A stretch of 64,000 bases of DNA, taken from contig NC_091160.1 of assembly GCF_040958095.1 (NCBI RefSeq), positions 36,202,236 through 36,266,235 on the forward strand, written 5' to 3'. A program made the position numbers and the translations under genes. Shown one piece after another: positions 1 through 64,000 of this stretch (the stretch's first letter is position 1; each line of letters begins with the position of its first letter). This DNA is from Procambarus clarkii (lineage: Eukaryota > Arthropoda > Malacostraca > Decapoda > Cambaridae). Below the pieces are notes generated by a model that made no database searches, had not been told where the DNA came from, and worked only from the letters and a program-made list of their open reading frames with translations.

Positions 1-120
1 TGCGTGCGTGCGTGCGTGCGTGCACGGGTGCATGTGAGCGTGTTTACTGTTGTATAAAGTGACACGATATATTAGTATAGGCTTCTTGCTCCCGGGTCCT
101 CCCTACCAGTGCCTGACTCG

Positions 121-123
<3 letters not shown>

Positions 124-182
<59 letters not shown>
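124..182. repeat. (TA)n microsatellite
   Basis: About 60 bp of uninterrupted alternating T and A. Reading frames through it encode only Ile-Tyr runs and are not genes. Confidence 0.95.
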
Positions 183-184
<2 letters not shown>

Positions 185-300
185 GGTTGTTACATTCATA
201 GTACAAGAGCCAGTAGTACGCATAGCGTTTCGGGCAGGTCCCGAAACGGTCATAGCTCCTCGGCCAGGATACGAACCCATGACAAATGTTGGTCAAAACT
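183..300 (-). repeat. Interspersed repeat sharing a CATAGCGTTTCGGGCA core
   Basis: The segment shares the core CATAGCGTTTCGGGCA and the neighbouring word for 'tagtacgcatagcg' with the reverse strand of repeats near 37,135 and 38,165. It is probably the 3' region of a dispersed retroelement in minus orientation. From 301 to 887 I see nothing further that I can support. Confidence 0.5.
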
Positions 301-887
301 TATCACAGTCTCCGGATACATAAATGGATTACTTTTTAAGTTCAGTTTTTCGCGTTCTGACAGTATATTTATTCCCTCAGCGACGAGGCCCTTCCCGGGG
401 GGTGTCCCACTTTAATATATTCGGCTTTAAAATGGTTTTTGTATTGTTACATTCGGCTTATGTAGGTGACCTTCCTCCGAGGGTGGCCGTTGTTAGTCTA
501 TTGGCTCGTTCTCGTGGGTGTTTGGGTGCTTGTGTGTACCTAGTAGTGTTTGTTTAATGGTGCTTGTACAGGCAGGGAGGAATACCTGTTTAACCCGGCC
601 CTTCATAGTTGAGTTACTCCTGCAACGATATTCCTGGTTTTCTATGATTTTTCTAATATCATGCGTTTGGTCTGCTGACTTACGCAGCCCGTTCTCTTAA
701 GGTTTCCCAACGTCAAGGAAACGGTCAATGTAAAGTGTGTCCTCTACTAACCTACCAGAGGACCCACAACAGAAAACGGGACAGTACGTCACTTTCGCCA
801 GCCGCTTGCTTTTTTCTAGTACGACGATTTATTGGGCCTTATGTAACGCCTACGAGCGAAAAGCGACGATATTTGTAGGAGGACAGG

Positions 888-919
<32 letters not shown>

Positions 920-920
920 A
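888..920. repeat. (GTT)n microsatellite
   Basis: About eleven GTT/TTG triplets in a row. Confidence 0.9.
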
Positions 921-946
921 TAGATTCAGCTACTCGGAACAAGTTC

Positions 947-1576
947 CAAGTAGCACGGGCTATGGTGAGCCCGTAGCTTACCTGGCACAGGAGCGGGGCA
1001 AGTAGCATGGGCTATGGTGAGCCCGTAGTGGACTTACCTGGCACAGGAGCGGGGCAAGTAGCACGGGCTATGGTGAGCCCGTAACTTACCTGGCACAGGA
1101 GCGGGGCAAGTAGCACGGGCTATGGTGAGCCCGTAACTTACCTGGCACAGGAGCGGGGCAAGTAGCATGGGCTATGGTGAGCCCGTAGCTTACCTGGCAC
1201 AGGAGCGGGGCAAGTAGCATGGGCTATGGTGAGCCCGTAGCTTACCTGGCACAGGAGCGGGGCAAGTAGCACGGGCTATGGTGAGCCCGTAGCTTACCTG
1301 GCACAGGAGCGGGGCAAGTAGCATGGGCTATGGTGAGCCCGTAACTTACCTGGCACAGGAGCGGGGCAAGTAGCACGGGCTATGGTGAGCCCGTAACTTA
1401 CCTGGCACAGGAGCGGGGCAAGTAGCACGGGCTATGGTGAGCCCGTAACTTACCTGGCACAGGAGCGGGGCAAGTAGCACGGGCTATGGTGAGCCCGTAA
1501 CTTACCTGGCACAGGAGCGGGGCAAGTAGCACGGGCTATGGTGAGCCCGTAGTGGACTTACCTGGCACAGGAGCGG
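947..1576. repeat. 52-bp minisatellite, about 12 copies
   Basis: The tandem unit is about 52 bp and contains CAAGTAGCACGGGCTATGGT and GCCCGTAACTTACCTGGCAC. Units differ at C/T (GCACGGG versus GCATGGG) and A/G (GTAACTT versus GTAGCTT). Two units carry a short TGGA insertion (GTAGTGGACTT). Within each unit GGGCTATGGTGAGCCC is an imperfect palindrome. No coding role is seen. Confidence 0.93.
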
Positions 1577-1676
1577 CGCTGTGTGTGGAGGACAGGTTCT
1601 TTGTCTCCCTCTCCTCTTTGTCCAGTCTGTTCACCGTGTTCATCTATATCCAATCCGTTCCATGTGTTCATCTTCG

Positions 1677-1925
1677 GATGGAAGTGAGTGAAAGAGAGGG
1701 AGCAAGAGAGGCAGAGAGGAAAGAGAGGGAGTGAGAGAGAGGGAGAGAGGGAGGGAGGAAGTGGTGAAAGAGAGAGGGAGTGAGGGCCCGAATGCGTGGA
1801 TTTATAGAGATGGAGAGATGGAGAGTGAGGGAGGGGGGTGGAACAGTATGAGTACTAGCTATATGGATCCTGGGGAGTGAGGGAGAGAGGGAGAGAGTAG
1901 TGAGGACAGTGAGTAGTGGGGAGGG
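1677..1925. repeat. GA-rich low-complexity tract
   Basis: Purine-rich degenerate GAGAGG/GAGGGA sequence on the plus strand, bordering the large 21/23-bp minisatellite. Confidence 0.8.
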
Positions 1926-2279
1926 CTGACCAACGCACTGCAGTGGCTCCTGTCTACTGCTGTCTGTAACTCTCTCCGCTGGTACAACCATCTTGGTACA
2001 GTTCCACCAGCCTGGTCTACTACAGTGTGTGTGTGTGTCTGAGGGGCTACAGCCACTTTGGTACAAATAGTACCTGTGTACTGGTGTTATTAGCTTAGTA
2101 CAAGAAGTGATGATGTATGTACAACAAAGATATACACAGTTATGTATGGTACAATAAGTGATGTATGGTACAACAACGGTACCGTATGGGACAAGAGTGG
2201 TGTAATAGTGATGGCAATTGGTACAACCGTGATGTGTGTGGTGCAATCATGGTGTGGTACGGCAGTGATTTGGTACAAT

Positions 2280-3838
2280 CATGTTGGTGTGGTACAACCA
2301 TGTTGGTGTGGTACGACTATGGTAGTGTGGCACAGCAACAGTGGTGGAGTGTGGTACAACAGTGGTGGAGTGTGGTACAACAGTGGTAGAGTGTGGTACA
2401 ACAGTGGTAGAGTGTGGTACACAACAGTGCTAGAGTGTGGTACAACAGTGGTAGAGTGTGGCACAGCAACAGTGGTGGAGTGTGGTACAACAGTGGTGGA
2501 GTGTGGTACAACAGTGGTGGAGTGTGGTACAACAGTGGTAGAGTGTGGTACACAACAGTGGTGGAGTGTGTTACAACAGTGGTGGAGTGTGGTACACAAC
2601 AGTGGTAGAGTGTGGTACAACAGTGGTGGAGTGTGGTACAACAGTGGTGGAGTGTGGTACACAACAGTGGTAGAGTGTGGTACAACAGTGGTGGAGTATG
2701 GTACACAACAGTGGTAGAGTGTGGTACAACAGTGGTGGAGTGTGGTACAACAGTGGTAGAGTGTGGTACAACAGTGGTAGAGTGTGGTACAACAGTGGTG
2801 GAGTGTGGTACAACAGTGGTGGAGTGTGGTACACAACAGTGGTAGAGTGTGGTACAACAGTGGTGGAGTGTGGTACACAACAGTGGTAGAGTGTGGTACA
2901 ACAGTGGTAGAGTGTGGTACAACAGTGGTGGAGTGTGGTACAACAGTGGTGGAGTGTGGTACACAACAGTGGTTGAGTGTGGTACACAACAGTGGTGGAG
3001 TGTGGTACAACAGTGGTGGAGTGTGGTACACAACAGTGGTAGAGTGTGGTACAACAGTGGTAGAGTGTGGTACAACAGTGGTGTAGTGTGGTACACAACA
3101 GTGGTGGAGTGTGGTACACAACAGTGGTAGAGTGTGGTACAACAGTGGTAGAGTGTGGTACAACAGTGGTGGAGTGTGGTACAACAGTGGTGGAGTGTGG
3201 TACACAACAGTGGTAGAGTGTGGTACAACAGTGGTAGAGTGTGGTACAACAGTGGTGTAGTGTGGTACACAACAGTGGTGGAGTGTGGTACACAACAGTG
3301 GTGGAGTGTGGTACAACAGTGGTAGAGTGTGGTACAACAGTGGTGGAGTGTGGTACACAACAGTGGTGTAGTGTGGTACACAACAGTGGTGTAGTGTGGT
3401 ACACAACAGTGGTTGAGTGTGGTACACAACAGTGGTTGAGTGTGGTACACAACAGTGGTGGAGTGTGGTACAACAGTGGTAGAGTGTGGTACACAACAGT
3501 GGTGGAGTGTGGTACACAACAGTGGTTGAGTGTGGTACACAACAGTGGTGGGGTGTGGTACACAACAGTGGTTGAGTGTGGTACACAACAGTGGTGGAGT
3601 GTGGTACACAACAGTGGTGGAGTGTGGTACACAACAGTGGTGGAGTGTGGTACACAACAGTGGTGGAGTGTGGTACACAACAGTGGTTGAGTGTGGTACA
3701 CAACAGTGATGGAGTGTGGTACACAACAGTGGTTGAGTGTGGTACACAACAGTGGTGGGGTGTGGTACACAACAGTGGTGGGGTGTGGTACACAACAGTG
3801 GTTGAGTGTGGTACACAACAGTGGTGGAGTGTGGTATA
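2280..3838. repeat. 21/23-bp minisatellite, about 1.55 kb
   Basis: The unit is GTGGTACAACAGTGGTGGAGT (with a GTAGAGT variant). A 23-bp form has an extra AC (GTACACAACAGT). The left half is mostly the short form and the right end, after about 3340, is almost all the long form. Long open frames on both strands are by-products of a unit lacking stops in several frames. The edge units near 2100-2280 are degenerate relatives (GTGGTACAACCATG). Confidence 0.95.
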
Positions 3839-3949
3839 ACACACTATTGACCAAGACCTGCCATAATTACTCTACACAGTTCCTGGTCAACCAGCCTCCA
3901 ACTAGAGCAGTGTGTGAGGGCAAGAGTGACATAGGATTCTTCTTCAGGT

Positions 3950-4207
3950 TATCTTGAGATGATTTCGGGGCTTAGAGTCCCCGCGGCCCGGTCCCCGACC
4001 AAGACTCCTTTTTGTTACTCACCCCCCAGGAAGCAGCCCGTAGCAGCTGTCTAACTCCCAGGTATCTATTTACCGTTAGGTGAAAAAGGGTATCAGGTTG
4101 AAAGAAACTCTGTGTCCATTTGTTTCCGCCTCCCCCGGAGATGGAACCCGGAACCTTAGGACTACGAATCCCGAGCGCTGTTCACTCTGCTGTCAGGCCC
4201 CTGCCGT
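3950..4207 (-). mobile_element. tRNA-derived SINE (minus orientation)
   Basis: Reading the minus strand from about 4207, the head GGGGCCTGACAGC is followed by a tRNA-like region ending in a B-box-like GGTTCCGGGTTCC. Then come a body with TAAATAGATACCTGGGAGTT and a tail with GGCCGCGGGGACTCTAAGCC. The same element occurs in plus orientation at 37,691-37,963. It is a decapod-type SINE with a pol III head; this copy has decayed. Confidence 0.8.
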
Positions 4208-4225
4208 CGACGACACTGCTTATAT

Positions 4226-4254
4226 ATATCAGGGCATATATATATGCCCTGATA
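4226..4254. repeat. Short palindrome around a TA core
   Basis: The arms TATCAGGGCATAT and ATATGCCCTGATA face each other across two or three bases. It lies at the edge of the SINE and is probably a simple-repeat foldback. Confidence 0.6.
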
Positions 4255-4343
4255 CACTACTAGCATCAAGGCACATGCCTGTGTTGGTTTCCTTAGTGTA
4301 GACTGCAGAAATAACATCACATGAGACCAGAAGACATGGCAGG

Positions 4344-5027
4344 ATGTGCAGAATACCCCCGTTGAAGAGCAGAGGTGCAACAGGTACTCTGAGAGAGAAC
4401 TCTATCAACATCAGAGGCCCGAGACTGTTCAACACGCTTCCACTACACATAAGGGACATTACTGGCCGACCCCTCACAGTGTTCAAGAGAGAACTATCAA
4501 CATCAGAGGCCCGAGACTGTTCAACACTCTTCCACTACACATAAGGGGCATAACTGGCCGACCCCTCACAGTGTTCAAGAGAGAACTATCAACATCAGAG
4601 GCCCGAGACTGTTCAACACGCTTCCACTACACATAAGGGACATAACTGGCCGACCCCTCACAGTGTTCAAGAGAGAACTATCAACATCAGAGGCCCGAGA
4701 CTGTTCAACACGCTTCCACTACACATAAGGGACATAACTGGCCGACCCTTCACAGTGTTCAAGAGAGAACTATCAACATCAGAGGCCCGAGACTGTTCAA
4801 CACGCTTCCACTACACATAAGGGACATAACTGGCCGACCCCTCACAGTGTTCAAGAGAGAACTGTATAAACACCTCCAAAGGATACCTGATCAACCAGGC
4901 TTTGACTCATACGTCAAGCTGCGAACAGCAGCGTCCAACAGCCTGGTTGACCAGTCCAGCAACGAGGAGCCCTGGTTGACGACCGGGCCGCGGGGACGCT
5001 AAGCCCCGAAACCAACTCAAGGTATAC
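4344..5027 (+). mobile_element. LINE pol C-terminal remnant with internal tandem amplification
   Basis: Translated peptides such as [16 protein letters not shown] and [19 protein letters not shown] match the C-terminal end typical of non-LTR retrotransposon polymerases (R-G-P-x-L-F-N-x-L-P, then F-K-R-x-L-x-x-x-L). The segment is repeated in tandem between 4387 and 4865. Because the 92-bp unit is not a multiple of three, the polymerase frame jumps from copy to copy and the element is dead. Related tails lie at 23,700-23,990 and, inverted, at 58,590-58,890. Confidence 0.7.
4387..4865. repeat. 92-bp tandem repeat, about 5 copies
   Basis: Successive GTTCAAGAGAGAACTATCAA words are exactly 92 bp apart where measured (4481 and 4573). 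The unit is a piece of LINE coding sequence (see the overlapping element), so a minisatellite has arisen inside a transposon copy. Confidence 0.92.
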
Positions 5028-5410
5028 TGAGTGTGAAAGCCACCATTCCTTTCCCAGACTGTCACATGTAGGGAAGGCATCTTACCTTCACTATGGGTTA
5101 TTTAGCACGACACTTGGCAGGAATGAGCCCATGTGCTGCAGTAAGTGTTCAGTACCAGGTACTGGCACCTGTTCTATGGTACAACAATTAGCAAATGGAA
5201 CACCAAGGGGGTGGGGGGGGGGATCTATAACGACTCCATTTACCTGTTGATACATGCGACCATCAGAGCTCGTGAAGGGTGCTTCTCTGGCACGTGCTTC
5301 CAGTAGGTTGCTGAGCATGCGTTCTGGGATGGCTTGGGGAGCACAGGCTCCATCCCTGTAAACTCGCTCCATCATCACGCTACGCACTTTCTTACCCTAT
5401 GTAAGACACT

Positions 5411-5434
5411 ATTATTATTATTATTATTATTATT
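5411..5434. repeat. (ATT)n microsatellite
   Basis: About eight ATT triplets directly upstream of the predicted splice acceptor at 5448-5449. From 5028 to 5410 nothing else is recognised. Confidence 0.85.
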
Positions 5435-5451
5435 CTCGTCTCACCACAGGG

Positions 5452-5525
5452 ATGCGGTGCGACATCCGTATGTGTACATCATTCGTGACGGGCGCCCTGG
5501 CTGCCACCACCGTCACCCTCATCCT
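5452..5525 (+). CDS. Candidate gene, coding exon 1
   Basis: The exon opens at 5450 after CTCACCACAG with the ATG at 5452. It encodes [18 protein letters not shown] and further hydrophobic residues, ending in phase 2 at the GTAAGT donor (5526). The other two frames encode a stop or a polar peptide, so the hydrophobic frame is preferred. Confidence 0.4.
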
Positions 5526-8514
5526 GTAAGTCATCCTCCAGTAACCCTCACCTTACAAGGCTCTCTCTCACCAGTACTACCAATAATGTTTACATGTTGA
5601 CTTCCAGCCATCGACCACGTGGTCTCCGCCAGCTGGTCATGTTATTGTTGGCGGGCTTTTGACGTGGCCAGTGTTTATGACTCCATTCTCCTGCACCTCT
5701 TACTGTATAATTGATATGCAATATACCGGCCACTGTCACCTGCCCGTCTCAAAGTACACCTGGCCCTGTACACCTCGTCCTGTACACCTGGCCCTGTACA
5801 CCTGGTCCTGTACACCTGGCCCTGTACACCTGGTCCTGTACACCTGGTCCTGTACACCTGGCCCTGTACACCTGGTCCTGTACACCTGGTCCTGTACACC
5901 TGGTCCTGTACACCTGGTCCTGTACACCTGGTCCTGTACACCTGGTCCTGTACACCTGGCCCTGTACACCTGGTCCTGTACACCTGGTCCTGTACATCTG
6001 GTACAAGAGGTTGTACCATTCCACCACCAGTTCACACAACACGGGTGTAGTGTTCTCTTGATCACAGTATCTACACCCAAGATCATTATTGTGTCTTGTT
6101 AATATTTTTCAGGCATTCTCTAACTGCTTTTCTTAAACCTTCTCAAGTGTTTTTTTTTACGGTATTTAATGTTTTTGAGGTGGTGTAAAGTGTCATATTC
6201 CGCTTATTGCTACAGAGCACCTCACACTATACCAGAGCACCTCACACTATACCAGAGCACCTCACACTATACCAGAGCACCTCACACTATACCAGAGCAC
6301 CTCACACTATACCAGGGCACCTCACACTATACCAGGGCACCTCACACTATACCAGAGCACCTCACACTATACCAGGGCACCTCACACTATACCAGGGCAC
6401 CTCACACTATACCAGAGCACCTCACACTATACCAGAGCACCTCACACTATACCAGAGCACCTCACACTATACCAGAGCACCTCACACTATACCAGAGCAC
6501 CTCACACTATACCAGGGCACCTCACACTATACCAGAACACCTCACACTATACCAGAACACCTCACACTATACCAGAGCACCTCACACTATACCAGAGCAC
6601 CTCACACTATACCAGAGCACCTCACACTATACCAGGGCACCTCACACTATACCAGGGCACCTCACACTATACCAGAGCACCTCACACTATACCAGGGCAC
6701 CTCACACTATACCAGGGCACCTCACACTATACCAGAGCACCTCACACTATACCAGGGCACCTCACACTATACCAGGGCACCTCACACTATACCAGAGCAC
6801 CTCACACTATACCAGAGCACCTCACACTATACCAGAGCACCTCACACTATACCAGGGCACCTCACACTATACCAGGGCACCTCACACTATACCAGAGCAC
6901 CTCACACTATACCAGGGCACCTCACACTATACCAGGGCACCTCACACTATACCAGAGCACCTCACACTATACCAGGGCACCTCACACTATACCAGGGCAC
7001 CTCACACTATACCAGGGCACCTCACACTATACCAGAGCACCTCACACTATACCAGGGCACCTCACACTATACCAGGGCACCTCACACTATACCAGGGCAC
7101 CTCACACTATACCAGGGCACCTCACACTATACCAGAGCACCTCACACTATACCAGAGCACCTCACACTATACCAGAGCACCTCACACTATACCAGAGCAC
7201 CTCACACTATACCAGAGCACCTCACACTATACCAGAGCACCTCACACTATACCAGAGCACCTCACACTATACCAGAGCACCTCACACTATACCAGAGCAC
7301 CTCACACTATACCAGAGCACCTCACACTATACCAGAGCACCTCACACTATACCAGAGCACCTCACACTATACCAGAGCACCTCACACTATACCAGAGCAC
7401 CTCACACTATACCAGAGCACCTCACACTATACCAGAGCACCTCACACTATACCAGAGCACCTCACACTATACCAGAGCACCTCACACTATACCAGAGCAC
7501 CTCAACACTATACCAGAGCACCTCACACTATACCAGAGCACCTCACACTATACCAGAGCACCTCACACTATACCAGAGCACCTCACACTATACCAGAGCA
7601 CCTCACACTATACCAGAGCACCTCACACTATACCAGAACACCTCACACTATACCAGAGCACCTCACACTATACCAGAGCACCTCATACTAAGGTTTGTGT
7701 ATATTTCCCCAGCGTGCGTGTATTCCCTGGAACATACGTGGTGCTGCCGTGCGAGCCGACCGTCGCCAGCAGGCCGGGGGTGGTCGTCGACGAGTACCAG
7801 GACCGCCTCGACCCGGCGTCGCGGCAGTACCAGGACCGCCTCGACCCGGCGTCGCGGCAGTACCAGGACCGCCTCGACCCGGCGTCGCGGCAGTACCAGG
7901 ACCGCCTCGACCCGGCGTCGCGGCAGTACCAGGACCGCCTCGACCCGGCGTCGCGGCAGTACCAGGACCGCCTCGACCCGGCGTCGCGGCAGTACCAGGA
8001 CCGCCTCGACCCGGCGTCGCGGCAGTACCAGGACCGCCTCGACCCGGCGTCGCGGCAGTACCAGGACGTCCCGGCTCTTCATTTTGAACTGGGTTCTCCC
8101 AGGCACCGGGAGCCTGGTCCCCAGCACTCTTATCCCAGGACCAAACCCAGCGAGCTAGGGAAGAGCCACGACGCGGGGCCCTGGCAAATGGAGGTTGGGC
8201 CTGTCGACCTGTCGCACTCTGAGAGGAAAAGCAGGTTTTCCACTCTGCCGGACGGTCTTCAGCAGCAGCTACAGCAGCTGCTGTTGAGAGAACAGGAGAG
8301 AAGGGGCACACCTGGCACTAAGCAACTTAATCCTCAACAACACCAGAACATGCATCAGGAACACAACATTCAGCAACAACAGAAGATAATTGCAGAATTT
8401 ACAAAGAACTGGCAACCACAGGAGAAAACAATACAAGACCTCAACCATCCGAAGAAAATTCAACAGCAAATACATCAACAACAACAATTACAAATTCTAC
8501 AAGTGCAGAAATAG
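5452..8514 (+). CDS. Candidate two-exon gene: membrane-anchored or secreted protein with 11-aa repeats (function unknown)
   Basis: I do not recognise this protein. The proposed CDS joins 5452-5525 and 7713-8514 (876 nt, 291 aa). Exon one has a CACAG acceptor before it, so an upstream untranslated exon is implied, and it ends at a good GTAAGT donor. Exon two begins after TTTCCCCAG. The phases agree: two bases plus one complete a Leu codon. The joined N-terminus has a few charged residues and then a hydrophobic run of about 20 residues (about 10-30), fitting a signal peptide or type II signal anchor. There follow eight exact copies of [11 protein letters not shown], a Pro/Ser stretch and a Gln-rich, probably coiled-coil tail ending at TAG 8512-8514. 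The intron is filled by 14-bp and 20-bp minisatellites. A Golgi enzyme stem whose later exons I missed is an alternative. No transcript evidence is available. Confidence 0.4.
5750..6002. repeat. 14-bp minisatellite
   Basis: The unit is CCTGTACACCTGGT, alternating with CCTGTACACCTGGC, about 18 copies. It lies inside the predicted intron of the candidate gene. Open frames here on both strands are repeat artefacts. Confidence 0.93.
6217..7688. repeat. 20-bp minisatellite, about 73 copies
   Basis: The unit is CCTCACACTATACCAGAGCA. Variants carry GGGCA or GAACA at the end of the unit. One unit at about 7501 has a single-base insertion (CCTCAACACTAT), which shifts the register of everything to its right. 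GGGCA variants occur only to the left of about 7130. The array lies just upstream of the predicted acceptor at 7711-7712. Confidence 0.96.
7713..8514 (+). CDS. Candidate gene, coding exon 2 (terminal)
   Basis: The exon is G+C-rich over 7713-8250, unlike the flanking DNA, and then A-rich through a Gln-rich segment. Frame is set by the split Leu codon at the junction. It encodes [17 protein letters not shown], the 33-bp repeats, then a Q-rich C-terminus. Base composition and an open frame through eight repeats in one frame favour real coding. The repeats are nonetheless also open in two other frames, which weakens that argument. Confidence 0.42.
7795..8058 (+). repeat. 33-bp coding repeat, 8 perfect copies
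   Basis: Eight identical 33-bp units run from TACCAGGACCGCCTCGACCC to GCGTCGCGGCAG and encode [11 protein letters not shown]. No base differs between units, so the expansion is recent or homogenised. A partial ninth unit (TACCAGGAC) follows. Confidence 0.95.
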
Positions 8515-8767
8515 CAATGTGAAGTCTGTGAGTTACAAATACAATGATATTACATGCAAATATGATTGAAAATATAACAGCTCCAACAAGCATCACCTAG
8601 AAGCACTACAACACATGCTTCTCAAGAAACAAAGACACGAAACATAAGAGCATCAACACCTGCGTCATCACATCAACACACGTGTCACTAAGAAGCACAA
8701 GAACATCAACACCTGCGAACTAACACCCACGGCAACACGTAACAAGAACAACTGCACTGAAAAACAA

Positions 8768-8770
<3 letters not shown>

Positions 8771-8817
<47 letters not shown>
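8771..8817. repeat. (CA)n microsatellite
   Basis: About 23 CA units. The stretch from 8515 to 9000 holds no gene that I can see; it may include 3' untranslated sequence of the candidate gene. Confidence 0.95.
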
Positions 8818-8819
<2 letters not shown>

Positions 8820-9007
8820 ACATCCACGATCAGGAATTTGTACACCGGTTGACTGACAGTTGAGAGGCGGGACCAAAGAGCCAGAGCTCAACCCCCGCAA
8901 GCACAATTAGGGGTGAGTACAAGGCTTTTTATTATACAAGGAATACTTTTTATTTTCTTCTCCGAGGCTATGGGTCCCCACATTGGCACCACAGGTGGTA
9001 CCCTCAC

Positions 9008-9119
<112 letters not shown>

Positions 9120-9231
9120 GCTGTGCGTATCAGTGACTATATATACATATAATTATAAATTGCATTAATTGGGTACCTATAAACGAGTGCTCCACAATAT
9201 CATATTTCAAATGTACTGTATACAAATAAAA

Positions 9232-9242
9232 ATTATTATTAC

Positions 9243-9303
<61 letters not shown>
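9232..9303. repeat. (ATT)n microsatellite
   Basis: About 23 ATT triplets. Confidence 0.95.
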
Positions 9304-9304
<1 letters not shown>

Positions 9305-9506
9305 TAAACAAATAACAGGTGAAACAATTTGCGTCTCGCGCGCTGAGAATATTGAGAAAGAAAGGTTTGCTATAGCAGACACTACTGGTATAGATATCAT
9401 GCCTAGTATATCCGCGCCATACATGATGCCTATCAGTCATACCAAGTGTGTAGAAATTATGCGATATGCTGGGGAAATATACCTGATGAATGGGAACCAT
9501 AGCAGG

Positions 9507-9733
9507 TGTGGAAATCATAACAGATGTATAGGACCCTTAACAGATGTGTGGGAACCTTAACAGATGTGTGGGAACCTTAACAGATGTGTGGGAACCTTAA
9601 CAGATGTGTGGGACCCTTAACAGATGTGTGGGAACCTTAACAGATGTGTGGGAACCTTAACAGATGTGTGGGAACCTTAACAGATGTGTGGGACCCTTAA
9701 CAGATGTGTGGGAACCTTAACAGATGTGTGGGA
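9507..9733. repeat. 20-bp minisatellite, about 11 copies
   Basis: The unit is GTGTGGGAACCTTAACAGAT, with a minority GGGACC variant in three or four units. The segment from 9734 to 10,110 is AT-rich and I see nothing in it. Confidence 0.94.
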
Positions 9734-10110
9734 AACCACAACATTATATATATAATGTAATCGTAAGGAATTTAATGACATATTTGATGTCAAGCTTCCA
9801 CGTTACATATATCATGTCAAGCTGAGGAAGCCTATTATTTATTATTATGTATTAGATGTTAAGCTGAAAGAAATCTATCTGTGTGTAATACAGATGAAGA
9901 TGATCAATGTTACTGTAAATAATAACAAATTAACATAGTAGACATTTAAGAGTGTAAATTAAGAGATATAAGCAATGAAAGCCTCATTGTGTTGCGTCTG
10001 GTGAAAGATACTTAGCCTGAACCCATAATACCTGGCCAGTCACAGGTATTTGGCAGGAGATAAAGGTCCGAGTGTGTCTCTTGCTGCTGCTGCTGCTGCT
10101 ACCCTGGTCT

Positions 10111-10322
10111 CTGGGGAGCATTCTTCATGTACCTGGTTCACCTGACTGTGTGGGGAACATTCTTCATGTACCTGGTTCACCTGACTGTGTGGGGAACATT
10201 CTTCATGTACCTGGTTCATCTGACTGTGTGGGGAACATTCTTCATGTACCTGGTTCATCTGACTGTGTGGGGAACATTCTTCATGTACCTGGTTCATCTG
10301 ACTGTGTGGGGAACATTCTATA
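10111..10322. repeat. 39-bp minisatellite, array 1 (about 5 copies)
   Basis: The 39-bp unit contains ACCTGGTTCACCTGACTGTG and TGGGGAACATTCTTCATGT. It is the same family as the array at 11,803-12,047, with TTCA/TTCATGT in place of TCCA/TACATGT. Confidence 0.94.
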
Positions 10323-10330
10323 CGTACACC

Positions 10331-10410
10331 CAGAAATCACAATAGCGTATGCATCAAATGAACAAATATGAACATTTTTTCATTTGATGCATACGCTATT
10401 GTGATTTCTG
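10331..10410. repeat. Perfect 31-bp inverted repeat with an 18-bp loop
   Basis: The left arm (10,331-10,361) begins CAGAAATCACAATAGCGTAT. The right arm (10,380-10,410) is its exact reverse complement. The arm sequence resembles a dispersed repeat also seen at about 29,525-29,600 (CACAATAGTGTGATGCATCA), so it may be two head-to-head repeat ends. Confidence 0.9.
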
Positions 10411-11100
10411 TGTGTAATGAAGTAAGGACGAAGAGGTAGAATGGCCTATTGACATAGCTCGAGTGCATGGGGGGAGTTGTGTAAAACCCTGGTTTGTGTC
10501 TCGGAGAGGCTGCAGGATCCAAGTAAGTTCAGTAGAACTTCTGGTTTCAACTCTTTTGACCATGTCGTTGCTCAATCTATTAAGGCAGCGTCTGTGATGC
10601 TCTCGGACATAGGTTCGAATTGTAACGTAAGATTATGTTACTTTGTTGGGTAGATTAGATACACAGTGTTTGGTGAGTTTCATATTTGTTTAGTAGTCTT
10701 GATTACAGTAGTCGGTTGGTGGCATTGTCGTAGACTTTCAGACGGAGCTTGGAGCAGATCAGAGAGCTGAGTGAGGCCGGAGTCGCGGAGCTCTATGTGT
10801 GAGAGCGTGACGGCTCCATGGGGAATTGTGAGTGTCTGAACTCGGGGAGCGAGAACGTTGTAGCTCGATGCGGTCGTAGTCTGCTGTCTGTTCTGTGTCG
10901 AAGCTGTAGCGTCTTTGGGTCGATTAGAACTACCTACGCCACATTCTTGACTGTGGAAATTGTCCTGTCGACTATTCGCTTGCTTATATTCGGTGGCTAC
11001 ACCTCAGCTTATCTCTGAAGCTAGACACAGATATATTGAAATAATCAATGATGGAGTCAGAGTTTGTCTCCTGTGGATTCTTTCCCATATTGGTCTCTGA
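10411..11100. other. Unassigned sequence
   Basis: No gene is supported. Short open frames occur (for example 10,818-11,018) without splice context or a recognisable product. The 10,700-11,000 part is relatively G+C-rich and could be an unrecognised retroelement. Confidence 0.4.
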
Positions 11101-11625
11101 ATGCATGATAGAACTGATGATAGAGCCAAGACTTTTGCTCGTAAAGAGGGAATTGATTACCAACTTGGACTGCCTTTGAGCAGCCTAAGGGCAGCAATAT
11201 CCCAGAAACATCAATTATATTTCGGAGACTTGAGGCAAAGTGAAATTCACACCAGTTACTCCATCTATCATCATTCTATTATGCAGGAAGAACCGCACGT
11301 CTATAGGTCATCCAATAATGCTAGCAGACTTCTAAATGTTACCACTGCTAAGCTTAGGCTTGGCTACAAGTACCTCTGGGAGTTTGTAACATCTGCTGAT
11401 GTAGATTTGACTAAATGTAAACTCTGTCAGCAGAACTGTTCGCATACTTTGCGTCATTATATAATGGAATGTGAAAAAAATCGCGGAATTTAGAGATAAC
11501 ACCATCAAATTTTTATTTGCTTAGCTAAACGAATTAAAGGGTTCAGTTCCTGAACCGATTATGTGCCTCTGTAACCCTTTACACCACCGTCCACGGGATG
11601 GGTATGGGGTGCATAATAAAGAAAG
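11101..11625 (+). mobile_element. LINE pol C-terminal fragment with zinc-knuckle-like motif
   Basis: The 130-residue open frame (11,101-11,493) ends in KCKLCQQNCSHTLRHYIMEC. This C-x2-C...H-x4-C arrangement is typical of the region after the reverse transcriptase/RNase H part of non-LTR elements. An in-frame stop follows, then the element's 3' region TTATGTGCCTCTGTAACCCT and GATGGGTATGGGGTGCATAA, which recurs at 38,078-38,345 and on the minus strand at about 42,287. It is truncated and not a host gene. Confidence 0.7.
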
Positions 11626-11802
11626 AAATTGAATTCCTCCAACCAGGATGGAAAGAATGTTACCTGTAAATAGGGACAGGATCATAGCTTGTGTAGTTAG
11701 TGTTTATTAGTTATGCCATTAAGATAATGAGAGACTGTAGTGAGTATATTGTTTGTACTTGCTACAGAATCCTCGTCACGGCCCTTGTGGATTTGTTCAT
11801 TC

Positions 11803-12047
11803 TACATGTACCTGGTCCATCTGACTGTGTGGGGAAATTCTACATGTACCTGGTCCATCTGACTGTGTGGGGAACATTCTACATGTACCTGGTCCATCTG
11901 ACTGTGTGGGGAACATTCTACATGTACCTGGTCCATCTGACTGTGTGGGGAACATTCTACATGTACCTGGTCCATCTGACTGTGTGGGGAACATTCTACA
12001 TGTACCTGGTCCATCTGACTGTGTGGGGAACATTCTATATGTAAATG
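11803..12047. repeat. 39-bp minisatellite, array 2 (about 6 copies)
   Basis: The unit contains ACCTGGTCCATCTGACTGTG and TGGGGAACATTCTACATGT. Homology with the array at 10,111-10,322 is plain. A degenerate unit trails to about 12,080. Confidence 0.95.
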
Positions 12048-12186
12048 ATTCGCCTGTGTGGGAAAATTCTACATGTACCAACTTTCGAGAGGTGTAAGTG
12101 AAGCTGAAAATCGCCTTCAGCATTTAAAAAAGTCAGATGACCAATTATCAGAGGGTCGGAAGCTGCACAAGACTGCTGATCACTAC

Positions 12187-12505
12187 TGGTAAACATCCTG
12201 CCAGCGCTCACTAGCAGATCAGCACTTAGTTCATCACTAGGATACCAGCGCTCAGCTCTCACTAGCAGATCAGCACTTAGTTCCCACTAGGATACCAGCG
12301 CTCAGCTCTCACTAGCAGATCAGCACTTAGTTCCCACTAGGATACCAGCGCTCAGCTCTCACTAGCAGATCAGCACTTAGTTCCCACTAGGATACCAGCG
12401 CTCAGCTCTCACTAGCAGATCAGCACTCAGCTCCCACTAGGAAACCAGCACTAACCTCTCACTAGGATACCAGCGCTCAGCTCTCACTAGGAGACCAGTA
12501 AGTAA
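12187..12505. repeat. 50-bp minisatellite, about 5-6 copies
   Basis: The unit contains ACCAGCGCTCAGCTCTCACT and AGCAGATCAGCACTTAGTTC. The last units are diverged or shortened (CAGCACTCAGCTCCCACTAG). Confidence 0.92.
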
Positions 12506-13785
12506 TTATCAAAGAAGGCACCAAGCCGGGAAGTTGTACATTCAAAGCTGAATATAGTTGTACATACTAAAGCTGTGCGATGTAGCACAGCTTTATCCCT
12601 AAAAGTCTTGTAACGGTTATAAACCATGTGTCTTAAGTTTGCAACCATGTCCTGGTGGCGGACTCTATCACCCGGCTCATAGATCTAATCGGAAAACTTA
12701 ACAAAAATCTATATTCCGCCTAACCCCCAGACGATATGGAGTGCGCAAGCTGAGCAAAGCACGCTCCAGTAATGTTAAATCAACATTAATTCATGGTTAT
12801 ATAATTAACAATCTATTTCCCTAGATTTGCGACGTAGCAGCAGCAATTGGTGCTGTTGACAGCAATGCTGGACGGCAAGGTTGAGGCCCAAATGGTCAAA
12901 ATCTCGTGACGTACTGGGGGGTCGGCGCCCCCTGGGTAGAGCACAGGTGTCCTGACGTGCACTCGTCGTCTAGGGTGAACCAGGAGTCATAATTCACTCA
13001 ATGTTTATTTTATAATGATAGGAATGTTGATGTTTATGTTGTGGCCATCATGTAGGTGCAAGAATGGAAATGTTCGTTGATTATTAGAAACTTGATTTTT
13101 TTTTAACTTGAAAGCTAATTGATGTTAAGTTAATTTCATACTTTAATTTGATATTTATTTTTATTCATAAAAAGAAAGTTAAATATGGAGTTATTTTGAA
13201 TGCATTTTAGGTAGCATGTTGTGTGTGTGTGTGTCTGTACTCTCGATGCGAGGGTGACGTTGACCGCCCGTCGAGGACCCGTCAGTAAGTGTTTATTAAG
13301 ATTGTTTGCTCAGGTTATATTGTCTTGGGTTGTGTCTAGACCTGCGAGGGACACCCGTTGTCCCCGGAGCTGGTCTGAGGGACGAGACATCGCCTCACAG
13401 AGGATAACCAGCCCATAATGACGGAAGACATCAGCCGCCACTTGAAGTAGATCAGTGGGGCGCGCCTGGGTCAAAACAATATACCTAAATTTGATCTATT
13501 TTGTGTTTTTTCTTTCAAATATTTCCCAAACATGATGGCAGTAATCAATTTTCCGATTGGCGTCTATGGTGTTAACCAAGTTACATAACGCCAGTAGAGT
13601 TGTGAGAAGGCTGTGCTGGAAGATGAGGCTGGAGACGAGCAGTGTCTTAAGGTGTAGCCCTTGGCCGTGACCTTCAGCAACACTTGTCAGGTGTTGTAAC
13701 ACGAGGCCTTAACACACACAGGCTGGAGAGTGTAGACCGTGGCTGTGGCTACACCAGCCCCTCCTGCTTGTGTAGCTTGTGGCTA
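12506..13785. other. Unassigned stretch, possible 5' untranslated exon near 13,220-13,283
   Basis: No coding region is supported. A G+C-rich segment ending in CCCGTCA before a consensus GTAAGT donor (about 13,284) could be a non-coding first exon of the CPTP gene, whose first coding exon has a splice acceptor just upstream of its ATG. This is inference only. Confidence 0.25.
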
Positions 13786-13789
13786 TGGT

Positions 13790-13985
13790 GCTACACCAGC
13801 CAGAGGTTGTAGGTCATAACCTGGAGGTACACCAGCTGTAGGTTGTAGGTCATAACCTGGAGGTACACCAGCTGTAGGTTGTAGGTCATAACCTGGAGGT
13901 ACACCAGCTGTATGTTGTAGGTCATAACCTGGAGGTACACCAGCTGTAGGTTGTAGGTCATAACCTGGAGGTACACCAGCTGTAG
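13790..13985. repeat. 36-bp minisatellite, about 5 copies
   Basis: The unit is about 36 bp and contains GGTACACCAGCTGTAGGTTG and TAGGTCATAACCTGGA. Degenerate units flank it from 13,750 and to about 14,070. It is 500 bp upstream of the first CPTP coding exon. Confidence 0.92.
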
Positions 13986-14523
13986 GTTGTAGCCTTGGGC
14001 TACACCAGCTGCAGGATTTGGTTCATAGCATTGGGCTACACCAGCTGGAAGATGTAGCTTTGTGTATACCAGCTGGAGACCACCTTCAGGAGGGCTGGGA
14101 AATAACGTTATATACCATAACCAATAACAAAAATCTTAGACAGTCTGGTGTCCGGAGTACCGACCACTAGGCTTTAACATTTGAAATGACCCAAGCCCCA
14201 TGGCACAGTAGATAAATGAAGCACATGAGTACTTGTAATTAATCTAACAATTTTTTAATTCAAATGCTACTAAGAAAAATATAAAAAGTATGTTAGTAGG
14301 AGAGAGAAAACACCCTTTGTATTCCCTTTCACACTTGTTAGCATCTTGGGGAAATAATAATACAGTATAAGAAGCTGTCTTGGTCTTTTTGAAGTTTAAT
14401 TTAAGTCTTCAGTGATGGAATTTATACATCAAATATGATGTTCTTTTAGATTTGTATACAGCAGTTTTGAGCATATCCTTTATATTTTGTTGTACTGCAG
14501 GATACCTTCATCCTGAGACCAAA

Positions 14524-14798
14524 ATGTCAGCCATTCCACCACCAGTGGAACAGCAGCAGCAGCCCAATGAAGCCAGCTGCCTGGTCAACTGCCAGATAGA
14601 AGGGGCAGTAGCAGCAGTAGAAACACCAAGAGAAGAGAACAGGAGTCCATTGGAAGAGAACAGGAGTCCAATGGAAATTACCACACAAGATCTTAACTTT
14701 GATCTACAGATGGTCCTGGATGGGTTCACACAGTGTAAAGGAGAAGATGGACAGCTCTACCTGGATGGATACCTGCGTGCTTATAGTGAAGTGAACAA
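14524..14798 (+). CDS. CPTP: CPTP homologue, coding exon 1
   Basis: The exon begins at 14501 after TGTACTGCAG with the ATG at 14524. It encodes the N-terminal extension, including four consecutive Gln and the duplicated EENRSP, and then the start of the GLTP domain (FDLQMVLDGFTQC). It ends in phase 2 at the GTATGA donor. Intron 1 is 631 bp and unremarkable. Confidence 0.88.
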
Positions 14799-17700
14799 GT
14801 ATGATAAAACAGTATTTTTGTCACATTAGAGCCAAGTTAATCTTATATTCTTCATTGTTTTTGTTATAAAATTGCTGTTTAAGAAAGGTATGTTTCAGGA
14901 AGAATTTTGGTAATGGACAAAATTAGGAAATAAAACTACCACCATGATATAAACCTGCCCCTAAAAAGATGCCTCCAGGCTTTATGCTGGGTATATACGT
15001 AAGTTAATACAGTTTTATGGACATAATTCACTGCACTTGTACTCTGTGTATTCAGCTCAGTGTATGGATTTGAACATAAATTATTTTAATATTATAATTT
15101 TATGGGTTTAATACTACACAATATACATGGTGCATGGTGACATCTTTATAGCCCATGTAGTCGAGTCAAATAAGAATGGTAAATGGTTATGACATTATAC
15201 ATAAAAGTAAAGCAGTCAAGGTTTTCACAAGGTTTCCACAAGGTTTTCACAAGGTTTTTTACTCTTAAAAAGAAAGCAAGAAATCCTACCACATGAGCCA
15301 TAAAAGCATAATAAGGAAGGCTGGCATGTTGGCAGGATATCCTGTTAACACCTTGATCTGTAGGGTATATCACTGGTAGTTGAGCATGTTTGCTTTTTTT
15401 GCTGAACAAGTTTTATTTTACTTCCACAGATTCTTGAAGATCCTGGGAACAGTTTTCAACTTTGTGTCTCACGATATTCAGAAAAAGGTAAGATTGTATG
15501 AAGAGTCAAAGATAAAGTAGTTTGCATTAGATGCTAAATAATTATTATTATTAATTATTATTTATTGTTTTATTTTGTAAAATACTCTTGGCTGCATGCC
15601 ACTGGTTGCTTTACAAATTGTTGTACATTATTTATAACCATTCAGTGTACTTAAGGGATGGGGGGGATGGTATTAGAGTGTAACAACTAAAGTTAAGAGG
15701 TTTTAAGTGAGGGTCCTCAATGTTTGATGGTATGTATCTGTGCAGCTGTTAAAGAAAACTCAAGTTTTGTAATATTGTTGTCTGGCACCTCCTTGTTAAT
15801 TACCACTGTATACCAGAATGGTCTATAATTGCTGTATTCATAGACACTACTTAATAAATACTTATTTAAATTATTTTTCTGATGGGAGCCCCTACTGCTC
15901 CCTGTAGCTATCGGGCTGATATGCAATATATTATACCGGGGCATCAGTCAATGGAGTTCAGCTTACCGAGACCACGAGCCAGAACCTGGCCCCCCTCAGA
16001 GAGGCAAAGGGAGCAATTGCCTATAGAAACTCCCATGTGGTTGGGTGCATTCCATGTCTAGCATCAAACAGGGTTGGTACCTAAAAGGGCAGGCATAACA
16101 AAACAACCCCCACTTGGTAAGAAAAAGCGACCAAAAAATCAAACGTGGAGGCAGAACTCCCCTCTACAACTTGAGAAAACAAGCTAACATGCAAACGTCA
16201 CATCTCGCCACCGGCCATGAACGGTGGTGAACAACCGTGCAGCTCTCCACCCCTGGAGAGCTGCAGGGGTGGAGAGCTTCCCCTTCTTCCCTGGAAGGGG
16301 GAAGCCCAGGACCCCCCTGCACCAGCTACCCAAACCATCCAGTTCGGAGGCTGAACATCAAAAAGGCCGGCCCAGCTTTGGTTTTAGGCGCTGCTTGCTC
16401 GGTGTCAGAACCCAAGGTGTTTTCTGCGGTTCCGCCTCTTTCAGCAGATCGGTCCGGTCAGGTACCTGGCTGGTTCTGTCTTCTCTTCCGCTCTTTGCGT
16501 CTGATCTTTTTGACGCGGGTCTATCACCATTTGTATGGTGATCAGGTGGCTTCATTGATGGTGTCCCACTTGCAGGCTTCTTCTCGGCGACAGTATGAGG
16601 TTTCCTGATATTCTTTCTGCCATTTTCTTTCTCTTCGTAGGTTGTCCTCTATTTCTGATCGAGTTGTTTTGTCCTTTCTCTCTTGGCTGTGTTAGGACCG
16701 TCATTTAATGCCTAATACTGTCTCCTCGTATTGTGCGCTGCTGGCGGAGCTGCTTCAGCGTGTGGACGTCTCTTCCGCCCCATTCCGTAAGCCTTCTGGT
16801 GCTTTGTTTCACCTCTGGCCTATTAATGCACCGCCTGAGCTGTCCTGGTTCTTAGACTGGCTGCTCTTTTATCTCCCTTCTCCTCGGTTCTTGGTGGCAT
16901 TTTCGGTTCAGGACTGTCTCTCAATAGCTCTTTTTCTGTTGGTATTGGCCTCTGGGGGTCGTGTGGGGATCTTCATGCTCTCCTCCAGCGCAGGGGTTTC
17001 TGCTCCTTCGGTCCTGGTGGTAGGTTTGCTTGGTTGCAGCCGTCCACTTCTTTTCTGGCAAAGAACAAGACGGCTGCTTTCCAGAGGGACCCTTGGGTTA
17101 TTGATGCTTGATTGGTCAGGCTGGGGGTACATCATGTGTTGTGTCCGGTAGCGGCTCTTCGCCGTTAACTGCACGCCTTGGCTTCTATGGCCGGGGATGC
17201 ACCGTGGGTTGATCCGGTTTCCCACATTCCCTGTTCCAGGGCTCGGGGTCTCCCAGATTGTCCGCAGGGTTATTAATTTTAGCCAGCCTGCGATCGATCC
17301 TTGTGCCCATGATATTCGGAAGTTTGCTGCTTTGGCTGCCGTCTTCGGCAATATGTCCTGAGCTGACATTCGGGCGTAGGGATTTTGGAGGTCAAACAGG
17401 GTCCTGGGCGCACATTATCTTGTCACTGTTTCTGGTCCTAGTCATCCGTGTGTGGCTTTGGGTGGCAGATTGCAGCCAGTTGTCTTGACTTCGAGTTGAG
17501 GAGCAAGTGTCGTCCACCTTCCGGGTAAGTCCCTATTTTCCTTATCTTTGGTGATGTAGCTCCAGGGAGCCGTAGGGGCTTCCCTCAGAAAACCTGCGTT
17601 AAATGTAATGAAACACCATTTTCTGGGCGAGCCTCCCTGGCAACCCTCCCTCCTTCCCTCCGGATGGCGGTTTCATTTTCTTTTTGATGCTCAGCCTCCG

Positions 17701-20700
17701 AACTGTATGGCTTGGGTAGCAGGCACAGGGGTTACTGGGCTCCCACCCCCCTCCAGACAGGCGACACAGCAGTGAGGTGTGACATTTGCTTGTTAGCTTC
17801 TTTACTTAAGTTGTAAGGGGAGTTCTGCCTCCCTGTTCAGTTTTCGGTTGCTTTTTCATATAAAGTGGGGTTTGTTTTGTTATGCCTACCTTTCTAGGTG
17901 CCAACCCCAGTCAATGGCAGACATGGAATGCTCCCAACCACATGGGGGTTTCTATAGGCCATTGCTCCCTTTGCCTCTCGGAGGGGGGGCCCAGGTTTTG
18001 GCTTGTGGTCTTGGTAGGCTGAACTCCATCGACTGATGCCCCGGTCTAATATATCGCAAATCAGCCCAATAGCTCCAGGGAGCCTCTGGGGCTCACCCAG
18101 AAAATGGCATTTCATTACATTCAACGCTTTTTTTTTTTTTAATTTCTTAAGGCATATATGCACATTCAAAATGTGTGATTCTTGGATATTGGTAATCTTC
18201 TATTGCACTGTTAGAAAGGGATGAGTCGATATTTGCTATTTGGAGACACGATTTAGGGAGTATTTATTAAAATAGTATGGCATAGTTGCTACAAGTGTAA
18301 GCAAGTTTGAAAAAGCCCATTCAGTATGTTATATAACATAGAGAGGTCTATGAATGATGATAATCTTACAGAGCATGACTTGAGTTGTCTACGGTGGGTT
18401 AAATGCAGTGGCACCCCAAAATATGTATCCTGAGAATTGTGATAAACTATAATTCTAGCAAAATATATTATTAAAATTTTTAATGTTTATTTTTACTACT
18501 GTAGCATCTGGTGATAAAGATTTCTATTTAACAGGTAACAATTCTTCAGTGTTATTGCAAAGGTGGAGCAGGAGACTACTACTACTCAATTCAGTCCATG
18601 ATTGAATACGAAAGAGAAAACAACATCCTGACGAGCAGCGACCAACAGTCTGGGTCGAGAACTTTATTGCGACTCCACAGAGGACTTGGTGAGGAACTAC
18701 TATGGTGGACTCTACTTGGATTGTTTTCTATATTGAATTTTAAGACAATATTATGAGGAAAATAATATTGTTATTGTTTATTATTTGTAAAGTTAGATTT
18801 ACAGCAGATTTAATATTTTACTGTTTTGTAATGGCTTACTTTACTGTATCCTGACTACATTGTATCTGCATGCAAGCCGACATTGATCCTGAACTAAATC
18901 TTGTGTCATAAATCTACAATAACCAGCATATTGATCATCAATACTGCAGGTACTACACAGCAAACCTTGCAAAAAACAAACTTCAAAATAACACTTGCCT
19001 ATCAGTATTTAACCTAAATGTCGGATAACTCTGTATACATTTTAATGATACAAATGCACTACTCACAGAACTAGGTACTAAACTACCGTTCATTATATTA
19101 ACAGGAACATGGCTAAGTAAAGACCATACCCAACTTTACAACTTAACTGGTTATAAAGCCATTCACATTGTAGGGCAAATAAAAAAAAAAGAGGTGGCAT
19201 AGCTATCTATTACCAAAATATCTTCATTTGCACTAGTGTCATTAGTGAGAGACGACTAATGTGAATATACCTTTGCTCAATTCTCGATTAAATCCCTTAA
19301 ATCCTCTCTGATTATTGGAGCTATCAATAGATTTCCCAATACTAATACAACTGCATTTTCAGATAACCTAAGGAATCTAATCATAAACAACAAGCTCAAC
19401 AAAAATCACATCATTCTAGGAGGTGACTTCAATATTGACCTGTCAACAAAATAGCCCTCAAGTCAACTATTTCCTAAAGAGCATGAACTCCTGTATGCTA
19501 ATCCCCACAATCACCAAGCCCACCCGAAGCACTCAAACATCCTCTACTACCTTGGACCACATATGGACTAACATAACAGCTCCCCTTGCATCTGGTATAA
19601 TCACTGACAAAACAAGTGACCACTATCCTACCCAGCCTTGGTTTTAGGTGCTGCTTGCTTGGTGTCCGAACCTGAGGGTCTTCCCGCGGCTCCGTCTCTT
19701 TCAGCAGATCGGTCCGGTCCGGTACGTGGCTGGTTCAATCTTCTTTGATCTTCGTGTCTGGTCTTTTTGACACGGGGTTATCACCACTTGTATGGTGATC
19801 AGGTGGCTTCGTTGATGGTGTCTCACCTGCTGGTTTCATCTTGGCAGCAGTATGAAGTTTCCTGGCGGTCCTTTCGGCACTTTTTATCTCTTCATAGGTT
19901 GTCTTCGATTTCGGATCGGGGTGTTTTCCCCTTTCTCTCTTGGTTGTTTCAGGACCGTCATCTTATGCTGAATATATTGTCTCGTATCATTCGGCGCTGG
20001 TGGAGCCACAGCTTGCATTCGGGGGCGGATGTCACTTCTGCTCCATTCTGCAAGCTTTCTCAGGCGTTGTTTCAGCTCCGGTCTGCTCATACGCCGCCTG
20101 AGCCATCCTGGTCGTTGGATCGAATGCTCTCTTCTCCTCGGTTTGTAGTGACCCCTTTGGTTCAGGACTGTTTTTCTAAGATTTTTCTTGTTGATAACCT
20201 CAACAAGGGGGTTGGGTCGGGGAGCTTCATGCTCTCCTCCGGTACAGGGGTTTCTGCTCTTTTGGTCCTGGTGGTCGGTTTGTTTGTTTGCAGCTGTCTC
20301 CTTTTTTATCCCGTGAAGAATGAGACTACTGCTTTCCGGAGGGGTCCTTGGGTTGTTGATGCTTAGTTGGTTTGGCCGGGGGTGCATCATGTTTTCTGTC
20401 TGGTTGCAGCTTTTCGCTGTTACTTGCGTGCCACGGCCTCCATGGCAGGGGATGCGCTTTGGGTTGACCAGATTTTCCTTCTTCCCTGTTCCGGAGACGC
20501 AGGTTTTCCAGGTCGTCCAGAGGATTGTTTGGTCCAGCCAGCCTGCGGTCTATCCCCGTGGCCACGACGTTCAAAAGTTTGCCGCTTTGTCTGCTGTTTT
20601 TGGTACTATGTCTTTGGCTGACATTCGGGCATGGGGTTTTTGGAGATCGAACAGGGTCCTGGCCGCATGGTACCTAGTTCATGTTTTTGGCCCCTCTCGG

Positions 20701-23700
20701 GCATGTGTAGCTTTGGGTAGCAGGGTGCGGCCAGTTGTCTCGACTTCGAGTTGAGGAGTGAGTGGCGGCCGCCTCCCGGGATAAGTTCCTCTTTTTACTT
20801 TATCTTTGGTTAGGTAGCTCCAGGGAGCCGGAGGGGTTCTGCACAGAAAAGCAGTGTTAAATGTAATGAAACACCATTTTCTGGGTGAGACCCAGCAGCT
20901 CCCCGGCATCCCTCCCTCCCTCTGGTCAGCAGTTTTTTGTGTTTTTGATATTCAGCCTCGGAACTGGGATTGGGCAGCCGGTGCAAGGGGTCTGGGGCTC
21001 ACTCTTTGTCCTCCCAGGGAGAGGGGGAGCTGCGCAGACAGCGGCATGGCGGCTGTTGTGACGTCATGCTTGTTTGCTTGTTTTCTGTTTGGGGAGTTCT
21101 GCCTGCTCGTTCAGCTTTCAGTTTGCAATTTTTAACCAGCTGTAGTTTGTTTTGGAATTCCTGCCTTTCTGGGTGATTGACCTGGGAAATGGCAGACATA
21201 GACTGCTTCCAACTACATGGGGGGTGTCTATAGGCCATTGCTCCTCGTGCCTCTCTGAGGGGGCCAGGTTCTGGCTAGTGGTACCTGGTAAGCTAGAACT
21301 CCATTGATTGACTGTTGCCACAGTCTGATATATACACATCAGCCTGGTATAGCTCCGGGGAGCCTCTGGGTCTCACCCAGAAAATGGAGTTTCATTACAT
21401 TCAACTTATTGAGGGACATGTATGTTCTTGATTAAAATGCTATCAATAAATACTTTTCATTTCAGAGTTCATTGCTGGGTTTTTTTCTGAAATTCACAAA
21501 GCCTCAGATGAGAGTGGATTGGGTAGCACAGCCTCCGAGTTGTACGGGCGCACGCTGGCCAAATACCATAACTGGGTTCTGGCCAAAACGGCAAGTGCTC
21601 TTCTCTTTATGATGCCAAATAAGCAAACCATAATTGAACGGGTAAGTTTTTATCCCAGTGTATCTTCTTCTTAACATAACTGCAGGTCTTAATGCTTAAA
21701 CTTTAAACACAAAAATTAAACTTTCGGCTGGTCTGTTAGCCAAACTTTGAATCTCTTCATATTAAGAAATGACACTTATTCAGAACTATTATAAATACTA
21801 CCCAAGTTAAAGATGTGAAATGGCTTCCCTTTGGTTAATTCTGGTATTTTGGTATACTATTGTTGGAGAAAGGAAACCTAACAGGCTTATCAAAGGCAAC
21901 CCCCGCCCACTTCCAAAAGTGAGGCTGACTGCCTGATCACCCACCCAGTAACTGGCAAAACCCAGCATTGCTTAGTCTGACTGACTGGGTGATGTGTACA
22001 TCATCCACTGCGTCATAACCTTTATCATGGAGAATTGTTCCATTAGAGTTGCATTATTAAGGCCGAGACACCAGTGAGTGTAATGTGACATTCATTGGTG
22101 GTGAGAAAGGAGAAGTGACCTGATGCCTCTCCATCGCAAATAATAAGTTCATAGGTACAGTATTTTACATTAATATTTATGCCTTAGTTTATTAGATTTT
22201 GAAATCATCAGTAGTAATGGCTAGTTAGGTTCAAGATGGGCAAATAAATAAGTAGAAAATGGAATAACACAGACACATTAACAGATTGTGACGTGAAACA
22301 GTATTGCAGCTATACTGGGCAGGTGTAATGTGGCTCTCACTTCTCATCAAAGAAAAAGTGCTGTTTTGGCCCTTGGCAGTGTGAAAATTGCACAGGATAG
22401 AAAGAATAATCAAATAAAAATTAACAAAGTTTACTATAATCTTAAACATTAATAAAAGTGAAAAAATGATACCTGAAAATACTTGATCATATGACAAAAC
22501 ACAAGAATGAAAAAATACAAATTGAAGGTGAACTGTCGATACTGTATGTATAATCAACACCAACAATTGCACACGACAAAGCCGGAAGCAAACGACGAGT
22601 GAAGGCTGAGTGTTGATCCCAGAGCACCAGAAGAGACTGACAGGTGTGTGGGGTCAGGAGTTTATATACCCCCTGCTGGTGACGTCACAGCCTTTGTCAC
22701 CGAGGTCTGGAATGGGAGGCCGGCAGCGTAACTGCTAGTTAGCTACAGGTGACGAGCTTGATGTCGGATGCCGGCAGGTGCACCTGGCTGGGGGTTCAGA
22801 GCTGGGTGGAGGGTGACTGATAGAGTATCCCAGACATGTCTGGAATGTCTGGTTTTTGCTGTCGTATAGGTGAAATGCAGAGTGATATAATTACATGACA
22901 AGATAAAATATATTATAATAATAAATACTTATTTCTACACACAGTAGACTGATCAATTGCAGTCACACAAATTCTACAACTGCATCTGACTCAGGTTATT
23001 TACATATTCTGTCTATTTTTTATTGACATTTTGCAGATTATCCCAATTGCAACTATTTTAATATAGATTATTTTTGTTTTCCTTTACAAAATATCTCATT
23101 GTATATTACAGTACTTGAAACCTAAAATACTTGTGTAGTATCATTCCTCCACCCAACATGAGCTCATACTACCCACACCTTCATCCACATTCAAACTCCA
23201 ACCAAACACACTACACCCAAATTCATATCCCATACACGAGTAACCACCACCAGCCATATGCCAACCCGTCATCATGTGCCTGCACCACCTGCACCCTTAC
23301 ATCCTCTCACATTCCTGCTAGCACCAACCCTGCCCACCCACCAAATGCCCATACCATCCATACCCACACATTCATCTAAATCCCCTCTCCCCATCTGTAC
23401 CAACATTCAAACCAAGATCACCACTCCTAATCAAACTTCAATATACAAGCATCCATATATCTATGGTGACATAAACAAAAAAGATTGAACTGAAAAATAG
23501 TATATGTTAAGGGAGCCAAGTGGTGATGAAAACAGTTGAGAGACTAGCACATGGCATTAGTATGAATGTTTCCAAAGGTAATGCCTTCAATGGGGCAGGT
23601 ACAATGCTAGTGATGCCATGTGGAACCAAAGACAACCAGTTTACTACTTGCAATAACATACTGTATCTTGAGCTTGGAGATGCAGTATCTTAAGCCAAGA

Positions 23701-26700
23701 TGCAATAGGTACGCTAATAGAGAGCACAATCAACCTCAAAGACCCAAGACTTCAACAATGTCCTGCTAAACATAAAGGGGCATAAGTGGTCAACCTCTCA
23801 TAATGTTCAGAAGAGAACGTGATAAACACCTCCAAAAGGGTACTTGAAACACCAGACTATGAGTCATACATTGGGCTGCGAGCATCTGCATCCAACAGTC
23901 TGGTGGACCAGACCACCAACAAGGAGGCCTGGTTAGAGACCGGGCTGCGGCAAAATTGATCCTTGACCGCAAGGTATGAGCACTAGTTTAAAATGGGAGA
24001 GGACCAAAACAAACCCCCAATAATCTCTCTCTTTTTTTATTTGTTTATCGTATCATGGATACCTAGTGATTGTATTTTTAGAGATTTCTGCGACTATTCT
24101 TACCTAAAAATTTGTGCTATTTGAACTTTCCCCTTGTTTTATCAACAGGTCGTACTCGGAAGTAAGCCGGTAAGTGGTTTGGGTAGTTTGCAGGTTAATG
24201 AAAGGCATGTCTCTCATGCCATAGAATTTTGTTTTTTAACATTTTAGTGTTGTAGCTTTCTCATATGATTTCACAGTCTGAGTAAGATGCCAGACTTTCA
24301 GAGTTTGCCAAAACATGTTATTGTTGCTTTATTACTGTTTAGTGTCATTGGAACATTTTTGAGTTCTGATGACACTAAAATGCATCATCCGTACTTTGAC
24401 ATTAAATGTTCTGATGACACTAAAACGTGTCGTTCAATTGCTATGCATAATCATTCGTATTTGCAGCGCTGTCGTGCATAAATCTATTATAAATACAATT
24501 TGACATCAAATTTATAGTTTAACCCATCAAATAACCTAGAAAACAAAATTATTGTAAACATTTTCACATCATTAACCACTGCACTGTGCACCTGGTTTCG
24601 GCAAAAACTTCATAGTGCAATTTTGAGCTTAGATGGTTTGTTTGCTCAGCTTGGAGATAGAGACCACAGTGAATGGTGGAGTGATGAATGTGGGATTGCA
24701 ATGTGAAGTGCACTAATACTGTGTCTGGTTATCATCAGTTTGCTGCTGATTTAGTAAATAAGCTTTACTCACTCACTCACCCACTCTGTCTTTCTTTCTC
24801 TTTCTTGCTTTCTTTCTTTTTACAAATATTTCCTGGCAGATATTTGATAGGCAGATGCAGCTGCATCTCAATGAGTACAGGTACATTATATGATATAACA
24901 AGGCATAAGTTTCACGAGTAAGGAAAGATAGTTAAAAAAATTAATTTCCTGTAATTTATAGACTTTCCATGCAGGAGCCTATAGGATAGTAGTACAGTAA
25001 CAAGTGGGTAGAGGACTCCATAATTTGATGTGCCTGGACTGGTATTTGTGTGTGAATGATTTCACTCCGCTGAAGTTATATTGTATATTCGTTTTATTTA
25101 TGCTGTATATAAAACCATAAAATGTAGGGTGATCTAAAAGCAAAGCATTATCAGTAGAATATAACCAGATGTGAATGACATGTTAAGCAAGAGGAATTAG
25201 AGTGGCCTGAGAAGTAAAGCCCTCTGGAAGGGGATATCACGAAGGATACTATGTGATATAGTTCATTATTTTATGCCGTTGCTGTTTTCAGTTTAGAGTA
25301 TAATGTCAACCATATCTGTTCATATACAGTAAGCCCAGAATTTGTGTGGGAGTCACTCTTGAAAATTGCACAAATAATATTGAAAGATAAAGTATATGAG
25401 AAAATTAGTGATGCATTCCTAAGATCTTGTAAAGACTAGTTATTTTCTTATCTCAATACAGTATTGCAAAATACTAAATTATACTCACCACTTCCCCATT
25501 GCAAATGCGTTAACTAGATTGGTCTCTATTATGTACCCTTTGGAGGCAGCTAATTTGGTAGTGGAGATGGGGATGAGGGAGGGGGGGGGAAGATGTCACT
25601 GGAGTATTTCACTATTATCCCAGCAGGCTTCACTTCATTGGTAGGTGCCTTGTAGCACCTAACAAAGTCTTCCACATCAAACTGGCTGCTGGGAAAGAAA
25701 CAAGATGAAAGGGGCTTCACATGGAATTAATGCACTCATACGTGTTATATCTACTTGCATTAAGAGCCATTCTCTTTTAGGATAATTGAGTGTCTGCCCT
25801 GGAAACACAAAACGAAACTGTCTCTATTTTCCGCTTGTTACAACTTGTAATAAAGTTGTTACATCTTGGCTTAACGTGTTTATGACGTATTTAAACGTTG
25901 TTACAACTTGCTCTATTTGTTGTTATAACTGGTTAGGAGGTGTTAAAACTTGTTCGAACGTTGTACCAACGTCGTAGTTTCGGTGTGTGTTTGGCGGGTG
26001 GGGCTGTGAGCATTGGGAAAGGAGATGTCAGTACCCTCGCGGGGCAACTTTTGTATAAAACTCCTTTCCAGTTAAAAATAGGAAGTTTCTCTAGAGGACA
26101 AAGTGCCTCATTCTGTTTTGGTTTGCACTTTGCCTACCTTGTTTTCCTGGTAGGCAGGAACCCACAATCCTGGGGTCTGACGTATTAAACACCAGAGAAT
26201 GTGCATGTATATACTCCCCAAAAAGCAACTACAAAACTGCAGAGAACATATTATGCAAAGGACTTTACTGCGCACTGTGAAGTGAACAGAGTGAATCCCC
26301 AAGAATGTCATTTTCTTTGTAGGGGAATCTTTAGCTTTTGTAATTACACTTAGGTAATTACAAAAGCTAAAGATTCCCCTACAAAGAAAATGACATTCTC
26401 GGGGAATTTCAAATTAACCGAATTGATTTCTGGAGAACTGGTACAAGTGATATTTAGGGATTGCTTTCTCCTTTTGCTGTTTTGGAGGTACAGCTGCCAT
26501 CAAGTGGCAGTTGTGAAGTATTGACCGGTTAGTTAACTGGTAGTTAGCAGAGAACTAATATGCAGTTCTTGTAGTTATTTCCATGTATTTCTCAGAGGGA
26601 ATGCTGATTGTTATCATTCTGCTCCTTAGTGTCATACTGAATTGTTTCTTTAATAGTAGTTTCAGCTTCATTGCCTTTTGTTGCCCCTTCCAAGCTAGAT

Positions 26701-27280
26701 GACATAAGACCAGTTGGAATGTTCTTTGTCATCATTGCACCCTGGTTGGTGAGAGTTATATAAGTGGTGGTGTGTTGTGAACGGCACCTGGATCACAGCC
26801 AGACTGAAGGATTTTTGTAATATTGTATTGTATTGGACTCGATTTGTATTAATTAATTAGTACAGTATTTGTGGAAGTGAAAACTACAATTTGTCAGTGA
26901 CCGGGTTTGAGGTAGGGTAGCAGATTCTCATTACAATCTTTGTACTGTATTTCTTCAGTTATTTATGCATTTCTTTTCATATATAATTTTACAAATACAA
27001 ACCTACACAAATTTAGTGGAAACCACATATGGGTGTACAGTATATGTATAGGCAAGGCATTTTCATGGACATGTAGACATTTCTTGTTTATTTTTATTTA
27101 TTTATTTATTTTTTTTGTGTGTGGATAACATGTCATTTTCTTTCAAAGATTACTGGCGGCAACACAACAATTCGTGCACATAATGAAGCCCTCATGCCCA
27201 AAGTGATTGAAGCCATGAATTCTGTATACAACTTGACCCAAAAACTTTACGAAGACTATGGACTGCTGGACTTACCTTGA
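14524..27280 (+). CDS. CPTP: Ceramide-1-phosphate transfer protein homologue (GLTP fold), five coding exons
   Basis: CDS join: 14524-14798, 15430-15487, 18535-18688, 21466-21641, 27149-27280 (795 nt, 264 aa). Every junction is GT..AG and all phases agree. The family carries ceramide-1-phosphate between membranes in the cytosol (trans-Golgi, plasma membrane). The GLTP domain spans about residues 65-264. The five residues known to hold the phosphate headgroup in human CPTP have counterparts here: D107 and K111 (SHDIQKK), R153 and R157 (SGSRTLLRLHR) and H197 (AKYHNW). The C-terminus YNLTQKLYEDYGLLDLP is the expected end of the family. The protein is about 50 residues longer than the human 214-aa protein because of a polar N-terminal extension with a repeated EENRSP. 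The ATG at 14524 was chosen because it follows the acceptor at 14,499-14,500 and has A at -3. The acceptor implies an upstream untranslated exon. Dead retroelements fill introns 2 and 3. Confidence 0.9.
15430..15487 (+). CDS. CPTP: CPTP homologue, coding exon 2
   Basis: This 58-nt exon lies between CTTCCACAG and GTAAGA. It encodes FLKILGTVFNFVSHDIQKK, carrying the Asp and Lys of the headgroup site (D107, K111). Confidence 0.9.
15880..18125 (+). mobile_element. DIRS-like tyrosine-recombinase retroelement remnant, copy 1
   Basis: A recombinase-like pseudo-coding region at about 16,370-17,510 is flanked by long inverted repeats. About 15,880-16,375 reads as the reverse complement of about 17,640-18,120, for example ATACCGGGGCATCAGTC against GACTGATGCCCCGG. 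Translated blocks SSRRQYEVS, ASGGRV, HDIRKF and FWRSNRVL with a following H-Y-L match the R..HxxR..Y layout of tyrosine recombinases. In-frame stops at 17,359 (TGA) and 17,377 (TAG), both where Trp or similar is expected, plus frameshifts show it is dead. No reverse transcriptase is seen, so it is internally deleted. It sits in CPTP intron 2. Confidence 0.7.
18535..18688 (+). CDS. CPTP: CPTP homologue, coding exon 3
   Basis: The exon follows ATTTAACAG and ends in phase 1 at GTGAGG. It encodes VTILQCYCKGGAGDYYYSIQ through SGSRTLLRLHRGL, which includes R153 and R157 of the phosphate-binding site. Confidence 0.92.
18890..19632 (+). mobile_element. LINE endonuclease-domain fragment
   Basis: Broken frames encode HIILGGDFNIDLST, LDHIWTN and ITDKTSDHYP, the G-G-D-F-N and S-D-H motifs of APE-type endonucleases of non-LTR retrotransposons. 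Stops and frameshifts are frequent. The fragment ends abruptly at about 19,632, inside the S-D-H region, where recombinase-element sequence begins. Confidence 0.72.
19633..21405 (+). mobile_element. DIRS-like tyrosine-recombinase retroelement remnant, copy 2
   Basis: Same family and orientation as the copy in intron 2. The recombinase region lies at about 19,640-20,755 and is followed by the same terminal region (GCTCCGGGGAGCCTCTGGGT, CACCCAGAAAATGGAGTTTC). The motif equivalent to H-D-I-R reads HDVQ at 20,563-20,574, so a catalytic Arg is lost. The terminal block SLADIRAWGFWRSNRVLAAW is intact. The left inverted repeat is missing; the element abuts the LINE fragment. It sits in CPTP intron 3. 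Confidence 0.68.
21466..21641 (+). CDS. CPTP: CPTP homologue, coding exon 4
   Basis: The exon lies between CATTTCAG and GTAAGT. It encodes FIAGFFSEIHKASDESG through AKYHNWVLAKTASALLFMMP, with the conserved His (H197). Confidence 0.92.
23700..23990 (+). mobile_element. Degenerate LINE pol tail
   Basis: ACATAAAGGGGCATAAGTGG, GAACGTGATAAACACCTCCA and CATCCAACAGTCTGG parallel the tail of the element at 4344-5027 (ACATAAGGGGCATAACTGG, AACTGTATAAACACCTCCAA). No frame is intact. Confidence 0.65.
26302..26399. repeat. Perfect 46-bp inverted repeat, 6-bp loop
   Basis: The left arm (26,302-26,347) starts AGAATGTCATTTTCTTTGTA and the right arm (26,354-26,399) is its exact reverse complement. The loop is ACTTAG. 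Pairing continues outward past one mismatch through CCCC/GGGG (about 26,296-26,405). Transcription of the CPTP pre-mRNA would give a long RNA hairpin. Confidence 0.95.
27149..27280 (+). CDS. CPTP: CPTP homologue, coding exon 5 (terminal)
   Basis: The exon follows CTTTCAAAG. It encodes ITGGNTTIRAHNEALMPKVI and ends YNLTQKLYEDYGLLDLP, with the TGA at 27,278-27,280. Length and ending fit the family's C-terminal helix. Confidence 0.92.
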   Translation: MTGGNTTIRAHNEALMPKVIEAMNSVYNLTQKLYEDYGLLDLP

Positions 27281-28520
27281 AGTGCTACAAATACAAGAAT
27301 ATAGTTTTGGTTAAGTGTGGATTAGATTTGGTACTGACCTCTGCATTACTGAACTACAGTAGCTAAAATTGGAATGTAAAGTTGCAGACAATTAGATAAA
27401 TTCATGTTTATGATCTGTTTAATGTAATTGCATAAATTATAGAATATTGTACTAATTTCTCTTGGCAGAGTATAATACGTGCATTCCATGTGAACTAAAC
27501 GCTTTACTGTACTGTATTTTAAAGTTGAGATGTCATTATCTGTTATGTATGCTGTGTGTAAAGGTAAGGTGTTCATGTTTTAATGAAATAATGTGATAGT
27601 GACTATAAGTGAATACAGCTTTACATATCAAATTATTCCAATGGCCAAGTAGGTATAGAACCACACAACCAAAATCCTGATTGTTATACAAGTATAGCAT
27701 TATTTTCTCGAGATAGTTTTATATATTTAGTACTCACGCGTACTTTAGTTTCCCGTCCTGTTGGTTACATGATGTAGGTGTAGGCCGAGGGGACTGACTG
27801 GCCAGCATGTAGGTAGTGTGTCTTTGTCTCTCGTGCTCATAATTGATGCTGGGTGCTCTAGGAAAGCTCCGACCTTGAGGATGCAAATGGCCACATTCCT
27901 TTCAGCAGGATGTCACAGGTGCAATTAAATTTGCAAGGTCACTTCCATCCTGCCTTAGCTCATGGAGGTTGCAATCATTGAAACAGATAATCAAAATTTC
28001 TATATGTTTTCTTACCCAAGTTTATTTTTATATATAAAATGTCAGAATATGCATATATCAAGAGTGATTGTAAGCAGTGTATAGCATTTGAGATATTACA
28101 CAGTACAGTACCATATTTTATTGGTACAGTATTTCATAGTAAAAACATTAATAGTGCCTGCATTAATTAAATAAGATGTGATGTGCTTTTTGAAGTACTT
28201 ACTAGTAACATAAATATTGGTGGAACTACCTTTGGGTGTGAACTGATAGGGATCACCTATGCTCTTAATACTAAGTTTAACTAATGTATTCTTAGTTTGC
28301 TGGAGATTCATACATTTTGTTGATTAAAATTACACACATGTATACATAAATGTACTGTATATACATGAATACATAAATGTACTGTATATACATGAATACA
28401 TATACACACAATACACACACAAAATGTTGGCATGTGTTAACAAAAATTCAGGCTGCTTAGCAGCATTGGCAGGGTGGATAAAAACATGCTGAAAAGGGAT
28501 GGGATCAGGGCAGTTGGGCA
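27281..28520. other. CPTP 3' flank and unassigned AT-rich DNA
   Basis: The start is presumably 3' untranslated sequence. I found no convincing polyadenylation signal to place its end. The rest is AT-rich with a short duplication (CATAAATGTACTGTATATAC, 28,344-28,392). No gene is seen. Confidence 0.5.
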
Positions 28521-28529
28521 CAAATTTAC

Positions 28530-29400
28530 CTGAAGGCCACTAACACACCAGTGGACTCGACGAGGACAGGCAGCCAGCGGATTGTCAAAGGTCTCCCCAT
28601 TTATGCTGATGATTTTTTCAAGCTGTATTTTAAAGTTCAACAGAGGTTTGGCACTGGCAACTTCAGGTGGTAGGCAGTTCCATGGGTTTATAAAACTGTG
28701 GGTGTAAAAGCTTCTCCTGTTTTCAGTCCTATATTGTGGCTTGTTGAGAATGAAACTGTTGGTCCTTGTTTGTATTACCCATGTATCTGGGGCCACATTC
28801 GCAAAGCAGTTATGCACCTGTACATCTTTTCTCAATCTTTGGCGGCTTTGTTTCATATTATTAAACAGTTAATGAGCTCCGAAACACCAGGAGGCTGTTT
28901 ATAATAATAACAACATGAATGGGAAGTTTTTATGCTTGTAAACTGTTTAATAAATGTAACCAAAGCCGTCAAAGATTGAGGAAAGATGTACACGTTCGTA
29001 AGTGCTTGCGTAATTGCTTTTATGAATCTGGCCCCTGATCTTTTTAAGAAGTTGTTTAGATCGACATCCTTCAAATTGTTCAGTATTTTAAAAGTTTCTA
29101 TGAGATCAGCCCTGTCATGTCTGGTTTGCAGTGTTGTTAGCCGTGGCCCTCAACTATTCCAGGTATGAGAGTCGTCTTCGTTCTAGAACGATTTTTGTTG
29201 CCTAGTGTTGAACTTTCTCCAAAGAAGCTATATCTTTCTGAAGATGAGGTCTTCATCCTTAGATCCCATAATCCAAATGGGGTGCACCCGAAATTTATAC
29301 AGTTGAATAACTACTACTTTTTCCTTAAAGTCAAAGATACACTTGATTATTCTTAGGGTTTGGGCATCTTTTTTGCTGCTGCCACTTCCCACATGTGCAA
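28530..29400 (-). mobile_element. LINE pol C-terminal remnant interrupted by a MITE
   Basis: The minus strand encodes SFYTHSFINPWNCLPPEVAS and LLNFKIQLEKI, the W-N-x-L-P-P-E-V block at the end of non-LTR polymerases. Beyond the MITE, the upstream part of the frame (KILNNLKDVDLNNFLK-like) continues to about 29,170 and weak similarity to about 29,400. It is disrupted and dead. Confidence 0.68.
28789..29035. mobile_element. Foldback MITE nested in the LINE
   Basis: The ends are GGGGCC...GGCCCC, with long diverged inverted arms: GTACATCTTTTCTCAATCTT on the left faces AAGATTGAGGAAAGATGTAC on the right. Both arms continue through the complement of TATTAAACAGTT. Size is 247 bp. I could not define an exact target duplication. 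Confidence 0.72.
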
Positions 29401-32400
29401 CTTTTCAGTGAATGATGAAATGCATTACAAGAGGAAGTAGCCAAGGCTTATACCATACCTGACGCAAATGTAAATTTTATTTAACAAGGAATTGGAAGTG
29501 TATTATATAGATTGGAACTATAACACACAGACATCACAATAGTGTGATGCATCAAATGAACAGACGAGGGTCACGGCCTTTGTGAATTTGTTCATTGGAA
29601 CTATAGCTTAATTCCTTCAAGAACTGGTGAATGTGAGAAGTTGGATAAAGACAGTTTTGTTACTCTGGCCACAGGCGGAACCAGAAGACATGAAATCAAA
29701 TTAGCAAAAAAAAAAAATAAAGCTGCAGGAGGAATTTAAAAAAAAAAATTCTCACACTTAAAGCTGCTATAGTGTGATAATGGTTTAGTGCTTTCTCCTG
29801 ATAATTACAACCCTCACATCTAGAGCTGTAAACAGTTTGAAAGTGCAGCAACATAAGGGGGTTCATAGGAAAAAAAAAGCACAAAAAAAAAAAAGTTTGT
29901 AATAGAGTAAATATACAAAAGTAGATGGGATACCAAGCTTGAGCTGTTCTATAAAACCACAAATGGGTAATCATACATACACATGCACGGAATATACAGC
30001 GAATAGTGCACTGTATTTCTTAATTTACATATGTTGAGTTTACTTTAATCCTTAATTCTGACAGGTATTAAAGTATACTTTTAAGGAAAGAAATTGGGTC
30101 CATTTTAACCTAAGTGTTTGTGACAGTTGATATAGCGCACCTTAAGAGGGCTGGTGCTTGTGGACTGAAACTTCCTCACACTCAATTTTGTTGTGAATAT
30201 CATCTTCATGGTAAATGCTTGAACTTTTCCTAATGGATCAACATCATACTATAAACAGAAAAAAGTTAAAAATAAAATAGATTTTTTTTATTTCAAATTA
30301 GATATAAAAATATTAAAATGTCACCTATATTTATTTAATTCATTATGGTCTCAGAATGGCATATAACATTCATGTTCCTTATTGAAAAGTATTCTTTGAG
30401 AGAGTAGTTTATTGTAAAACATTTTTCAATGTGGTCATCCAAATATGTGCAAAATTTAGATGCCAAAAAATTTATACTGTAAATCTAAACGTTATGGCTT
30501 TATGACTAAACAACACTAAGGACACCGTAGAACTAAAAACTTTGCACATATGTAAAAAGGGTGAGAATCGGTCAGAAACTGAATTTTTGATGCCGTCTCT
30601 TTAAGTTTTTTTTAGAAGAGAGATAATTGAAGTTGAAGTTATTGACAATGGATATGGTAGTTCTAATTAATGAATTTTTCTTGTATGTTTCAATAAACAT
30701 TGCTTGGCATTCGTACTAGAATATGTGAAAGTTGTAGGTCAATGTGTGTTGATATGAAATCAAGAAAAAATACCCCACCCCCAAAAACTAAATATACGGA
30801 TAAGTAAGGGATAACAAACATATATATTGCAACAACTTTATATAAAAGTGATAAGGCCCTCATCTGGTCCTTATTCATGGTCCTCATCTGGTCCTTATTC
30901 AACCTAAAGAGAATAGAGTTTGAAATCTGTAAATAAATCGGCTCCCAAAAATGTCACAACTTCTGCCAGCTGTGGCTGATTAACATGTTGACCAATTTTG
31001 TTCCAACTTCACATGCTTAGTGCCGGATATGCATTCTACAAGATGTAGAAGTTACAACAAAATCTGCATAGAAACCAAGAACAGAAAAACAAAAAAAGTG
31101 GTTGCCAGCTTTTCGTACAAAGGGACATAAGAAATATTGCCATTGTGCAATGTATTTATATGATATATACTGTAATAAAATACAGCATAACAACATACTA
31201 ACTCATTATTATGTGAGAAATCTGGCCCTCCAGGTGTCACTGGCTGCATATCCACTTTATGGACCCTCCTTACTGCTACTACTATTCTTTGTGCGTCAGA
31301 CAGGTGCTTGCTTCTCTTTATCCCTGATTGCCAGTAAATAGGAGGTGTTATCGTTATTATCAGTACCGATTGCCGCCTGTCTCTCGCACATTTATTTTTA
31401 AACAATTTGTTTCTTAACATATTGGGATGAAAATTTTACGACGCTGATGCCAAATAATGGAAGATTTGTTTAAAAATTTTCACTATTTCATATTTGGAAA
31501 AAAAACTCCTCAGTCACCAGGCTCCTTAAACCCAATATACACACACACTCAGGTGCTGTAATAACAATTAGGTAATCACATATACAAATATAGTGACATA
31601 CAAATGCCTCGGTAAAGGAGGTAGGGGCCAGGCTGCAGACATGAATCGTAAGTAATTACTGTATTATAAATTCCATGGGGGGTTAGGGAGGCATTACACA
31701 GGTTATTAATGGCTAAGAAGCTTGAGCTGGAGTTTATTCCTCTAAAAAAACAACTAGGTGGATACTGAGATAGAGATGCTCTACACACACATACATACAT
31801 ACAAGAGGAACTGTCAAAATGTAGTTGCAGGATGAGAGCTACACTTGTGTTCCTTCTTTATTATGATCTGTGGCTTCATAAAAAGATTGCAGGTAAGACA
31901 ATACACTAAGAGGATGTAGCTGTTAACCTGTAACTATCGTGGGTAGTTAACTCGTGCATGCCGCCCGACAATCCCACTGCCCATTCAAATTTTGTTGATA
32001 GAATATTGCTTGTTTCTCATATTTGTTAAGGAATTTCCAATTACAGTGTTGCTAATACTGTAATTTAATGATGTAAATTTGTATTGCATAGTTGTTAATT
32101 TCAGCACAAATTAATAAAGAAAAACATGTGTAACAAACTCTGGCAGGTAGTATCTTATTACAGTATTGTAGGGCAGCTTAGTGCAGCAGCAGCATTTGGC
32201 CAGTATTTTATTGAGAAGTTCATATACTGTAGCTTACTTCAATACATCAAGTTCAGCATCTGAAGTGCTTGTAGAAAAAATGTTCATATTGAATTAAGTG
32301 TTAAGAAAAACGGCTGCCATGTAAATTGTAGTTGTTGACCCATATGGGGTAGGAATACTGGAGGGCTTACCTGAGTTGGATCTTCTGTTGTGTGGTTGCT

Positions 32401-32640
32401 ACTGAGTACTCATTTGGTTGTGCTTGCGGGGATAAAGCTTCGTGCTTTGGTCCTGCCTCTCAACCGTCAATAAACTGGTGTACAGGTTCCTGAGCCTGTT
32501 GGGCTCCTTGCAGTTACCTTGCGATTACCTTGTGATGGCTTCAGGGCTCAATGTCCCTACGCCTCAGTCCTTGACCACGCCTCCTGCTCAGGCTCTTGTT
32601 ATATCTACATTTGAAAATGTATATGGAGTATGCCTCCTCC
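29400..32640. other. Unassigned intergenic DNA
   Basis: AT-rich; no coding region is supported. It contains a copy of the dispersed repeat CACAATAGTGTGATGCATCA followed by GAGGGTCACGGCCTTTGTGA (29,530-29,605; relative at about 11,775) and a short direct repeat CCTCATCTGGTCCTTATTCA at 30,858-30,900. Otherwise it appears to be single-copy. Confidence 0.5.
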
Positions 32641-33400
32641 ACATCACTGCCTAGTGCATTTCATTGGTTAACTACCTTGACACTGCAAAAATGTGTTCTA
32701 ATGTGTGGCTCATTTGGGTACTACGTTTCCACCTGTGTCCCCTTGTTAGTGTTCCACTCATGCTAAATAGTTTGTCTTCATCCAACCTGTTAATTCCTCT
32801 GAGAACTTTGTAGGTGGTGGTCATGTCTCCCCTAACTTTTCTGTCTTCCAGGTACATGAGGTTCAATTCCCATAACCTTTCCTTGTAGCTCATACCTCTC
32901 GGCTCTGGGACTAGTCGGGTGGCATACCTCTGAATCTTCTCTAACTTTGTCTTGTGTTTAACTAGGTGTGGACTCCAGGCTGGAGCTGCATACTCCAGGA
33001 TTGGTCTGACATATACAAGGTTCTGAATAATTCCTTACACAATTCCTAGCATGCACAGCTGATGATGTCCTTTTGATGTGGACTTCTGGGGGCCAAGTTC
33101 AGTGTGATATCAACCCCCAGGTCTTTCTCTCTACCATGTGCTTGGGCTCCTACTCTCTTCACCTAATTTAATTACTTTACACTTGGGGTTAAATTTTAGT
33201 AGTCGCTTTCTGGACCATTCCTCCAATTTGTCCAGGTCGTCTTGTAGTCCCTTTCTATCCTCTGTCTTCATCCTTCTCATAATTCAATTTCATCATCAGC
33301 AAACATTGAGAGGAAATGAATTTATGCCCCCCGGAAAATTGTTTACATGTATCAGAAACAGGATGGCTCCAAGTACTGTGTAACTTAGCATGTCTTGTGT
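32640..33400 (-). mobile_element. LINE reverse-transcriptase C-terminal fragment
   Basis: The minus strand reads, in pieces, LEYAAPAWSPHLVKHKTKLE, YATRLVPEPRGMSYKERLWE, LNLMYLEDRKVRGDMTTTYK and VLRGINRLDEDKLFSMSG. This is the well-known thumb/C-terminal block of CR1/Jockey-like non-LTR polymerases. One or more frameshifts separate the pieces. It is a truncated element. Confidence 0.8.
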
Positions 33401-34686
33401 CTTGCAAGAATTTCTTTTTCTACCAAAAGATTACTATAAGAAATGCCATGCAGTGAGCCATATAGCGTATAATGAGAATTAGGACAATAAGAGATAATGT
33501 ATATATTGTTAAGAAGGGTGATTATTAATGATCTTTCTTCATAGAATTGTCATGCTTCATATGTATTGATAAGTAGGATAAGTATTAACTAAAATAATTT
33601 CTCATAATAAACTATTTGTTAAGGAAGAACTTGCTGCTGGATTTCTTCAGCAGAAAGCAGGCTTGAAGGCCTGCTCAGGCCTTTCCTACCGGGTTAGTTT
33701 TGGTCAGGTGCAGAAAGAAGAGGAGCTACCCACTGCCCAGATCTGGATTGGTCATACTCACCACTACCCAACAAAATATGTTGCCTCTGCTTTAAATTTC
33801 ATGGTCAGACATTTTTGAAAGTGAAGTACAGTACTGTATACTCATTTTCATTATGAGATTCAAACTTGTACCAAGATATGATAAATATGTTACTGTATCC
33901 AACAATATTATAACTAAAGAAAATACAACTACATTATGGCCCTTATATAATGTGTTGGAAAAAAGAGAGATTGCTGCAGTGGACTACATTGAAAAATTAA
34001 GTTTGTTGCAACTATAGCAGGGATGAATGGAACTACAAGTCTTCCACAAACAAACATCATTGATAACACTGTACACTGTCAAGCCTAGGGACAGCTTGTG
34101 TAACGTGAGCAACGGTCACAATGTTGCACATAAAGGGGTAAATCATCAAGTCTGCAGATGGCTGTGTGCATTTAGCATTCTTTTAAGGAATTAAGTAGGG
34201 TAAGTTTCAACCAAGTATTTTTTGTTGTCTTTTTACTGTGCTTTAATAAGTGAACATTGAAATATAACATTATTAATATATTCAACAACAATAAGCATAT
34301 AGATTATTTTTTATTTTTTTTTATTTTTAATGTGGTTGAAGAAAGATTACAAGATAATTTGTCAAATCAAGTGTAACTAGAAATGATGGAGTAATTGTTA
34401 TGACAAGACAGAGGTTCACTAATTTGTCCTTTCTGCATTTTTAACATACGGTACTCTTTTATCGTGGCAGACCGAGAACATTGGACTAAAATTCTATGAC
34501 AATGTTGAAAAAAGCATGTGTTCATTTTCACATTAACATAACAACCAGATCCATCCCTTAAAAATAACAGCATAGTATCTCTTCATTTTGTAATTATTCA
34601 CTTAACCCATTCAGTTAATTTTTTCCTTGTAATTTTTTCTTCTCTGCAATATTTATTATTATTATTATTAATATTATTATTATTAA

Positions 34687-34729
<43 letters not shown>

Positions 34730-36160
34730 ACCCCCTTAACTACTCCATGAAGGTGAGGAGGCATCAGTCCAGAGGAGATAAGAAAAGAGTCTAGGAAAAG
34801 AAGGGTAGAGAGGTCAAAGAGATGACACCCACCAATTTACCACAACTAACACTACACACCTTTACAGATAACCAACCACCTCTCAGCTATATAAGTAAAA
34901 TTTATGTTGAATCATTGAACAACCTAATTTTTCACAATGTGATTTTTCATAATAGGGATAAAATAATGTAAATTGTTTATCTTAAATAAAAAATTGCTAA
35001 ATTTTTAATTCATAAACTAAGTGCTACTGGTAAGTATTTGAGTGAAGTTTGTTGTCCAATGCATGACTATCTTTAGGTAACTGTACAGAGGTGGGAGATT
35101 GGTATTGCAAATGGTTTGACTCACAGAAACTTTTTCATTCTTTATCTTTTTTCTTTATGGTTCAAAGAAACATCCAATCCTTTTCATACACTGTTTAGTG
35201 ACAGAGTTCCAGCTCTTGGCTTCCTGACGAATCTTGTGTACCGACCTACGTACTGAATTGCAAGTTGTAAAGTTTTTAGTATGCAACTAAACTATAGTAC
35301 AGTACTGTATACGTAAAATTAAATCATGAATACATTGCGCATGTAGTCTTCCATTTGGCACCTGTAAATAGGCAGCGAACATTTTGATTTGGTAATAACT
35401 TCCTTCAGTTCCTTAGTAATACAATTTGGTTACTCAGTATCCTTACTGTAACATTAGGCTGCATACTAATTGCCATACACAAACTGATGAGTAACAAATA
35501 TTTATGGTTAAATATCACTTTGCACAATGTAATTTATGAAGAACTTTGAAAACATCAAGTGACATATTGACATGAAACCCAAAAAATGTAATGTACTGTA
35601 CCTAGAAAACTAAAATGTGTGTATGTGTACTACTGTTTTGTATACCCTTGAAAATATGGCATGTAGGTTGACTTGGTTTTATTTTATATAGATCTATATT
35701 TTTACGGCATATGTATATAACATTCTGAAAAACAGTGGAGCCCTGATGATTATGAAGGTGGTGTCGAGTGCTATTACTGTACTGTATAATAAATATACTG
35801 TAAATGACAATGTTGTATGTTCATTGCCCAGGCATTCCTAAATTATATATGTTTTTTTTTACAACCGTGTAGGACATGAGTGAATTAATAATATTTCTAT
35901 TCACCTCTTTTAAGGTGAATAGAAATGGAAATACTGTATCCATACAGTAGTGATCACTCCACGTGAGGCTGAACTACCGGTTTTGGATAAGGGAGCTGGT
36001 AGTTCAGATAAATAGGGTTGGGGCTACCTTACTCACAAGGCCCATGCAAAGCTGGTAATAGGCCCAGGCCAGATGGGAAATGAGGGGCCCATTTCAAACT
36101 GTTCAATAAGATATTTTTTAATCAGTGCTAAAACATATGGCTGACCCGTGGTGTGTGTAA
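33401..36160. other. Unassigned intergenic DNA with an (ATT)n tract
   Basis: No gene is supported. An interrupted (ATT)n microsatellite lies at 34,650-34,727. A 14-bp perfect palindrome (ATTTCTATTCACCT with a 6-bp loop) lies at 35,893-35,926. The rest is AT-rich. Confidence 0.5.
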
Positions 36161-36164
36161 TTAC

Positions 36165-36800
36165 CCAAGTGTAGTTACAGGATGAGAGCTACATTCATGG
36201 TGTCCCATCTCCCCAGCACTCTTTGTCATATAACGCTTTGAAATTACTGACGGTTTTGGCCTCCACCACCTCACCTAACTTGTTACCGTCTACCAATGTT
36301 TCCGAAAGTGAATTTTCTTATATTTCTTCGGCAGCTTTGTTTAGTTAGTTTATATCTGTGACCTCTTGTTCTTGAAGTGCCAGTTCTCAGGAATTTTTCC
36401 CTATCAATTTTATCGATTTCCATTACTATTTTGTACGTAGTGATCATATCACCTCTCTTCTATCTTTTACTTTCGGCACATTTAAAGCCTCTAACCTCTC
36501 CTCATAACTCTTGTCCTTCAGTACTGGAATCCATTTAGTTGCATCCATTTAGGCGGTTCTAAGGGTGAAAAGCATGATCCTGTTTTCCGTCCTTCAGTGT
36601 GGATCAATATCCACCAAATTGTTCAGTGTTTTAAGTTTCAGTGAGATCAGCCCCTTCATGTCGGTCTGGTTTGTAGTGTTGTTAACCCAGTATTCACCTA
36701 GTTGTGCTTGCGGGGGTTGAGCTCTGCTCTTTCGGGCCCCCTCTCAACTGTTAATCAATCAACTGTTACTAACTAACTACTAGTAACTGTGGCCCTCAAC
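36165..36800 (-). mobile_element. Degenerate LINE fragment
   Basis: The minus strand contains SYEERLEALN-like and EVVEAKTVSNFKAL-like peptides in broken frames, again from the polymerase C-terminus. GTAGTTACAGGATGAGAGCT at about 36,170-36,190 matches the repeat near 31,825. It is heavily decayed. Confidence 0.55.
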
Positions 36801-37134
36801 CCTCCCTCGTATGAGAGTCAAAAGGCATTGATAATATTCGTCTCTTTCAAAGGTTTTATGTGGTGTCAGATTTGTTAATGAGCAAGCTGGCAGTCTTGCT
36901 GCTCTTATATTTCTAAAAATGAGGTCTCCGTTGATACAATGATCAATAATGTATATATGGAGAGTGTCCTAGATGTTTATGAGTGTACAGGTATGATGAC
37001 TGGCGATTTCACATAAGGGAAAAGCACTAAAACTATAAACCACATAGTCAGAAGTTATCTTTTGTACCTTCCAGCGTAGAAAACAATTATAAAATGCAGT
37101 ATATAGTACGTACTTTTATAGTACAGTATAGTAT

Positions 37135-37265
37135 AGACTGCCCGAAACGCTTTGCGTAATAGTGGCTTTAGGCATTGTATGTACTAGCTCTATCTATAAA
37201 TCCATCAACGTTTTGTATCTCACCTTGTATGTATGCACATTACCTGAATAAATATTTGATTTGAT
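37135..37265 (+). repeat. Dispersed retroelement 3' tail
   Basis: GCCCGAAACGCTTTGCGTAA, GTACTAGCTCTATCTATAAA and a terminal TTGATTTGATTTGAT repeat. A second copy is at 38,160-38,300 and an inverted relative at 183-300. Confidence 0.65.
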
Positions 37266-37690
37266 TTGATAGCAGGCCGTGGAGCCTCCGTGCGTATTGA
37301 ACGCGCGACGCTTATGTGCTTCATAAGTTAACACGTCGCATTTTGACGTATACTTTACCTAAAGTAAAAAAAAAACTGTCGTACTGGAAAATGGTAGCGA
37401 CTTGCGAAATCGACATAATGTCCAGTTTTCTGCCCGTGGGTCCTCTGGTAGGTTAGGATAAGGTACCTTGTAGAACAGTTTCTTGGCGTTTGGAACGCTG
37501 GCGCGAACATGGTGGCAACGCACTCAGTTGTGTTTGAGGACTAGTATGATAAGTTGTAACAGAATTTGCTAAGTTTTGTAACAGAATTTGCAAAGCTCAT
37601 TTTAACACGCAAATTGTAACCACTCCACCACTGCCCACTGGATGGGGGGCGGGGCGGTGTGCAGGACAAACATATCAATTGCGACACTAG

Positions 37691-37963
37691 CTAGGGGCCT
37701 GACAGCTGAATGGACAGCGCTTCGGAATCGAAGTCCTGAGGTTCCGGGTTCGATCCCCGGTGGAGGCGGAGACAAATGGGCAGAGTTTCTTTCATCTTTA
37801 TGCTCATGTTCACCTAGCAGTAAATAGGTACCTGGGAGTTAGACAGCTGCTACGGGCTGCTTCAGAGGGGGGGGGGGGTGAAACAAAAAGGAGGCCTGGT
37901 CGAGAACCGGGCCGCGAGGACGCTAAGCCCCGAAATCATCTCAAGATAACCTGAAGAAAAAGA
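37691..37963 (+). mobile_element. tRNA-derived SINE (plus orientation)
   Basis: The head GGGGCCTGACAGCTGAATGG is followed by the pol III B-box-like GGTTCGATCC at about 37,747. The body TAAATAGGTACCTGGGAGTT, a G-run and the tail GGCCGCGAGGACGCTAAGCC follow. It is the same element as 3950-4207 but better kept. It is not a functional tRNA gene because the head lacks a clean cloverleaf and sits in the SINE context. Confidence 0.83.
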
Positions 37964-38074
37964 AGATAGCTCTCCACATGTCAGTTGCTTAAAATTTAGA
38001 AACTGTACTTGTTGGTCTCGAGTCCATTGTTGATGTGACGATGTGCATTGAAATGTGTAACTAGCTCATCAAGA

Positions 38075-38345
38075 CTTGCTTAGCTAAATGAATTGTGGAG
38101 TTGAGTCCCTGAACCCATTATGTGCCTCTGTAACCCTTTCCGTTTGGCGTTTGCGTTTGCATAGCGTGTGCCCGAAACGCTATGCGTACTAGTGGCTTTA
38201 GGTATTGCATGTACTAGCTCTATCTATAAATCCAATATTATGTTTGTAAAACAACTATGTATGTATTTTCCTGAATAAAATTTACTTTACTACTTTACTT
38301 TCCACTACCGCTCTCAAGATGGGTATGGGGTGCATAATAAATAAG
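38075..38345 (+). mobile_element. LINE 3'-end repeat interrupted by a second repeat
   Basis: CATTATGTGCCTCTGTAACC continues after an insertion into GATGGGTATGGGGTGCATAA, as in the uninterrupted copy at 11,550-11,625. The insertion (about 38,142-38,301) is a copy of the repeat at 37,135. CTTTCC borders both sides and looks like a target-site duplication. Confidence 0.65.
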
Positions 38346-38559
38346 CTAAACTAACAAATACGCATATTCAATTCGGTTATTAGTCTTCAGAGTTTGCTTT
38401 GTAGTTTAAAGACTTTCAGTTTGTTATTGTATTCTGACTGCTTTTTATATTAGGACTGGATGCATGAGTGAGCTGTATGAGGTATATACGGCGACTAAAG
38501 GACAAAGAGAGAAGAGCGGAGTAGACATTATAAGGAGAGAGAGGAGGAAGCGGGGCTGG

Positions 38560-38930
38560 CGGGACAATAAGTGTGGAGGTGGTGGCATGATAGGGTGTCA
38601 GAGCGCCATAGTGGCATCCACTCCTCCTCCGCGGGGTCGCATCCCGCCACTCAACCCTCCTTCCCGCCACCACTTGTTTTATAGATTCCCCGTATGTTTA
38701 GGCTCTCGCCGGCCATCATGGTGGCATTCCTCGAGCTTTATCCTCAATAGTAGAGGCCGAGACGGACATATTCGCGGAAGATGTGGGCGAACCAGGCGTG
38801 GGCATCTGGGACGGTGCCGGGGACGCCCGCGAGCCAGGTGGGTGGTGGTGGGGCCGCCCACGGCGCCCACTGGTGGTGGTGGGGGACGCCCACGCCACCA
38901 ACCAGCGATGTTTACTCCGCACAAATGTCC
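38560..38930 (+). promoter_or_regulatory. GC-rich 5' end of the YLPM1-like gene
   Basis: A G+C- and CpG-richer island in AT-rich surroundings covers the presumed transcription start, the 5' untranslated region and coding exon 1. CGGCCATCATGGTGGC at about 38,710 resembles a YY1-type CCAT site. No TATA box is placed. Core-promoter assignment is inference from position and composition. Confidence 0.4.
38781..38837 (+). CDS. YLPM1: YLPM1-like, coding exon 1
   Basis: The 57-nt coding part encodes [19 protein letters not shown], with GAAG before the ATG (A at -3). The donor is GTGGGT at 38,838 in phase 0. Choice of this exon rests on its in-phase join to ESMSVLEQQ and on its GC-rich promoter-like setting. 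Confidence 0.65.
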
Positions 38931-41900
38931 ACCTCTGTTTGTCTTATAACACTTTACAAAGTGTGTGGTGGGCCGCAGGGGGTCTAGGGCTGACCTCTGC
39001 CTGACCTTTACGGGTCACCGTCCTCGGCCACCATGGCCCACTTGTGGAATTATGTAGTGTTTGTAAGATATTTACATTACGTAAAGTTGTGTTTATGGAC
39101 GCCACTTTGTCGCGTCGTGTTTGGTACGCAAAATAATATTGTTGTTATTCTTTAGCGTCTTGTGTTTTATTGTGGCGAGGAAGACTTTATGAAGACACGG
39201 CCAAGATGGTCAAGGCTGAACTCCTCTGGCAAAGAGTTTGTGCTCGAGTTCAATATTTGGTTCAATAAGATGAACAACAGTGTTTCCTCCTAATGGGGGA
39301 GTGTTGTACAGTGTTTCCTCCTAATGGGGGGTGTTGTACAGTGTTTCCTCCTAATGGGGGTGTTGTACAGTGTTTCCTCCTAATGGGGGTGTTGTACAGT
39401 GTTTCCTCCTAATGGGGGTGTTGTACAGTGTTTCCGCCTAATGGAGGTGTGTTGTACAGTGTTTCCTCCTAATGGGGGTGTGTTGTACAGTGTTTCCTCC
39501 TAATGGAGGGGTGTTGTACAGTGTTTCCTCCTAATGGAGGGGTGTTGTACAGTGTTTCCTCCTAATGGGGGAGTGTTGTACAGTGTTTCCTCCTAATGGA
39601 GGGGTGTTGTACAGTGTTTCCTCCTAATGGGGGTGTGTTGTACAGTGTTTCCTCCTAATGGGGGTGTGTTGTACAGTGTTTCCTCCTAATGGGGGTGTGT
39701 TGTACAGTGTTTCCTCCTAATGGGGGTGTGTTGTACAGTGTTTCCTCCTAATGGAGGGGTGTTGTACAGTGTTTCCTCCTAATGGGGGTGTGTTGTACAG
39801 TGTTTCCTCCTAATGGGGGAGTATTGTACAGTGTTTCCTCCTAATGGAGGGGTGTTGTACAGTGTTTCCTCCTAATGGGGGTGTGTTGTATAGTGTTTCC
39901 TCCTAATGGGGGAGTGTTGAACAGTGTTTCCTCCTAATGGGGGAGTGTTGTACAGTGTTTCCTCCTAATGGGGGAGTGTTGTACAGTGTTTCCTCCTAAT
40001 GGAGGGGTGTTGTACAGTGTTTCCTCCTAATGGAGGGGTGTTGTACAGTGTTTCCTCCTATTGGGGAAGTGTTGTACAGTGTTTCCTCCTAATGGGGGGT
40101 GTTGTACAGTGTTTCCTCCTAATGGGGGTGTTGTACAGTGTTTCTTCCTAATGTGGAAGTGTTGTACAGTGTTTCCTCCTTATGGGGGTGTTGTACAGTG
40201 TTTCCTCCTTATGGGGGTGTTGTACAGTGTTTCCTCCTAATGGGGGTGTTGTACAGTGTTTCCTCCTAATGGGGGTGTGTTGTACAGTTTCTTCCTAATG
40301 GGGGTGTGTTGCACAGTGTTTCCTCCTAATGGGGGGTGTTGTACAGTGTTTCCTCCTAATGGGGGGGGGTGTTGTACAGTGTTTCCTCCTTATGGGGGGT
40401 GTTGTACAGTGTTTCCTCCTTATGGGGGTGATGTACAGTGTTTCCTCCTTATGGGGGTGTTGTACAGTGTTTCCTCCTAATGGGAGAGGTTGTACAGTGT
40501 TTCCTCCTAATGGGGGGGGGGGTGTTGTACAGTGTTTCCTCCTTATGGGGGGTGTTGTACAGTGTTTCCTCCTTATGGGGGGTGTTGTACAGTGTTTCCT
40601 CCTTATGGGGGTGATGTACAGTGTTTCCTCCTTATGGGGGTGTTGTACAGTGTTTCCTCCTAATGGGGGGTGTTGTACAGTGTTTCCTCCTTATGGGGGG
40701 TGTTGTACAGTGTTTCCTCCTAATGGGGGTGTTGTACAGTGTTTCTTCCTTATGGGGGGGGGGTGTTGTACAGTGTTTCCTCCTTATGGGGGTGATGTAG
40801 TGTTTCCTCCTTATGGGGGTGTTGTACAGTGTTTCCTCCTAATGGGGGATGTTGTACAGTGTTTCCTCCTTATGGGGGGTGTTGTACAGTGTTTCCTCCT
40901 TATGGGGGGTGTTGTACAGTGTTTCCTCCTTATGGGGGGTGTTGTACAGTGTTTCCTCCTTATGGGGGGGGGGTGTTGTACAGTGTTTCCTCCTTATGGG
41001 GGGTGTTGTACAGTGTTTCCTCCTTATGGGGGGTGTTGTACAGTGTTTCCTCCTTATGGGGGGTGTTGTACAGTGTTTCCTCCTTATGGGGGGTGTTGTA
41101 CAGTGTTTCCTCCTTATGGGGGGTGTTGTACAGTGTTTCCTCCTTATGGGGGGTGTTGTACAGTGTTTCCTCCTTATGGGGGGGTGTTGTACAGTGTTTC
41201 CTCCTTATGGGGGGTGTTGTACAGTGTTTCCTCCTTATGGGGGGTGTTGTACAGTGTTTCCTCCTTATGGGGGGTGTTGTACAGTGTTTCCTCCTTATGG
41301 GGGTGATGTACAGCATTTCCTCCTTATGGGGGTGTTGTACAGTGTTTCCTCCTTATGGGGGTGTTGTACATGCCCCAATGATAGTGTTTTAACTTACACG
41401 AGGAATGATGTTGCTCAATTAACTCTTTAGGGCAAAAATTCAAATAATTAAGAACAAGAAATAGAAGTTGCCTTAGGAGGCCAGTTGGTCCGTCATTGGT
41501 GTTACCTGCGTGGGTCAGATCCAGCTACCTTGTATAGTTAGGTTTACCGAGTTTACCCTTAAAGTGTGGGTTATCATCATTATCTTTACCCCCCTGGTTA
41601 ATACGGTTATCATATGTTGATTTTAGTTATCCAGTTTTTATACATATATATATGGTTATAATACACCTATATGGAGTTAGTGTAGTTAAGCTAGATGCAT
41701 GGAAAAGTCTTATCATTTTTATTTGCTTACTGTAGGTGAGGTTATCTTGTTATCACTAACAAGGCAATTATTGTTAAATAACAATTTGATTCCCACCAAT
41801 GTTTGAATCTACAGTACACTAATAATCAAAAGCTTGCGACGCCCTGCTTGAGGCGGTGTATACTTATGGCTAAAAAAAAAAGTGAACGGTGGTTATGTGG

Positions 41901-44900
41901 GTTGAATGATTGTAGACGGAAGTGTGCAATGGCAACGAGACGTCACAGCAGGCATTAGCTCTAGAGCACAATACCAGAGGCAGTGGCCTCCTGGCTGTCA
42001 TCGTGAGTGGTTATGTGCTGCATTTTACTCCATGGCCGGCCATTATTTTTTTGAACTTGTTAGTGATTCGTGTGGTCACTGACTCATCGTGGTCACACTC
42101 ATCGCCTTGATTATCTGAACCAATTGGTACCTCTGGACGTTCCGATAATATTTTTCTACAATTTTTGTTATTTTGGTATTTACTGTTTTTTAATTAACAT
42201 GTGATTACAGTAGTGATGTTTTCATTAGGAATGCACCAATGTATATACAGTGTATGTACAGTAATTATGTTAGTTTAGTTCATTTATTATGCACCCCATA
42301 CCCATCCTGTGGGTGGTAGTGGAAAGGATTTATTCCCACATTTATTCTGAGCAGAATAAATGTGGGAATGGCAGTAATAATAATGTATTTGTTACATTGA
42401 TAACTTGTTGCAGGAGTCGATGAGTGTTCTAGAACAACAAGCACAGCAGTACTCTGCAGCGTACCATCAGCAGCATGAGCAGCAGTGGCAGCAACAGACT
42501 ACTACTACTACTACTACTGCTGCCGCTGCCGCTGCTGCTGCAAACCCCTGGGTATGGGGCCAGACAGGGGTAAGTACACAATTTACCCACCCATTTACCC
42601 CCATATAAATAATGTAAGTTGTGGAAATTGCAGCAAACTTTAGATTTGATTTCTAGGATTTTCATATAAATGGGCTTGATAAGTAGGTCAGTGTGCTAGC
42701 AGGTGTGGGGTGCTAGCAGGGCGAGCACATCACAGGTGTGGGGTGGAGTTCTAGCATCAGGTGAAAATAGGAGTCGTTATTAATTGCAGTTGTAACGGCT
42801 ATAATTTGTTTAAAAATTTGTAGTTTTCTAGGTCTGATGACTGTAGTTAACTTATATTTTCTATTTAGGAAGTCTTGCTTACATTTGAATATTGAAACAG
42901 AAGCTCTATGCCTTTTTATTTGTCATTTTTAATTTAAGTAAAATACAGTATATATTTTCGTGTGTTAAAGATAATAAAATTGTTTAATGTGATAGCATTG
43001 TATGGTTTATTTTATTTTTTCACTAACAACAACTTTACATTCATGAAATAAACTGATAAGTTTGTCGTATCTTGTTAGTGACGAGAAGTGTATATACATT
43101 ACTGTACTGCATATCACTGCACTGTTTATGTATGACATTGTTAAGCTTAGATTAACCTAGCCCAACTTTGATATTTATTTTCACATCTGAATTAGTTTGC
43201 TTGTTTACAGGTTTATGGCATGTATGGCATGTATGGCACTACATCCGGGGTGATGCCAATGATGTCTGTACCTCCCCCGGCAGTTTCTAATATGCACCAG
43301 GATACTAGTGTTCCCCCACCAGCCATGGGTTCCCAAAATGGTGCCAATTCTAGTGCTGGTGGAGCGTCTACCGGTACCCAATCCTCCAGTGCAGGCAAAT
43401 GCTAGTAATTCTACACAGAGCGGGGCCTCCACTGGTGCAGCTCCTCCAGATTCTTCCTCTCCTAAAGCCCCTCTTCCACCAGATGATCCTCCACCACCAC
43501 CACCACCTGAGGAAGAGGAAGAGAAGAAGACAGAGAAGTCTCAGGGTGGTGGCTCAAGTAAAGGAGGGGACGGTTTACTAGGGGCACATCCTAATGCTGG
43601 CAAAGATACTGGGGATGCCAAAGGGAAAACGCAGGATTCGACTCAAGATAAGTCGGCAGTTGGACAGACACCTGGGTCCATGGGCGATTCTCCTGGACTG
43701 AAAGGACTATCACAAGGGTTGATGGGACAAGCAGCAGAGAGAGGTGGCATAGGAGGAGGAGGAGGAGGATGGGGTAACCATGGGGCACAGAATCGACCAA
43801 ATTATGATTCAGCTCAGCAAATGTCCCGTGAAGGAGAATGGGGAAACTCCTGGGGCAAGGGTCCCAATCAACATGGAGGCAGTCAAGGTTCCTCAAACTG
43901 GAACCCTGGAGGTGGACAAGGTAGAAATGAAAGTAATCAACCTTGGGGAAGTTATGCGGATCGTGGTAATCGGACAGATTCGTCGTGGGACAGTTACAAT
44001 CGGGGACAGAATGCTCAAGACAGGGGAGGAAGTCACCTTGGCTCGGATCGTATGTATTTTACTGTGTGATCGTTAGTTTGGTAGACTTTGGTATGTAATT
44101 AGTAAGTGTTCAGCTAGGGTCAAAATTGTAACTTGTAGTGCATGCATCATATATAATATAATGAAAACACAGAAATGTGAGGTGGCATAAAATTGTTTTA
44201 AAGTTTATACTGTATATGAATGCTATTACTGGGATCAGTGAACAATTTTGTTTCAGAAAATTAACAAAAGGAAATAATTTTTATTTAGTAGCAAATGTTT
44301 TGAAAATATAGAGAGTTAAGTGAGCAGTAAACATGATAATAACACAATATTTAGCTTGTGTAGAAAAGTGGTAAATTTATATTAAAGAGTTAACCAGAGA
44401 AGCTAAAAAAAAAATATTTGCTTAGAACATAAGAATGAAGGTTTGCCAAAAGTCTATCGACATCTTCTATTTATGCAAATCCCTCTCACTCGTGTATGGA
44501 CCATATATTGAACTGGTTGCTAGAGCAACAATCTTGCTTCTTCCAGAGTCGGCATTAATCTAAGGTATTGCAAGCGGTTGGGCAGCATTTCTTCACTCCA
44601 TCCTATATCCCGGCTCCTTGTCCTCGGGACTAGATATGAGCATCATATTTTTTAGCATAACAATCTTCCTCACATTTAACTGTTCAAGTTCCTTAAATTA
44701 CACACTATTGATTGATTGATGAAGATTAAACCTCCCAAGTGGTGGCACGGGTACGAATAGCCCGTAATACACAATATTGAATAATATTTCTACAAAAATT
44801 AGGTAAAAACCATTTAAAGACATTGAAATAATTATGTAAAAATATGTTTGTGGCAACCTCCCCCCCCCCCCCCCCTGCCGCACTGATCTGCCAGGGTGGT

Positions 44901-47900
44901 AGACTGATATTGCAGCTTGGTTAACAGATTATAAACTCAAGAGGCCAGCTTAATGGTTCATTATGGTGCAGAAAAATGTAGATTGTTACATATAATGTGT
45001 ATATAGTGTAATAAGAGTAAAAACAATTTTATTGATCAAACAAAGAATAAAATATACGTGCCACTAGATATGAGCACCATGTTTTTTTCGCATATCGATG
45101 TCCACACATTTAATTATATAAATTCTTCAAATTACACACTATCGCAATATTCCACACATTTAACTATATCAATTACACACTTTTATTGCTTCCCTGGGTG
45201 CTGGCTCCACCATTCCTCTGCTGCATTAAGGCTTTCTTTAAATACAGTATATTCTTTTGTTTTTAAACAATTCATAGGGTTTCGACTGAATTCAAATACT
45301 AGTATATGATATGCTGGTCAGAGCATTAGGCTTTATAACTTATTTATGAGATAGGGTGGGGTCGGTTACAACCCCCAAGGTTACAACTGCTTCACTGAAT
45401 AGACACATTGCAGTTGTCACACTGCCTGTATCAGGTGTAATTACTGCAATTCTTGGATTTTACAATAACTAACACTTAACAGGTTTATTGCCAAAATATT
45501 TTGGGATTAAACAAATGCAGTTACCCACCTACCTACACTTACTTGTCCACACCCAGCTCTGCCCTACTCATGCCTACACCCCACCCATGCCACTCCAACC
45601 ATGCCTTCACACCCACACCTTCACACCTTCAAAGGACCCACACCTTCACACCCACACCACCTCAACCACATCTTCACACCCACACCACCTCAACCACATC
45701 TTCACACCCACACCATCCTAACCATACCACACCAATCACACCTTCCCCACACCCACATCTTTTCCAAGATACAGCTGTTAAAGCTGTGGAGACATTCTAG
45801 TAAAGAGTAAGTAAGGAATGTGAGGCTTTCCTGGTTATTACACTGTTGAGTACTTTGAATTGCACTAGATATTATCATTACAATTTTGTTTGTTGCTATT
45901 ATAGATGGACGCGGAAATTCATTCGGACAGCAAAACAGGAACTTTGGTGCCGAATCCAAGTTTGATGAAAAGGTGAGTTACATTGTGGTGTGTTGTGTAG
46001 TACAGTGACAAATGCAGTATCTAGATATGTTAGTAAAAAATATATTTATAGATTAAGTAAACAATCGACTCAAGCTAATGAAATCTCTAAGCAGTTTTCT
46101 GGTTTTATAACAACCCATTCTCTTAAAATATTGTTGCTTTTTGCTGGTATGCGCACTATGGCAAAAAATGGACGAAATTTTAAATGAAATTGGCTCACGA
46201 AAGTGATGTACTGTCCCGTTTTCTGTTAGTCTTCCGGCTTACTTGGTTAGGTTAGGAGAGGAAACTTTCAATTAACGGTTTTCATGAGCCTGGCCTCGGG
46301 CTGGGCTTGGGGAGTAGAAGAACTCCCAGAACTCCATCAACCAGGTATCATGACATTTTGAAACCTTAGAAGAACTTCCTGCCTTCCTAACCTACCAGAG
46401 GACCCTTAACTTTCTGTTTTAGAATAAAAAAAAAATCCAAAATTTATTTTCATTTGTATTTCATTTTCAAATTAAGTCCATTTTCTGCCATACGGGCAAA
46501 CGGCCAAATTCAGTCTTAATTTGTAAAAGGACAGGTGGTTTGTACAAGTTTCTGATTGAATACAATTTATTTAAATTATCTAAATAATGTACCTTTATAT
46601 ATTTTTTCCTTTGCATTTACATAGTCCTCGGGGTATTGTGCATTTCCATATATGTTATCTTGTCGTCTGGTAAATGAGAGATGGTACAAGTGACACCGGA
46701 AGGAATGATGTGAAGTATTAATACAGTGGTACCTCCGTTAACGAATTTAAACCGTTCCCAGAGACGGTTCATAACCCGAAAATTTCCAACCCGAAACAAA
46801 ATTTTCCCATGAGAAATAATGTAAATTGAATTAATCCGTTCCACACTCCCAAAAGCATTAACTTTTAAGATACTTTTCATACCTAATTCACACAAATATT
46901 TACTACTATAGTATGTACAAGTTATAGCTTCCCTTTATTGATGACTCTTATTGGTATATGGAAGATGGTAAGGGAGTGGGGGGGGAAGTGTTAGTGTTTG
47001 GAAAGGGAGTCCCCTATCCATTATAACATCAGGCTCTGATGACTTTTCTAGGGTACACACTCTCTCCTACATTTTGCAGGCATACCAATAGTAACTGGTT
47101 GTGGCTCACTGCTTCCTGGTCTTACTAGGAATCTGTCTAAAAGACATTTGTTTTCCCTATATTTTAACACTTGTCTGTAGTGAGATATCACATTGTCATT
47201 AATAAGGTCAATGCAGCAGCCTACTAAAGCTTTGGGTGAGTCTTTTCAGCAAAACTTTACGGTTCTTCCCATACTGCACACATTTTCTTAACGAGGAAGG
47301 GACATCCTCTATGGCCTCCTTCCCTGAAGATTTGTTGTACTGCCTAGCTAGTTCAACAATCTTTGTACCATTTTCATGTTTTTGAATGATCTCTTTGTTT
47401 TCCAATATGGTCATCCTCACGTGTGTTTTCTTAGGTTGAACCTTACCACTGAGTTTCTTGAGACCCATGGAGTGATTTATAATAAATTACTTTTATGTTC
47501 AAAACCCAAAAAAGTAAAAAAAACAATGAAATTCTTTACAAAGAATTCATGCACGATCGTCACTAAGCGGGAGGCACTGGTAAATTGAAGCGCGGGTGAC
47601 CGTGCCACCAGGAACTACGAGCTAGGTCACCCATACGCGTATCAACAAGCCACGTTACTTGAGGCAGAGCTCGTAAGGCGATTCACATTTTACGAAGAAA
47701 CTGGGCTCGTAACCGAAAAATTCGTAAATAGGGGCATTCATAAGCCGAGGTGTCACTGTACCAGGTTAGTAGGATTCCTGAAAACTAATGAATAGTTTGA
47801 GCGTACAAGGGTGGAATATGACCAACATCTTGGGAAGCTTCCCAAGATGTATCTTTTGATTACTACTGTAGTTTGATTTTAACTTGGAATTGTAAAATAT

Positions 47901-50900
47901 TTATTACCTTTACAGAGTGATGAGGACCTGAAGGAGTTTGACAGGCAGTTTGTCAATTGGGAGAAACAATTTAAACAATGGCAAGATGAGAACAAAAGTC
48001 ATCCAGACAAAAATGCTCTCAGGAAGTATGTATATAGTTGTGCCTTTTTTCCCCCCCCCCCCCATTCCCTGCTAATTGTTTTACTCATCTCTTTCTGGTA
48101 GTCATTGATTGGCAATTTTGGTGTTTGGATGTGGCCTCAAGGGCTTCAAGATCACTTGTGTTATTTGTTTCCTCAACACCCACTGTAGTGCAAGCTTCTC
48201 GATCAGCTGAACTGTCTATGGTTGTAAATTTGGTAGAAATTTCTTTATTTTTATGAGTGAGCTTGTGATGAAGTCTCTTGGCAGGAGTGTGAGGAAAATT
48301 GAGATGTCAGCAAAATTAAATACTTAATTGAGAATCCAAGCATTAGGGTAGTTACTTTAGGAAGAGGTACTGGTCATGTTAGAGCAATTGCAATTGCTAC
48401 ATGGGATATCAGGTAGGGTAAAATATCTCGACTCGAGTTCATGGGGGAGAAATTAGTGCAGATTCAAAGAGAAATGGTGTTAGAAATGGCAGACAGCCTA
48501 AGGTGTTAACATCTGTTGGATGTATACCGACCCAAAATATGTTTGTGCTCAATGAGGCTCTCGTGGAACCAATTTTTGCCACATTAGTAATGGGAGGAAT
48601 GCGTGTATTTTTCGAGAGAGAGATTTAAATATTATTTGCAGATTTGACTCAATATGTGGTATTTATTATGCATGTAGGAATAAATTTAGTAAAAAGTAAG
48701 TCAGAAAAGCTTGTGAAAAGTCAACCGAGAAATGAATGGTTGCCAGTGGAGGTATACCATCACAGTGGAGTGTGATGTACTCGAGCATGGCACAGCCATA
48801 TGCCATGTCCCCCCCCCCCCCCCCTAGCCCCTATTTTTGTGGGGGCTGTGTAAGTGGGAGTAAGTAAGTATTTATCACCAAATTTTCTACATTTTTTCTA
48901 TAGCAAGTGATACATAGCAACAAATAAATAATATATAAACAATGAATTTGGTGGGATGTTAAGTATTATTTGTAATTAGTAAATGTAAACACAAATATTT
49001 TTATTCCATTTTGGAGCAGAGAGAGATATATATAGATATATATAGATATATATAGATAGATATAGATATAGATATATATACATATAGATAAATATAGGTA
49101 GAGATAGATATAGATAAATATATATAGATAGATAGATATAGATAGATAGATATATAGATATAGATAGATATAGATAGATATATAGATAGATATATAGATA
49201 GATAGATATATAGATAGATAGATATATAGATAGATAGATATATAGATAGATAGATATATAAATAGATAGATAGATATAGATAGATATAGATAGATGTAGA
49301 TAGATATAGATAGATATAGATACTCTATCTCAGCTCAGCTTGGCAGGGCACTGAATGCACCAGTAAAATTGTTAAACTTTTGTGGAGTTTATTGTAGATT
49401 ACTAACTGAGTGAAACATTTCTAAAATGTATTATTTAAAATAATACCGTATTTATAAACATAAAATGCAAGATTATGAAAAAAATTAATTTTGACAAATA
49501 ATTTTACGTGGTTGATTTTGGTCCAGATTTTTTGCAAATTCTGCCATAACGAGGTTTGGATTTTTGGGGTGTCAGTGTACTGTATGTCTATTGTCTTGAC
49601 TGTCTCTTCTCCTCTTGCTTCTCATCTTTCTCCTCATCTCCCAAGTTATGTTTGTATTGTATACAGAATTTGAAAAATAAAATTAATGTCCCTTTGGAAG
49701 TTTGTTGTATGTGAAAATATATTTTTGAACTTAATTTTTTTGTTCTTTTATAAGGTATGAAGAGGATTGGTCTAGATGGCGAAGTGAACTATTGGCAAAA
49801 AGAGATGATATTCGTAAAACAAAATTAGAACAATTTGTACAAGAGCAGCAGCTGGGGCAGACTCAAAATAAAATTGGTATTGATGCTCCTGGTCCTGGTG
49901 GTAGCATTACTGGTCCAGCTTCCACTGCCACAGGTACAGCCTCTGCAATCCCGGCAGCTGGTCTGCCTCCTGGCCTCGACCCAAAGAAACCCATGGAATT
50001 GAATGACTGGAAAGATTTGAGTGATAAAGAGCAAGGGGAATGGCAGAGGAAGGGTCATGGTGACCAAGACAGAAACTGGCAAGGCAGTGCTTGGCAGTGG
50101 GCTCAAGTAGGTATTTGAAGGATTAGCATTGTGTATTTGTTTAGAGGAATTTGTTGTGTTTATATTTGTTAAATGTATGGTATATAGAAATGTGGGATAT
50201 GTAAACTTAATATAAAAATCTCAAGGAAAGAATCAGGAGTGTGTGTATAATTCTGTATCAATTTCTAATGTACTATAATGTATTTTCATTGAGTATGTCC
50301 CTTCTTATAGTCTGGATATTTCTTTTACTTCCTATGGGGATTGGTAGTAAGTACTCCTGATTGGATTCCTTGAGTGATTCCTGAAGAATACCTTCACATA
50401 TCGACTCAGACTTTAATACTTATGTATGGTGGTGCAAGGAAGGTACAGTCTCTTGTTACTGGAGAGTGTAGGCCATTGGTTGCAGATATAAGAACCTTTT
50501 GATCACATTGCATTGGGGGTTTGGATGACCTTGAACAATATCTTGAAAACATAATCAAAGCTATACTGAAATGTCTAAAGCCATCCTGATGGTATCAGAT
50601 ACTCGGAGTAGTCTAGGTTGCAAGCGATTTCAGAGCAAATTTTACTATAAGACCAGTTACGTGTTTTTATACGTGACAATGACTTAAAATGTTCTACAAT
50701 ACAGCATAAAAAATTTGGAATTGGTTTTGAGTTAAAAAAAATTGTATAGGACAGAGCATTTTTAATTGAAATAGGCAGCTAGCTTCCAAATTTTCCAGAA
50801 TTTTTGTCAACTTTCTTTTCTGTACTGTTATTGCTCCATACACCTCCACACATCTCTACTAAAGCCACTTTATGCCTACTTTATTTCCTCAGTGATAATC

Positions 50901-53900
50901 AGGCTTCTTGTTACTTCCTGTATTGATATTAATTTTGTATTTGTGCGTAACTGATATATATTGTCCACAGGATAGAGAACGAGGAGGTGGTGTCAATCGA
51001 TCAGATAGTGGCCATGGTATTGGAAACCTTGAAAATACGTTGAATCAACCAAGGGGACAAGACCGAGGTGGATTTGGACGTGATGTAGGTCGTGGTGGAT
51101 TTGGCTTGGATTCAGGTCGAGGTGGGTTTACCCAAGATCAAGGCCGAGGAGGATTTGGGCAAGAACCAGGACGGGGAGGATTTGGACAAGAACAAGGGCA
51201 AGGAAGATTTGACCAAGGGCGAGGAGGATTTGATCAAGGTCGAGGAGGTTTTGATCAGGGCCGAGGAGGTTTTGATCAGGGCCGAGGAGGTTTTGATCAG
51301 GGCCGAGGAGGATTTGATCAAGGGCGAGGAGGTTTTGATCAAGGGCGAGGAGGTTTTGATCAAGGGCGAGGAGGTTTTGATCAGGGCCGAGGAGGATTTG
51401 ATCAAGGGCGAGGAGGACTAGATCAAGGACGAGGTGGATTAGATCAAGGTCGAGGAGGATTTGATAAAGGACGAGGAGGATTTGATCAAGGACGAGGTGG
51501 ATTTGATCAGGGCCGAGGAGGGTTTGATAAAGGACGAGGAGGGTTTGACCAAGGCCGAGGAGGAGGATTTGGACAAGACCAAGGAGGATTTGGGCAAGAA
51601 CTAGGACGAGGAGGACTTGGACCAGAGCAGGGAAAAAGTGGACTTGAACAAGAACGAGGAGGACTTGAACAAGGGCGAGCAGGATTAGGCCTAGATCAAG
51701 GACGTGGCGGACTTGGTCAAGATCTAGGAAGAGGAGGACTTGGTCAAGACCTAGGAAGAGGAGGACTTGGTCAAGACCTAGGAAGAGGAGGACTTGGTCA
51801 AGACCTAGGAAGAGGAGGACTGGGTCAAGACCTAGGAAGAGGAGGACTGGGTCAAGACCTAGGTAGAGGTGGACTTGGTCAAGACCTAGGAAGAGGTGGA
51901 CTTGGTCAAGACCTAGGAAGAGGAGGACTTGGTCAAGATCTAGGAAGAGGAGGACTTGGTCAAGACCTAGGAAGGGGAGGACTTGGTCAAGACCTAGGAA
52001 GGGGAGGACTTGGTCAAGATCTAGGAAGAGGACTTGGTCAAGATCTAGGAAGAGGGCTTGGTCAAGATCTAGGAAGAGGACTTGGTCAAGATCTAGGAAG
52101 AGGACTTGGTCAAGATCTAGGAAGAGGAGGACTTGGTCAAGACCTAGGAAGGGGAGGACTTGGTCAAGACCTAGGAAGGGGAGGACTTGGTCAAGATCTA
52201 GGAAGAGGAGGACTTGGTCAAGATCTAGGAAGAGGACTTGGTCAAGACCTAGGAAGAGGAGGACTTGGTCAAGATCTAGGAAGAGGACTTGGTCAAGACC
52301 TAGGAAGAGGAGGACTTGGTCAAGATCTAGGAAGAGGAGGACTTGGTCAAGATTTAGGAAGAGGAGGATTTGGTCAGGATCAAGGTCGAGGGAGATTTGG
52401 ACAGGAACAAGGTCGAGGAGGATTTGATCAGTCACAGGGCATTGGAGGATTTGGTCAAGAAAGAGGTTTTGGCAGTGCAAGCCATGGACTTGGTCGAGGT
52501 GGTTTGAACCAGGGCCTGGAGCGTGGTGGTTTTAATCAAGGCCTTGGGCGAGGTGCTTTTAACCAAGATGACAGAGGTGGTTTAATCCAGGAGAGGGGGC
52601 GTTTTAGTGAAGGACTGGGTCTAGCTGGTTTCAACCAAGAACGGGGTGGTTTTAACCCAGGAGAGGATCGTGGTGGCCTCGGACAAGGACGTTTTGGACT
52701 TGACCGAGGGGGATTTAACCAAGGTGACCTTGGACGTGGTGGATTAAACCAAGACCAGGGAGGTTTTGGTCAAGGACTGGGCCGTGGCAGATTAAATCAA
52801 GATCGAGGTGGTTTCAGTCAAGAAGGCCAAGGTGGTTTTAAACATGGACTGGGTGCTGGTGGATCAAGTCAGGAACGGGGAGGCTTTACCCAAGGTTTAG
52901 GCCGTGGTGGTTTCAACCAAGGACAGGACCGTGGGGAGTTTGGCTTTGGTCGAGAGACTCGTGACTTGGATTTTGGACTGAATCGGGAAACATTTAGCAA
53001 GGGTCTTGGTCGAGGAGGATCTCTACTAGGAGAATATGATGTCAAAAATGATAAAGGAGGATTTAATCAAGGAAACAGAGGAAGGGGATTCGAATCCGAG
53101 CGAGGGCACAATGAACTCGGTCTGAGAGGAGGAGGTAGAGGAGGATTTGACCAAGCAAGAGGTGGTATATCTCGAGAGCTTGATCAGCTAGGGCATGGTC
53201 GCGGAAGATTTGACTCTCCAGATAAAGGAAGTGCCCCAGGACATGGTCGAAGCTTTAGCACACTCAGGCAAGGCCCAGAGGGAATTGATAGTGGTAAACC
53301 ATTTCAAGAAGGATTAGATAAAGGCAAAAAAGGTTCAGTTGATCAAGATGATCGTTTACAGGGAGGACTTGACAAAGATGATAGAAACACAGGAATTGGT
53401 GGTGGAAATTTAATTGATAAGGAGATTAGAGGATTGTTGGATAAAAAAAAACCTGAAAGAGGTGGCTTTGCTAATAGGGGTCGAGGGCGAGGTGCTTTTG
53501 ATAATCAGGGACCTGATCAAGAAAGATTTGGTGAAAGTGCAATGGAAGTGGAAAAAGGAGTTCAAGATCAAGATGATAGGGTTCCTGGAGGATTTGACCA
53601 AGTTGAATGGGGTCGGGGATCTGGTGACTCCAATAAGCGTGGCACTAGAGGACTTGAACCAAGCAGGTGGGGTCGAGGAAACTTTGACTCGAGTGGAAGT
53701 GGAAGAGGCACAAGTAGATGGGGTCAAGAACTTGTTGATGCAGGTAGACAAGCTCAGGGAAGTTTTGATCGAAGTGGGCGAGGCCGAGAACCCTTTGGCC
53801 AAAATGAACAAGATCGAGGTAACTTGAGTGAATTTGGTAAAAGTGGTATTGACAGTGGTCGAGGTGGAATAAATCAGGCTGGAAGAGGCCGAGGTGGCAA

Positions 53901-56900
53901 TGATCGAGGTGGTAGAGGTAGAGGTGAAAGTGAAATTGGCAGAGGACGGGGTGGGACTGATCGGAGTGGCAGGGGTCGAGGTGCAAACGAAGATGTCGGC
54001 AGAGGGCGAGGTGGCAATGAGCAGTCTGGCAGAGGTCGTGGTGGAAATGAAGAAGCTAATAGAAGCCGAAGTGGAAATGAAGATTCTAATAGAAGCCGAA
54101 GTGGAAATGAAGAACCTGGTAAAGATCGTGGTGGGAGTTATCAGTCTGGCAGAGAACGAGGTGGGAATGATAAAGATGGCAGAGATAGAGGTAGGAATGA
54201 TAAAGATGGCAGAGGTCGTGGTGGGAATGATCAAGCTGGAAGAGGTCGAGGAGGAAATGATCAAGCTGGAAGAGGTCGAGGGGGACATGATCAAGCTGGA
54301 AGAGGTCGAGGGGGAAATGATCAGGCTGGCAGAGGTCGAGGTGGACGTGATGATTTCAGTGACAGAAGATCAAGAGACTGGCGTGAAGGTGACAATAAAG
54401 AATTTGATTCACAAAAGGACAACAGTGATTGGAGAGGAAACAGTGACAGGTGGGTTGCATTGTAGTAGTATTGAGCATGAAGGGTTGGTTAGAAGATTGT
54501 GAATAATAATATGATAGATTAAATACAGTATATTCATGAATGATGAAATAATAGTAGTAGTTGAAGTAATACAATTAATCATTATCATTTACTACATTTC
54601 CCATTTTCATTGTGTAGGGAGGCATTAAAAAAATAGCTGAACAGTATAATGAAAGATAGATTATTATAGGTATTCAACAAAATATTACTTGTTATATCAT
54701 TTACTCTATATAGCATTCAACTCCAGCAGTCATTCACCACAATACTTTGCCTTTTCATAAAACCATGTGTCCAGTTCTCTTCATGAATTTTCATATGTTG
54801 TATAACAACATGCAAACACTTATATTCACTCCCGATTTAAAGATGTCTTCCACCCTGCCCTCTATCTTGACATATCCTGTACTGTATTTGCATTAAATCC
54901 TGGCCACCATTCCACAATACCACCAGGAATTCAGATGTACTGTACTCAGTTTCCAGGACTGACTTGAGAGTGCAGAGCAGAGTACTTTCAGAACCTTCCC
55001 CTAGACCAATTATACCAGTAAAACTTCATCCTATACCCCAAAAGCACCAATCAGTCGAGCCTGGCCTCGGGCCAGGCTTGGGGAGTAGAAGAACTCCCAG
55101 AACCCCATCAACCAGGTATCAATTGTTTACCTCACCCATCAGTTGCCACCCGTTGACTATCAACTACCCATACCCCTCTCTCCCTCCTATATTCTCCCTC
55201 AGGACTCTATTATCACAACCCTCCCCCTTCCTCTCAGCTTCCAAACCTCTCAACTCTTAAACCACACTGCATGACTGACATCCACTCGTCTGCTCTCGCC
55301 TGCATTTGAGTTACTTGGAGCCAAACAGCACCCCACCTTCCCTGACAACATGAGTGTTCCATCCTCTGACATATTCAGAAGATGGAACAACAATCAATAA
55401 ATAATCAAGGTCTGGTACACCAATGCTGATTGTCAAATAAACCAGATAACCTTTAAAGAAAGGACTGTGTAGCTAATGTTACATGTTCTTCATCATTTTA
55501 TGAAGGGTGTTAAATCTGACTGTGGGACCCTATATCATCATTACAGGCATTTCAACAAAGATGATTCAAGGAGTGGAGGACGAGGCCGTGCTGGTGAGAG
55601 GGGTCGTGGGGGCTTTGGTGAGTCGAGTTCTTACATTTATTATAAAACTGAATGTCTACAAATGTGTTTGCATGTATGTGAGTGTATACAGAACCATCGA
55701 CACATCACAGATTTCCTGACTTAAATTTGTTTGTACAACTTGCATCAGAAATTGACATCGGCAAGGTATTCAAACTGACCTTCTATGCCTGCCCCATTTA
55801 TGTACATTTCACATGTGGAGCCTTGTGCTATCTCTGCAACTGTTACTTGTGTTCACACTCACTTTTACTAGTTTTCTCTCACATCAACAAAAATGATTCA
55901 ATTAATTAACATTGTCATAAATTAATCTTTAGTTTTGAGTCACTTTCAATTTAAATAATGCAAGATTCTTGGCAGATCGTGGCAGGAGTCGAGGTCGAGG
56001 TGGTGGACGGGGCAATGAGTTTTGGGATAATCGTGGAGAGATGGATCACAACAGAACTGATGGGCCACCAGGCTGGAATAGAGGTAGGGTACTGCACAAG
56101 TAATTTTAAGAGCTGATATCTTTGTCTTGATTGTTGTAAATTGTATCAGTTATTAGAACTTTGTCATTTTGTTACATGATGTAACTTGTCTGATTCATAA
56201 TGAACAAGGGGGATCAGAATTTCATACTAATGGGGGTCATATCATAATTTTTGTGTTTGATTGTATGCTGGTGTTTGAAAATTGAAAATGTCTTAAGAAT
56301 TATTAACCCTATCTGTATACTGGCCATTAACCCTTATCAAAGCAAGCAGCATTTGTACTGACTGAGTATATATGCATGAACCTCCTGTTAATTATTTCTG
56401 GCAGAATTTAGCATTCTTCAACGTCCATAAAAACCAATGTGACCCAGCCCGCAAGTACTTTGGTGTTAATTCCTGCTGCGTGCGTGTGTGTGCAGAATAT
56501 CGACCTGTTGTGACTGTGATGTATCCATGTAACCAGTATTATCTTTCCTTAAGAAGCAAATGTACTCTCAAGGCCTCCTCATTTACACTTTCCTTTTAAT
56601 CAGATAACAGACGGGAACAAGAGCAGCGAAATCTTGATTTGGGCGTCGGAAGATCTGCAGAGATTCCTGGTCTGGACCTGGCTGGTGAACCACCCAAGAA
56701 GGAGAAGGGAAAGGAAAAGAGTGGTGAACAAAAGAAGGATTCCACTTCGAAGACTGTGTTCCATGACCAGGAGGATGAGAAAATAGGTAAGACCATTGTT
56801 GTGATCATAGGGAAGTGGTAATGATACATTGATGGTTTTCTGTACCTATTAAAATAAAGCTGCAAATATGCAGACGATGGGTCACAATAACATGGCTGAA

Positions 56901-59900
56901 GATATGAAGATTAAACCATACACACCAGAAGGCAATTGACTTGATGATGGTCCAGGACGGATCAAAACGTCATCATCTCCTCAAGTTCTGGTGTGTTGTG
57001 TTGTTTAGTCTTCAAAACTGCAAATAATTTTAAAGTAATTTAAAAGTTAAATTTTAGGACATTTAGAGTACTGTAATTTAAATTGACTTGTTCTTGATTA
57101 TCTCTTCTCTTTGCTGGTGTAGCCATCATCTTGAAGCATTGAGAATATATTCTCGTATCAGGATTTTCTCTTTCTTTGTATTATTTTTCTATTCCCATGT
57201 TTTCCTGGTGGATAATTCTCAGAGAAAGTGAGGAAAATAAATCTATATAAATGGTCAGGGCCAAGTTTATTATGTGTAGTTAAAAGTGTGTGTACCTGCT
57301 TAGTCAAGATTTAGCTATCTTCTTGCTAAGAAAGTTTTCAAACTGTTTGTCTGCAATCTTTTATTGTTTGTAGAATTTTTTCATTAATCAAACTCCATGT
57401 GTTTGGGCACTGAGTAAATTTTCTTAGAATGCACTAAAAGTTCAGGTGTAAATGTATTCCTGGCTTATAAGAAGAGGTTCACGTAATTCCCAGCTTCTCT
57501 GTTGGGTAACACATTTCTTCTTTGAGAAGCAAGTAATTTTAGTTACAGTTGTACTTGTGTTGTATTCACTTGATATCTCGTTATCTTCTAAGATGTGGCT
57601 GTGATAAACAGATTCCAGTTTCACTATAATCAACAATCTTAAATTGGTTTAAGATTATACAATGATGCCTAGGAAGCTAGAATCTTTGGTGACAACATTC
57701 TACAGTGGAACCTCAAGTGACGAGCGGCTCCAGTTACGAGCATTTCGAGTAACGAGCAAGCCACTCGCAGAAAATATGCCTCGACTGACGAGCTTTTGCT
57801 TGATTAACGAGCATTCCCGCTGGTTCTCGGACACCTCTGACGACAGTTTTGTTGTTATTTCACAAGACTAGTTTTCCACATGACGAGCTCAGTGCCGGAA
57901 CGCATTAAACTCGTTAATCGAGGCGCCACTGTATATTTGTATTTATCATTCTCTATGTCCCCTTCTATCTGTCTGGGTTTCTAGGTCATGCCCTGCTTGA
58001 CATGCAAGTGGGTAAGGCATTAATTTCTGCACCACAAAATAGTTTTTTTTCTGTGTGACCCATCAAATTTTAAAGTACATCTGGAATTTTTATGGTTGAT
58101 AGGGATGATAAAGAACCCTTTATGTTTTGCATTGCTAAAATATTTGTCCTTTAAAAATTTAAAACTCATCTCGATGTATGAGTTTTATCATACATCATCA
58201 AGTTTTATAAATATATTGGTGCTTATCTATTTGTTGTTTTTTGTTTACTTCAGATGTAAAGCTTGGAGCTGAGCCACTGAAAATTGGACCAATTGGTGTA
58301 CCCCCACAAAAGGCAGAAAAATTCACGCTTCCAGGAGACTGGTATGACGATGAGGAAGACAATGAGCGGAAAGAGGTTGAAGGTGAAAAGGAAGAGAGCA
58401 AAACTGAAGAAACAAAACCAGCAGATAGCTCTCAACAGAAGGATAAGCCTGGTGTAAGTTGTGCTTGAATGTCACTTGCAAAATATAGTTGTGTATTAAA
58501 AAAAATTCTTTTCAAGTGAACTTTTGTAATATATGTTTAGCATTAACCCTTCAGCTGCATAATTGTATTTGAGAAGTTTGAATAATTTCAAGAAATGTGT
58601 TTTGACATTGGAAGCGAGGAAGTTCTTCTTGAGAGAACCTTTACCTTTCGGTTACCTTTCGTTGGTTCCGAGGATCACCATTTCCACAGTTGGTGCTGTT
58701 CATTTAGGCTGTAAGATGCAGCTGCTTACAGCCAGATGTGTGAATCACAGCCAGGTTGATCAGGAATCCTTTGGACACTGTTTATCAAGTTCTCTTTTTG
58801 AACACCATGAAAGGATGGCCAGTTATGCCCTTTATGTTTAGAGAGAGAGAGTGTTGAAAAGTCTTGGGCCCTTGATGTTGAGAGTTCTCGCTCAGCTTAC
58901 CTATTGTACCTCTGCTTTTCAACAGGGTTATTTTGCACATGCTGCCCTGCTACCTGGTCTCATGTGACCTCTCAGTGACTGGTGGAGTGAGATCTAGTTC
59001 TTCATGCCGTTTAGCCTTTTGAAATTGAAATTAAAAATTATATAAAAGTGTCAGACAACAGAGGAAGAATTGAAACAGGAATTTCCTTAAGTACTTTTGT
59101 ATATTAATACATCTTCAGAAAGAATGATTATATATATTCCTTCTGTCTGAATAGGCAGTCTGAATAAAAAATAAAAATTATATTCTCATTCCGTCTGAAG
59201 ATACAAAGTACTTAAAGGAAATTCCTGTTTCAATTCTTCCTCCGTGGTCTGACACTTACATTTTTCATCACGTTAATTTTGTGATTTACACACATATGTA
59301 ATATTATATATAATATATATTATATATATATTATATATTGCAGGAAAGGAGGAGGAATCCAAAAGTGGGAGGGATGCATGGAATAAGGGAGGGTGGGTAG
59401 GTAAAATATGAGGAAAGGGATATTACCTTCAAAGATACCTTTAATAGCCAGTTTTAGGTAGAAAGAGTCTCTAGCATTTTATCGGTGCTCCAATCTGCAA
59501 AACCTCAAACCCAAACCGCCTGTTATCCGATTGGAGTTTGTTCAGATAAAACAGTTTTGATAACGGGTGGGGCAGGCAGTCTGAATAAAAATGTTCAATA
59601 AAGATGGAACAAGTTTGCCCAGTGACCGTACACAGCACCACTTGAGCAGTGTTCATATGTTAATGGATGATTCAGAAGCTTTCAACTCTGCCATGGCATT
59701 AGGTACATTACAGTACATGGTAAAAGGCAGTCTGCTGAGGTTATCCCATCACCATTAATCTCCACTTAATTCAACCCAACAATTAATCATCATCCACCAC
59801 CACCACCTTTTCTATCTTAAGTAACTTGAAGATTATAGTTGATGGGGCATTGTAAACAAACAGATCAGAACATATATTGTTGAGTGCCAACAAAACACTG

Positions 59901-62900
59901 TTGAATATCTGCAACAAAATTTTCCGCTCCCCCCCCCCCCCCCCTAGCTTTTCAGGATGACTAACCCCTTACTCGAACACACGTTATCCATTCAGTCTTA
60001 GTTTCGAGGGGGTTCAGATAGCATGTGGCCGAATGTAATACATTTCCCTGAAAATATATTGCATAATAAATGGAAATGAAATGTATTTTTTCTATAAATG
60101 ATTTTCATTGCCATTACTGTCCATGTAAGATCAAGAATTTGTTAAAATTAAATTAATTAAATTTGTAAACACTTTCCTTACAATTAATTAGGATCTGACA
60201 TGGTATATTAATTTTAATGAAGAAAGACTGTGTGCTACCTTAAATTTAATGTCGTGTCAGATGAAGTATGGGATTTTTTAAAAGCAAATGGCATTAGTAC
60301 TTCATGTTTTAAGATTTTATGGGAGAGAAACTGTAAATGTTGTATTAAACATGCAGAAAATGTCCACTTTTCTGTAGACATGGACCCGACCCATGAGCCA
60401 GTAAAGCTCTTATTTTAGATGGTTGCTTCAGTAAGGAGTTAATTAACTTTTCCTACCTAGTTGCAAAGCATTTATATTTGCAGGTTAAAGAAACTGCAAA
60501 GCCAGTTTTTGGAGGGCAGCCACAGCAAGATATTGGAGGTCCTCAGAGGCCAGGGCTTGAAAATCCACAAAGGCCCGATATTGGAGGCCCACCAAGGCAG
60601 GATATTGGAGGCCCACCAAGGCAGGATATTGGAGGTCCACCAAGACAGGATATTGGAGGTCCACCAAGACAGGATATTGGAGGTCCACCAAGGCAAGATT
60701 TTGGGGGTCCACAAAGACAAGATTTTGGGGGTCCACAAAGACAAGATTTTGGGGGTCCACAAAGGCAAGATTTAGGAGGTCCACGGCAAGATTTGCGAGG
60801 TCCACGGCAAGATTTGGGAGGGCCACAAAGGCAAGGTTTGGGAGGCGCTCAAAGGCCAGGTTTGGGAGGCACTCAAAGGCAAGGTTTTGACAGTCCATCA
60901 AGGCACAGTTTTGGTGGAGCAGTGAAGTCACAATTTGATGGTCTACCTAGGCAAGACTTTGGTGATCCAGCAAGACCAGATTTTGACAGTGCATCAAGGC
61001 GAGGTTTAGGGGATGCTGATAGAGCAGATTTTGGAGGCACAACAAGGAGGACTTTTGATGATCCCAAAAGACCCGAGTTTTGGGAAATAGACAGAGGAGA
61101 CTTTGGGGCCTCAGGGAGAGATCAGCACAGTGGATCAAGGTGGCAGGACACAAGAGACAGACAGGTAAGAATCAGTGTTGATTCATTGAAGTCTATTTTC
61201 ATATAAACCTTGAGCAAATTTTTAAGATTCCAACATTCACTGTAGCAATTGTAGCAAAAATATTATGGTATTGCATGGGGGAGATAGTAATAAAATGACT
61301 AAATGTTAAAATAATTTATGGGTATTTATTGCAGGGTTTTGCAAACTATAAAAAATAGAATTGTTTTTTTAGATGTACATTAATAATCTTTATTATACCA
61401 GTATTAGCTTAGTCTACAAATTTCATGACGTAGAGTAAACAACCAGTTTTAGAACTCTCCTTGAATTCAAAGTGAGCACAAAAATGAGTAACTTGCTTGA
61501 TCCAGATTGGTTATGAAAAAGTTGTCTCTGGATTTAAAATAAAATACAAGTTAATTTAAATTGTAAAGAAGCTTGTTTTATACAGGACATTCTTGTGCTT
61601 TTTTCATGTCTGATCATTTGCTCTTGTGTCTTGGCTTCATTTGTGTTACCTGCTTCCACCTGTGCCACTTTATTTGATTTCCTGCCGCCTCATGTGAATT
61701 AGACTACCTACCTTTATTCCACGCTTGTGTGTTAGGATAATATCCTCTCTTGTCCTTTCTGATATTGTTGTCATATAGAACTGATTCAGCTTGTCTTCAT
61801 GGTTGAGCTCTTTTATTTCACTCACCGTTCTTGAATTATATCTGGACCTGAACCTTACATACTTCACAAGGTGGCGGTTACCTTACCTTGCGATGATGTG
61901 GTTCAACGTTCCCACGGCCCGGTCCTCGGCCAGGCCTCTTACATGCCAATGCTTACATATTCTTGGACTGGTCTAATTTTATAATATTTTTAATTATTCT
62001 TTGTTTGGGGTTTTAAAATTATTTCACAAATGTTCAGGGTTCATTAATGTTATATTCTGATTGTGCATAATCTTCACCTCAATTCATTAAAATAGTAATA
62101 CAGAATTATAGATACAGTGTTAAGACATACACTGCAACTCTTGCATACGGATTCTCAGGTTAGCAGGAAATAAGTCGTGTTCTTCAGATCAATCAAATAA
62201 TTGGCTTGTCTTGGCAGCTGCCAGCATTCATTTGAAAAAAAAAAAAACACTTTACCTTACATAACCAAATAAGCTTGTCCAGGGTATCTTACAAATAGTG
62301 AAAGATGGAAGAAAAACTATTTATTAATGAGATCATCCATAAATGATATGAAAAGTTGTGTATGGATGACTGAGAGTGCCAAATTGTATCATACCAATTT
62401 TGAAATGGCTCCTAGTAGTTTTGTGTCAGTTACCTGCTTCCATTTTTATCCACGTCCTTTGTTTTTGTATTCATAATTTACCCATTCACAGTGAAACTCG
62501 TAAATGATTGAAAAACAAAAATATTTACTGTACTTATTTTTTATGATGGGGAATTATGACTGTCAGTAGATTTATATCATCTATGGTAAAGACTGAGGAA
62601 GGCAGCTAACTGGCTCCTTCACCACTGCCACCAAGAAATATTTACATCAGTGGACCAAATAAATGCCATGCCATCTTAATGTGGCAAATGGGAGATATAC
62701 TATAAAATATTTTTGACCATGTGAATCATACATACCATGTTAGTTTTGTTTGATTAGGTGAACCATATGGGACTGGACCCAATTTCTTTCAATGGTTAAT
62801 GTCTTCAGGAGGAAGTAGATAATTTTTTTTTTTTTTTTAACTAGTGTAAAGGATGGAACTCATCCTGGTGCATGTACCAATATAGGCAACAAAAAATACA

Positions 62901-64000
62901 TAAACAATGCATTTAAAATGTACAGTGTAAGTACACTTTGTACTTAAACTTTGTACTTGCTTACTTTGTAAGTACACCGTTTCTTATACTTTAAATAGTT
63001 TAACAAAAGATAGTTGACCAGACCACACACTTGAAGGTGAAGGGACGACGACGTTTCGGTCTGTCCTGGACCATTCTCGAAGTCGATCGTGGATGGTTCA
63101 CCTCGCGGTCACCTGTCCCCCAATAGAATTCTTGGTGACTCGGATACTTTTGATATCGTTCGCCTTACGCGTTTTTGTTCTCGTATTGGCATCCTTGGTG
63201 ATATTTAGCGTCCTCTGATTATTCCGCACATTTGATGGTGCTACATAGCCTTCCCGGTTTGGTGCCATCTTTTGATAATTACTTACTTGTGGATGGTCCA
63301 ATCGACTTGAGAATGGTCCAGGACGGACCGAAACGTCGTCGTCCCTTCACCTTCTAGTGTGTGGTCTGGTCAACATACTTTAGCCACGTTATTGTGACTC
63401 ATCGCCTGCAAAAAGATAGTTATTTAACTCAATGTTCAACTGTCGTCAAAATTGTCGCAACTGGTGCAGGTCTGGTGTACGTGGGAAACACTTGTGTACA
63501 CACCTCGGGCTGGCTGGCTGGGAAGGCTTGGCCTCTTGCTGTGCCAAGGTAAATTGGATGAAAAGCATTCAGTTGTTAGGTTTTATTGTCATGTTGGTCA
63601 TGGTAATTATATTGTAAACTAATAATTATGTGCTGGTTACAGCCACTGTCACAAGATAGAGAAGCATGGGATGGAGACAGGGGACGCTCGTCTTCAGTGT
63701 ATGGCTTCTCCGAATGTTTTTCAGAAGAAATGCAAAGGTGATATTTTATTTTTATTTTTTTCCATGTCATTATTGTTGTTTTGTGTACTTCTTTTATATA
63801 GTAACTTCCAAATTAATACTATAGCATCTTAAATGCTTAAAAAATGCACAGTAAATTGATTCAGCAATATTCTTAATGATGTAATATAAAGCATGAGCAG
63901 CTGTGCACATTATTATTGTTTAAAATGTCTTAATTTCTTTTTAGGTTTGAGGATAATCGCAGACGTGAAAGATTTGGGTTGGAATCTCGTTTCACCGATG
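38781..64000 (+). CDS. YLPM1: YLP-motif-containing protein 1-like nuclear protein with giant RGG region (partial, runs off the right edge)
   Basis: Coding join: 38781-38837, 42414-42569, 43211-44049, 45905-45972, 47916-48025, 49755-50106, 50971-54449, 55547-55617, 55976-56083, 56604-56786, 58254-58453, 60484-61164, 63643-63737, 63945-64000+. This gives over 2,100 aa. All introns are GT..AG and phases match, except that exon 3 changes frame once internally. In order: a Trp/Gln/Ala-rich N-terminus, YGMYGMYG, Pro-rich and acidic tracts, a Trp/charged helical block ([15 protein letters not shown], then [18 protein letters not shown]), about 1,160 residues of RGG repeats, [10 protein letters not shown], GGPxRQD repeats and an Arg-rich end. 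YLPM1/ZAP3 proteins are nuclear, bind RNA and protein phosphatase 1, and end in a P-loop kinase-like domain that would lie past 64,000. The family call rests on the helical block and architecture. Another RGG-type nuclear protein is the alternative. Confidence 0.68.
39281..41368. repeat. 28-30-bp minisatellite, about 2.1 kb, in intron 1
   Basis: The unit is GTTGTACAGTGTTTCCTCCT followed by AATGGGGGT or TATGGGGGT with a variable G-run. Units reading CCTAATGG dominate to about 40,170; units reading CCTTATGG dominate after that. About 70 copies. Long open frames through it (for example 40,329-41,306) are artefacts. Confidence 0.96.
41369..42413. other. Remainder of YLPM1-like intron 1
   Basis: AT-rich. 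An inverted LINE 3'-end repeat lies at about 42,285-42,330 (TTATGCACCCCATACCCATC). A perfect 18-bp hairpin lies at 42,332-42,369, with left arm ATTCCCACATTTATTCTG and a 2-bp loop, 45 bp before the exon 2 acceptor. No gene is seen. Confidence 0.6.
42414..42569 (+). CDS. YLPM1: YLPM1-like, coding exon 2
   Basis: The exon follows TTGTTGCAG and ends at GTAAGT, phase 0 at both ends. It encodes [20 protein letters not shown], then Thr and Ala runs from ACT and GCN triplets, then NPWVWGQTG. Confidence 0.85.
43211..44049 (+). CDS. YLPM1: YLPM1-like, coding exon 3 (contains a frameshift)
   Basis: The exon follows TTGTTTACAG. It starts in frame as [20 protein letters not shown]...[18 protein letters not shown] but meets TAG at about 43,403. 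The protein continues in the +1 frame as [20 protein letters not shown] and then poly-Pro, poly-Glu and Gly/Asn-rich sequence, ending in phase 1 at GTATGT. The exon length (839 nt) leaves remainder 2 where 1 is required, confirming a one-base gain or two-base loss between about 43,330 and 43,402. An assembly error is the simplest cause. Confidence 0.78.
44050..45904 (+). other. YLPM1-like intron 3: contents
   Basis: AT-rich with a C-run at about 44,859-44,875 and a 30-bp CACACCACCTCAACCACATC tandem repeat (45,640-45,720). No exon or recognisable transposon is seen. Confidence 0.6.
45905..45972 (+). CDS. YLPM1: YLPM1-like, coding exon 4
   Basis: The exon lies between GCTATTATAG and GTGAGT. 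It encodes (split His) [20 protein letters not shown] and EK. Confidence 0.8.
46260..46350 (+). repeat. Dispersed repeat, copy A
   Basis: GAGCCTGGCCTCGGGCTGGG and TTGGGGAGTAGAAGAACTCC; the second copy is at 55,055-55,125. It lies in YLPM1-like intron 4. Confidence 0.65.
46724..47758 (-). mobile_element. Internally deleted Tigger/pogo-type DNA transposon
   Basis: The ends CAGTGGTACCTC and (reverse complement) CAGTGACACCTC are each flanked by TA, as in Tc1/mariner-superfamily insertions. The minus strand encodes a truncated transposase start with [20 protein letters not shown] and [11 protein letters not shown], a CENP-B-like helix-turn-helix. It then jumps to the element's C-terminal sequences ([17 protein letters not shown]). 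The catalytic DDE part is gone, so it is non-autonomous. It sits in YLPM1-like intron 4. Confidence 0.82.
47916..48025 (+). CDS. YLPM1: YLPM1-like, coding exon 5
   Basis: The exon follows CCTTTACAG and ends in phase 2 at GTATGT. It encodes [37 protein letters not shown]. This Trp-patterned amphipathic segment is the best family marker in the window. Confidence 0.88.
48026..49754 (+). other. YLPM1-like intron 5: contents
   Basis: C-runs at about 48,049-48,063 and 48,810-48,824, and a 300-bp TAGA/TATAGA microsatellite at 49,020-49,325. The remainder is AT-rich with no exon seen. Confidence 0.7.
49020..49325. repeat. (GATA)n-type microsatellite
   Basis: Mixed TAGA and TATAGATAGA units over about 300 bp, most regular (TAGATAGATATA) in the middle. 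Confidence 0.93.
49755..50106 (+). CDS. YLPM1: YLPM1-like, coding exon 6
   Basis: The exon follows TTTTATAAG and ends at GTAGGT in phase 0. It encodes [20 protein letters not shown], then [12 protein letters not shown], a Gly/Pro/Ala linker and [18 protein letters not shown]. It continues the helical block of exon 5 and links it to the RGG region. Confidence 0.88.
50971..54449 (+). CDS. YLPM1: YLPM1-like, coding exon 7: giant RGG-repeat exon
   Basis: One exon of 3,479 nt (about 1,160 codons) follows TTGTCCACAG and ends in phase 2 at GTGGGT. Three repeat zones follow one another. Zone one is GRGGFDQ heptads (about 51,200-51,560). Zone two is GGLGQDLGR nonads with some 8-residue forms lacking one Gly (about 51,700-52,370). 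Between and after them lie diverged GRGGFNQ units (to about 53,050). Zone three is GRGRGGNDQ-type decads (about 53,870-54,345). The region should be disordered, strongly positive at Arg-Gly sites and a likely arginine-methylation and RNA-binding platform. The antisense open frame at 51,128-52,480 is a mirror of the repeats. Confidence 0.88.
51200..51560 (+). repeat. 21-bp coding repeat (GRGGFDQ)
   Basis: About 17 units, GGGCGAGGAGGATTTGATCA with synonymous changes (GGTCGA, GGCCGA, GGACGA; GATCAG, GATCAA, GATAAA). F/L and Q/K replacements are the main amino-acid changes. Every unit is a multiple of three. Confidence 0.93.
51700..52375 (+). repeat. 27/24-bp coding repeat (GGLGQDLGR)
   Basis: About 27 units built on GGACTTGGTCAAGACCTAGG. 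Some units lack one GGA codon, giving 24-bp forms clustered at about 52,020-52,125 and again after 52,220. The GACCTA/GATCTA alternation marks blocks of recently copied units. The frame is kept throughout. Confidence 0.94.
53870..54345 (+). repeat. 30-bp coding repeat ([10 protein letters not shown]-type)
   Basis: About 15 decapeptide units. The last four (GGTCGAGGAGGAAATGATCA and similar) are nearly identical, while earlier ones drift to SRSGNED and ERGGNDK. Confidence 0.9.
54450..55546 (+). other. YLPM1-like intron 7: contents
   Basis: AT-rich start, then a dispersed repeat at 55,055-55,125 (CTGGCCTCGGGCCAGGCTTG, relative at 46,260). No exon is seen. Confidence 0.6.
55547..55617 (+). CDS. 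YLPM1: YLPM1-like, coding exon 8
   Basis: The exon follows ATCATTACAG and ends in phase 1 at GTGAGT. It encodes [20 protein letters not shown] and GGF, still RG-rich. Confidence 0.83.
55976..56083 (+). CDS. YLPM1: YLPM1-like, coding exon 9
   Basis: The exon follows TCTTGGCAG and ends in phase 1 at GTAGGG. It encodes (split Asp) [20 protein letters not shown] and [15 protein letters not shown]. Confidence 0.83.
56604..56786 (+). CDS. YLPM1: YLPM1-like, coding exon 10
   Basis: The exon follows TTTTAATCAG and ends in phase 1 at GTAAGA. It encodes [20 protein letters not shown], then [20 protein letters not shown], then [13 protein letters not shown]. The Lys-rich stretch resembles a nuclear localisation signal. 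Confidence 0.85.
   Translation: MTDGNKSSEILIWASEDLQRFLVWTWLVNHPRRRRERKRVVNKRRIPLRRLCSMTRRMRK
56787..58253 (+). other. YLPM1-like intron 10: contents
   Basis: A solo arm of a foldback element lies at 56,945-57,010 (ATGGTCCAGGACGGATCAAA), related to 63,013-63,375. A Tigger-type MITE lies at 57,703-57,931. The rest is AT-rich. Confidence 0.65.
57703..57931. mobile_element. Tigger-type MITE, 229 bp
   Basis: Starts CAGTGGAACCTCAAGTGACG and ends CGAGGCGCCACTG. The terminal 12 bases are inverted repeats with two mismatches, and TA flanks both sides. No transposase is present. The ends are close to those of the element at 46,724-47,758. Confidence 0.83.
58254..58453 (+). CDS. YLPM1: YLPM1-like, coding exon 11
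   Basis: The exon follows TTTACTTCAG and ends at GTAAGT in phase 0. It encodes [36 protein letters not shown] and a Glu/Lys-rich tail. The hydrophobic-aromatic [10 protein letters not shown] within charged sequence looks like a conserved short motif. Confidence 0.86.
58590..58890 (-). mobile_element. LINE pol tail (minus orientation)
   Basis: Reading the minus strand, [14 protein letters not shown] and then FKRELDK-like peptides in shifted frames match the C-terminal block of the element at 4344-5027. It lies in YLPM1-like intron 11. Confidence 0.65.
59050..59268. mobile_element. Foldback MITE with long inverted arms
   Basis: The left arm GTCAGACAACAGAGGAAGAA, TTGAAACAGGAATTTCCTTA (about 59,050-59,110) faces the right arm TAAAGGAAATTCCTGTTTCA, ATTCTTCCTCCGTGGTCTGA (about 59,213-59,258). 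A few mismatches. The spacer carries the duplicated word GTCTGAATA. Confidence 0.78.
60484..61164 (+). CDS. YLPM1: YLPM1-like, coding exon 12: GGPxRQD repeats
   Basis: The exon follows TATTTGCAG and ends at GTAAGA in phase 0. It encodes [15 protein letters not shown] and then about 16 octapeptides [16 protein letters not shown] and relatives. These decay into [16 protein letters not shown]-type units and end [18 protein letters not shown]. The unit is 24 bp. The same Arg/Gly/Gln/Asp composition as exon 7 suggests independent growth of a similar disordered segment. Confidence 0.86.
60530..60830 (+). repeat. 24-bp coding repeat (GGPPRQDI)
   Basis: Units such as GGAGGTCCACCAAGACAGGA and GGGGGTCCACAAAGACAAGA form two sub-blocks (GGPPRQDI, then GGPQRQDF). 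Two shortened 21-bp units lack one codon (GGPRQDL). Confidence 0.9.
61165..63642 (+). other. YLPM1-like intron 12: contents
   Basis: A decayed repeat lies at 61,600-61,960, whose minus strand gives a 65-residue open frame of unclear origin next to a CCACGGCCCGGTCCTCGGCC SINE-tail-like word. The foldback element at 63,013-63,375 follows. No further exon was found, but a short one could be missed. Confidence 0.55.
63013..63375. mobile_element. Foldback element of about 360 bp
   Basis: The left arm GTTGACCAGACCACACACTT, GAAGGTGAAGGGACGACGAC, GTTTCGGTCTGTCCTGGACC faces the right arm from ATCGACTTGAGAATGGTCCA to GTGTGGTCTGGTCAAC. Arms are about 75 bp with few mismatches. A 67-residue minus-strand open frame fills the spacer, with no known product. 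Confidence 0.85.
63643..63737 (+). CDS. YLPM1: YLPM1-like, coding exon 13
   Basis: The exon follows CTGGTTACAG and ends in phase 2 at GTGATA. It encodes [31 protein letters not shown] and a split Arg. The donor is weaker than the others. Confidence 0.75.
63945..64000 (+). CDS. YLPM1: YLPM1-like, coding exon 14 (cut by the window edge)
   Basis: The exon follows TCTTTTTAG. It completes the split Arg and encodes [18 protein letters not shown] before the window ends. The frame is open at the edge. Confidence 0.78.

Follow-up and report, generated by a model that had tools for sequence, protein, structure and literature searches.

RG/RGG domains, as found in nucleolin, GAR1, FUS, EWS, and NUCL-1, are RGG-dense, Gly-rich regions of low complexity. 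A net basic charge is typical of RNA-binding RGG boxes, though not strictly defining, and a tri-RGG motif consists of three RGG with 0 to 4 residues between them. In C. elegans, the longest reported RG run comprises 321 aa, and NUCL-1 has 176 aa with 32 repeats (PMC9633708). Motif class names are used here as in PMC8619983. Human YLPM1 has a disordered region, rich in RE, RD, and RG, that bound RNA when examined by PNK assay, and its counterpart in fly Zap3 has an entirely different sequence; both are RNA-contacting disordered regions without common sequence (PMC6581911). YLPM1 belongs to the human nuclear RNA interactome and was reported together with PP1, SAM68, NF110/45, and hnRNP-G (PMC4822031). 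Coding minisatellites, finally, have units that are multiples of a triplet, length changes of whole triplets only, and synonymous drift.

Here we describe an exon of the crayfish Procambarus clarkii that resembles all three systems. It lies in a window (the whole stretch of DNA that was analyzed) of 64,000 nucleotides, looks like real coding sequence of unusual length, and elaborates a known protein without amounting to a system of a new type. With a probability of roughly 0.78, it represents the RG-rich disordered region of a YLPM1/ZAP3 orthologue, grown by minisatellite duplication, constrained at the codon level, and putatively serving as a nuclear tether. Among the titles and abstract starts listed for open-licence PMC articles, no account of this RGG expansion was found.

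Results

The RGG exon, located at positions 50971 to 54449, consists of 1,159 open codons and 2 further nt and is flanked by AG and GT (...ttgtccacag/GATAGAGAA at 50971 and CAGTGACAG/gtgggttgca at 54449, the slash marking the border), within an open frame extending from 50899 to 54465. The first-pass annotation had described a single 3.5-kb exon built from three RGG repeat families. The single open exon was borne out, but no more than 46% of it lies in the three arrays (400 + 693 + 493 = 1,586 of 3,479 bp). Eight consecutive exons between 47916 and 61164 agree in their splice phases and form a chain of 1,728 codons without a stop. The features of the locus are the following (window positions and strand).

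42414..42569, +, candidate exon on the upstream side, Q/T/A-rich, outside the eight-exon chain
43211..44049, +, candidate upstream exon, P/G-rich, halves in different frames, outside the eight-exon chain
47916..48025, +, upstream exon, encodes the W-rich spectrin-like region up to its midpoint (first half)
49755..50106, +, upstream exon, second half of the spectrin-like region and linker, phase 0 out
50971..54449, +, RGG exon, entered in phase 0 and left in phase 2, length 2 mod 3
51193..51592, +, 21-bp array (TRF), unit FDQGRGG (17 copies by peptide pattern)
51693..52385, +, 27/24-bp array (TRF, 27 bp), units LGQDLGRGG (19) and LGQDLGRG (6)
52386..53852, +, RG-rich middle, for the most part not tandem, with a single open frame
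53853..54345, +, 30-bp array (TRF), 10-residue unit, most diverged of the three
55547..55617, +, downstream exon, RG-rich
55976..56083, +, downstream exon, RG-rich
56604..56786, +, downstream exon, charged linker
58254..58453, +, downstream exon, acidic linker
60484..61164, +, downstream exon, contains another 24-bp array in frame (PRQDIGGP / PQRQDFGG)

The frame break in the candidate exon at 43211 to 44049 may be an assembly indel. A search of positions 38000 to 64000 against Rfam at gathering thresholds gave no match, Pfam gave none for the RGG exon, and six further ORFs from the window and from L010 had no Pfam match above the cut-off. That the frame runs without a stop for about 1,160 codons, as stated earlier, is correct but proves little alone, because other minisatellites of this genome, apparently non-coding, have open frames of as many as 2,880 codons; a long open frame across a tandem array is by itself no proof of coding. 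In the middle of the exon (489 codons), no stop occurs in the true frame, compared with 61, 13, 18, 14, and 17 in the five others.

The gene is most likely the single-copy YLPM1/ZAP3 orthologue of P. clarkii, an assignment based partly on a provisional human YLPM1 sequence and domain order. A spliced P-loop domain 5 to 8 kb beyond the window matched Pfam AAA_33 with 36.6 bits (cut-off, 27) and KTI12 with 28.1 bits (cut-off, 22) and was 50% identical to the provisional human YLPM1 sequence over 210 aa. When the 4.03-Gb genome was searched with it, each of its own four exons gave one match and there were no others; in the present assembly its gene is single copy. The spectrin-like piece showed 28% identity over 46 aa to the provisional human sequence, on which its assignment leans since no Pfam match was above the cut-off. 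The terminal exon, 41.7 kb beyond the window, encodes VRWADVEE...GFVLGQTDW and ends in a stop; VRWADVEE, at L036:1663 and directly behind a splice acceptor, is a candidate for the PP1-docking motif RVxF/W near the C-terminus, the residue preceding V being encoded by an exon that was not found. In the AAA_33 P-loop, the W-rich spectrin-like region, the VRWAD..GQTDW C-terminus, the RD-rich stretch before the P-loop, and the RG-rich disordered region between the domains, the crayfish gene resembles human YLPM1/ZAP3. Of the YLP motifs to which YLPM1 owes its name, none was present in the 1,728-codon chain; one occurs only in the less likely frame of the candidate exon at 43211 to 44049. As the RG-type region of human YLPM1 binds RNA, the RGG exon most likely encodes its crayfish counterpart, and this identity gives RNA binding a better footing than RGG resemblance does. 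The crayfish region differs from those of human YLPM1 and Drosophila Zap3 in being a 3.5-kb single exon that contains tandem units. The name YLPM1/ZAP3 did not appear in the first-pass annotation.

In-frame growth by tandem units of 21, 27/24, and 30 bp had been proposed, and the spacings agree with it. In four exon arrays (three in the RGG exon, one in the exon at 60484 to 61164), every one of the 55 spacings measured between units was a multiple of 3, compared with 28 of 63 in a non-coding 31-bp array of the window (Fisher P = 5e-13); in the window's non-coding 23-bp array, the counts were 9/31 or 30/61 with two anchor words. TRF periods of at least 7 bp in the window and loci L009 to L011 and L035 to L040 were multiples of 3 in 9/9 non-overlapping exon arrays versus 24/50 elsewhere (P = 0.003). 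At least five in-frame minisatellites lie in this one gene (21, 27/24, and 30 bp; 24 bp at 60525; 24 bp at L009 3126 to 3266), a number that sets it apart from other coding minisatellites. The suggestion that loss of a Gly codon created 24-bp sub-arrays in frame also fits the units: six eight-residue units lack one Gly, and the spacings of the 9/8-residue units were 18 times 27 bp and six times 24 bp. Counted by peptide pattern, the seven-residue units number 18, of which 17 belong to the 21-bp array and one lies at 51691, and they occur in 14 distinct DNA versions; the 19 nine-residue units have seven versions and the six eight-residue units two. The exon middle contains, up to about position 52,925, some 19 degenerate units of an older, GGFNQ-type family. 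The TRF match within the 21-, 27-, and 30-bp arrays was 87, 91, and 73%, respectively. The 9-aa array, with a unit-to-unit difference of 4.9% the most homogeneous, is seemingly the youngest, followed by the 7-aa array and then the 10-aa array.

Synonymous drift inside units was supported by dN/dS of adjacent units. In the 7-aa array 28 of 35 differences were synonymous (omega, ~0.14), and in two stretches of the 9-aa array 13 of 15 and 4 of 4 (omega, 0.105 and 0), versus 53 of 124 in the 10-aa array (omega, 0.62). By codon position 1/2/3, the differences numbered 6/0/29 in the 7-aa array and 1/1/13 and 0/0/4 in the 9-aa stretches. The third-position share of the 10-aa array (61/124) was inside the range of control arrays (0.35 to 0.63), which comprised 11 arrays from the window and L022 to L027, L029, and L030, without L028 and the first L025 array; the window array at 10112 has only two differences between units. 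In-frame units with a synonymous bias, the mark of a coding minisatellite, are present in the exon, the bias being weak in the 10-aa array. Omega values of 0.1 to 0.14 indicate that the unit sequence is kept, and not merely the frame. The earlier view that selection maintains frame and composition, not exact sequence, therefore needs revision for the young arrays, which keep their unit amino acids; selection on the 10-aa array is weak.

When the rule used for C. elegans was applied (no more than 15 residues from one RG to the next), the longest RG run of the exon comprised 587 aa with 65 RG, in line with the expected extreme length and exceeding the 321 aa reported for C. elegans. With 180 R+K and 165 D+E, the net charge is +15 over 1,159 aa (0.013 per residue; 0.079 in the 10-aa array), so that the exon lacks the net basic charge that is typical of RGG boxes without strictly defining them. 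The exon is a charge-balanced R/D polyampholyte and not a basic RGG box, and the analogy with basic RNA-binding RGG boxes is weakened by its near-zero charge. RNA binding, methylation, and condensation of its product are predicted. Of the 16 positions at which a tri-RGG motif starts, 15 belong to the 7-aa array and the other is 53125, with none in the 9-aa or 10-aa arrays; the 9-aa array, the largest, has Leu instead of an aromatic residue and six residues between successive RGGs. The longer run, the near-zero charge, and the near absence of Tyr (2 in 1,159 residues) distinguish the exon from known RG/RGG domains. The 7-aa array carries about one Phe per unit, similar to the Phe-rich motif of nucleolar RG/RGG proteins (PMC9633708).

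Discussion

Our preferred reading is that successive waves of minisatellite duplication lengthened the RGG exon, that whole-codon length changes alone survived, and that purifying selection held the unit amino acids. The RG region could then serve as a long, flexible, multivalent nuclear tether that links the spectrin-like part at the N-terminus with the P-loop/PP1-docking part at the C-terminus. The arginines of this region may contact RNA and be substrates of PRMTs, the alternation of R and D/E would hold the region near neutral and thereby favor weak, numerous contacts, and methylation might shift it toward or away from self-association. Judged by charge and aromatic residues, self-association is predicted to be strongest for the 7-aa array, followed by the 10-aa and then the 9-aa array, and RNA binding to be strongest for the 10-aa array. 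A more far-reaching version, in which a charge-balanced R-G-D region of more than 1,100 residues, rebuilt from minisatellites in the crayfish lineage and variable in length among individuals, would act as an adjustable RNA/self-association tether in YLPM1, appears rather unlikely.

A serious competitor, to which we give somewhat less than an even chance, is that a tolerant linker was lengthened neutrally, with selection removing just frame breaks and damaging residues and the extra length being functionless. Minisatellites are the largest part of crayfish satellitomes (PMC13130569) and are frequent in the window; the corresponding region of fly Zap3 is unrelated in sequence (PMC6581911), and the youngest-looking array is also the most homogeneous. 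However, the low omega points to maintenance of the unit sequence, and R/K and D/E are more interspersed than in shuffles (2.77 versus 3.79 +/- 0.35 residues), although tandem units by themselves could produce this.

It is improbable that internal or alternative splicing trims the exon and leaves a protein with a much shorter RG region. Some internal dinucleotides resemble sites of the model: 28 of 190 GTs agree with the donor consensus at a score of 6 or 7 out of 9 (ten model donors, 6 to 8), and at least 8 of 439 AGs have 10 to 11 upstream pyrimidines (model acceptors, 9 to 15). Yet codon constraint is evident in the arrays tested, if weakly in the 10-aa array, and skipping the whole exon would break the frame, as its length is 2 mod 3. 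Slightly less probable again is a wrong copy number in the assembly, by collapse or expansion of an array; the high TRF match makes the 21- and 27-bp arrays difficult to assemble, and the frame break at 43211 to 44049 fits such an error, but synonymous variants are scattered over the units (14/18 and 7/19 DNA versions) and no frame break occurs over 3.5 kb. The plain minisatellites described below might suggest that the exon, too, is a minisatellite without coding function whose long open frame is incidental; this is contradicted by the third-position bias and synonymous excess in the units, by one frame staying open across differently spaced families and the 489-codon middle, and by matching splice phases within a conserved gene, and is very improbable.

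If the more far-reaching version is true, minisatellite turnover would be a mutational source that replaces the RNA-binding disordered region of YLPM1 between animal lineages while its function persists. With at least five arrays and measurable selection, comparison of crayfish species and individuals makes such rewriting of a disordered region without loss of function testable.

A DNA search of the crayfish genome, in which 40 of 57 candidates were scored, gave at least 101 matches with E <= 0.001; among the matches listed, only the RGG exon was full length, the others lying within query positions 231 to 1485, the repeat part. The protein search gave at least 97 matches (40 of 75,139 candidates scored), again with only the RGG exon at full length. 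Nine protein-similar loci and the DNA-similar loci L002 and L004 were examined as RGG paralogues and rejected, all being plain minisatellites. L002 and L004 have non-triplet periods of 28 and 29 bp. Four of the nine (L025 to L028) have frames of 1,047 to 2,880 codons through minisatellites and are mostly open in several frames at once, the frames of the other five being shorter (L023 is partly masked). The B-domain of coagulation factor V, likewise repeat-rich with nine-residue repeats, was the only PDB match (phmmer, 7.4e-9; residues 241 to 455, the LGQDLGR array) and was rejected as a match of period and composition; no relation is implied. Binding of a protein to its own mRNA via G-quadruplexes has been reported for FMRP (PMC4822317). 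In the RGG exon, 48 two-tetrad motifs compared with 50.6 +/- 2.0 in synonymous shuffles, and no three-tetrad motif, gave no sign of codon selection for G-quadruplexes, and this candidate was dropped. For C3, the protein search gives a 1,525-aa open frame for three match places; the L022 region has at most 975 aa, and L022 holds 30-, 21-, 57-, and 120-bp arrays.

Anatomy of the RGG exon

The list gives the exon with its three arrays and its RG-rich middle.

50971–54449 (+): RGG exon, a single open exon of 3,479 nt and 1,159 residues; acceptor ...gtccacag/GATAG, donor ACAG/gtgggt
51193–51592 (+): 21-bp array, 7-aa FDQGRGG-type units (TRF)
51693–52385 (+): 27-bp array, 9-aa LGQDLGRGG units (TRF)
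52386–53852 (+): RG-rich middle, ~19 degenerate GGFNQ-type units to ~52,925, then less regular sequence
53853–54345 (+): 30-bp array, 10-aa units (TRF)

The product is rich in Gly (33.2%), Arg (13.4%), Asp (9.7%), Gln (9.0%), and Leu (8.2%) and contains 117 RG dipeptides, 74 of them in RGG. The first-pass annotation described the exon as built from three repeat families; these are present, but only 1,586 of the 3,479 bp lie inside the arrays. By peptide pattern we counted 18 FDQGRGG-type units, 17 within the 21-bp array and one at 51691. The same approach gave 19 LGQDLGRGG and 6 LGQDLGRG units, so the proposed single-Gly losses are real.

Coding status of the RGG exon

By itself, the open frame is weak evidence for coding, because the window and the genome are rich in minisatellites, some with long open frames. 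When the protein of the RGG exon was searched against the 4.03-Gb genome, where the window occupies C11:36202236–36266235, at least 97 matches were reported (40 of 75,139 candidates scored). The nine matched loci that were read are plain minisatellites, mainly of 21–30 bp; four contain frames of 1,047–2,880 codons, and in most of them several frames are open simultaneously. The earlier remark that no stop occurs in ~1,160 codons is therefore correct but of little probative value alone. A second full copy of the exon was not among the matches listed in DNA and protein searches of the genome.

Two control loci deserve mention. L027 (C16:34526500–34536499) carries a 27-bp minisatellite with 320 copies over 8.6 kb, reaching the end of the stretch read; one frame stays open over 2,880 codons, which makes the locus a useful control when coding is claimed from tandem arrays. 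For L022 (C3:20041000–20049000), the protein search lists a 1,525-aa open frame, and direct reading gives at most 975 aa.

Four tests set the RGG exon apart from plain minisatellites: phases, middle, codon position, and length. Regarding phases, eight exons with AG/GT sites, their borders picked by eye, agree in phase and give 1,728 codons with zero stops.

Exons of the chain (+)
47916–48025
49755–50106
50971–54449, phase 0 in, 2 out
55547–55617
55976–56083
56604–56786
58254–58453
60484–61164

Skipping of the entire RGG exon would shift the frame. Among its 190 internal GTs, 28 reach a donor-consensus score of 6 or 7 of 9 (the model's ten donors, 6–8), and among its 439 internal AGs, at least 8 show 10–11 pyrimidines upstream (the model's acceptors, 9–15); as these values fall inside the model's ranges, simple scores are compatible with internal splicing.

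The 489-codon middle contains no stop in the true frame, compared to 61, 13, 18, 14, and 17 in the five others.

Codon position was analyzed in adjacent units, with the same base changes placed at random as the null for the synonymous test.

Differences between adjacent units (a change that recurs across units enters each time, except under distinct variants)
Array; codon positions 1/2/3; position-3 share; synonymous (expected); omega; shuffles reaching this; synonymous, distinct variants
7-aa; 6/0/29; 0.83; 28/35 (12.8); ~0.14; 0/5,000; 12/14
9-aa, first stretch; 1/1/13; 0.87; 13/15 (6.1); ~0.105; 0/5,000; 7/9
9-aa, second stretch; 0/0/4; 1.0; 4/4 (1.6); 0; 0.8%; 2/2
10-aa; 37/26/61; 0.49; 53/124 (39.2); ~0.62; 0.18%; 26/61

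No comparable bias was found in 11 control arrays with triplet periods, where the top share of any position was 0.35–0.63; the two arrays with the highest shares contain 5 and 19 differences. The 10-aa array lies within this range, so that coding support there comes from the weaker synonymous test. Synonymous drift within units, as claimed previously, is strong in the 7- and 9-aa arrays (omega 0–0.14) and weaker in the 10-aa array. Exon 60484–61164 carries a second in-frame 24-bp array (GGPPRQDI/GGPQRQDF, 60525–60889); over 60525–60790, synonymous differences were 17/36 versus 10.7 expected.

Regarding length, all 55 unit spacings over four exon arrays are divisible by three, compared to 28/63 in a non-coding 31-bp array and 9/31 or 30/61 in a 23-bp array of the window. 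The same holds true for 9/9 exon array periods versus 24/50 others, which supports length changes in multiples of three.

Probable assignment of the gene to YLPM1/ZAP3

L009, the stretch immediately beyond the window, contains exons that splice into a 223-aa product. This product carries an AAA_33 P-loop domain (36.6 bits against a cut-off of 27) and also matches KTI12 (28.1 bits against a cut-off of 22). Its only four matches in the whole genome are its own four exons, and it shows 50% identity over 210 aa to a provisional sequence of human YLPM1, a nuclear RNA-associated protein. The exons directly upstream of the RGG exon, without a Pfam match above cut-off, show 28% identity over 46 aa to the human spectrin-like piece, likewise in provisional form.

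Window end and L009:1–452: RD-rich exon
L009:3080–3366: exon of the RD-rich part with an in-frame 24-bp ASGRDDNR array (L009:3126–3266)
L036:1663–1821: terminal exon, VRWADVEEGKKQSAARERGFVLGQTDW...stop, 41.7 kb past the window
42414–42569: candidate, likely 5′ exon
43211–44049: candidate, likely 5′ exon; frame changes at ~43350–43405

The human letters corresponding to the terminal exon, again provisional, read RVRWADLEE...GFVVGQTDW. Together, P-loop domain, spectrin-like piece, RD-rich exons, and terminal exon identify the gene as a probable YLPM1/ZAP3 orthologue. The 3′-end phase of candidate 43211–44049 is incompatible with exon 47916; its 5′ and 3′ parts are in different frames, reflecting an assembly indel, a very short intron, or a real frame break.

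Possible function and growth of the exon

The RGG exon lies between the spectrin-like and the RD-rich/P-loop parts, presumably where human YLPM1 has its RG-type region. A PNK assay in human cells shows RNA binding by YLPM1's disordered RE/RD/RG-rich region, and fly Zap3 has YG/GP repeats in the corresponding region (PMC6581911). Another report places YLPM1 in the human nuclear RNA interactome and reports it with PP1, SAM68, NF110/45, and hnRNP-G (PMC4822031). The exon product is predicted to serve as a nuclear tether that contacts RNA and can be modified by PRMTs. Two features speak against treating it as a basic RGG box: its low net charge (+15 over 1,159 residues), with R/K and D/E interspersed more tightly than in shuffles (2.77 vs 3.79 ± 0.35 residues), and Leu in the 9-aa array at the position mostly occupied by Phe in the 7-aa array.

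Under the rule of a C. elegans survey, by which successive RG lie no more than 15 residues from each other, the exon's longest run spans 587 aa and includes 65 RG. That survey puts its longest repeat at 321 aa and counts 32 repeats over 176 aa in NUCL-1 (PMC9633708). The extreme length suggested earlier holds against C. elegans, the species compared here; a record is not claimed.

Nucleotide differences between units rise from ~4.9% (9-aa) over 11% (7-aa) to 27% (10-aa), pointing to the 9-aa array as the youngest and the 10-aa array as the oldest, unless gene conversion differs among arrays; the degenerate middle is perhaps older still. Minisatellites are the largest satellitome component in the 19 crayfish species of one study (PMC13130569), and their abundance would provide a mutational engine for array growth. 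Exon length may reflect tolerated minisatellite growth without a function of its own, a reading to which we give somewhat under even odds.

Other features of the window

Three sets of ORFs without a Pfam match may resemble known proteins. ORF 14416–14829, ending in LNFDLQMVLDGFTQCKGEDGQLYLDGYLRAYSEVNKYDKTVFLSH, presumably resembles a glycolipid/ceramide-transfer protein, so that another gene may sit upstream. The mutually related ORFs 16696–17151 and 19749–20366 presumably resemble DIRS-type tyrosine-recombinase fragments, and ORF 32672–33034 (−) a non-LTR reverse transcriptase C-terminus. Region 1–42000 contains many minisatellites (TRF periods 52, 23, 92, 14, 20, 33, 39, 50, 36, and 31 bp), several of them beneath long and perhaps incidental open frames. 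At 6124–8514, a 796-aa open frame covers a minisatellite, and its Q-rich 3′ part might be coding.
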